Source of the DNA: Bacteroidales bacterium | GTDB lineage: Bacteria; Bacteroidota; Bacteroidia; Bacteroidales; F082 | DNA length: 37,363 bases | Direction: 5' to 3' | NCBI GenBank assembly: GCA_017439405.1 | Contig: JAFSJF010000019.1 | Location: 1 to 37,363 of the forward strand | Part shown: piece after piece, positions 1-37,363 of the stretch | How positions within the stretch are numbered: the stretch's first letter is position 1 | How the letters are laid out: each line of letters begins with the position of its first letter | Notes under the pieces: model-generated | Seen by the model: the letters and a program-made list of their open reading frames with translations, nothing else | The model's database searches: none | What the model was told of the DNA's origin: nothing | Program-made: the position numbers and the translations under genes

Positions 1-241
1 AGCCTTTCCTGTTTCGCGCAATCTTGATGTTGTCGGCCACCTCAAACTTGAACAAGCCCAAGGAACGGCCATCGTCAAGGCGAATCACTCCCACTTGTCC
101 GCCGCTTTTCACCAAAGCCGCCTCAATCTGTATGGGTTTCGTCAGGTAATCGATTTTCAGGAACATCGTTCCAAGAAGGTCTTTCCACTTTTCGAAATCG
201 AATTTCGACGACAATATATGCTTTAATTCTTGCTGGTTCAT
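1..241 (-). CDS. N-terminal fragment of an Eco57I-like DNA methylase (partial)
   Basis: An open frame starts at the ATG at 241-239 on the minus strand and runs off the left edge, giving 80 residues. It begins MNQQELKHIL and contains EVADNIKIARNR. This start, with a small beta-rich block before 'EVADNIKIARNR', resembles Eco57I/type IIG-like adenine-specific methylases and methylase-endonuclease fusions of restriction and phage-defence loci. The SAM-binding and NPPY motifs would lie outside the window, so methylase activity is inferred and not seen. It lies 11 nt after the stop of the AlbA-type ATPase gene, in the same orientation, so co-transcription is likely. It could be a stand-alone methylase or an R-M fusion. 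Confidence 0.7.
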   Translation of the reverse strand, partial: MNQQELKHILSSKFDFEKWKDLLGTMFLKIDYLTKPIQIEAALVKSGGQVGVIRLDDGRSLGLFKFEVADNIKIARNRKG

Positions 242-252
242 AGTTGCAATGA

Positions 253-2259
253 TTATTGTTTTTTCTTCGTGGTGTATTTTTGGTTGGGGTGGTTGAGCAT
301 TTCAGGGATAGTGTAGAAGAGTTTGCCCTGGGCTATTAACTTGTTTAGATACAAATATCTAACGGAAGAAGTTTTTCTATTTATAAGTTTTGCTATTTCC
401 TTAAGCGATAAAGGATTCCAATTACACAAATCTATAATCAACCTTTCCATTTCCTTGGGATTAGCACGCTTGCCCAGTTGTTTTATTCTTTCTTTTAATT
501 CCAATGGCAAATGGTCACCTCTACTATTAAGGCCGCCACCTCTACTATTAAGGCCGTCACCTCTACTATTAAGGTCGCCACCTCTACTATTAAGGCCGTC
601 ACCTCTACTATTAAGGCCGTCACCTCTACCATTTTCTTCGTTAGCTCTACTTATTTCTCCGTCAGCTCTATACATTTCGCCATTAGCTCTATACATTTCT
701 CCGTCAGCTCTATACATTTCTCCGTCAGCTCTATACATTTCTCCGTCATTTTTGCTAATATGAGGCTCTAAATTCGGCCCGGCAATATAATAAGCATTTC
801 TGCTTTGTCCCTTCAGCTCAAACAAACCCATCTCACACATACGATGAAGGTCGAAAGTGGCTTTACGGGAGGTGATGTCGCTATTCAGTTGGCGATAAGT
901 GATGTTGTCAATGGCTCCAAGTTCTCTGACGAAAATCAACGATAGTCTTTGTTCATTGTTTAATTCATGTTGGGCAAATAACGAGAGCCATTCGATATCT
1001 TCTTTGCCCAATAAATGATGGAACAGCAAACGGATTGTAAACTGGTTGGTTTCTCTATTCGATTCAAATGTTGGAGGCATCAACTTCGCCTTTTTCATCT
1101 GTTTACGCATTGTTTTGATGCCTGAACCTTTGGTTTCAGCCAAATTGGTTTCGTGGAATATGGAACTGATATACTGGTTTCTCAATTCGGAGCCAGGCTC
1201 GCCAAGTCGCTCTGGCGATTTCAGCGAATATCCAGGATTTATGATTTCCAAACGATTCGAATACCTGATTATCTGAATGGGCTGGTTCACTCTGAATGAA
1301 CGGTGAATAAACGCATTAACAATGGCTTCACGCAATGTTTCATTGGGAATGTTGATAGGTGTTGAGGCTTGCAGGTTGCCGTCTTTAAGTTCAAAGCCTT
1401 TGGGCAAATCATCTGTTATTGCATTCAATGCACGGTTCACCAAAAGAATAAATGCGCCACGCATGTCAATCGTCGATTCGAAACGCCTATCGGGATTCTC
1501 AACCCATCTGTTACCCTGAACTCGGATATAATCGACACGCAAGGCTGGCATTAGTCGGCGCAACGCCATTGACTTGCCGAAAACAATCAATCCCGTGTAT
1601 GTAAGCACATAGGCGCCCGTCCTGTCTTTCTCACAAGCTCTTAATGCCAGGAGTAAATTGGTGTCATCGTAGGTTAACTCTTCAGCATGGGGATTCACTT
1701 TTTCACGAAGTTTTCGGTAATAGGAAACGGCATTTTCGTCGATGTCGTCTAAACTTGAACCTTTTACGAGTGTGCAATCAAAACTTTCAGCTGAAGAATA
1801 AAACACAGGCATGTCATCTTCAGAACACTTTTGGTCAGAAGGACCTATTCTACGATAAGCACCATGGGGCAGGCCTCTTTTTTCAAAATAAATGGGTTTT
1901 TGCGAAGCGGGAGCCTCGTCCACTTTTACCACGACAACCGTTTTGCCATCGACAACCTCTGTCTCTATTTGAGGACGAATACGCACATTGAAAACCGATG
2001 CACATTGATTGGCGATGTCGGTTTGGATTTTATCGGGATTTGCAATATTTTCAGGCTCGTAATGCGGTAAACCGTTTTCGTCAAAGCCTTTCCTGACAGC
2101 CCCCAACAAAACATATCCACCGCCCAAATCAGGTTCATTAGAAAACGCACAAATGGTTTCCATAATGCTTCGCCCGACTTCGGAAGCCTTTTTTGCCTCG
2201 ATTCTGACGCTCTCGTCATAGGAATTCAAATCCTCGAATAGTTCCTGTGCAGTTCTCAT
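253..2259 (-). CDS. Schlafen/AlbA_2-type ATP-binding protein with heptad-repeat linker
   Basis: The protein has 668 residues from the ATG at 2259; a TTG at 2268 is in frame but less likely. Residues 1-160 look like a Schlafen AlbA_2 domain ('EAKKASEVGRSIMETICAFSN', then 'GGGYVLLG'). Residues about 310-430 look like a HATPase_c_4 domain ('NETLREAIVNAFIHR', 'ETKGSGIKTMRKQM'). A winged-helix segment follows. Residues about 505-581 are a tandem heptad repeat. The C-terminus (about 605-668) is a second helix-turn-helix ('LSLKEIAKLINRKTSSVRYLY'). Such proteins are often annotated as transcriptional regulators or ATP-binding proteins and are frequently embedded in restriction loci; the molecular role is not established. 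It sits between helicase and methylase genes with 11-nt gaps on both sides. Confidence 0.85.
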   Translation of the reverse strand: MRTAQELFEDLNSYDESVRIEAKKASEVGRSIMETICAFSNEPDLGGGYVLLGAVRKGFDENGLPHYEPENIANPDKIQTDIANQCASVFNVRIRPQIETEVVDGKTVVVVKVDEAPASQKPIYFEKRGLPHGAYRRIGPSDQKCSEDDMPVFYSSAESFDCTLVKGSSLDDIDENAVSYYRKLREKVNPHAEELTYDDTNLLLALRACEKDRTGAYVLTYTGLIVFGKSMALRRLMPALRVDYIRVQGNRWVENPDRRFESTIDMRGAFILLVNRALNAITDDLPKGFELKDGNLQASTPINIPNETLREAIVNAFIHRSFRVNQPIQIIRYSNRLEIINPGYSLKSPERLGEPGSELRNQYISSIFHETNLAETKGSGIKTMRKQMKKAKLMPPTFESNRETNQFTIRLLFHHLLGKEDIEWLSLFAQHELNNEQRLSLIFVRELGAIDNITYRQLNSDITSRKATFDLHRMCEMGLFELKGQSRNAYYIAGPNLEPHISKNDGEMYRADGEMYRADGEMYRANGEMYRADGEISRANEENGRGDGLNSRGDGLNSRGGDLNSRGDGLNSRGGGLNSRGDHLPLELKERIKQLGKRANPKEMERLIIDLCNWNPLSLKEIAKLINRKTSSVRYLYLNKLIAQGKLFYTIPEMLNHPNQKYTTKKKQ
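516..746. repeat. 21-bp in-frame tandem repeat array (11 units)
   Basis: Eleven head-to-tail 21-bp units lie inside the AlbA-type ATPase gene. On the plus strand, units at 516-641 read CACCTCTACTATTAAGG plus four bases (the last unit diverged). Units at 642-746 read CAGCTCTATACATTTC plus five bases, with the first diverged and a few T-for-C starts. Translated on the minus strand these become two blocks of heptads, (D/N)GEMYRA and GDGLNSR. The two share the frame (D/N)G-x-x-x-R, so one ancestral unit probably expanded twice. The period is a multiple of three, so gain or loss of units changes linker length without frameshift. Confidence 0.95.
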
Positions 2260-2270
2260 AATCGGCAAAT

Positions 2271-5200
2271 TTACGAATTAAAACTTTCCGAAATGATGAT
2301 TTCGGGATGGATTTCCTTTTTCGCTTGAACGATGCTGCTGTTTGCCGCCCTGGATTCGTTCAAGTTGACGGTATCCAAAGGATACGCTGAAATGATGTTT
2401 ATCATTTTCTCCAAAAGAACTGCGGGCTTAATCGGTGTCTTTTTGACCGAAGTCTTCAACTTGTTCACATCCCTTTGCAACTGCTGGAACTTACCCGTGG
2501 TGATGGCCCGCTTGGCTTTGTGAATCAGTTCGGTTTCCTCGTCGGTGATGTTGGGAATGCTCAAAAAACCGTCCAAATAGGCAATGGCCTTTTTCTCGTT
2601 CGGGCCTTGCGCGACATTCACTTTGCTTGTCGTGGCTTTTGTGTCTTCCTCCTGTTCAGCAAAGACCTCTATCGCTCTTGCAACCTGCTGATGGTGCAGG
2701 TCGTGAAGTGGTATAGACTTTTCATCGGCTCTTGCCTCAAACTCCTTCACGGCTTCAAGGAATGACAATTCTTCAATGCTTCCATCCTCGCGCACAAACG
2801 TAAAAGCATCCCGACGGTTGTTGCGGATAAAAGTCAGTGTGCAATGCCGCTTAACTTTGTTTTTCCTTCCCACTCGTGCCCGTAGAGGGAGTTTGGCAAT
2901 TGACTTTATCAAATCGGGGTCTTCTTCCTTAAGGTTGCGTAGCCACATCAGATAACGCAGTTTCTCGTCGCGTTCCTCGTCAACATCCTTGTCGAAAAGG
3001 CCAAAGGTCTCTGGGGTTTCATCTGTGGAATAAATCTGGCTGTCCTCGCCTAAAGCCGCATGGAAGGCAAAAAGTTTCATTTTTGCTTTTTTCTCTAACT
3101 CAATGTCGTTGTTGACTTTGGCGGTTGGGAAAAAGTTGAAGATATAAATCTTCTTGGCCGTGCTGCCGATACGATTGACACGCCCAATGCGCTGCATCAG
3201 TCTTGTCGAGTTCCAAGGTGTGTCATAGTTGACAATGATATTTGACCTATGAAGATTGACACCTTCGGCAAGCACTTCTGTAGAAATGATGATGTCGAAA
3301 TCGTTTTTCCTTTCTCCCTCATAGTTGGCGTCAAAATTCTCCCGCAACACTGGCATCATTTCATTGCGATTGGCACTTTGAACGGTCAGCAAACGAGTGT
3401 AGCCTTCTTTCTTCAAAGCATCCGAAAGATATTTTGTCGTTTCTTTGCTTTCGGAAAAAACCAAAAGTTTACCCTCATTGTTGATATCCTTGTCAAACAG
3501 TCTGTTTTTCAGATAATCTAAGAAAATATCCAATTTGGGGTCATAGTCGATTTTGCTCCAAGACTCAACAAGTTCTTTCAACATCGCATCATCCATCTCC
3601 AGTCCTTCTTTGAAACCCGGCAAAAAGTCATTAGGGCTGCAAATCTCAATGGTCGGGTCTGCATAGATGGCTTCGTTGATCAGTTTGATCAGCTCTTCTT
3701 CTTTGCCATTGCTGAGCAATTCGTTGACTTTCAGGTTTGGAGCAATATAAATAGTTCCTTTTTCAAACATGTCCAACATCACTTTGTTGGCCTGATAATA
3801 CCTGTTGAGCGACTGCTTGAAGGCGAAGAAACTGCTATCAATGCGTTTGACCAACAAAGTTTTCATGATTCCAGCCAATTCGTCTGAAATCCTGTCCGCA
3901 TTCTTGTATTTTTTCTTCTTATCAGGATTGAGATATTTGATGGCTTGGTACCGGAAATAGTTCAGCCCTGTTTCTTTTCCTTTCAAGTAAACCAGCGTTT
4001 TGTCATACAGTTGCTCTAAAGTCGCATCGAGTTGATAATAGATTTTTTCTGGCGATTGAACGTCTGGAAAAACGACACCTTGTTCAAGCAAATCCTTCCT
4101 GTAGGCTTCATTTTCCATCAAGTCTGTACGGGTACGGCGCACGGTCAGCGGCTCGACCACTTTCACGCGGATTTTTTCATATATGGCCTTGATTTCCTTA
4201 GAAATCAGATCCATATCTTGCTCCTTTTTCAGTTTTCTGTATTTCTCAATCTGCTCACGGAAGAAACGCTGCAAGTTATTTTCTTCCAAGGTGCTGTCCT
4301 TTGAATCCTGGAACAGATAGACCAGATTGGCAATGTCTTCAGGGCGGTTGTTCAAAGGTGTTGCCGAAACAAGCATCACTTTCTTGTCGTAGTATCTTCC
4401 ATCGGGATATTGTCTTCGTGTCTTCGTCTTACAGATTTTCTGGAGTTCATTATACATGCTTGCCGTGTCTGACCTGAACTTATGTGCCTCATCCACAATC
4501 ACCAAATCATAAAGGCCTGCATCCTTAATTTTATGTAAGCTACCATTGGTGACAATTTTAAAGTTGTCAATCTTAAAAGTGGACAAGGTTTCTTCCCAAT
4601 TCTCTTCCAAGGCTGGCGGGACAATCACCAATGTATGAGAACGATAGGTCGGGAAACCATTGGAAAAGAAGAACTTCTTTGCAATCAATGCCGCTACTAC
4701 TGTTTTTCCCAAACCGACCACATCAGAGAGGAAGAAACCATTGTGTTTCATCATTTTGGCATAACCATCGTTGACAGCATCCACCTGATAGGACAACTTT
4801 TTGTAGCCCTTGGGCAAATCCGAGACCGAATTGGGGTCAAAATCAATGCTCTTGCCAAAATACTCCAGCAAAAACTTCAAATAAATCTGGTAAGGAGTGA
4901 AATCAGGATTCAAATAGGACTCCTGCTTTATCTTCTCAACATGTGTCAAATCAATTTCCACTGCCTCATCCCAAAGCCTTTCAAAAGTTTCTGTGGCAAA
5001 CTGAATATCATCATCATAACGCAACTCCACATTGAATTCGAAATTCTTTTCTAACCCAGCTTCGGTTAAGTTGCTTGAACCTGTAATGACAGAGCCATAA
5101 CCATGCGGATGATAGAATTCTTCCCTGAAAATGTAAATTTTGGCGTGAATATTCTGCTTGGGGTGGATGCGCATTTCAATCCGACGAGTCATAATGTCTT

Positions 5201-5558
5201 CAATGAATTGATACATGCCTTCTTCCACTTCCTTGTCATATTTCGCTTCTTGGATGTTTTTCTTGATTTCCTTGAAGAACTCCTCCTGTGATTGTTCAGC
5301 GTTGGGATTGAACAAAAGCCCCTGCTGATTGGCCTGATAAGTTAATTTGTCAATATCAATGCCTACTAAAAACCGGATTTTCGGGGTTTGCTGAATGAAT
5401 TTCCTGATTCTGAAATAGCCAGAAGCACGAAAGTATCCGACAAGCGCATCAAAGAAATGCACTTTCTTGTATTTGAAAACGCCTTCTATCTTTTCAAGAA
5501 GCGTGTTTTGACTTTCGTTTGTAAAGAAATTTGTTCCCATAGTTTTCAGTTTAACCAT
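2271..5558 (-). CDS. PLD-domain SNF2-family helicase
   Basis: A protein of about 1095 residues. The N-terminus has a single phospholipase-D-like half-site: HAKIYIF at about 138-144, then GSSNLTEAG at about 160-168. An SF2/SNF2 helicase core follows: Walker A VVGLGKT near 280, DEAH box 'VIVDEAHKF', motif III 'SATPLNN', and motif VI 'QRIGRVNRIGS'. Such PLD-helicases are known from restriction and DISARM/Hma-like defence loci, where they are thought to translocate on and degrade unmodified DNA; activity here is inferred. The start is the ATG at 5558 or the one at 5540. The first lies 3 nt after the carboxylase stop, so there is no room for an independent promoter between the genes. The gene is AT-rich compared with that upstream neighbour. 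Confidence 0.9.
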   Translation of the reverse strand: MVKLKTMGTNFFTNESQNTLLEKIEGVFKYKKVHFFDALVGYFRASGYFRIRKFIQQTPKIRFLVGIDIDKLTYQANQQGLLFNPNAEQSQEEFFKEIKKNIQEAKYDKEVEEGMYQFIEDIMTRRIEMRIHPKQNIHAKIYIFREEFYHPHGYGSVITGSSNLTEAGLEKNFEFNVELRYDDDIQFATETFERLWDEAVEIDLTHVEKIKQESYLNPDFTPYQIYLKFLLEYFGKSIDFDPNSVSDLPKGYKKLSYQVDAVNDGYAKMMKHNGFFLSDVVGLGKTVVAALIAKKFFFSNGFPTYRSHTLVIVPPALEENWEETLSTFKIDNFKIVTNGSLHKIKDAGLYDLVIVDEAHKFRSDTASMYNELQKICKTKTRRQYPDGRYYDKKVMLVSATPLNNRPEDIANLVYLFQDSKDSTLEENNLQRFFREQIEKYRKLKKEQDMDLISKEIKAIYEKIRVKVVEPLTVRRTRTDLMENEAYRKDLLEQGVVFPDVQSPEKIYYQLDATLEQLYDKTLVYLKGKETGLNYFRYQAIKYLNPDKKKKYKNADRISDELAGIMKTLLVKRIDSSFFAFKQSLNRYYQANKVMLDMFEKGTIYIAPNLKVNELLSNGKEEELIKLINEAIYADPTIEICSPNDFLPGFKEGLEMDDAMLKELVESWSKIDYDPKLDIFLDYLKNRLFDKDINNEGKLLVFSESKETTKYLSDALKKEGYTRLLTVQSANRNEMMPVLRENFDANYEGERKNDFDIIISTEVLAEGVNLHRSNIIVNYDTPWNSTRLMQRIGRVNRIGSTAKKIYIFNFFPTAKVNNDIELEKKAKMKLFAFHAALGEDSQIYSTDETPETFGLFDKDVDEERDEKLRYLMWLRNLKEEDPDLIKSIAKLPLRARVGRKNKVKRHCTLTFIRNNRRDAFTFVREDGSIEELSFLEAVKEFEARADEKSIPLHDLHHQQVARAIEVFAEQEEDTKATTSKVNVAQGPNEKKAIAYLDGFLSIPNITDEETELIHKAKRAITTGKFQQLQRDVNKLKTSVKKTPIKPAVLLEKMINIISAYPLDTVNLNESRAANSSIVQAKKEIHPEIIISESFNS

Positions 5559-5561
5559 CAA

Positions 5562-7169
5562 TCACATCCTAAACACCCCAAACTGCTGCGGCGGGAACGG
5601 CTGGTTCAGCGAGGCCGCGATGCCGAGAGCGAGGATCTTGCGCGTGTCGATGGGGTCGATGATGCCGTCGTCCCAAAGGCGCGCCGTGCTGTAGAAGGCA
5701 GAGCCTTCGTAATCGTACTTAGCTAAGATTTCCTTCTTCAACTGCGCGATTTCGTCGGTCGGCACCTCCAAGCCTTTGTATTTGTATTGGTCTTCTTTGA
5801 CAGTGGCCAAAACGCTGGCCGCCTGCTCGCCGCCCATGACGGAAATCTTGGCGTTGGGCCACATGAACAACAGCCTCGGGCTGTAGGCGCGACCCGCCAT
5901 GCCGTAGTTGCCCGCACCAAACGACCCGCCGAAGATGACCGTGAACTTCGGCACGTTGGCATTCGAGACCGCATGAACCATTTTCGCGCCGTCTTTGGCG
6001 ATGCCGCCTTGCTCGTACTGCTTGCCGACCATGAAGCCCGTGATGTTCTGCAAAAACACCAACGGGATGTTTCGCTGGCAGCAAAGCTCGATGAAATGTG
6101 TGGCCTTAAGTGCTGATTCTGAGAACAATACACCAAAGTTGGCGAGGATGCCCACGGGGAAGCCCATCAGGTGGGCGAAGCCACAAACGAGGGTGGTGGC
6201 ATAGCGTGACTTGAACTCCTGGAAACGGCTGCCATCGACGATGCGGGCGATGATTTCCCTCGGGTCCACGAGTTTGTGGAAGTCGATGGGGGCGAGGCCG
6301 TAGAGGTCGTGAGGGTCGTATAAAGGCGCCTCAACGGGCAGTATGTCAAGTTTTTGGCGATGGCTTTTCTCCAAGGTCTTGAAGATGTTGCGGCAGATTT
6401 GCAGCGCGTGTTGGTCGTTCTCGGCCAAGTGGTCGGCGACGCCCGAAATCGAGGTGTGCATCTCGCCGCCACCCAATTCCTCCGCCGTGACGACCTCACC
6501 CGTGGCGGCCTTCACCAATGGCGGACCACCGAGGTAAATCGTGCCTTGGTTGCGCACGATGATGGTCTCGTCGCTCATGGCCGGCACGTAGGCGCCGCCC
6601 GCCGTACACATACCCATCACGATGGCGATTTGCGGGATGCCCATTGCTGACATGCGCGCCTGGTTGTAGAAGAAACGGCCGAAGTGGTCGCGGTCGGGGA
6701 AGACGGTGTCCTGCTCAGGAAGGAAAGCGCCGCCGCTATCGACCATATAGACGCACGGCAGGTGGTTTTCCATCGCAATCTCCTGTGCGCGAAGGTGTTT
6801 CTTCACCGTGTACTGCATATAGGTGCCGCCCTTCACGGTGGCGTCGTTGGCCACGATGACGGCCTCACGGCCTTGAATCACGCCGATGCCCGTGACGATG
6901 CCCGCCGAGGGGAAGTCGTCGTTGTAGGTACCGTAGGCTGCCATCGGCGAGAGCTCCAAGAAGGGCGTGTTCGGGTCAATGAGCAGGTCGATGCGCTCGC
7001 GGGCCAACAACTTGTTGCGTTTCTTGTGCTTGGCCACGGCGCTTTCGCCGCCGCCTTGCATCGAGGCCGCCATCGCCTCGCGGTATTGCGCCATCAGCGC
7101 GAGCATGTTCTTCTCGTTTTGGTTGAACTCCTCAGAGTCGGTGCGTATGTTGGATTTCAGTACTTGCAT
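5562..7169 (-). CDS. Acyl-CoA carboxylase carboxyltransferase (beta) subunit
   Basis: The protein has 535 residues and belongs to the biotin-dependent carboxyltransferase family, most like methylcrotonyl-CoA carboxylase beta. It transfers carboxyl from carboxybiotin to an acyl-CoA. Visible landmarks are '[17 protein letters not shown]' near the N-terminus, '[11 protein letters not shown]', '[16 protein letters not shown]', the second-domain '[13 protein letters not shown]' and '[15 protein letters not shown]'. The start at 7169 is preferred over an upstream TTG at 7196 because a -33/-7 promoter occupies 7196-7225 and the length then matches the family. No biotin carboxylase or biotin-carrier gene is in the window; the downstream neighbour is a helicase gene instead. 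The substrate (methylcrotonyl-, propionyl- or another acyl-CoA) is not settled. Confidence 0.9.
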
Positions 7170-7195
7170 AATAATGTTAGGTGTTATTGGAAGCA

Positions 7196-7225
7196 CAAAA
7201 ATACATAAAAACCGCCAAATTCAAA
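7196..7225 (-). promoter_or_regulatory. Bacteroidota promoter for the carboxyltransferase gene
   Basis: Read on the minus strand, TTTG at 7225-7222 (-33) and TATTTTTG at 7203-7196 (-7) are separated by 18 nt and lie about 27 nt before the ATG at 7169. This fits the Bacteroidota TTTG/TAnnTTTG consensus and supports the chosen start. Confidence 0.65.
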
Positions 7226-7246
7226 GCAAGAAAGAAATAAAACCCC

Positions 7247-7254
7247 TATCTTTG
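7247..7254 (+). promoter_or_regulatory. -7 element upstream of ftsX
   Basis: TATCTTTG matches the TAnnTTTG consensus and ends 19 nt before the ftsX ATG. A -33 TTTG at the usual distance is not clear. Confidence 0.55.
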
Positions 7255-7273
7255 CAGTTTTTAAACTGTGAAG

Positions 7274-8152
7274 ATGTCCGAAAAGAGTTCAAACAGACGC
7301 CGCATGGCAGGGTCCTATTTCATGTCGCTGATGAGTATCACGCTGGTACTCTTCCTGTTAGGCGTGTTCGCCTTGCTTATGATGCACACGCGGAGTCTCT
7401 CGAATCACATCAGGGAGAACATCGGCTTCGAGATTGTGATGAACAGCAACGTGAAGGAAGCCAACATCCTCAAGCTGCAAAAGGAACTCAATGCCATGCC
7501 TGCCGTGAAATCCACCGAATACATCACCAAGGAGGAGGCCATACGCCGCCTCAGCGACGACCTCGGCGAGGACTTCCTGCAATGGCTCGGCAACGAGGAA
7601 AACCCACTGCTGCCTTCCATCGATGTGCGATTCAACGCGGATTATACCAACCCCGACAGCCTGAGCGTTATCGAGAAGCAACTGCTTGGAAACAAGGACA
7701 TCAAGGAAATCTATTACCAAAAGTCGCTCGTCGACCTGATCAACCAAAACGTCAACCGCATCGGTATCGCTCTGATGGCGGCAAGCTTGATTCTGCTTAT
7801 CATTGCTATTACATTGATACGCAATACTATACGGCTTTCCATTTACTCAAAGCGTTTCCTCGTGCGCAGTATGCAGTTGGTGGGTGCCACGCCTGCGTTC
7901 ATCCGTCGGCCATTCATCAGAAGTGGCATTTCGCAAGGCTTTTTTGGGGCTTTGCTGGCCGACTTGTTCCTCGCCGGCATGCTCTACGCCCTCACGCAAC
8001 GAGTACCTGAACTATCTTTCGTCCAAGACTTTGAAACTGTCGTTGTCATCTTCGCAGGCATCATCGTCTTAGGCATACTCATCGGTGGCCTCTCCACTCG
8101 AATCGCCTTGCGGAAATACCTCCATGCCGACGTGGACCGGCTCTATGCGTGA
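7274..8152 (+). CDS. ftsX: Cell-division ABC permease FtsX
   Basis: The protein has 292 residues. It shows the FtsX layout: a cytoplasmic N-terminus ('MSEKSSNRRRMAGSYF'), TM1 ('LMSITLVLFLLGVFALLMM'), a periplasmic domain with 'LQKELNAMPAVKSTEYITKE', and three more membrane segments (around 'IGIALMAASLILLIIAI', 'GFFGALLADLFLAGML' and 'VVVIFAGIIVLGILIGGL'). FtsX works with the ATPase FtsE at the division site to control peptidoglycan hydrolases. FtsE is not adjacent. The start is the ATG at 7274, with an in-frame GTG at 7268 as alternative. It heads a plus-strand run with the DUF3098 gene, uppP and truB, a pairing of division and envelope genes usual in this phylum. Confidence 0.93.
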   Translation: MSEKSSNRRRMAGSYFMSLMSITLVLFLLGVFALLMMHTRSLSNHIRENIGFEIVMNSNVKEANILKLQKELNAMPAVKSTEYITKEEAIRRLSDDLGEDFLQWLGNEENPLLPSIDVRFNADYTNPDSLSVIEKQLLGNKDIKEIYYQKSLVDLINQNVNRIGIALMAASLILLIIAITLIRNTIRLSIYSKRFLVRSMQLVGATPAFIRRPFIRSGISQGFFGALLADLFLAGMLYALTQRVPELSFVQDFETVVVIFAGIIVLGILIGGLSTRIALRKYLHADVDRLYA

Positions 8153-8190
8153 GGATGCAAATCTGAAACCTGAAACAACAAATCACCAAT

Positions 8191-8460
8191 ATGGCAAAAG
8201 AAACAACAAAGAAAGAAACGGTCGAAAAAAATGAAGACCAAAAAGTCATGCCTTTCGGCAAACAAAACTACATCATCCTGCTCATCGGCATCGCCCTCAT
8301 AGCCTTGGGCTTCGTCCTGATGATTGGCGGCGGCTCGACCGACCCGGATGTGTTCAACGAGAAAATGTTCAATTTCCAGCGACTTACTCTTGCCCCGATT
8401 CTGGTCTTGGCTGGCTTCGTCGTTGAAATAGTCGCGATATTCTGGAGGAAGAGACAATGA
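8191..8460 (+). CDS. DUF3098 family small membrane protein
   Basis: The protein has 89 residues: a charged Lys/Glu-rich N-terminus, then '[20 protein letters not shown]', a short loop containing '[20 protein letters not shown]', and a second hydrophobic segment ending IFWRKRQ. This two-helix layout and the position between ftsX and uppP are typical of the DUF3098 family in Bacteroidota. The function is unknown; the constant neighbourhood suggests an envelope or division accessory. Its TGA overlaps the ATG of uppP (ATGA at 8457-8460), implying translational coupling. Confidence 0.85.
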
Positions 8461-9290
8461 ACTGGTTACAAGCACTTTTACTAGGTATTATCCAAGGCTT
8501 GACGGAGTATTTGCCCGTCAGCAGCAGCGGACACTTAGCCATCGGTCAGGCCCTTTTCGGACTCGACGACGGCGCTTCAAACCTCACTTTCACGGTGTTG
8601 CTTCATGTGGCCACCGTGCTCAGCACATTGGTCATTCTCTGGAAGGAAATCGTCTGGATCTTCAAGGATTTGTTTGCCAAGCAGTCGTGGCGCAGTTACC
8701 AAGACCTCAACGGCGGCACGAAATACGCCATCAACATCCTGGTTTCCATGATTCCCGTAGCCATCGTGGGGTTCTTCTTCAAGGACAAGGTGGAGGCGGT
8801 TTTCGGCTCGGGGCTGCTCATTGTGGGCATCATGCTCTTGGTGACGGCATCGCTGCTGGCATTCTCGTATTTCGCCAAACCGCGCCAAAAGGAGAACATC
8901 AGTCCTCTGCACGCTTTCATCATCGGAATCGCCCAGGCTTGCGCCGTGATGCCGGGCTTGTCGCGTTCCGGTTCAACCATCGCGACGGGCTTGCTCCTCG
9001 GCGACAAAAAGGAAAAATTAGCCCAGTTCTCCTTCCTGATGGTCATTCCGCCCATCCTCGGCGAGGCTTTGCTCGACATCAAGGACATCTTCGAAGTCGG
9101 CTTCAGCCAAGCCATGAATGGCATTTCGCCTGTGGCGGCCATCGTGGGCTTCCTCGCAGCCTTCATCTCGGGTTGCTTCGCCTGCAAGTGGATGATCAAC
9201 ATCGTGAAGAAAGGCAAATTGGTGTGGTTCGCTGTGTATTGCGCCATCGTCGGCTTGCTTGCCATCGTTTTGCCTTATATCCTTAAGTAA
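8457..9290 (+). CDS. uppP: Undecaprenyl-diphosphatase UppP (BacA)
   Basis: The protein has 277 residues and is an integral membrane enzyme. It dephosphorylates undecaprenyl diphosphate to recycle the lipid carrier of peptidoglycan and other surface glycans, and usually confers some bacitracin resistance. The two catalytic signatures are present: '[15 protein letters not shown]' near the N-terminus and '[17 protein letters not shown]' around residue 165. Several hydrophobic helices follow, and the length is typical. Its ATG overlaps the stop of the DUF3098 gene. Confidence 0.95.
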
Positions 9291-9316
9291 CAGTTTGGAG
9301 CTTCGAAGAAGCGGCA

Positions 9317-9343
9317 TCGGCACGCCCGATTAGGGCAAGCCGA
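9317..9343 (+). other. GC-rich hairpin between uppP and truB
   Basis: TCGGC-ac-GCCC-gatta-GGGC-aa-GCCGA forms a stem with one internal mismatch loop, flanked by CTTCG (9301) and CGAAG (9341). No T-run follows, so it is not a clear intrinsic terminator. It could be a leader structure of truB or a decayed palindromic repeat. Confidence 0.4.
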
Positions 9344-9405
9344 AGGTATAATCGAAGAAAGATTTGTTTTGGATTTGTATAAGATTTGTTTCCCCAAAAA
9401 ACAAA

Positions 9406-10149
9406 ATGTTCAATTTCGAAGAAGGCGAGGTCATCCTCATCGACAAACCCATAGACTGGACGTCGTTCGACACGGTCAACTTCATTCGTAGCCTGCTCAA
9501 CCGATGCTACGGCATCCGCAAACTGAAGGTGGGTCATGCAGGCACTTTGGATCCGTTGGCGACAGGGCTATTGATTCTTTGCACGGGCAAGATGACCAAG
9601 CAAATCGACACCTACCAGGCGCAAGTGAAGACCTACACGGGCACGATTCTATTAGGCCAGACCACCCCGACCTTCGACTTGGAGAGCGAACCCAATGCCT
9701 TCTTCCCCACCGACGGCATCACGCCTGAGCAAATCGAAGCCGCACGGCAGCAGTTCATCGGCGACTTGAAGCAATACCCGCCCAAGTATTCCGCCATCAA
9801 AATCAAGGGGAAACGCGCCTTCGACTATGCCCGCTCCGACGAGGAAATCGAGTTGAAGGCCCGTGATGTCCGCATCGACGACTTCAAACTCAGCCTCGAC
9901 CGCTTTCCAGAATTGGATTTCGAGGTGACATGCAGCAAAGGCACCTACATCCGCAGCCTCGCCAACGACTTCGGCAAGGCCTTGGGCAACGGCGCCTGCC
10001 TGACCTCATTGCGCCGCACCCGCATCGGCGACTTCAAGGTGGAAGACGCTTGGCCGCTGGAAAAGCTGCGGCAGCATATCGTTGAGACGGGCGAAGCGTT
10101 TAAGGAATGGAAGAAGGAACAACTGGAAAAGGAACAAAAACAAGGCTGA
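9406..10149 (+). CDS. truB: tRNA pseudouridine-55 synthase TruB
   Basis: The protein has 247 residues and makes pseudouridine at U55 of the tRNA T-loop. The catalytic block 'KVGHAGTLDPLATGLLIL' holds the nucleophilic Asp. Other family landmarks are 'YPPKYSAIKIKGKRAFDYAR' and 'TCSKGTYIRSLANDFG'. The start is the ATG at 9406; the frame stays open upstream to 9364, but those residues do not look like the family. It follows uppP in the common Bacteroidota order. The expected next gene, queA, is displaced by an AT-rich lipoprotein gene. Confidence 0.95.
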   Translation: MFNFEEGEVILIDKPIDWTSFDTVNFIRSLLNRCYGIRKLKVGHAGTLDPLATGLLILCTGKMTKQIDTYQAQVKTYTGTILLGQTTPTFDLESEPNAFFPTDGITPEQIEAARQQFIGDLKQYPPKYSAIKIKGKRAFDYARSDEEIELKARDVRIDDFKLSLDRFPELDFEVTCSKGTYIRSLANDFGKALGNGACLTSLRRTRIGDFKVEDAWPLEKLRQHIVETGEAFKEWKKEQLEKEQKQG

Positions 10150-10174
10150 AAATCAGTCGATTACAAAATTTTAC

Positions 10175-10205
10175 TTGACAAAATTCAAATTTTGTCGTAT
10201 CTTTG
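10175..10205 (+). promoter_or_regulatory. Promoter with embedded palindrome (candidate operator)
   Basis: TTG at 10175-10177 and TATCTTTG at 10198-10205 make a -33/-7 pair 20 nt apart, ending 26 nt before the lipoprotein ATG. The whole spacer is a palindrome: GACAAAATT-ca-AATTTTGTC at 10177-10196, two perfect 9-bp arms. A repressor bound there would block the promoter. As RNA it could instead be a weak hairpin after truB. Confidence 0.6.
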
Positions 10206-10231
10206 TAGTTGTTTTTATAAACCCATTCATC

Positions 10232-10759
10232 ATGAGCAATAGATTAAGAATCCTTCTATTCCTGTTTCAAGTGCTTTTATTGTCCGCATGTAGGACAAAT
10301 TTCAATTATCAGGAAATGATGGAAACTATGGGTAAAATCAATCAATTAGAAAAAACCTATATTATCGAAGCCGAGTATGTCAGCAAAGAGGAGCTGGAAT
10401 ATCGTGTAAAAGAAAAATTCGGTGGTGAAGAAGTAAAAATAGGCGCGGTTGGCAATGCAAAATACAATGAAGAAAAGAATTGTTTTGAAAATGGCAAATG
10501 TTGGTTAAAAACCGCAATACTCAACCCCCAATCGTTTTCTGAATTGGATGACTTAGAAAGAATTAAATCAACAGGTCTTGAAATCGCCAAAGAAACCATC
10601 AAAGGAATTTCTAACCTTGAGAGCTATGATAGAATAGAAATCAGTTTCATTCTTAACGACAAACATGGCAATCTGCAATATATGAAAACAAATAGCGTTT
10701 TTTTCTCATTACCAGATTTGTCAAAAGTTAGTTTCAATTACGATTTCCCAGATAATTAA
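10232..10759 (+). CDS. Uncharacterised small lipoprotein
   Basis: The protein has 175 residues with a lipoprotein signal peptide: Arg near the start, hydrophobic core 'ILLFLFQVLLLSAC', and a Cys at the cleavage site followed by Arg. The mature part is hydrophilic and probably alpha/beta ('TYIIEAEYVSKEELEYRVKE', later 'YDRIEISFILNDKHGNLQY'). No family was recognised. It is far more AT-rich than truB and queA, which it separates, and it has its own promoter. This suggests an acquired gene placed between core genes. The ATG at 10232 is chosen because it starts the signal peptide just after the promoter. Confidence 0.75.
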   Translation: MSNRLRILLFLFQVLLLSACRTNFNYQEMMETMGKINQLEKTYIIEAEYVSKEELEYRVKEKFGGEEVKIGAVGNAKYNEEKNCFENGKCWLKTAILNPQSFSELDDLERIKSTGLEIAKETIKGISNLESYDRIEISFILNDKHGNLQYMKTNSVFFSLPDLSKVSFNYDFPDN

Positions 10760-10776
10760 TATCAAACTTTATATAA

Positions 10777-11826
10777 ATGAAACTCTCACAGTTCAAATTC
10801 AACCTGCCGAGCGAGCTGATCGCCCTGCAGCCAACGCAAAACCGCGACGAAGCCCGCCTAATGGTCGTCGACCGTCGGACCGGCAAGATCGAGCACCGCA
10901 TCTTCAAGGATTTGGTGGACTACGTGAAAGACGGCGACGTGTTCGTCATCAACAACACCAAAGTCTTTCCTGCCAAGCTTTATGGCGAGAAAGAGAAAAC
11001 CGGCGCCAAAATCGAAGTGCTTCTGCTTCGCGAACTTGACCCTGAGAGCCGCCTTTGGGACGTACTCGTCGACCCGGCGCGTAAGATCCGCATCGGCAAC
11101 AAGCTCTATTTCGGCGAAGGCGACGAACTGGTTTCGGAGGTCATCGACAACACAACTTCGCGCGGGCGCACGTTGCGTTTCCTTTACGACGGCACCTACG
11201 ACGAATTCAAGAAAACTTTGGCTTCATTGGGGCACACCCCGATTCCGAAAGAGCTGAACCGCGACGAGGAGCCAGAAGACGCCGAAAACTTCCAGACCAT
11301 CTACGCCAAGGTGGAAGGCGCCGTTTCCGCTCCAACCGCCGGAATGCACTTCAGCAAAATCCTGATGAAACGCATCGAACTGCTTGGAGGCACTTTCGCA
11401 GAGCTGACCCTGCATCCTGGCATGGGCAACTTCCGCGACATCGAAGTGGAAGACCTCACCAAGCACAAGCCCGATTCGGAAGAGATGTGCATCGACGAGG
11501 AATGCGCCAACTTAGTCAACGAGGCCAACGCCCGACACAACAACGTGTTTGCCGTGGGCACCACCTCGCTGAAAGCCTTGGAAACCGCCATGACCATTGG
11601 AGGAAAAATCAAGCCATACAAAGGCTGGACCAACAAATTCATCTTCCCGCCTTATAACTTCTCGGTCGCCAACTGCATGATCACCAACTTCCACCTGCCC
11701 AAGTCGCCCATGATGATGGAGGTGGCAGCCTTTGCCGGCTACGACATGTTGATGAAGGCCTACAAGGAAGCCGTCGCCGAAAAATACCGCTTCTTCACTT
11801 ATGGCGATGCGATGCTGATTATATAA
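10777..11826 (+). CDS. queA: S-adenosylmethionine:tRNA ribosyltransferase-isomerase QueA
   Basis: The protein has 349 residues, the usual length. It transfers and isomerises the ribosyl group of SAM onto 7-aminomethyl-7-deazaguanine in tRNA to make epoxyqueuosine. Visible signatures are '[20 protein letters not shown]', '[15 protein letters not shown]', '[14 protein letters not shown]', '[16 protein letters not shown]', 'GTTSLKALE' and '[18 protein letters not shown]'. It starts 17 nt after the lipoprotein stop and is followed by a palindromic intergenic element. Confidence 0.96.
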
Positions 11827-11837
11827 ATATGAAAAGG

Positions 11838-11998
11838 AACTACGAATTATACGAATGTAACGAATGGTTGCGTAAGAATTTTGCAGCCAAGGCTGAGGAT
11901 TTGTACGAATATTGTCAGTCGCCTCATTCGTATTCATTCGCAACAAAGTTGCAAAATATATTCGTAGAAAATTCGCAATATTCGTGCAATTCGTAGTT
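11838..11998. repeat. MITE-like palindromic element A
   Basis: 161 bp between queA and glyQS. The ends are inverted repeats: AACTACGAATTATACGAAT at 11838 and the complement of AACTACGAATTGCACGAAT ending at 11998 (17/19 identical). Inside are nested stems: ATTTTGCA (11878-11885) with TGCAAAAT (11950-11957), and TACGAAT (11904-11910) with ATTCGTA (11926-11932) around a 15-nt loop. No open frame is evident. Architecture and length match the element at 18304-18468. Confidence 0.8.
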
Positions 11999-12034
11999 AT
12001 ATAATGAAATCATTGAATCTTAAATAGTTAAATA

Positions 12035-13558
12035 ATGAACCAAGAAGATTTTTTCAAGAAAATAACCGCTCATGCGAAGGAATACGGTTTCATTTTCCCT
12101 TCGAGCGAGATTTATGACGGACTTTCAGCCGTTTACGACTACGGCCAGAACGGCGTGGAACTGAAGAAAAACATCCGCGAATACTGGTGGAAGGCCATGG
12201 TGCAGATGCACGAGAACATCGTCGGCATCGACGCCGCCATCTTCATGCACCCCACCACATGGAAAGCCTCGGGCCACCTCGACGCCTTCAACGACCCGCT
12301 CATCGACAACCGCGACTCGAAGAAACGCTATCGCGCCGATGTCTTGGTCGAAGACTATATGGCCAAGATTGAGGAGAAAATCAATAAAGAGGTGGAAAAA
12401 GCCCGCAAACGCTTCGGCGACGCCTTCAACGAGGAGCAGTTTGTGACCACCAACCCGCGCGTGCTCGAGCACAAGGCCAAGATTGAGGAAATCAGTCACC
12501 GCCTCTATGGCGCCATGGAGGCCAACGACCTCGCCGCCATCAAGCAGCTCATCCTCGACCTTGAAATCGTTTGCCCCATCAGCGGCACCCGCAACTGGAC
12601 CGACGTGCGCCAGTTCAACCTGATGTTCGCCACCAAGATGGGTAGCGTGGCCGACGGCTCCGACACGATTTACCTACGTCCCGAGACGGCACAAGGCATC
12701 TTCGTCAACTACCTCAACGTGCAGAAGACCGGCCGCATGAAGATTCCGTTTGGCATCGCCCAAACCGGCAAGGCCTTCCGTAATGAAATCGTGGCCCGTC
12801 AGTTCATCTTCCGTATGCGCGAGTTCGAGCAGATGGAGATGCAGTTCTTCGTACGTCCTGGCACCGAACTCGACTGGTTCAAGCACTGGAAAGAGGAACG
12901 CCTCGCGTGGCACCTCTCGTTAGGGCTGCCCGCCGAGAAATACCGCTTCCACGACCACGAGAAACTAGCCCACTACGCCAACGCCGCCACAGACATCGAG
13001 TTCGACTTCCCCTTTGGCTTCAAGGAACTCGAAGGCATCCACAGCCGCACCGACTTCGACCTCTCGGCCCACGCCAAATACTCAGGCAAGAAGCTCCAAT
13101 ACTTCGACCCCGACACCAACGAGAGCTACACGCCTTACGTCATCGAGACCTCCATTGGCCTCGACCGCATGTTCCTCGCTATGCTCAGCAACGCCTACAC
13201 CGAGGAGAAATTAGAAGACGGCTCGGAGCGCGTGGTGCTGAAGCTGCCGGCCATTTTGGCACCTTACAAAGTCGCCGTGCTGCCCTTGGTCAAGAAAGAC
13301 GGTCTGCCGGAGAAGGCCCGCGAAATCATCGACTCGCTGAAGTCCGACTTCATGTGCCAGTACGAGGAGAAAGACTCCATCGGCAAGCGCTATCGTAGAC
13401 AAGATGCCATCGGCACACCGATGTGCGTCACCGTGGACAATGACACCTTGGTCGATAACACCGTCACCGTCCGCGACCGCGACACGATGAACCAAGTGCG
13501 CGTCCCGATAGATAACCTTCGTACGATGATTTTCGACGAATTGAAGCCGAAGAGATAA
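12035..13558 (+). CDS. glyQS: Glycyl-tRNA synthetase (single-chain type)
   Basis: The protein has 507 residues: a class II synthetase of the alpha2 type that charges tRNA-Gly. The N-terminal block reads 'YGFIFPSSEIYDGLSAVYDY'. Motif 2 is 'FRNEIVARQFIFRMREFEQM', and motif 3 lies around 'ETSIGLDRMFLAML'. A C-terminal anticodon-binding domain begins near 'LAPYKVAVLPLVKKDGLPEK' and ends with 'RRQDAIGTPMCVTVDND'. Length and order are normal. An intrinsic terminator follows 42 nt after the stop. Confidence 0.96.
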   Translation: MNQEDFFKKITAHAKEYGFIFPSSEIYDGLSAVYDYGQNGVELKKNIREYWWKAMVQMHENIVGIDAAIFMHPTTWKASGHLDAFNDPLIDNRDSKKRYRADVLVEDYMAKIEEKINKEVEKARKRFGDAFNEEQFVTTNPRVLEHKAKIEEISHRLYGAMEANDLAAIKQLILDLEIVCPISGTRNWTDVRQFNLMFATKMGSVADGSDTIYLRPETAQGIFVNYLNVQKTGRMKIPFGIAQTGKAFRNEIVARQFIFRMREFEQMEMQFFVRPGTELDWFKHWKEERLAWHLSLGLPAEKYRFHDHEKLAHYANAATDIEFDFPFGFKELEGIHSRTDFDLSAHAKYSGKKLQYFDPDTNESYTPYVIETSIGLDRMFLAMLSNAYTEEKLEDGSERVVLKLPAILAPYKVAVLPLVKKDGLPEKAREIIDSLKSDFMCQYEEKDSIGKRYRRQDAIGTPMCVTVDNDTLVDNTVTVRDRDTMNQVRVPIDNLRTMIFDELKPKR

Positions 13559-13600
13559 TGGGATTGCCTAACGGCAAGAAATCTTTCAAAAATCAATCTT

Positions 13601-13636
13601 AAAATCTCTCAAAAATTATTTTTGGGAGATTTTTTT
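13601..13636 (+). terminator. Intrinsic terminator after glyQS
   Basis: AAATCTCTCAAAAA-tta-TTTTTGGGAGATTT forms a stem of about 14 bp (one G-T pair) with a 3-nt loop, running into a T-tract at 13630-13636. It lies 42 nt after the glyQS stop. Confidence 0.8.
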
Positions 13637-13686
13637 CTGCGTATTCGTATCATTTTATTTTTATGATGAAATTTTTATCATTTTTT

Positions 13687-13717
13687 TTGCATGATAACAA
13701 TAAAATGATTATCTTTG
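13687..13717 (+). promoter_or_regulatory. Promoter of the AAA ATPase gene
   Basis: TTG at 13687-13689 and TATCTTTG at 13710-13717 are separated by 20 nt. The box ends 17 nt before the ATG at 13735, which argues against the longer in-frame start at 13663. Confidence 0.7.
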
Positions 13718-13734
13718 CCGAAAATTTGAACACC

Positions 13735-14853
13735 ATGATTTACAATCCTTTCATCACATCGGGTTATGTTTCGCCCGAATACTTTTGCGACCGCGAAAAC
13801 GAAACACAACAGTTGGTTCAAAACATACAGGGACACAGCCACACGGTGCTTATCTCGCCGCGACGTATGGGCAAGACAGGCCTCATCGAGCATTGCTTCA
13901 ACCAAGAAGTCATCAAAAACGATTACCACACGTTTTTCCTCGACATCTACTCCACCATGAACCTCAACGATTTCGTGTTTCTGTTGGGCAACCGCATTTG
14001 CAGAAGTTTGAAAACCAAGGACAAACAATTGATGGAAATGTTTGTCAAAGTGGTGAAATCCATCCAATTCACTATCGGTTTTGACGAGGCTGGGATGATG
14101 AACGGTTCTTTCGGCCTCGGCGACATCAAGGATTCACAAAAGTCGTTGGAAGAGATTTTCCAATATTTGGAGGAAGCCAAACGGCCTTGCGTGGTGGCCA
14201 TCGACGAGTTCCAGCAGATTGAAAAATACCCGGAAAAGAACGTGGAGGCCCTGCTGCGCACTTATATCCAGCATTGCAACAATGCCACTTTCATCTTTGC
14301 GGGCAGTCAGCGACATATCATCCAAAACATGTTTGCTTCGGCATCCAAGCCTTTCTACAACAGTTCGAACATGATGAGCCTCGCCCCTATCGCAAAGGAA
14401 AAATATGTCGAGTTTGCCGTGCGAATGTTCGCCATTTTTGGAAAAGTGTGTGCTCCAGAATATATTGACAATCTGTATGATACCTTGGAAGGCCACACTT
14501 GGTATATGCAGGCTGTATTGTTTCTGGCATTTTACATGACCGAAAAAGAATGCACTCCCTCCATAGTCAATGAAGCTTTGGTAAAACGGGTCGCCGACAA
14601 TGAAAACGTCTTCGAATCCATGTACTATGGTTTAAGCGAAAGGCAGCGACAGGTCCTGAAAGCCATTGCCATCGAAGGCAAGGCTATGCAAACGCAATCC
14701 GTTGCATTTATCAAAAAACATGGATTAGCATCGGCCAGTTCGGTACAGTCTGCCCTGCGTCAGTTGTTGGATAAGGATTTGATTACAACGGAGAAAGGTA
14801 CCTACCGTATTGATGACCGATTCTTCGGCTTTTGGCTGAAAAACCAACTGTAG
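13735..14853 (+). CDS. AAA-family ATPase with C-terminal winged helix
   Basis: The protein has 372 residues, starting MIYNPFITSGYVSPEYFCDR. The Walker A-like loop SPRRMGKT is at residues 41-48, Walker B 'VVAIDEFQQI' near 153, and sensor-like 'FIFAGSQRH' near 187. The C-terminal third ('LSERQRQVLKAIA', then 'SVQSALRQLLDKDLITTEKG') looks like a winged helix. This is the ATPase_2/archaeal-ATPase type, often present in many copies in Bacteroidota genomes with unknown role; some relatives act in conflict systems. The chosen start follows a clear promoter. It stands alone between glyQS and the secreted-protein operon. Confidence 0.85.
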   Translation: MIYNPFITSGYVSPEYFCDRENETQQLVQNIQGHSHTVLISPRRMGKTGLIEHCFNQEVIKNDYHTFFLDIYSTMNLNDFVFLLGNRICRSLKTKDKQLMEMFVKVVKSIQFTIGFDEAGMMNGSFGLGDIKDSQKSLEEIFQYLEEAKRPCVVAIDEFQQIEKYPEKNVEALLRTYIQHCNNATFIFAGSQRHIIQNMFASASKPFYNSSNMMSLAPIAKEKYVEFAVRMFAIFGKVCAPEYIDNLYDTLEGHTWYMQAVLFLAFYMTEKECTPSIVNEALVKRVADNENVFESMYYGLSERQRQVLKAIAIEGKAMQTQSVAFIKKHGLASASSVQSALRQLLDKDLITTEKGTYRIDDRFFGFWLKNQL

Positions 14854-14900
14854 AAACAGCGTACAAACCATTTTCCCATAGACAACATGATAGACAACCC

Positions 14901-14940
14901 ATAGATTGACAGATTTCCAATATTCTGAAAACCAATCTAT
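14901..14940. other. Inverted repeat in the 14854-15106 intergenic region
   Basis: ATAGATTG (14901-14908) and CAATCTAT (14933-14940) are perfect complements, with a weaker inner CAGA/TCTG pairing. The flanks carry a direct repeat, ACATGATAGACAA, at 14885-14897 and 14961-14973. It could be a hairpin downstream of the ATPase gene; there is no strong T-run. Confidence 0.45.
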
Positions 14941-15020
14941 TATAAAATCCCCATCCTCCGACATGATAGACAAGTCCTCTTAGGGTCTTGACAAGGTGTT
15001 TTTTGTTTTGGGGATTGTTC

Positions 15021-15028
15021 TATCTTTG
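15021..15028 (+). promoter_or_regulatory. -7 element of the secreted-protein operon
   Basis: TATCTTTG matches TAnnTTTG; TTTTG runs lie upstream but at an unclear -33 spacing. The ATG at 15107 would follow a leader of about 70 nt. Confidence 0.55.
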
Positions 15029-15106
15029 CATTGCAAACCCGAAAGGAATGCCCAATGCAAAACAATGAACAATAAAAAATGTATAAATAACCAAAATCTC
15101 AGAAAA

Positions 15107-16924
15107 ATGAAAAAGTTATTTGCAATTATCATCATTATGACAATTTCAGTAGGTGCTGTTTCGTCGCAAACACCGTCAGGTTTCTTTGCTCTGCCCAACC
15201 ATGTAATAGGCAGATACATCAATTCATCAGGCGTAATTACAGACCAACAAACCGCAGATTTTCATTATAATCCAGATGGAACTCTTTCCACTTTTGGATT
15301 TCCTTCGCTTAACTACAATTCTCGATACACTTATTCTAACAATTATCTACTCAACATTGATGCAACTTATGATATATATGAAGGACACTACCATGGGACA
15401 AAAGACTTTACTTACAACAATGGATTGCTCCAAACGGAATATACTCAACTGATAGAATACACCTATGACAACAGAGATTATAACTTCACCTATTACACCT
15501 ATGACGATGAAGAGAATCTTATTCAGAAAGAAGATAGCACTGGAATCGGTGAACGACATTACTGGCTATACGAATATGAAAATGATGGAAAGACTATGAT
15601 TGAGACCTATTACGCCAAATACTATGGCTATTATCATATTTGGTCAGTTTGCACCTACCAATATGACGACCATCATTTGTTGCAAGAAGTCGTGGTCGAA
15701 AAAATAGATAATCCCTATCAAAATGGCGAAGTCACAAAGCAAACCTATTCTTATACAGAAAACGGAAAACTATCCTCTGAAATCAGCCAGACTCTTGTCG
15801 ATAGCATATGGGTTAATACTAAAATACACAACATTATCTACGATGAAAGTGGTGCTATCTCTGAGCAACAGGACGGCGTATGGTCGGATGAACTTGGTAA
15901 CTGGGAAATAACCAACAGAGCAATGCATGAATTTTCATGGGCAAACATGACTTACACTATCTCTTTCTATAAGAAAAGTGGTGACTCTTGGACATGGGAC
16001 ACATTCAAGAAACAAAAGTTGTTTTTTGAGCCAGAATTGTATTGGCAACAACAAGAAATTGTTGTCTTTGTTAACAAAGCCACCCAACTGGAATTCTCTA
16101 TGACCGTCTCATCAATCCTTGATGAATCCGAATGGTACTACGAAATCCTCAACGACAATGGCAGTATCACCTACCAGCATCTTGAATATGTGGCCGACAC
16201 AACCATCGGCAGCCAACGCCCGAAAATCATCATCCGAAGCAACACGCAGTACGACAAGGATTTGATCACCGAAGTGACACACGAATATATTTATGAGGAA
16301 AACGGCAAAGTGTATTGGTGGAACAAGGATTTGGAGGAGTTCACCACGCTTTACGACTATGCCGCCGAAACGGGCGACGAATGGGAAATCAAGGTGGGAA
16401 CCGAAAGCATCTGGGTGCATGTGGACAGTGTGGGCGTGTTCGAATATGAAGGAGAAACTCGCAAAATGCTGCACATCAGCGATGTCGGCAATATTTTCAG
16501 CGGCGACATCGTGGTAGGCTATGGCCACATGACCAGCTTCTTCCCCGAACGCCTAATGAACAGAAACGCCAAGTTCACGGTGGACGGCCTGCGCTGCTAT
16601 TGGGTGGAAGACGCGCTGCTCTATCATAACGGCGACGAGGACTGCGACGCCATCTACAACGAAATACACGATGTGGATGAAAACGGTCCTTCAACAGGCT
16701 CAGGGACCTTAACGGTGTATCCCAATCCCGCCGAGGGCGTTCTTTTTGTTCGGACGCACGCGATGCGTCCCTACGAGGAATACCGCATCACCAACCTGAT
16801 GGGACAAACCCTCCTTTCGGGATGCATAAACGCTGAAAACCAGCAAATTGACATTTCGGCCTTACCCGTGGGAATGTATTTCATCAGCGTGGGCGAACAG
16901 ACTGTAAAATTCGTGGTGCGATGA
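15107..16924 (+). CDS. Secreted protein with type IX secretion sorting domain
   Basis: The protein has 605 residues. A signal peptide (MKKLFAIIIIMTISVGAVSS) supports the ATG at 15107 and not the longer open frame from 14996. The N-terminal half is rich in Tyr and Asn with YD-like strands ('YTYDDEENLIQKED', 'YTYSNNYLLNIDATYD'). The C-terminus, 'LTVYPNPAEGVLFV' ... 'LPVGMYFISVGEQTVKFVVR', is a type A sorting domain for outer-membrane export by the type IX system. The linker 'GPSTGSG' and the segment 'RTHAMRPY' fall on short palindromic repeats. Codon use shifts from AT-rich to GC-rich near 16100, suggesting fusion of two histories. The stop overlaps the ATG of the next gene. The ligand or function is unknown. 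Confidence 0.85.
   Translation: MKKLFAIIIIMTISVGAVSSQTPSGFFALPNHVIGRYINSSGVITDQQTADFHYNPDGTLSTFGFPSLNYNSRYTYSNNYLLNIDATYDIYEGHYHGTKDFTYNNGLLQTEYTQLIEYTYDNRDYNFTYYTYDDEENLIQKEDSTGIGERHYWLYEYENDGKTMIETYYAKYYGYYHIWSVCTYQYDDHHLLQEVVVEKIDNPYQNGEVTKQTYSYTENGKLSSEISQTLVDSIWVNTKIHNIIYDESGAISEQQDGVWSDELGNWEITNRAMHEFSWANMTYTISFYKKSGDSWTWDTFKKQKLFFEPELYWQQQEIVVFVNKATQLEFSMTVSSILDESEWYYEILNDNGSITYQHLEYVADTTIGSQRPKIIIRSNTQYDKDLITEVTHEYIYEENGKVYWWNKDLEEFTTLYDYAAETGDEWEIKVGTESIWVHVDSVGVFEYEGETRKMLHISDVGNIFSGDIVVGYGHMTSFFPERLMNRNAKFTVDGLRCYWVEDALLYHNGDEDCDAIYNEIHDVDENGPSTGSGTLTVYPNPAEGVLFVRTHAMRPYEEYRITNLMGQTLLSGCINAENQQIDISALPVGMYFISVGEQTVKFVVR
16688..16708. repeat. Half-site of a REP-like palindromic repeat inside a CDS
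   Basis: The segment from 16688 (CCTTCAACAGGCTCAGGGAC plus C) matches 19 of 21 bases with the complement of one arm of the hairpin at 23682-23729. It encodes most of the 'GPSTGSG' linker before the sorting domain. Confidence 0.65.
16752..16770. repeat. Short palindrome inside the sorting-domain region
   Basis: GGACGCA-cgcga-TGCGTCC: perfect 7-bp arms and a 5-nt loop, coding for 'RTHAMRP'. A related palindrome, GGACGC-aa-GCGTCC, occurs at 18351-18364. Confidence 0.6.
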
Positions 16925-18270
16925 AAACCCACCATTTCATATTAACAATACTCCTCGTAATGGCGACCCTCATAGCCTGCCAACGACAGGAAAAACGTTT
17001 CCGCGAAGCCGAAAGCCTGTTGCAGACGGGGCTTGAGCAGCGCGCCGACAAGCAGTCGGAGGCGGCGGCTGAGAGCTTCAGTCAGGCCCTGCTCGCCATC
17101 GAACGCTGCGACACGGACAAACCCGAGGTGCAGCGGCTGAAAGGCTGCATCGAGGACGAACTCGGCGCGGTGTACTGGAAGCACGGCCTCTTCGAGGAGG
17201 CCCTGCCGCTCCACGAGGATGCCGTCGAGATGTTCCGCTCGCTTGACAACGACACCTTATTAATGATTGCCTTGCGCAATTGCGGTCGCACAGCGGCTTC
17301 GATGAGTGACATTGACAACGCCAACGCTTTCTACAACGAAGCCTTAAGCCTCGCCAAAACCCTGAACGCCAAGGCTATGGAAAGCGACCTCCTCTTGGAG
17401 TCGAGCCGTGATGTGCTGATGGTCACGGAAGACTACGAGGGCATCATCGAGCGCGTCAGTCGAGCATTGGCGGGCGGTGCCTCACCCGACATCTGCCACT
17501 TGACCTTGGGCGTGGCCTACTATTACTTGGAGCAAGACAGCCTCGCCCTGCCCCACCTCATCGAGGCCACCAAAAGCCACAAGGCGGGCACGCGCATGTC
17601 GGCCTACCAAAGCCTGTATTACCTCCACCAGTTCAAAGGCGAATACCAGCAAGCCCTTGAATATCACGAACTTTTCAACGAGAACATGATGCTGGCCGAC
17701 CGCGAGCACCGCAGCGAGGAAGTGCAGCGCATCAAAGGGGAATACGACCTCCAAATGCAGAAAAACCAACTGCAATCGGAGCAAAAACTGCGTAGCCTTT
17801 ATCTTTACCTCATCCTTGGCGTTTTGATAGTCGTTTTGGCGGTCGTCCTGCTGCTCTTGCGACAGAAAACGCTGAGTGCCAAGCTGAAAGCCGAGGAAAT
17901 GAAGAACCAGATGGAATTGGCCTTGAAGAAGAACAAGGTCTATGTGACCGCCCTCGCCCTCACCGAGCAAATCACCGCCTCCACCCTCGACTTCGACCTG
18001 AAGGAAAGCGAGTGGGACGACTTCGTGACGCTCATCGACAAAGTTTACGGCGACTTCACCCAACGGCTGACAGAGAAATATCCCGCGCTGACCAAAAGCG
18101 ACCTGCAAATCTGCTGCCTCACCAAGCAAGGCTTCAGCAACCAAGTCATCTCCATCCTGATGAACCTGCAAACCAACAGCTACGCCCGCCGCAAGTCGCG
18201 CATCAAGCAGGAAAAAATGAACGGATTGGAGGATGAGCGAAGTTTTGAGGAAATCATCAAAGATATTTAA
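16921..18270 (+). CDS. TPR - transmembrane - HTH regulator (lipobox at N-terminus)
   Basis: The protein has 449 residues. The N-terminus carries a signal peptide with lipobox LIAC (Cys20). TPR-like helical repeats fill residues about 25-260 ('ELGAVYWKHGLFEEALPLHE', 'NANAFYNEALSLAKTL'). A coiled coil and a transmembrane helix ('YLYLILGVLIVVLAVVLLLL') follow near 294-314. The C-terminal part ('LTKSDLQICCLTKQGFSNQV', then 'SYARRKSRIKQEK') resembles a degenerate LuxR-type helix-turn-helix. Such proteins in Bacteroidota are thought to sense outside the inner membrane and regulate inside; targets are unknown. The ATG overlaps the stop of the secreted-protein gene (ATGA at 16921-16924), so the two are translationally coupled. 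Confidence 0.85.
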   Translation: MKTHHFILTILLVMATLIACQRQEKRFREAESLLQTGLEQRADKQSEAAAESFSQALLAIERCDTDKPEVQRLKGCIEDELGAVYWKHGLFEEALPLHEDAVEMFRSLDNDTLLMIALRNCGRTAASMSDIDNANAFYNEALSLAKTLNAKAMESDLLLESSRDVLMVTEDYEGIIERVSRALAGGASPDICHLTLGVAYYYLEQDSLALPHLIEATKSHKAGTRMSAYQSLYYLHQFKGEYQQALEYHELFNENMMLADREHRSEEVQRIKGEYDLQMQKNQLQSEQKLRSLYLYLILGVLIVVLAVVLLLLRQKTLSAKLKAEEMKNQMELALKKNKVYVTALALTEQITASTLDFDLKESEWDDFVTLIDKVYGDFTQRLTEKYPALTKSDLQICCLTKQGFSNQVISILMNLQTNSYARRKSRIKQEKMNGLEDERSFEEIIKDI

Positions 18271-18303
18271 TCACAAAACATTCATAACCATGTATTTATG
18301 AGA

Positions 18304-18468
18304 AACTACAAATTTCACGGATTTGACGGATGCACGATGAGAAATTTTAAGGACGCAAGCGTCCAATTTGTACGGATTCCCGACAGCGATAGCCTATCCG
18401 TATCCATCGGGAGCCTGCGACCCACAAATTGTTTTGGAAAAATCCGTGTAATCTGCAAAATCCATAGT
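18304..18468. repeat. MITE-like palindromic element B
   Basis: 165 bp in the 18271-18777 gene-poor stretch. The outer ends are related inverted repeats (AACTACAAATTTCACGGATT at 18304; AATCCGTGTAATCTGCAAAA near 18450, then CCATAGT). Nested stems are CAATTTGT (18364-18371) with ACAAATTG (18424-18431), and TACGGAT (18371-18377) with ATCCGTA (18396-18402) around an 18-nt loop. GGACGC-aa-GCGTCC lies at 18351-18364. The layout parallels the element at 11838-11998. Confidence 0.75.
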
Positions 18469-18580
18469 GAAACAAAATGAAATTAAATTGTTAATAATCA
18501 GATATTTGAAAACAAAAAACGTTATTCTCAATGATGGCGGCTTTACTGAAGGTTGCAATGAATCTGAAAGTTGCTAAACT

Positions 18581-18655
18581 GTTATTTCGGCATGGCCATC
18601 GGGAATGTATTTCATCATCGTAGGCGACGCGACGCGGAAAATCATGGTAAGATAG
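18581..18655 (+). pseudogene. Remnant C-terminus of a type IX-secreted protein
   Basis: After an in-frame stop at 18575-18577, the frame reads TVISAWPSGMYFIIVGDATR and then KIMVR before TAG at 18653-18655. This is the canonical end of a type A sorting domain ('ISALPSGMYFI..G..T.K..V.'). No intact upstream gene exists in any frame, so it is a decayed gene end. It could have arisen by partial duplication of the end of the intact gene at 15107-16924 or from another family member. Confidence 0.8.
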
Positions 18656-18688
18656 TTGCGGAAAACAGCGAAAATCAAGGAAAATAGT

Positions 18689-18771
18689 GTATAAATCCCC
18701 ATAACGCCTCAAAAAAATCGACTTACGGGGAAATATAAGGCGTTTTTGACTTTATAAAGCCCCGTAAGTCG
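18689..18771 (-). terminator. Repeat/terminator module downstream of the DUF234 ATPase
   Basis: On the minus strand, CGACTTACGGGG (18771-18760) and its complement at 18730-18719 form a perfect 12-bp stem, followed by a T-run (18717-18711). Beyond the T-run lies a copy of GTATAAATCCCCATAACGCC (18689-18708, plus strand), identical to 20251-20270. The module works as a likely intrinsic terminator for the ATPase gene ending at 18778 and is half of a flanking pair. A plus-strand T-run at 18772-18778 could make it bidirectional. Confidence 0.7.
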
Positions 18772-18777
18772 TTTTTT

Positions 18778-20202
18778 TCATTCCTTGAACAAGTCATCCA
18801 AAGTCAGCACCTGCTGGACGATGCCTGCGTGGGCGGTGCGCCTCAGTCCATAGGTGGTCACCAAGGTGATGTGGACAGCCTTGCGCGTTTTTGTGACCAT
18901 TGCGAAAGTGTTTCTTCTTTGGCGTATCTTGGTCTCCTCATTCGAGGTCATAAGATAATCAGTGTCAGCGTATTTCATCTCGCAAAGGTTGATGACCTTG
19001 TCGTTGCGGTCAATCAGCAAATTGATTTGCACGCCTACCTCTTCTTTGTTTTTAGGTTGGTAAGTCCACGAATACACTTGGCTCGCCACACCCGCAATGC
19101 CCAAGGCCTGCTTGATTTGCGGCACATGCCAAAGGCACACCCGCTCGAATGCCAGTCCAGCCCACGCATTGTGAGTGGGTGACTCCAATTTGGCATTCCA
19201 GAAATGTTCGTCGGCGGTGTGGTTGCCTTTCATAAAGCTGAAATAGAACAGGGTGAAAGGGTCAATCAATTGGAACAAAGTGCTGCGCTCGCGTTTGCCG
19301 AGGCAGGCATAGCTGCGCACGAAACCACTCAGTTCCAAGTCGTCGAGGCGTTTGGTCAAGGTGCCGCTGCTTTTTTCGCCAAGGGCGTTTTCGAGTTCCA
19401 TGCGCGTCATCCCGACTTTCTTTTGCCCAAGGGCTTCCACAATCGAAAGATAAGGTTCGGAGTGCTCGAAAAGCGAGGCATACAAGTCGTCGAACTCATT
19501 TTTCAGCTTGCCTTCGCTGCCAAAACACAACCTGCCGATGTTTTGCGCAAGGCTGTATTCGCGCTGGAGCAAGCTCCAGTAATACGGCACGCCGCCAAGC
19601 ACCATATAAGCCTCGGTAATCTCCTGTCGCGACATGTTGAGGCCTGCCACCGACGCATAACGCTCGCATTCGGAGAGGCAGAACGGAGCCAGATGAATGC
19701 GTTCCGTCAGGCGGTTGTGCAGTCCGCCGCGATTGCGGAAGATTTTCTTCGTAATCCATGAACTGCTGCCGCACACGACGAGCACGATGTCCTTCTCGCG
19801 GCGGGCGGTGACCCAACTGTTCCAAAAGTGCTCCAACGCGCTGACGAAATTGGACCGTGGCGTGTCCATCCACGACAATTCGTCGAGGAAGACCACTTTT
19901 TTCCGTTCGGTTCTCATCGCAAGCACTTCCTCAAGCATCCCGAAGGCTTCCATCCAAGAGCGCGGAATGCGGAAACGCTGGCCGCAGGCGCGTTGCAGCG
20001 AGTCACGGAAGCCCGCCAACTGCTTCGACAGCGGCGACTTGGCAAATCCAGTGTGCTGGAAGGCAAACTGATAGTTGAACGTCTCGCGGACGAGGTAAGT
20101 CTTGCCCACACGCCGCCGACCATAGACCACGCAGAATTGGGACTCCTCTTTTTCCAACAGGTTATGCAGAACGGCCTGTTCTTTTTTTCTTCCAATCAAC
20201 AT
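18778..20202 (-). CDS. AAA ATPase with DUF234 (PD-(D/E)XK-like) C-terminus
   Basis: The protein has 474 residues, starting MLIGRKKEQAVLHNLLEKEE. Walker A YGRRRVGKT lies around 27-35; Walker B 'KVVFLDELSWMDTPRS' around 107-122; sensor 'VLVVCGSSSWITKKIF' around 143. A winged-helix region follows. The C-terminus has 'QINLLIDRNDKVINLCEMKY', which matches the DUF234 nuclease-like motif (D...ExK). In this reading the usual Asp of 'QIDLLIDR' is Asn. The ATG at 20202 is preferred over a TTG at 20211. Function is unknown for this multi-copy family. The gene is bracketed by matching repeat modules at 18689-18771 and 20251-20329. Confidence 0.88.
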   Translation of the reverse strand: MLIGRKKEQAVLHNLLEKEESQFCVVYGRRRVGKTYLVRETFNYQFAFQHTGFAKSPLSKQLAGFRDSLQRACGQRFRIPRSWMEAFGMLEEVLAMRTERKKVVFLDELSWMDTPRSNFVSALEHFWNSWVTARREKDIVLVVCGSSSWITKKIFRNRGGLHNRLTERIHLAPFCLSECERYASVAGLNMSRQEITEAYMVLGGVPYYWSLLQREYSLAQNIGRLCFGSEGKLKNEFDDLYASLFEHSEPYLSIVEALGQKKVGMTRMELENALGEKSSGTLTKRLDDLELSGFVRSYACLGKRERSTLFQLIDPFTLFYFSFMKGNHTADEHFWNAKLESPTHNAWAGLAFERVCLWHVPQIKQALGIAGVASQVYSWTYQPKNKEEVGVQINLLIDRNDKVINLCEMKYADTDYLMTSNEETKIRQRRNTFAMVTKTRKAVHITLVTTYGLRRTAHAGIVQQVLTLDDLFKE

Positions 20203-20250
20203 GGCGCACAAATTTGACGATTATGGATGCATAAAATAGATATTTTTACC

Positions 20251-20329
20251 GTATAAATCCCCATAACGCCAAAAAAAATGAGTTATGGGGCTTTATAGGC
20301 ATATTTTTACCGTATATAACCCCATAACT
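20251..20329 (-). terminator. Repeat/terminator module between the macroglobulin and ATPase genes
   Basis: On the minus strand, AGTTATGGGG (20329-20320) pairs with CCCCATAACT (20290-20281) in a perfect 10-bp stem, followed by a T-run (20278-20271). Then comes the copy of GTATAAATCCCCATAACGCC at 20251-20270 shared exactly with 18689-18708. It is likely the terminator of the macroglobulin gene. TATTTTTACCGTATA recurs at 20241 and about 61 bp later, so the module also contains a partial tandem repeat. Confidence 0.7.
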
Positions 20330-20341
20330 AAGAATTTTTTC

Positions 20342-23300
20342 TCAATTACCAACTTTCACCCGCATTCCATCCGAATACGCACTGAACTCGGGCGCATACT
20401 GGCACTGGATCAAGGCATAGCCGTTGTTCAAGTGGCCTTCCTTGGTCACGAACATGCTGTACTCCAGTTGGTGCGTGCCTTTAGGCAGGCGCTCGATGAA
20501 GAACTCCATGTCGGTGTCGGTGTTGCTCTGGTAGTAGCTCATGCGGTCGTTGTACTCGTAATGCGAGATTTGCTCTATCGGCTCGAAACCGGCGGCACGG
20601 AGGTCTTTCACGAAGACATAGCTCATGTCCTGCTCGTTGGTGAAAGTGATTTTCACGGTCAACTTGTCGCCCACCTTTAAGGCTTGGTTTGTGACGGGAA
20701 CTAATTTCCTGCCCTTTTCATCCACCGTCTCCACAAACAGTTCGCGCTTGATGGTGAAGCCCGCCTCACTCTGCTTCACTTCATCGATCGGGACGAAATA
20801 CTGGCGGAACAGGCCACCCCACACCAAGTGGTTGGTCGGGTTGTTGACGGTGAGTTGGCGCATCTCCGAGGTCACTTCGTCGGCATTCCAGCGGCGTTGG
20901 ATGAAACCCGTGCCGGCCACGCCACCTTCAGTATTAATAGGTGTGTTGCCGAAACGCAGCGTCACTTCCTTGCCTTCGGCAAACCAGTCGCTGCCGCGCA
21001 TCAGCAGGGCGTAGCAGGCATCGGCGGTGGAGGCAGAGTTTTCCCAACTGTTGGTCTGCTTCTGGGTGAGCAGCCACACGCGCAGATAGTCGATCATCTC
21101 CTCATCCTTGTCGATTTCGGCGAAGGCGGCCATGATGTTGGCGTGGGTGGCGATGTGCGACTCAAACGAGAAGTATTTCTTCGGCCAGTACATGCCGATT
21201 TGCTCGTTCTTTTGAGCGGTCTCCTTGAAACTCTGGATCATCAGCTTGGCGGTCTTCTCGTTGCCCATGCGGTGGAGCACCAAGGCGCCCTTCGAGCGCA
21301 TGTTGAAGTTGAACGAGGTCCAAGTTTCGTCAAGGCTCTTGAGGTAGTATTTCTTGGCCGTGGCGAAGTCCTTGTCAGAGTTCTGTTCCTTGAAAAAGCT
21401 CAAGGCATAGAGTTCGTTCAAGGTGCCGCTGCCGATGGGCCAGTCCTTGCCCTTGCTGAGGCGTTTCATCTCGCGGTAGGTCTCGGCCACCTCGTATTCG
21501 AGGTAACGCACGGCCTTGTCGCAGATGCGTTGCGCCGTGTTTTGGTCGGCTTGGCTCAGCGAACTCCACGCGCCCATTTTCTGCAACTTGCCGAAGCCGG
21601 CGAGGATGTAGGTCGAAATGAAGGGACTTTCGGGCATTCCGTCCATCCACGACCAGCCGCCGTTGTATTTCTGCTTCTGCTCGATGAGCTGCAAGGCACG
21701 GGTCTGCTGTCCGCGCAGGTTGTTGATTTCAAACAGGTTGGCGATGCGACTGCGTTGCTCGGTCTCGCTCTTGGCTTCGAGCACCCACGGCGTTTCTTGC
21801 AGCATGATGGCCTTCAGGTCTTGGTCCTTTTCGAGTTGCGAGAGCAGGGCATCGGGCGTCTCGATTTGCCATTTCTTGATGTAAGCCAGCAGGTTCGGGA
21901 TGTGATCGGCGATATAGGACGAGAGCGTGTTGGCGTAGAACACGTAGAAGGCGGTCTCGGCACGGTCGGTGCTGACGTTGGCTAGATAAGGCAAGGCCTG
22001 CACGGCGTACCACACGGGGTTGGTGCTGAAGTTGAGCGTCAGGCTGTAGTCGCGCTCGTGGCTGTCGGGGTTGGCGATGGCCTCAAAATCAAAGACTTGT
22101 TCGGTCTCGGCCTTCACGGTGATGGGCAGGGTCTGCGTCATGAAGATTTCGCTGCTCAGCACGGGCAGGAGGTGCTGCTCGGCATCGCTGAACGCACCCG
22201 CGTAGGCCGTGAAGCGGAAGGCCAAGAGGCTGAGGTCGTACTTTCCGGCCACTTTCCAGCGCACTTCCTTGCTGCGACCGGGTTGGATGGTCTCCATCGG
22301 AATCACGGCATCACTGACGAGCAAGTTGACGGGCTGCATCGTGCCTGCATCAAAGATTTCGAGTTTCGCCTTGGGCGCAACGGGTTCGTCGCCCGTGTTG
22401 ATGACGTTGGCCACGAACCAAAGTTCATCGTTGTCATACATATAGCGCGGCATGTCGGCCATAATCATCACGGGCTTGGAGGAAGTGAAGGTGTATTCGT
22501 TGGTGCCCGTCTTGCGGTCTTTCGAGTAGGCCAACAGCATCAGGCGCCAGCGCGTGAGGGCGTCGGGCATAGTGAAACTGAAGGTTGCGCTGCCGTCTTG
22601 GTTGGTGCGCAACTGTGGGAAGAAGAAGGCCGTCTCGTTGAAGTTCTCGCGGAGCGTGGGCTCAGCGTACTCGTCTTTTTTGGATGTTCCAACTTTAGGA
22701 ACTTCATAATCTACGATGTCTGAACTTTCCAATTTTGAGAAATCCAATTCTTCTTCAGCACCTTCATCATCGATCACTTCTCTAAGCATCGCATCATTGG
22801 TCGCTGTTGTTGCGGCCATTGGCATAGCGACTTCTTCCACCATGTCATACATCACGCGACCTGCACCGAGACCTTTATACATTCGTCTGCCATAACCATA
22901 CCCGAAATCGAAGAACGGTGCATCGGAAGGCAAGCTGAAGTTGAAAAGTTCGGCGAAGTTGAAATAGCCATTATGGGTTGCTGAAGTAGTAAAATGGTGT
23001 CCATCGGTATTGAAAGGGAAGCCGAGGTCTCCTCCTGAAGGTTTCATGTTGAACCACCAATGGTTACGTGCAAATTCATCCAACGATGCATCATACATTC
23101 CAGCCAACAATGCGGCTTCCAAAGGTTTGTCCTTGTAGTCGCGGACGGTTACTTCCCAAGTTTCTTCTGAGCCAGGACTGAGCTTGTCGCGCATCGTGGC
23201 GAGTTTCACATTGAGGTCGTAGTTGTCGAAAAGAACAGTGACACGGTCAATGCCTACATGCAGCGAATTTTCTTTGATGAAAGCCGTCTTCAGGCACATT

Positions 23301-26300
23301 ATGCCTCGGTCTTGCTCGGTCACCTTATATGTGAAAGTCTGCACCTCGTTGTCCAAGGTAATCCATTTCTCCATACGGATTTCGTCGCCGTGAAGCAACT
23401 GCACCCACATCCTTACCTCTTTGGCCGAAGAGCCGAGGCTGAAACGGAGTTCGTCGCCAGAACGGACGCTTGAATTGTCGAACCGTTTCCATTCCATTGC
23501 GGTGAAAGGCAACTGCTTGGAATCCTTTTCGTAAATGGTGAAATCTCTTGTCGTCACCGCCAACGGGTCGTCGAGGCTCTTGAGTTCCACGATGTATTTT
23601 CCAGGTTGCAAGGTCTTACCTTCCAAGAACTTCGTTTTGTCGTCCACCATGATTTCATCTTCAAAAATCAAGGTTTTTTGAGGTCCCTGAGCTTGTCGAA
23701 GGGCCGGCGTTTCGACAGGCTCAACGACCGGACTGTCATAGAAACTCCATTGTGGGAACAATCTTTCGATTTCCTCATCGCTAAGGATTTGACGGTCAAA
23801 TTTCAGGCTATAGTGCATCGCCTCGAAATAGTTGATTTTTTCGTTGTTTTCGATGCGATAAATCTTGCGCGAAACACGGCTCTTGGCGGGTTGCCAGCTG
23901 AGGTTGCTCACGCTGATGTTGTAGTTGCCGATTTCTGATTTCTCGATTTCCGAAGGCAAGTCGGTGCTGATGGCGATTTCGTTGTAGCCAGCTCGGATGC
24001 TGTAAGTGTCGCTATGCGTCTCGCCCTGCTTGCTTGTGGCGGTCACCTCGATTTCGTAGGTGAACATGGGCTGTTTTTCGGGCGCGATGCTCAGCGAAGG
24101 CTTCAGGTTGAAGGTGACGGCGAACTTGCCGCTCTCGTCGGTGCGGGCCTTGCCGTAGGTGATCTGCTCGTCCTCGACAGTCGGGTACCACCACCACCAG
24201 CAACGCCACGGGAACGAGGTCTTGCGTACCACGCGGTAGGTGTATTCCACATCGTCCAAACCGAAGCCGGCGTAGGCATCCACGCTACCGTGTACCGTAA
24301 CCTCTTGGTTGAGTTTGTATTGCTCTTTCGGACGCTCAAAGTTCACCTCGAAGGTCGGGCGCTTGTATTCCTCCACGCGGATAATGGTGAGGTTGCCATG
24401 TTCGGCATTGAGGCGGAACACACCGTTCAAGCGGTCGGTGGGGATGACGAACGAACCACTGAACGAGCCGTATTCGTCAGTGGTGAAGTTAGCCGAACTG
24501 ATTTCCTGCCAGTTGGCGTCAAGGAAGGAAACCCTCTCGCCGTAGCCGTTCACCAAGGTTTTGTCGTCGCCTTGCATCCTCCTCACGATGCCTTGGAAAT
24601 AGACGGTCTGTCCTGGACGATAGATGGCGCGGTCAGTGAACAAAGTGGTCGTATAGTGTTCATTATCATTCTTGTAGCGCGGATTGAGGTAATAACTGTT
24701 ATTGGCCAACAAGACATCACCATCCTTGCGGAGGTTGATGAAAAAAGAATTATTGGTCTTTTTCGACAATTTCACCACGCCGTTGCGGTCGCTCTTAGGC
24801 GTTTCGATGATGATGGTCTTGTACTCGCGCGCCTTGTAGTCATATTCCCTGCACCACAATTCCACCGTCACGCCCTCCACGGTTTTCCCCGTTTTGCGGT
24901 CCACGGTGACCACAGTCATTTGGTCGTTCTTTTGGTCGGTGATGTAGCCCAATTGCGACACTTGGAAATTGAGCACCAGCATCTTATCCTCATCCTTGTT
25001 ATCCTTCTTGATGTTGCCGACGAGGTAATAGAAGCCGCGCTCCAAGGCAGGCAAAGCGATTAAAGTGCTGTGCTCGCGGTAGTCGGTTTCGGTGGGCAAG
25101 GTCAATTCCTGTTCGGCGACGACTGCTTTTTTGTTCAATTCCTTCAACAAGTCCTCTTTGTTCAGTCTGTCCAGTTTTTCAAGGTCTTTCTCGCTGACTT
25201 TCACTATTTTATAATAAGGTGCGGTCACGTTTCGGTATTCCAAGACGGCGGGAATGGCCTCGTCGGGCAGTTGCACGGAGTTCAAGCTGAGGTCGATGCG
25301 CGGTTCCTCGATGCGCTGGATGAGGTTCTGGCAGTTCTTTGCGCCTTGCGACTTGGGGAACTTGGCGATGGCTTGTTCGCACAACTGCTTGGCTTTCTTG
25401 TAGTTGTCGAAATAGGTGCTGTCCTCGCTGTGGTTTTCGTATTGGTTCATCATGTTCCGCGCAATCAGCGAAGTGATTTCCGCCGAAAGCGGGTTGTCCT
25501 CGTGTTGCGTCTTCAGGTTTTCCATCGCGGCTTGGTATTTGTCGTCTTTACCCAAAATGCCGTTGACGAAGCCGAAACGCTTGAAGTCGTTGTAAATCAA
25601 CACGTCCTCGTTGTCATTTTGTAGGTTGTAGGCGATGAGGTCTTGATAGATTTTCAGGCATTTGATGAGCGGATTGTCGGCATTGCCCAAGTCGGCTTTC
25701 ACGAAATCCTTGGCGGGCAGCCACCAGACGTCGGTCTCGCCCTCCACGTCGTCGGCATTGCATTGTAACTGGTAGTATTTGGCCACACGGTGGAACATGA
25801 ACTCGAACAGCGAGGCTTCGTATTCAACGTGTTCTGTGGCTTCCTTCGAAAGGTTGTCGAAAAGCACCAAAAAAACCTCGGTCTTGGCCTGTTTCAGTGC
25901 GTCGACGGGTGCCAAAGCCTCGGCATAATGCTGGTTGATTTTCGTGCGGAAGCTCTCCTTGTCCCAATATTTCATCTCCACCTTGCTGAGGTCGCCGCCC
26001 TCGATGGGCAGGTTCTCGCTGATGCGCCAGTCGTTTTGGCTCAGGTAATCGGCGTAAGCTTTGGCGAGTTCCTCATGCAGCAAGGCGTCGTGAACTTCGT
26101 CCAGCTGCCCCACTTTCGTCTCAAGGTATTGGATGAAAGCCTGTTGAGGGTCGTCCTCCACGGTAAACTGCATGATGTTTTGCCGATAGAGGTAGGTCTT
26201 CAGCAATTGGGTCTGGTTTTTGTCCTTAGTTGCCTGTTTTTCAATGGCATTAAGTTCCTTCTCCGCCGATTCCGGCAAGTTCTTTTCGAGGTTTTCCTTA

Positions 26301-26404
26301 ACTTTTTTCCACATATCCTTATAGTCGTTTGTTGGCGATTTGAAGGCGAGCAGGCCGACGATGGCAGCTGCAACGGTTGCGATGATGATGAGCGTGTGTT
26401 TCAT
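20342..26404 (-). CDS. Alpha-2-macroglobulin family protein lacking the thioester motif
   Basis: The protein has 2020 residues with an N-terminal signal/anchor (MKHTLIIIATVAAAIVGLLA, no lipobox). Residues to about 400 are helical and TPR-like. MG-type beta domains include 'LFTDRAIYRPGQTVYFQGIV' near 595. The A2M domain lies near 1265 ('TAFFFPQLRTNQDGSATFSF', 'MPDALTRWRLM'). An alpha-toroid region with 'YNGGWSWMDGMPESPFISTY' follows. Family members entrap proteases in the periplasm or outer membrane. At about 1478, where relatives have a C-x-E-Q thioester, the sequence is 'ANVSTDRAETAFYVFYANT'. A REP-like hairpin is translated in frame ('PVVEPVETPALRQAQGP', near residue 900). A divergent promoter is shared with the polyprenyl synthase gene. 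Confidence 0.92.
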   Translation of the reverse strand: MKHTLIIIATVAAAIVGLLAFKSPTNDYKDMWKKVKENLEKNLPESAEKELNAIEKQATKDKNQTQLLKTYLYRQNIMQFTVEDDPQQAFIQYLETKVGQLDEVHDALLHEELAKAYADYLSQNDWRISENLPIEGGDLSKVEMKYWDKESFRTKINQHYAEALAPVDALKQAKTEVFLVLFDNLSKEATEHVEYEASLFEFMFHRVAKYYQLQCNADDVEGETDVWWLPAKDFVKADLGNADNPLIKCLKIYQDLIAYNLQNDNEDVLIYNDFKRFGFVNGILGKDDKYQAAMENLKTQHEDNPLSAEITSLIARNMMNQYENHSEDSTYFDNYKKAKQLCEQAIAKFPKSQGAKNCQNLIQRIEEPRIDLSLNSVQLPDEAIPAVLEYRNVTAPYYKIVKVSEKDLEKLDRLNKEDLLKELNKKAVVAEQELTLPTETDYREHSTLIALPALERGFYYLVGNIKKDNKDEDKMLVLNFQVSQLGYITDQKNDQMTVVTVDRKTGKTVEGVTVELWCREYDYKAREYKTIIIETPKSDRNGVVKLSKKTNNSFFINLRKDGDVLLANNSYYLNPRYKNDNEHYTTTLFTDRAIYRPGQTVYFQGIVRRMQGDDKTLVNGYGERVSFLDANWQEISSANFTTDEYGSFSGSFVIPTDRLNGVFRLNAEHGNLTIIRVEEYKRPTFEVNFERPKEQYKLNQEVTVHGSVDAYAGFGLDDVEYTYRVVRKTSFPWRCWWWWYPTVEDEQITYGKARTDESGKFAVTFNLKPSLSIAPEKQPMFTYEIEVTATSKQGETHSDTYSIRAGYNEIAISTDLPSEIEKSEIGNYNISVSNLSWQPAKSRVSRKIYRIENNEKINYFEAMHYSLKFDRQILSDEEIERLFPQWSFYDSPVVEPVETPALRQAQGPQKTLIFEDEIMVDDKTKFLEGKTLQPGKYIVELKSLDDPLAVTTRDFTIYEKDSKQLPFTAMEWKRFDNSSVRSGDELRFSLGSSAKEVRMWVQLLHGDEIRMEKWITLDNEVQTFTYKVTEQDRGIMCLKTAFIKENSLHVGIDRVTVLFDNYDLNVKLATMRDKLSPGSEETWEVTVRDYKDKPLEAALLAGMYDASLDEFARNHWWFNMKPSGGDLGFPFNTDGHHFTTSATHNGYFNFAELFNFSLPSDAPFFDFGYGYGRRMYKGLGAGRVMYDMVEEVAMPMAATTATNDAMLREVIDDEGAEEELDFSKLESSDIVDYEVPKVGTSKKDEYAEPTLRENFNETAFFFPQLRTNQDGSATFSFTMPDALTRWRLMLLAYSKDRKTGTNEYTFTSSKPVMIMADMPRYMYDNDELWFVANVINTGDEPVAPKAKLEIFDAGTMQPVNLLVSDAVIPMETIQPGRSKEVRWKVAGKYDLSLLAFRFTAYAGAFSDAEQHLLPVLSSEIFMTQTLPITVKAETEQVFDFEAIANPDSHERDYSLTLNFSTNPVWYAVQALPYLANVSTDRAETAFYVFYANTLSSYIADHIPNLLAYIKKWQIETPDALLSQLEKDQDLKAIMLQETPWVLEAKSETEQRSRIANLFEINNLRGQQTRALQLIEQKQKYNGGWSWMDGMPESPFISTYILAGFGKLQKMGAWSSLSQADQNTAQRICDKAVRYLEYEVAETYREMKRLSKGKDWPIGSGTLNELYALSFFKEQNSDKDFATAKKYYLKSLDETWTSFNFNMRSKGALVLHRMGNEKTAKLMIQSFKETAQKNEQIGMYWPKKYFSFESHIATHANIMAAFAEIDKDEEMIDYLRVWLLTQKQTNSWENSASTADACYALLMRGSDWFAEGKEVTLRFGNTPINTEGGVAGTGFIQRRWNADEVTSEMRQLTVNNPTNHLVWGGLFRQYFVPIDEVKQSEAGFTIKRELFVETVDEKGRKLVPVTNQALKVGDKLTVKITFTNEQDMSYVFVKDLRAAGFEPIEQISHYEYNDRMSYYQSNTDTDMEFFIERLPKGTHQLEYSMFVTKEGHLNNGYALIQCQYAPEFSAYSDGMRVKVGN
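23682..23729. repeat. REP-like hairpin inserted in frame in the macroglobulin gene
   Basis: The arms GGTCCCTGAGCTTGTCGAA (23682-23700) and TTCGACAGGCTCAACGACC (23711-23729) pair at 16 of 19 positions around a GC-rich 10-nt loop. The 48 bp equal 16 codons and give the peptide 'VVEPVETPALRQAQGP', which breaks an otherwise ordinary beta-domain sequence. Confidence 0.85.
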
Positions 26405-26428
26405 ACTACAGGAGTTTTAGACATGAAC

Positions 26429-26469
26429 GCAAAAATAGCAAATATCGTGCAAATTATTTCTATTTTTGC
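26429..26469. promoter_or_regulatory. Divergent promoter pair forming an inverted repeat
   Basis: GCAAAAATAG (26429-26438) and CTATTTTTGC (26460-26469) are perfect complements. Each contains a -7 element: TATTTTTG at 26437-26430 on the minus strand for the macroglobulin gene (ATG at 26404), and TATTTTTG at 26461-26468 on the plus strand for the polyprenyl synthase gene. The -33 elements would have to overlap the opposite -7 region. Confidence 0.65.
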
Positions 26470-26473
26470 AGCC

Positions 26474-27304
26474 GTGAAATTTTTGGAGCAAATCATATCG
26501 CCCATCGCCACTGAAATGGCACGGTTTGAAGCCTTCTTCGCGCAAACGCTGAAGGCCGACACCGAACCGATGGACAGCATCATGCGCTATGTGCAGGAAA
26601 CGAAAGGCAAACGCCTGCGACCCATCCTGGTGCTTCTCAGTGCGAAGCTGTTTGGCGAGCCTAACGCGCTGACGATGCGTGCTGCCGCCTTCGCGGAAAT
26701 GGTGCATAGCGCAACATTAATCCACGACGACGTGGTTGACGGCGACGACCAACGGCGCGGTCGGGCCTCGGTGAAGGCGCGCTTCGACAGCCGCTCCGCA
26801 GTGCTGGCCGGCGACTACCTCCTGGCCAAGGCCATGCTGCTCATCGCAAACGACACGGCCGTCCTCAACGAGATGCTGCACACCGCCACCGCCATGAGCG
26901 AAGGGGAACTGATGCAAGGGTCGGTAGGGCTGTCGTACCACGGCAGCCGCAATGACAATCCCAATGAAAGCGGCTGCCACAATGTGACAGCCCTACAGAC
27001 CCATTATCTCGACATCATCACCCGCAAAACCGCCATGCTGATGCAATCCTCGTGCAAAGCGGGAGCGATGTCGGTCGAAGCCTCTCCCGAACAAATCAAA
27101 AAAACCGCTGACTTCGGCCTCCTTGTCGGACAAGTTTTCCAAATGCGCGACGACATCCTCGACGGCGAGAACACCGAATTGGCCAAAACCTTATTGCCCA
27201 ACCGTCTCGAGAAGGCAATGAAGGCCTTGGAAGGCTTCCCTCCAAACGAGACCGTCGAGGCCTTGCGCGAATTGACACAGTTTTGCGCCAAGCGTAAGCA
27301 ATAA
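26474..27304 (+). CDS. Polyprenyl diphosphate synthase (trans type), atypical
   Basis: The protein has 277 residues from the GTG at 26474; from there the N-terminus ('KFLEQIISPIATEMARFEAF') reads like the family, whereas the in-frame ATG at 26423 lies upstream of the -7 box. It adds isopentenyl diphosphate to an allylic chain for quinone or carrier-lipid tails. The first Asp-rich motif 'IHDDVVDGDDQRRG' and the second 'FQMRDDILD' are intact. Two oddities stand out. About 28 residues ('SVGLSYHGSRNDNPNESGCH' onward) are encoded by an 85-bp palindrome. After DDILD the usual GKPxGxDxxxGKxTLP segment is absent, and the chain goes almost directly to the C-terminal helix. Whether it is active is uncertain. 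Confidence 0.85.
   Translation: MKFLEQIISPIATEMARFEAFFAQTLKADTEPMDSIMRYVQETKGKRLRPILVLLSAKLFGEPNALTMRAAAFAEMVHSATLIHDDVVDGDDQRRGRASVKARFDSRSAVLAGDYLLAKAMLLIANDTAVLNEMLHTATAMSEGELMQGSVGLSYHGSRNDNPNESGCHNVTALQTHYLDIITRKTAMLMQSSCKAGAMSVEASPEQIKKTADFGLLVGQVFQMRDDILDGENTELAKTLLPNRLEKAMKALEGFPPNETVEALRELTQFCAKRKQ
26918..27002. repeat. 85-bp palindromic element translated within the polyprenyl synthase gene
   Basis: The 33-bp arms 26918-26950 (starting GGGTCGGTAGGGCTGTC) and 26970-27002 (ending GACAGCCCTACAGACCC) are complementary at about 26 of 33 positions around a 19-nt loop. It falls between 'MSEGELMQ' and 'YLDIITRKTA', which are normally close together in the family, so it reads as an in-frame insertion. 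Confidence 0.85.
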
Positions 27305-27327
27305 TCTTGGTTTTACACGTTATTCAG

Positions 27328-28980
27328 ATGATGAGAATCAAAAGGTGTTCCATAGCATTGATGCTCCTGCTGCTGACGCAAACGCTTGTTGGCCAGCAGC
27401 AAGACTCTATTCAACGCAAGAGGACCAAGGTCCACATCGAGAACTACGACTTGATGACCTACTCCAAGAGCATGGGCGACATGCAACGGCTCATCGGCAA
27501 CGTCAAGATAAGGCACGACTCGGCTTATTTCTTCTGCGACAGTGCCTATTTCTATGAAAGGACCAACAGCTTCGATGCCTACCAGAACGTCCATATCATC
27601 GTAAACGACAGCGTCGAGATGTTCAGCGACTTGCTCTATTATGACGGCAATGCCCGTTTCGCCGAGTTTTTTGACAATGTGAGACTTAGGGACGACTCGA
27701 CGACACTTTTTACCGAGTATATGACCTACGACCGCAACCTGCACTTGGCCGCCTATCCTGACAGTGCGACCACCATTCGAGGCGACAAGACCCTCATCAG
27801 TTGCATCGGCTTCTATCGCGACGACCTCAAAGAGTTCTCCTTTTTCGAGAATGTGGAGGTGACCAGCCCGAAATACCAGATGTACACCGACACCCTGTAT
27901 TATAACACCAACATCGAGAAGATGTGGTTCCTCGGCCCGACCACCATCGTCAACAAGGAGAACATCCTCGATGGCAAGCATGGATATTATCTTGTCAATG
28001 AAGACATTGCGTTTTTAGACAAGCATCCCGTGATGCATAACGAAACGCAACGGATCAAGTCGGACTCGATGTACTATAACCGAAACCGTGGCCTAGCCAA
28101 GGCCTATGACAACGTCGATATGATTGACACTTCATACAAGGTCATCATGCGCGGCGACTACATCGAAATGTGGGAACACAGGGGCTTCTCGTTTGCCACC
28201 GACAGCGCCTATGCCATCAGCTACGACGGCAGCGACTCGCTCTACATTCACGGCGACACGCTCTTCATGCACTTCGACAAGCAGAAGGAGGATGTCGAAA
28301 AACTCATCGCCCGGCGCAACGTAAGGTTCTACAAATCAGACATGCAGGGCAAATGCGACACCCTCACCTATCTCATGGCCGACTCCACGATCCGGATGCG
28401 CGTCAACCCCATCTTGTGGACAGAAGACAGCCAACTTTCAGGCACCGACATCGACATCAAGCTGAAAGACAAGAGCATCGAATGGGTGCTGCAACGCGGC
28501 AACGCCTTCATCATCTCGCAGGACTCAATCGAGGGCTTTAACCAAATCAAAGGACAGGACATCACCTCGCGCTTCCGCGAAGGCAACATCCACCGTGTCA
28601 ATGTGGAAGGAGGCTCGTCAGAAACCCTCTACTGGATCCGCGACGACGATGGAGGTCTCATCGGCATCGATGTGTCGAAGTCGGCAACCATGACCATCGA
28701 GCTGCGCGACAACAGCATCTCGCTCATTAAGGGCTACAACGACATCTCGGAGACCTTGTATCCCGAATCCGACCTGAACGAAAACGCCCGCAAGCTGCAA
28801 GGCTTCCAATGGCACGACGAAGCACGGCCCAAGGACAAGGACGATATTTTCAGGATAACAGCGGCCGAGATGCCTCAGACTCAGCCCGCCCCGGCTGAAA
28901 GCCATAAGGAGACTCCCGGGGAAACGGAGGTCCAACAAGAACAGCCCAAGCGGCATCGCGAGAGAAAGAATTTGGAATAA
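27328..28980 (+). CDS. OstA-like (LptA/LptD N-domain) lipopolysaccharide transport-related protein
   Basis: The protein has 551 residues with a signal peptide ('CSIALMLLLLTQTLVGQQQ'). The rest is repetitive beta-strand sequence of OstA type: 'LIGNVKIRHDSAYFFCDSAY', 'VHIIVNDSVEMFSDLLYYDG', 'NVRLRDDSTTLFTEYMTYDR', 'HPVMHNETQRIKSDSMYYNR'. OstA domains form beta-jellyroll folds that carry LPS across the periplasm (LptA) or precede the LptD barrel. The barrel is absent, so this is a soluble periplasmic member. The C-terminus is low-complexity and charged (Pro/Glu/Lys-rich). It starts 23 nt after the polyprenyl synthase gene. ATG at 27328 or 27331. Confidence 0.85.
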   Translation: MMRIKRCSIALMLLLLTQTLVGQQQDSIQRKRTKVHIENYDLMTYSKSMGDMQRLIGNVKIRHDSAYFFCDSAYFYERTNSFDAYQNVHIIVNDSVEMFSDLLYYDGNARFAEFFDNVRLRDDSTTLFTEYMTYDRNLHLAAYPDSATTIRGDKTLISCIGFYRDDLKEFSFFENVEVTSPKYQMYTDTLYYNTNIEKMWFLGPTTIVNKENILDGKHGYYLVNEDIAFLDKHPVMHNETQRIKSDSMYYNRNRGLAKAYDNVDMIDTSYKVIMRGDYIEMWEHRGFSFATDSAYAISYDGSDSLYIHGDTLFMHFDKQKEDVEKLIARRNVRFYKSDMQGKCDTLTYLMADSTIRMRVNPILWTEDSQLSGTDIDIKLKDKSIEWVLQRGNAFIISQDSIEGFNQIKGQDITSRFREGNIHRVNVEGGSSETLYWIRDDDGGLIGIDVSKSATMTIELRDNSISLIKGYNDISETLYPESDLNENARKLQGFQWHDEARPKDKDDIFRITAAEMPQTQPAPAESHKETPGETEVQQEQPKRHRERKNLE

Positions 28981-29001
28981 CACCTGAATTCCCTATTTTT
29001 G
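28971..29001 (+). promoter_or_regulatory. Promoter of the ZIP transporter gene
   Basis: TTTG at 28971-28974 and TATTTTTG at 28994-29001 are 19 nt apart and end 22 nt before the ATG at 29024. The -33 element overlaps the last codons of the OstA-like gene. Confidence 0.7.
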
Positions 29002-29023
29002 CAGCCGAGAAACACGGATAGAT

Positions 29024-29800
29024 ATGGGTATAACAATTGGCCTACTGATTCCTTTGTTGGGCACGATGCTCGGAGCGGCGTTTGTCTTTTTCATGAAGAA
29101 GGACATGTCGCCACGTTTGCAGAAGTCCTTGCTGGGCTTCGCTTCGGGCGTGATGGTGGCCGCCTCGGTGTGGTCGCTGTTGATACCATCCATTGAGATG
29201 CAGGCGGATAGCGGCAACTGGTCGGTGTTGCCCGCAGCGGTAGGCTTTCTTGCCGGCATCGGGTTCTTGTTGCTCTTGGACGAACTGACGCCCCACCTGC
29301 ATCTTGGGGCCAACACTCCCGAAGGCCCGCGTTCAAAGCTCTCGCGCACGGCGATGTTGGCCTTGGCCGTCACCATCCACAACCTGCCCGAGGGCATGGC
29401 GGTAGGTGTAGTGTTTGCCGCCGCCTCTCAAGGTGCCGAAGGCGTGACGCTGGCCAGTGCCGTAGCCGTCTCGCTCGGTATCGCCATCCAAAACGTCCCC
29501 GAAGGTGCCATCATCTCCATGCCGATGTGCGCCGAGGGCAACAGCAAGTGGCGTTCCTTCCTCATCGGCAGTCTGAGCGGAATTGTCGAGCCGCTTGGTG
29601 GTTTGGCCGTTGTTCTGCTTGCTGCTTGGCTGACCCCTATCCTACCCTACATGTTAGCCTTCGCCGCTGGTGCTATGTGTTATGTGGTGGTCGAGGAGTT
29701 GATTCCCGAGGCTTCGTCGGGCGAACACTCCAATCTCAGCACCATTGGTTTTGCCATTGGTTTCGTGCTGATGATGGTGTTGGATGTGGTGATGGGGTGA
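29024..29800 (+). CDS. ZIP-family divalent metal transporter (GufA/ZupT type)
   Basis: The protein has 258 residues and about eight membrane helices. The metal-site helices show 'VTIHNLPEGMAVGVVF' (TM4) and 'GIAIQNVPEGAIISMPM' (TM5), with Gln in place of the first His of TM5 as in GufA-like members, and 'CYVVVEELIPEAS' later. It likely imports zinc or other divalent metals across the inner membrane. It has its own promoter. Substrate preference cannot be read from sequence, and no Fur or Zur box was recognised. Confidence 0.92.
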   Translation: MGITIGLLIPLLGTMLGAAFVFFMKKDMSPRLQKSLLGFASGVMVAASVWSLLIPSIEMQADSGNWSVLPAAVGFLAGIGFLLLLDELTPHLHLGANTPEGPRSKLSRTAMLALAVTIHNLPEGMAVGVVFAAASQGAEGVTLASAVAVSLGIAIQNVPEGAIISMPMCAEGNSKWRSFLIGSLSGIVEPLGGLAVVLLAAWLTPILPYMLAFAAGAMCYVVVEELIPEASSGEHSNLSTIGFAIGFVLMMVLDVVMG

Positions 29801-29852
29801 TATTGTTTTTGAAAAACTGATATATTTTTGTAAAAACACAGGTTGTTCTATG

Positions 29853-29860
29853 TATTTTTG
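29853..29860 (+). promoter_or_regulatory. -7 element of the fusion-helicase gene
   Basis: TATTTTTG matches TAnnTTTG and ends 9 nt before the ATG at 29870. TTTG at 29827-29830 is a possible, slightly distant -33. This supports ATG 29870 over the in-frame codon at 29843. Confidence 0.6.
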
Positions 29861-29869
29861 CGCCAAATT

Positions 29870-32800
29870 ATGATAGCATTCATTGATACAGAGGTAGATT
29901 CCCAGACCAAGAAAGTGGCGGATTATGGAGCAGTGCGAGAGGATGGAGCCGTGTTACATTCCCATTCCAAAGCCGACTTCGATGCCTTTGTTTCGAAATG
30001 CGACACGATATGTGGACATAATATCATCAACCATGACTTGAAATATACGGCGTTGAGGGGCAATCCCACGATTGTTGACACCTTGTTCCTGTCGCCGCTG
30101 TTGTTTCCCAAACGGCCCTATCATCATTTGGTGAAAGACGACAAGTTGCAGGTGGACGAGCTGAACAACCCAGCGAACGACTCCATGAAAGCCTGCGACC
30201 TGCTGAATGACGAAATCGCTGAATGGCATCAATTGTCACGTGACAGACAGGAGATTTACTATCTATTGCTACATGAGTCACCAGAGTTTGAAGGATTTTT
30301 CAAACACGTAGGTTATTCTCCTTCCAGGCAAACTTCCTTCTTGGGTAGAATCTTGAGAACCCAACCGGATTTGACTTCGCCGATTCTCAATGAATTTAAT
30401 AAGAAGATTTGTAGCCATGCCGATTTGGGGATGTTGGTCAAACAGTATCCGATAGAATTGGCATACTGCCTTGCTGTGATTGGTGCCGACGACGTCTTTT
30501 CCATCACACCCGCATGGGTGACACGCAACTATCCGCAGGTGGTGAATGTCATGAACATGCTGCGCAACACATCGTGTGGTGACTGCGATTATTGCCGTCA
30601 ACGACTGGATGCCCATAGCGGCCTAAAGGAGTTCTTCGGCTATGACGAATTTCGCATCTTCGACGGGATTCCCATGCAGCAACAAGCCGTGGAATCGGCC
30701 CTTCGAGGTGAGTCATTGTTGACAATATTCCCTACCGGAGGCGGAAAAAGTCTCACCTTCCAGCTGCCCGCCTTGATGGAAGGAAGGAATACGCATGGGC
30801 TGACGGTGGTCATCTCGCCGCTCCAGTCGTTGATGAAGGACCAAGTGGACAACTTGGCAGCGCGAGGCATCAGCGAAGCTGTGACCATCAATGGATTGCT
30901 CGACCCCATTGAACGCGCCACAGCCATCCAGCAAGTGGCAGAAGGTACTGCCAACCTGCTCTATATCGCTCCAGAAATGTTGCGAAGCAAAACCATCGAA
31001 AAGTTGCTTGTCAGCAGGAATGTGGTTCGTTTTGTCATCGATGAGGCGCACTGTTTTTCGGCTTGGGGACATGATTTCCGGGTTGATTACCTATATATCG
31101 GCGATTTCATCAGAAATCTACAGAACAAAAAGCAACAGGTCCATCCTATCGCCGTCTCGTGTTTTACGGCGACGGCCAAACAAAAGGTCATCAGCGACAT
31201 CTGTGACTACTTCAGGTCGAAACTCGGACTGGAGCTGAAGATATTTGCCGCCAATGCGGAAAGAAAGAACCTGCGTTACTCTGTGCTTCATGCCGATACA
31301 GCCGAAGAGAAATACAACCTTTTGCGTTCGCTGATTCTTGGGCACAACTGTCCCTCGATAGTCTATGTGTCGCGCACTCATTTGACTCGCGAATTGGCGC
31401 AACACCTGCAAAGCGACGGCATACAGGCTTTACCTTTCAATGGCAAGATGGAAGCTGCCGAAAAGGTGAAGAACCAAAATGCTTTCATGAGCGGTGAAGC
31501 ACAAGTGATTGTGGCCACTTCAGCCTTTGGCATGGGAGTCGACAAGAAAGATGTCGGTCTGGTCGTACACTATAACATCAGCGACTCGTTGGAGAACTAC
31601 GTGCAGGAGGCGGGCCGCGCAGGGCGTGACCCAGAAATGCAAGCCGAATGTTTTGTGCTTTACGATGACAGCGATTTGGACAAGCATTTCATTCTCCTCA
31701 ATCAGACCAAGTTGAGCATCAGCGAAATCCAACAGGTGTGGAAAGCCATCAAAGCACTTACAGCTAAACGAGACAAGGTCAGCTGCTCGCCTTTGGACAT
31801 TGCCCGACAGGCTGGATGGGGTGACGAAATCGACGACATCGAGACCCGTGTGAAGGCAGCCGTCGCCGCCTTGGAAGATGCAGGATTCACACAACGTGGC
31901 AGCAATTCGCCCCATGTGTTCGCGACGGGCATAGTCGTAAAGAACATGGACGAAGCCCGGCGCAAATTGACGCTCTCGCCGCTTTTCGACGAGCAATCGC
32001 GCGAGGAAGCCGCCCGCATCATCAAGTCGCTCATCAGTGCCCGTGCCACTGCCGAAGGTCGTGGAGCCGAAGCTGAAAGTCGCGTTGACTATTTGGCCGA
32101 CATCCTCGGATTGAACAAGGCAACGGTGATTAGGAACATCAACCTGATGCGACAGGAGGGACTGCTGGCCGACAGTCGCGACATGCAAGCGTGGATCTCA
32201 AAAAGCACCTCGCAACGCAATCTTGACATCATTCTGAAGCTCGAACGATTCCTTTTGCAACACTTTGGAGAAGAAGCCCAAAAGATGAATTATAAAGAGC
32301 TGAACGAAGAGGCTCAGAAAGCGGGGCTTACCTATTCCAACATCAAGCGTCTGAGAATGTTGCTCCACTTCCTCTCGCTGAAAGGCTACATCTACAAACA
32401 AGAAGGCTACAGAGACAGCGTGGGGGTTCGTCTTCAGGCTTCACAGGAAGTCACGATGGCGCGATTTGAACGTCGCATGGAGATTTGCAGGTTTATCATA
32501 GACGCGCTCATTGTCAACCGCGACCCCAGCAAGGACATGACCTTGGTGAACTTCTCCGTCGTTGAAGTGCTCCAACAGTTCATCGCCACCCGAAAGGAAA
32601 CGATGTTCGCCGAACACGAGAAGCCCAACATCGCCGACATCGAGGAGGCGTTGCTATATCTCACCAAGACAGAGTTGATGAAGATCGAGGGCGGCTTCAT
32701 CGTTATCTACAACACCATGCAGATAGGCCGCATTGCCGACCGGCGCGCACGTTATGGCAAGGAACAGTATCGTCTGTTGGACGAGTTCTACAAACAACGC

Positions 32801-34558
32801 ATACGGCAGATACATATCGTGGGCGAATATGCCAACCTGATGGTTCGCGACTACAATGCCGCACTCCGTTTCGTCAACGACTATTTCACTATGGACTTCC
32901 GCAAGTTCATCAACCATTATTTCAAGGATGAGCGACGTGCGCAGATTGACCTAAACATCACACCAGCCAAATACGACAAACTCTTTGGCGAGCTTTCCCA
33001 CCGCCAATGCGAGATTATCGACGACAACCAGTCGAAATACATCGTGGTGGCCGCTGGGCCTGGCAGTGGCAAGACGCGGGTGTTGGTTCACAAGCTGGCT
33101 TCATTGCTATTGCTGGAAGACGTGAAACACGAACAGTTATTGATGCTTACTTTTTCAAGAGCGGCTGCCACCGAGTTCAAGAAACGGCTTATTGATTTAG
33201 TGGGCAACGTAGCTCATTATGTGGAAATCAAGACGTTCCATTCCTACAGTTTTGACCCTATCGGCAAGCAAGGGAATTTGGACGAGGCAAAAGACGTGGT
33301 GCGTCAAGCGGCGGAGATTATGGAAAAAGGTGAAGTGGAGCCATCCAAGATTGCCAAAAGTGTTCTGGTCATCGACGAAGCCCAAGACATGGGCGAAGAC
33401 GATTTCCGATTGGTGCAGGCCCTGATGCGACAAAACGAGGAAATGCGCGTGATTGCAGTGGGCGACGACGACCAAAACATCTACGCCTTCCGTGGTTCGG
33501 ATTCCAGATATATGCAATCGCTCGTCAGTCAAGAGGGCGCAAAATTGTACGAGATGACGGACAACTATCGTTCGGCAAAAGCCATCGTTGACTGCGCCAA
33601 CCGTTTTGTGTTGCGAATCCCGGGCCGCATGAAACATGCTACGATTCAATCGGCTACGGGAGAGGATGGCAAGGTGATGGCCATAAAGTCGCTGCAAAAC
33701 ACAGAAATCAAGGTTCAAGGAAGCACGGCAGTACTCACCCGCACCAATGAAGAGACCATGCAAGTGGCTTACGAATTGGAGCGGAGAGGACTGCATGTCA
33801 CCGTTGCCCAATCAATGGGTGGATTCCATTTCGGCAACCTCGCGGAAGTGCGTTATTTCATGAGGCAGCTTGACGAGGTCGACGAAGTGACTGTTTCGAA
33901 GGAAAAGTGGCATGAAGCAAAAAAACGCACACTTGAAACGTATGCCTCAAGCACTTGTTTGGATGTCATGCGGCATTTCTTTGCTGACTTTGATGCCATC
34001 CACAAAACCTACTATCGCAGCGATTTGCGGGAGTTTATTGTCGAGTCGAATGTAGAGGACTTCATTGCTTCCGACGATAAATCCATCTTCGTGAGCACGA
34101 TCCACAAGGCGAAAGGTCGCGAGTTCGATTCCGTCTATCTCATGTCAGCGGTGCCTGATGGGAGGAACGTTGAAGATATGCGGGCCTATTATGTGGGACT
34201 CACCCGTGCCAAGCGAAACCTCTATCTCGTGACAAGTCCTCCTACAGATTTTTCATCGATTTCGATAGCGCTAAACATGCACGACATTTGGCTCGACTAC
34301 TTCAAAGGTCGCAAGGAAACGGTATTGTGCCTCAGAAGCGGCGATAGCCTCCGATACAAGGACGATTATTTGTATAACGAGCAAGGCATTAGCGTGGCCG
34401 CATTGTCTGCCGCTGGAAAAGACAAGATAAAGGCTTGGACGGAAAAAGGCTATGAGGTAACTAACGCGAAGGTCAGCTACACGTTGGCCTGGCGGCCAAA
34501 GGGTTCAGGGACGGAATATGCTGTGTGTTTGGCGAATATTGTTTTGACTTGCAGATAA
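29870..34558 (+). CDS. Exonuclease - RecQ helicase - UvrD helicase fusion
   Basis: The protein has about 1562 residues in three parts. Residues 1-120: a DEDD 3'-5' exonuclease-like domain ('IAFIDTEVDS', 'ICGHNIINHDLKYT', 'NDSMKACDLL'). Around 240: a Cys cluster, 'SCGDCDYCRQR'. Residues about 265-620: an SF2 RecQ core with Walker A 'FPTGGGKSLTFQLPAL' (near 290), 'VIDEAHCFSAWGHDFR' (near 390) and 'YVQEAGRAGRDPE'. Winged-helix segments follow. From about 1050: an SF1 UvrD/Rep core with 'AAGPGSGKTRVL' (near 1064), 'VIDEAQDMGEDDF', 'VGDDDQNIYAFRGSD', 'STIHKAKGREFDSVYLM' and 'YVGLTRAKRNLYLV'. Likely role: DNA repair, or restriction of foreign DNA. It is a single-gene unit. All catalytic motifs look intact. 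Confidence 0.92.
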   Translation: MIAFIDTEVDSQTKKVADYGAVREDGAVLHSHSKADFDAFVSKCDTICGHNIINHDLKYTALRGNPTIVDTLFLSPLLFPKRPYHHLVKDDKLQVDELNNPANDSMKACDLLNDEIAEWHQLSRDRQEIYYLLLHESPEFEGFFKHVGYSPSRQTSFLGRILRTQPDLTSPILNEFNKKICSHADLGMLVKQYPIELAYCLAVIGADDVFSITPAWVTRNYPQVVNVMNMLRNTSCGDCDYCRQRLDAHSGLKEFFGYDEFRIFDGIPMQQQAVESALRGESLLTIFPTGGGKSLTFQLPALMEGRNTHGLTVVISPLQSLMKDQVDNLAARGISEAVTINGLLDPIERATAIQQVAEGTANLLYIAPEMLRSKTIEKLLVSRNVVRFVIDEAHCFSAWGHDFRVDYLYIGDFIRNLQNKKQQVHPIAVSCFTATAKQKVISDICDYFRSKLGLELKIFAANAERKNLRYSVLHADTAEEKYNLLRSLILGHNCPSIVYVSRTHLTRELAQHLQSDGIQALPFNGKMEAAEKVKNQNAFMSGEAQVIVATSAFGMGVDKKDVGLVVHYNISDSLENYVQEAGRAGRDPEMQAECFVLYDDSDLDKHFILLNQTKLSISEIQQVWKAIKALTAKRDKVSCSPLDIARQAGWGDEIDDIETRVKAAVAALEDAGFTQRGSNSPHVFATGIVVKNMDEARRKLTLSPLFDEQSREEAARIIKSLISARATAEGRGAEAESRVDYLADILGLNKATVIRNINLMRQEGLLADSRDMQAWISKSTSQRNLDIILKLERFLLQHFGEEAQKMNYKELNEEAQKAGLTYSNIKRLRMLLHFLSLKGYIYKQEGYRDSVGVRLQASQEVTMARFERRMEICRFIIDALIVNRDPSKDMTLVNFSVVEVLQQFIATRKETMFAEHEKPNIADIEEALLYLTKTELMKIEGGFIVIYNTMQIGRIADRRARYGKEQYRLLDEFYKQRIRQIHIVGEYANLMVRDYNAALRFVNDYFTMDFRKFINHYFKDERRAQIDLNITPAKYDKLFGELSHRQCEIIDDNQSKYIVVAAGPGSGKTRVLVHKLASLLLLEDVKHEQLLMLTFSRAAATEFKKRLIDLVGNVAHYVEIKTFHSYSFDPIGKQGNLDEAKDVVRQAAEIMEKGEVEPSKIAKSVLVIDEAQDMGEDDFRLVQALMRQNEEMRVIAVGDDDQNIYAFRGSDSRYMQSLVSQEGAKLYEMTDNYRSAKAIVDCANRFVLRIPGRMKHATIQSATGEDGKVMAIKSLQNTEIKVQGSTAVLTRTNEETMQVAYELERRGLHVTVAQSMGGFHFGNLAEVRYFMRQLDEVDEVTVSKEKWHEAKKRTLETYASSTCLDVMRHFFADFDAIHKTYYRSDLREFIVESNVEDFIASDDKSIFVSTIHKAKGREFDSVYLMSAVPDGRNVEDMRAYYVGLTRAKRNLYLVTSPPTDFSSISIALNMHDIWLDYFKGRKETVLCLRSGDSLRYKDDYLYNEQGISVAALSAAGKDKIKAWTEKGYEVTNAKVSYTLAWRPKGSGTEYAVCLANIVLTCR

Positions 34559-34633
34559 TTTCATACTCATGTGGGTGCTGGCCGTACTTTTCATTTTGCG
34601 CTATGTTTTCAGTTAGGTTGAAAAGCCTTTTTT

Positions 34634-34645
34634 ATAGTCGACTAT
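34634..34645. other. 12-bp perfect palindrome between convergent genes
   Basis: ATAGTCGACTAT lies between the stops of the fusion helicase and the AraC regulator, preceded by a T-run at 34628-34633. It could contribute to termination of either gene; the evidence is thin. Confidence 0.35.
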
Positions 34646-34654
34646 GATACAGGA

Positions 34655-35545
34655 TCATCTCCCCAAATACTCACTGGGAGTTAGTCCGGTTATCTTTTTG
34701 AATAGGCGGGTGAAATGATGCGGATATTCGAAACCAAGCAGATGCGAAGTCTCGCCGACGTTATGGCCGTTCATCAACAAACTCTTGCCTTGGTTGATGA
34801 TGAAAGCGTGTATGTAGTTGATAGCCGTGCCTCCCGTTTCGCGACGGATCATATCGCCAAAATAGTGGGCCGAATAAGCCATCTCCGAGGCACAATAGGC
34901 CACGGTCGGCAACCCATGTTGATGCTGCTTGCCATCGAGATAGTATTGCTCAAGCATGGCATGAAAACGCTTTAGGACATCGTTTGAATCCTTGTCAGCC
35001 TCTGAAAGCTGGCGCAGATAGATGCGGTTGCAGTATTCCAAAACGAGACGAATGTATCCCAACAACACAGCACGAAGCGAAGCAGAGCCATCAGCCACGA
35101 CCTCTTGCCGCATCTGTTTGACCAACTGGTTGATGAATTGCCATTCCGTAGGGGTCATTTGGAGCGATTCCGTGGCAAAATAAGAGAAGAACTGGTAGTC
35201 GCGCATCTTCGTTTCAAGGTCGGAGCCGTGCAGCAATTCGGGCGACCACATTATAGCCCATCCGCTGATATTGAGCAGTGTGCCGTCATCCTCTCCGCCT
35301 CCGAGTTGACCTGGGGCGACCGCAATGATGGAATTATCGCTTGCTTCCACAGGCTTCGTGCCGTATGACAAGTTCTTCGGGAACTGATGCTGGATGAACA
35401 GCCCATAAACACCGTAGCTGTTCAAACTGTTGTGGATGGGCGACACTTCGTCATAGCTAATGATGCTCAACAAAGGATGCAGTTCAGGCGCACCCACATG
35501 ACGGGCATAGACGTTGGGATTGTCAACCTTCAGGATGTGTTTCAT
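34655..35545 (-). CDS. AraC-family transcriptional regulator
   Basis: The protein has 296 residues from the ATG at 35545. The N-terminal part is a sensing domain of cupin-like length. The C-terminal 100 residues hold two helix-turn-helix units: 'LPTVAYCASEMAYSAHYFGD' and, before the end, 'GETSHLLGFEYPHHFTRLFK', followed by 'KITGLTPSEYLGR', a typical AraC ending. It is divergent from the alpha/beta-hydrolase operon, which it probably controls together with its own gene; the inducer is unknown. The chosen start sits about 19 nt after a -7 element, so the upstream TTG at 35566 is not needed. Confidence 0.93.
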   Translation of the reverse strand: MKHILKVDNPNVYARHVGAPELHPLLSIISYDEVSPIHNSLNSYGVYGLFIQHQFPKNLSYGTKPVEASDNSIIAVAPGQLGGGEDDGTLLNISGWAIMWSPELLHGSDLETKMRDYQFFSYFATESLQMTPTEWQFINQLVKQMRQEVVADGSASLRAVLLGYIRLVLEYCNRIYLRQLSEADKDSNDVLKRFHAMLEQYYLDGKQHQHGLPTVAYCASEMAYSAHYFGDMIRRETGGTAINYIHAFIINQGKSLLMNGHNVGETSHLLGFEYPHHFTRLFKKITGLTPSEYLGR

Positions 35546-35563
35546 CGTTGGAATGATTTTCTG

Positions 35564-35571
35564 CAAAAGTA
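35564..35571 (-). promoter_or_regulatory. -7 element of the araC-type gene
   Basis: TACTTTTG on the minus strand (35571-35564) fits TAnnTTTG. It lies 18 nt upstream of the ATG at 35545. No clear -33 was seen. A plus-strand GATCTTTG at 35690-35697 may serve the divergent hydrolase gene but departs from consensus at the first base. Confidence 0.5.
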
Positions 35572-35724
35572 CTATTTTTCATAACATGACGATAAAAATG
35601 GTTGAAAAACGACATAAAACCTGCTAAAATTCTGCAAAATTGGTTATTATTCCAACTTTTTGTGTAATGCTGCTGTCAAGTAAAGTTCGGATCTTTGCAA
35701 CCGAAATACTAAAGCAAAACAAAC

Positions 35725-36828
35725 ATGAAGAGAACGATTATCGCAATGGCATTGGTGAGCTTGCTGCTCGCGGCCTGCACAACAAAAGAAACAAACAATC
35801 AAAACGAAGAGAATATGACAAAGTTAGCATTGACCCAAGAGTGGGACAAGACATTCCCACTGAGCGACAAAGTGAGCCACCGCAAGGTGACGTTCGAGAC
35901 ACAGTTTGGCCTCACGCTGGCCGCCGATTTATACGAACCCAAGAACGCTCAAGGTAAGCTGGCCGCCATCGCCGTGAGTGGCCCTTTCGGTGCCGTCAAG
36001 GAGCAGTCGAGCGGACTCTATGCCATGCGGATGGCCGAACGCGGCTTCGTGACTTTAGCCTTTGACCCGTCCTACACCGGCGAGAGTAGCGGTGAACCTC
36101 GTCGCACGGCTTCGCCTGATATCAACACCGAGGACTTCATGGCTGCCGTGGATTTCCTTTCCAAGCAAGAAAATGTGGATTCCGAGCACATCGGCATCAT
36201 CGGCATTTGCGGCTGGGGTGGCATTGCCCTCAACGCCGCCGCAGCCGACCCGCGCATCAAAGCGACGGTGGCCAGCACGATGTACGACATGACCCGCGTG
36301 AACGGCAACGGCTACTTCGACAGCGAGGACAAGGAGGAGTCACGCCATACCGCTCGCGAGGCGATGGCCAAACAACGCCTCACCGACCCGCTGGCGATGG
36401 CCGGCGGCGTCATCGACCCGCTGCCCGACGAAGTGCCGCAGTTTGTGAAGGACTACCATGCCTACTACAAGACCCCACGTGGCTATCACGCCCGCAGCGG
36501 CAACAGCAACGACGGCTGGCGCGTCATCGGTACGCAGGCCTATGGTAACGCGCGTTTCCTTTATTACATCAACGAAATCCGTTCCGCCGTCCTCGTCATG
36601 CACGGCGCGGAGGCCCACTCTCGCTACTTCGGCGAAGCCGCCTACAAATACATGGTGGAAGGCCAAGCTGAGGGCTACAACTTCGTCGGAAAACCCAACC
36701 CGAATCCCGAGAACAAGGAGCTGCTCATCATCCCCGGAGCCACCCATTGCGACCTCTACGACGGCGGCGAGGGTAACTTCATCCCATGGGACAAGCTGGA
36801 GGAGTTCTTTCGCAACAACCTGAAATAA
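35725..36828 (+). CDS. Alpha/beta-hydrolase lipoprotein with Cys nucleophile
   Basis: The protein has 367 residues. Lipoprotein signal: 'IIAMALVSLLLAACTTK', with Cys18. The hydrolase fold shows 'VTFETQFGLTLAADLYEP', an oxyanion-type loop 'SGPFGAVKEQSSG', the elbow 'IGICGWGG' with Cys162 as the likely nucleophile, and a C-terminal 'GATHCDLYD' with the catalytic His. Cys in the elbow is seen in dienelactone-hydrolase and YcjY-like enzymes. The substrate is unknown. It follows a divergent AraC regulator and precedes a cyclophilin-like lipoprotein gene by 8 nt, so it is probably an inducible surface or periplasmic hydrolase operon. Confidence 0.88.
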   Translation: MKRTIIAMALVSLLLAACTTKETNNQNEENMTKLALTQEWDKTFPLSDKVSHRKVTFETQFGLTLAADLYEPKNAQGKLAAIAVSGPFGAVKEQSSGLYAMRMAERGFVTLAFDPSYTGESSGEPRRTASPDINTEDFMAAVDFLSKQENVDSEHIGIIGICGWGGIALNAAAADPRIKATVASTMYDMTRVNGNGYFDSEDKEESRHTAREAMAKQRLTDPLAMAGGVIDPLPDEVPQFVKDYHAYYKTPRGYHARSGNSNDGWRVIGTQAYGNARFLYYINEIRSAVLVMHGAEAHSRYFGEAAYKYMVEGQAEGYNFVGKPNPNPENKELLIIPGATHCDLYDGGEGNFIPWDKLEEFFRNNLK

Positions 36829-36836
36829 GGACTGTG

Positions 36837-37238
36837 ATGAAATCCAAACTGTTGATTTGCCTTACGGTCGTTCTGCTTTGCGGCTGCACGAAAGAGAACA
36901 TTACAGCACAAACCATGACGGAAAAGCTCTATGTAACCATCGGAGAGGAAACTCGCTCCGTCACGATGGAGGACAATGTCGGCACGCGGGCTTTGGTAGC
37001 GGCTTTGCAAACGGGAAACATCATCTTCGAGGCCCACGACTACGGCAATTTCGAGAAAGTGGGTGACTTGGGTCAGTCGTTCCCGACCGCCGACCATCAA
37101 GTCACCACCTCGGCGGGCGACATCGTGTTGTATAACGGCGACAACCTCTGCATTTTCTACGGCAGCAATTCTTGGTCATACACGCGCATCGGCAGACTTG
37201 ACGGCATGTCGGCTGACGACGTGCATCACCACGAATAA
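36837..37238 (+). CDS. Cyclophilin-like-fold lipoprotein, apparently truncated
   Basis: The protein has 133 residues. Lipobox 'VVLLCGC' (Cys17). The body, 'KLYVTIGEETRSVTMEDNVG' then 'LVAALQTGNIIFEAHDYGNF' and 'GDIVLYNGDNLCIFYGSNSW', matches the cyclophilin-like domain found next to small reductases and hydrolases in Bacteroidota. The expected last strand after 'YTRIGRLDGMSADDV' is replaced by HHHE and a stop. The frame then stays open past the TAA to the window edge, so the gene end looks disrupted. It is co-directional with the hydrolase gene and 8 nt downstream of it. Confidence 0.8.
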   Translation: MKSKLLICLTVVLLCGCTKENITAQTMTEKLYVTIGEETRSVTMEDNVGTRALVAALQTGNIIFEAHDYGNFEKVGDLGQSFPTADHQVTTSAGDIVLYNGDNLCIFYGSNSWSYTRIGRLDGMSADDVHHHE

Positions 37239-37363
37239 GACACCGACCTGCGCCAGTTCTGCACCAACGCAGGCCTGCCTTACCTCCGCAACGACGACTC
37301 CATCCGCAGCAAACATGGCGAACCGCCCGTGGTGGTCAACTATTTCTACCATGAAGAGATTAT
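37239..37363 (+). other. Open frame without start, continuing in phase after the cyclophilin-like gene
   Basis: In the same frame as the upstream gene, after its TAA, the sequence reads DTDLRQFCTNAGLPYLRNDD, then SIRSKHGEPPVVVNYFYH, and on to the edge. No start codon was seen. Codon use is normal for the neighbourhood, so this looks like the interior of a real gene joined by deletion, or a decayed gene. The family was not recognised. Confidence 0.5.

What the first reader, a model, noticed from the sequence alone, without database searches (positions are those of the whole stretch)
1..5558. Helicase / AlbA-ATPase / methylase cassette with matched 11-nt gaps
Seen: three minus-strand genes encode a PLD-SNF2 helicase, a Schlafen/AlbA_2-HATPase protein and an Eco57I-like methylase start, with exactly 11 nt at both junctions. 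Known: PLD-helicases plus methylases occur in DISARM and Hma-like defence loci. Inference: this is a defence operon in which the AlbA-type ATPase is a core part or an embedded regulator. The exact composition may be a variant type.
Basis: partly seen in the sequence, partly recalled or inferred. Interest (0 to 1): 0.8.

Follow-up and report, generated by a model that had tools for sequence, protein, structure and literature searches.

The report
Switchable restriction operon with embedded Schlafen gene
A gut-type bacterium carries a DNA-cutting helicase and a DNA-tagging enzyme that probably work together as a phage-restriction system; the tagging enzyme seems able to change which DNA sequence it recognises by flipping a gene segment, and between the two genes sits an exchangeable Schlafen-like gene that is probably an extra or back-up defence gene rather than part of the core.

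Summary
In detail: PLD-SNF2 helicase (HEL), Schlafen/AlbA_2-HATPase protein and methylase start on one strand, 11 nt at both junctions. The window is a whole contig cut inside the methylase. Contig C75 of the same genome overlaps it by exactly 89 nt and completes a 1,110-aa Eco57I-type methylase (family model: PglX-like fold), followed by an inverted second specificity domain and a serine recombinase. In relative G127 expressed and inverted domains are exchanged; two divergent loci differ by a clean 3.4-kb inversion whose crossover lies in a 10-nt repeat inside the methylase gene. So specificity very likely switches by DNA inversion. Of 64 relatives showing HEL and methylase, 36 have nothing between them, 12 an AlbA-HATPase gene, 16 something else (YhcG nuclease, Fic, RhuM, KilA-N, unclear). 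AlbA also occurs without HEL: an exchangeable accessory, not core. DISARM, Hma/BR and BREX are not met (no MZB or DUF499 in the assembly, no PglZ at the locus). Best reading: phase-variable restriction-modification with an embedded back-up effector; function untested. Schlafen accessories are published for BREX-like loci; the invertible methylase with PLD-SNF2 helicase looks like a new variant.

The parts
2271..5540 (-). HEL, 1089-aa PLD-nuclease/SNF2 helicase, first gene of the cassette
   Evidence: Pfam PLDc_2, SNF2-rel_dom, Helicase_C. In 13 aligned relatives H132, K134, N157, E168 (PLD), G276/G278/K279/T280, D350/E351/H353 and the SATP and QRIGR-NRIG motif positions that are listed invariant.
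253..2259 (-). AlbA-HATPase protein (668 aa): N-terminal Schlafen AlbA_2 domain, GHKL-type ATP-binding domain, repeat linker, C-terminal helix-turn-helix-like region
   Evidence: Pfam SLFN_AlbA_2 48.9 bits, HATPase_c_4 67.5 bits; N-terminus 160 bits to PDB 2kyy; E16, E21, K23, E311, N315, G378, G380 invariant in 13 sequences. The C-terminal HTH is read from sequence and weak Sigma70_r4 / Fic-like_C hits only.
514..748 (-). two in-frame 21-bp tandem arrays inside the AlbA gene (7-residue repeats, linker)
   Evidence: TRF: 514-633, 5.7 copies; 617-748, 6.3 copies. The corresponding stretch is 55 to 104 residues long in the 10 homologues compared.
2..241 (-). start (80 aa) of the Eco57I/PglX-like methylase; continues on contig C75 (L150:2-3181) to 1110 aa
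   Evidence: exact 89-nt overlap of contig ends; reading frame 1110 aa when the two contigs are joined; Eco57I 131 bits. Outside the window on L150: inverted second specificity domain 3516-4430 (-), a further inverted C-terminal piece 3178-3450 (-), serine recombinase 4439-5050 (-).
5562..7196 (-). carboxyltransferase-like gene that borders the cassette (not part of the system); HEL starts 21 nt after its stop (or 3 nt, if the earlier ATG is used)
   Evidence: in 5 of 26 relatives examined this gene is followed directly by the 763-aa gene that follows the cassette on C75. The gene name is recalled from its sequence; no family search was run on it.

Best explanation
This is a restriction-modification-like defence cassette inserted behind a housekeeping gene. 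The methylase (Eco57I catalytic domain with a TaqI/PglX-type target-recognition part) marks host DNA (inferred). HEL, a SNF2 translocase with a BfiI/NgoFVII-like PLD nuclease domain, is the likely cutting subunit for unmarked DNA (inferred). The 3' part of the methylase gene, which encodes the recognition domain, is very likely exchanged by a serine recombinase with an inverted silent copy just downstream, so recognition specificity switches (in this genome inferred from anatomy and from a reciprocal exchange in a relative; an inversion between two related loci is shown for a divergent branch). The AlbA-HATPase protein between HEL and methylase is not needed by most relatives of the system; it occupies a cargo slot that other loci fill with a YhcG nuclease, Fic, RhuM or KilA-N gene or leave empty. 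Most likely it is a self-contained back-up effector: a Schlafen-type RNase kept in check by an ATP-binding sensor and released when the restriction system is inhibited or overrun, by analogy with PrrC in a type IC locus and with published Schlafen genes in BREX loci (inferred).
Against: No phage, methylation or cleavage data. In this genome the repeats flanking the two specificity domains are imperfect (91 nt, 76%; longest exact parts 14 and 13 nt), so the switch may be slow or frozen, and switching was not observed here. The third acidic residue expected in an active Schlafen RNase (recalled) is not conserved in the long AlbA type (GAVRKG), so RNase activity is doubtful. The N-terminal domain of the methylase was not resolved by the fold search, so a nuclease of its own is not excluded. 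Only 12 of 64 relatives carry AlbA, 4 of them the window's long type; and only 2 of the 11 loci with invertase and inverted pieces (9 relatives plus G000 and G127) carry AlbA in the slot. HEL-AlbA also occurs without a methylase (G099/L042: McrBC genes instead), which does not fit a system that needs self-marking. The AlbA structure model failed (mean pLDDT 41).
Confidence: 0.6

Rival explanations
1. AlbA-HATPase is a transcriptional or expression regulator of the operon: the AlbA_2 and C-terminal helix-turn-helix parts bind DNA and ATP binding gates it. It would hold HEL down until the methylase has marked the genome, or after a specificity switch.
For: Putative HTH at the C-terminus and GHKL fold; genes of this kind are often annotated as transcriptional regulators (recalled). 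Position inside the operon with 11-nt spacings.
Against: 36 of 64 relatives manage without any middle gene. Full-length AlbA stands without HEL or methylase in G098 beside a BglI-like restriction system and in G091. Some other loci already have an XRE-type gene just upstream of HEL (cluster c6), the usual regulator position.
Confidence: 0.25
2. AlbA-HATPase is an independent one-gene defence system that merely settled in a defence hotspot; it has no functional link to HEL and methylase.
For: Among 12 family genomes with a relative at 57% identity or more, 5 have it without HEL beside it (G098, G063, G091, G122, G086), some broken. The site behind the carboxyltransferase-like gene takes other cassettes too.
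Against: In 7 of the same 12 it directly follows HEL, in G124 a HEL of only 31% identity, in the same order and strand. Two AlbA subtypes, about 23% identical, occupy the same slot. Chance insertion would not favour this point.
Confidence: 0.25
3. HEL, AlbA and methylase are three obligate subunits of one machine, a DISARM/BREX-like complex with AlbA as core ATPase.
For: Shared strand, tight spacing, and the order HEL-AlbA-methylase in G000, G127, G109, G095 and G124.
Against: Optional and replaceable middle gene; L065 has HEL 95% and methylase N-terminus 98% identical to the window's but a different AlbA subtype (24%).
Confidence: 0.07
4. The inverted methylase piece and recombinase are debris of a past insertion, with no switching in this lineage.
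For: Imperfect flanking repeats in C75; a second, partial inverted piece of 90 aa.
Against: Uninterrupted 305-residue frame of the silent domain, uninterrupted recombinase frame, and the reciprocal exchange in G127. In L103/L104 a 10-nt identical core was enough for crossover.
Confidence: 0.2

Closest known systems
Pin17FIII system of Prevotella intermedia 17 (PMC5608340; passages read)
   Same: A IIG-type methylase of about 1117 aa (coordinates 22231-25584), a second methylase-like ORF on the opposite strand 24 bp downstream (25608-26525), and an upstream SNF2/RAD54 helicase; cloned methylase makes m6A at GGYGAB, while two further motifs in the native methylome stayed unassigned.
BREX-related (BR) Type-2 systems (PMC12839542, section 30)
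   Same: HKD/PLD nuclease at the N-terminus of a Swi2/Snf2 helicase, paired with an N6 methylase.
   Different: BR systems centre on a DUF499 ATPase, and Type 2 also has DUF3780; DUF499 is absent from this genome's assembly and no gene of that kind lies in the cassette.
Schlafen-histidine-kinase-wHTH accessory genes of BREX/BR loci (PMC12839542, section 35 part 1)
   Same: Same domain order as the middle gene; embedded in or next to RM-like loci; read by those authors as back-up RNase effectors.
   Different: Here the host system is PLD-SNF2 helicase plus Eco57I methylase without BREX or DUF499 parts, and the slot is shared with YhcG, Fic, RhuM and KilA-N genes.
DISARM class 1 (DrmD, DrmMI)
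   Same: SNF2 helicase and Eco57I-type methylase; best NCBIfam hit of HEL is DrmD.
   Different: DrmD 144 bits against a cut-off of 610; no MZB domain (DrmB) in the assembly; no DrmA or DrmC gene in the cassette.
Type IIG enzymes and BREX PglX/BrxX methylases
   Same: PADLOC IIG model 479 bits for the C75 methylase; fold nearest to CamA, PglX/BrxX, MmeI and LlaGI.
   Different: Separate nuclease-helicase gene; no conserved D...ExK signature seen in the N-terminal domain of 30 relatives.
Invertible type I hsdS genes (for example Streptococcus pneumoniae, PMC4948785; title and abstract start only)
   Same: Specificity switching by DNA inversion between expressed and silent recognition domains.
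   Different: There separate hsdS genes; here the C-terminal domain of a fused methylase, with a small serine recombinase.

Membership tests
DISARM | DrmB with MZB/DUF1998 domain | tested here: not met
   PF09369 0 matches in the own genome, while 8 of 14 control genomes ring. The genome is an incomplete assembly (98% complete).
DISARM | DrmD-type helicase | tested here: not met
   NF038317 144.3 bits, curated cut-off 610.
Hma / DUF499-centred BR systems | DUF499 ATPase | tested here: not met
   PF04465 0 matches in the own genome; only 1 of 14 control genomes rings, so the control is thin. No such gene between the flanking genes of the cassette.
BREX | PglZ in the locus | tested here: not met
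   The only PglZ match lies on contig C56, not on C156 or C75. BrxC was not searched for.
Type IIG restriction-modification enzyme | IIG family by profile | tested here: met
   PDLC03601 479 bits for the C75 part of the methylase.
Type IIG restriction-modification enzyme | active endonuclease domain in the same polypeptide | tested here: inconclusive
   No conserved D...ExK seen in the first 130 columns of 30 relatives; the N-terminal domain was not covered by most rows of the fold comparison.
PLD-superfamily nuclease, BfiI/NgoFVII-like (HEL N-terminus) | H-x-K ... N ... E active site (BfiI residues recalled) | tested here: met
   H132, K134, N157, E168 invariant in 13 relatives; RE_NgoFVII 21.3 bits is below its cut-off of 23.8, PLDc_2 is above.
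Bacterial Schlafen (AlbA_2) proteins | AlbA_2 domain | tested here: met
   PF04326 48.9 bits, cut-off 25.3.
Bacterial Schlafen (AlbA_2) proteins | three acidic catalytic residues of the RNase (recalled from mammalian Schlafens) | tested here: inconclusive
   E16 and E21 invariant; the third acidic position is not conserved in the long type. The alignment there is ambiguous by one residue.
Invertible (phase-variable) methylase loci | silent inverted copy, inverted repeats and recombinase | tested here: met
   L150 and 9 of 64 relatives; the repeats in L150 are imperfect.
Invertible (phase-variable) methylase loci | both orientations observed | tested here: met
   Between genomes: L103 versus L104, and the exchanged domains of G000 and G127. 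Not observed within one genome.
Anti-phage defence | protection in a phage assay | not testable with these tools
   No experiment available.

The most novel reading that the evidence does not exclude
The cassette is a self-diversifying restriction system whose middle slot is a cargo bay for dormancy or suicide effectors. The effectors (Schlafen-HATPase, YhcG nuclease, Fic and others) act as fail-safes for a system that changes its own specificity: after a methylase inversion the host genome is for a time unmarked for the new site, and the embedded effector senses this self-restriction crisis, or phage inhibition of the nuclease-helicase, and pauses the cell.
Probability: 0.1. Interest if true: 0.85.

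Novelty: new variant of a known kind. Interest (0 to 1): 0.58.

Why it matters
If right, a common but unnamed Bacteroidota restriction system combines three features: a separate PLD-SNF2 cutting subunit, a fused methylase that changes its target by DNA inversion, and a slot for interchangeable accessory effectors. It would offer an explanation for unassigned methylation motifs such as those reported in P. intermedia 17 and Rikenella microfusus (PMC5608340), make gut Bacteroidota phasevarions of this type directly testable by long reads, and give a natural series (empty, Schlafen, YhcG, Fic and other occupants at one position) for asking what embedded genes do for a restriction system.

Tried and rejected
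Rejected: DISARM, Hma/BR and BREX membership. Rejected as evidence: the matched 11-nt gaps, since 10-13 nt is common after HEL whatever gene follows. The AAA_15/SMC-type ATPase found downstream in 26 of 64 relatives (including L070) was sought in the own genome and gave no match, and none lies downstream on C75.

Led nowhere: the AlbA structure model (mean pLDDT 41) was not used for a fold search. VIA-align lists no family for methylase residues 1-130, which shows nothing about that part. Literature search returned unrelated papers and one search returned none; one search gave two reviews that I did not open. Searches (titles and abstract starts, plus the passages or sections named elsewhere) showed no paper describing this helicase-methylase pair with an invertible domain; the library is open-access only, and the preprint on bacterial Schlafens cited in PMC12839542 is not held.

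Limits of counts: the 75 loci come from six peptide patterns of one HEL and are not independent (L075 and L105 look like one locus in two bins). The slot classes were assigned by best BLAST hit to 23 reference proteins and re-counted; L064, L083, L090 and L091 stay unclear. Of the 75, 11 were left out of the slot count: 10 truncated by contig ends, and L042, which has 10 kb downstream but no methylase. L062 has a 111-residue recombinase piece without an inverted methylase piece and is not in the 9. Of 50 genomes with the flanking carboxyltransferase-like gene, 26 new downstream regions were read: 5 empty, 7 with other genes before the 763-aa gene, 14 where that gene was not seen within the stretch.

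Corrections made on checking: my notebook gives 12-35 nt for the gaps at the empty sites; the sequences give 11-33. The inverted repeats of 43-49 nt in L103/L104 are not the pair that recombined; the crossover pair shares GACCCTCAAA only.
Full report
Observation. The three genes, strand and 11-nt gaps are as described. HEL has PLDc_2, SNF2 and Helicase_C domains; the middle protein has SLFN_AlbA_2 and HATPase_c_4. PADLOC and NCBIfam give only partial, sub-cut-off matches to known defence helicases. The window is all of contig C156 of a 3.53-Mb, 159-contig assembly (98.18% complete, 5.21% contaminated), so the methylase is cut by the contig end.

Completing the left side. The methylase of relative L070, searched in the own genome, hit the start of contig C75. 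C75 begins with exactly the 89 nt that end the reverse-complemented window, and the frame runs through to a 1,110-aa methylase. The C75 part matches Eco57I (131 bits) and falls just short of the TaqI_C cut-off (24.4 against 26.5), and matches a IIG model with 479 bits. Further support for the join: C75 then carries a 763-aa gene that in five other genomes directly follows the carboxyltransferase-like gene bordering HEL in the window. An alternative join through a shared repeat is not strictly excluded.

What follows the methylase. Within 1.9 kb downstream lie, on the opposite strand, a 90-aa piece with a TaqI_C-like end (25.9 bits against 26.5), a 305-residue open frame 42% identical (304 columns) to the methylase's own C-terminal specificity region (TaqI_C 56 bits for its 235-aa ORF), and a 203-aa resolvase-family serine recombinase. 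No AAA_15-type ATPase, present downstream in 26 of 64 relatives, is there or elsewhere in the genome.

Evidence for inversion. In relative G127 the same locus spans contigs C23 and C52, which overlap by 55 nt at an exact 25-nt inverted repeat in the methylase; its expressed specificity domain is 68% identical to G000's inverted one (45% to the expressed one), and its inverted domain is 55% identical to G000's expressed one (43% to the inverted one). In a divergent branch (HEL about 32% identical), L103 (Paraprevotella xylaniphila) and L104 (Bacteroides propionicigenes) are collinear except for a 3,382-bp segment that is inverted at 94.8% identity. The crossover lies in GACCCTCAAA, present three times in each locus; sequence on the outer side is unchanged and on the inner side exchanged. 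Methylase pieces in opposite orientation plus a full-length recombinase are present in 9 of the 64 relatives, none of which has the AAA_15-type ATPase. Exact inverted repeats of 26 to 49 nt occur in those nine. Against: in G000 itself the repeats are imperfect (91 nt, 76%).

The middle slot. Of 75 relatives of HEL, 64 show HEL and methylase. Between them: nothing 36; AlbA-HATPase 12 (long type as in the window 4, short type about 23% identical 8); YhcG/DUF1016 8; Fic plus a 338-aa gene 2; RhuM 1; KilA-N 1; unclear 4. L065 shows the exchange clearly: HEL 95% and methylase N-terminus 98% identical to the window's, but a different AlbA subtype between them (24%). The long AlbA also moves on its own. 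Of 12 family genomes with a relative at 57% identity or more (22 of 173 have any match at 1e-30), 7 have it after HEL, including G124 where HEL is 31% and the methylase 25% identical to the L070 proteins; 5 have it elsewhere. In G063 it is broken and sits alone between the two flanking genes; in G098 it is full-length near a BglI-like restriction enzyme and an N6_N4 methylase. In G099 HEL and AlbA are followed by McrBC-type genes and no methylase.

Mechanism. Shown: conserved PLD, helicase and methylase motifs, a PglX/CamA-like fold for the methylase of L070, and inversion between genomes. Inferred: HEL cuts unmarked DNA; the methylase marks self; inversion changes the recognised sequence; AlbA is a back-up effector. 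E16 and E21 of AlbA are invariant but the third acidic position is not conserved in the long type, so an RNase role is uncertain. The fold of AlbA could not be modelled.

Known work. PMC12839542 (abstract, sections 29, 30, 33, 35 part 1 and passages) reports Schlafen-histidine-kinase-wHTH genes tied to BREX/BR loci in at least 1017 taxa, as back-up effectors, and HKD-Snf2 helicases in Type-2 BR systems. PMC8565338 (passages) defines Hma. PMC12707154 (passages) describes PrrC embedded in a type IC locus. PMC5608340 (passages) describes in P. intermedia 17 a IIG methylase with a downstream opposite-strand methylase-like ORF and an upstream SNF2 helicase; the cloned methylase made one motif and two others stayed unassigned. 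My suggestion that inversion explains those motifs is an inference from the printed coordinates, untested by sequence. PMC5903667 (passages) gave nothing on such loci.

Verdict. A real cassette, correctly spotted; the AlbA gene is embedded cargo rather than core; the more surprising feature lies just outside the window, an invertible methylase. Filed as a new variant of known kinds: phase-variable RM, with a published type of accessory gene.

Noticed in passing
window 514-748: AlbA carries a linker of 7-residue repeats of two kinds whose stretch is 55-104 residues long in the 10 homologues compared; the repeats are in frame, so they change linker length rather than switch the gene off.
   Followed up: partly
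window 5562-5540 and L150:5157: The gap between the carboxyltransferase-like gene and the 763-aa gene is an insertion hotspot: empty (11-33 nt) in 5 of 26 relatives read; in other genomes it holds this cassette, AlbA alone, a BglI-like restriction system, or a 490-aa ATPase gene.
   Followed up: partly
L045-L108: Loci with the downstream AAA_15/SMC-type ATPase (26 of 64) and loci with recombinase plus inverted methylase pieces (9 of 64) do not overlap; they may be two ways of building the system.
   Followed up: no
L048:10363-13992, L061:18297-21093: Other defence modules sit directly behind the methylase: Lamassu-like LmuA/LmuB with an ABC-3C middle component, and a PRTase-CE plus ORC-CDC6-like pair of which the PRTase matches PADLOC PRTase_III-A.
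   Followed up: partly
L042:5366-9056: HEL and AlbA without methylase, followed by an AAA_5 ATPase and two McrBC-type genes.
   Followed up: partly
L157:4225-6453: A lone long-type AlbA gene lies next to RlaP and RtcB RNA-repair genes on the opposite strand; perhaps only a neighbour.
   Followed up: no
window 29843-34558: A 1571-aa ORF with a Helicase_C match; from its sequence it looks like a RecQ-type helicase with further helicase motifs towards the C-terminus (reading by eye, no family search).
   Followed up: no
L103:7391-8977, L104:7391-8977: In this branch an AlbA-like gene (528 aa, 22% identical) and a 244-aa gene stand upstream of HEL instead of behind it.
   Followed up: no
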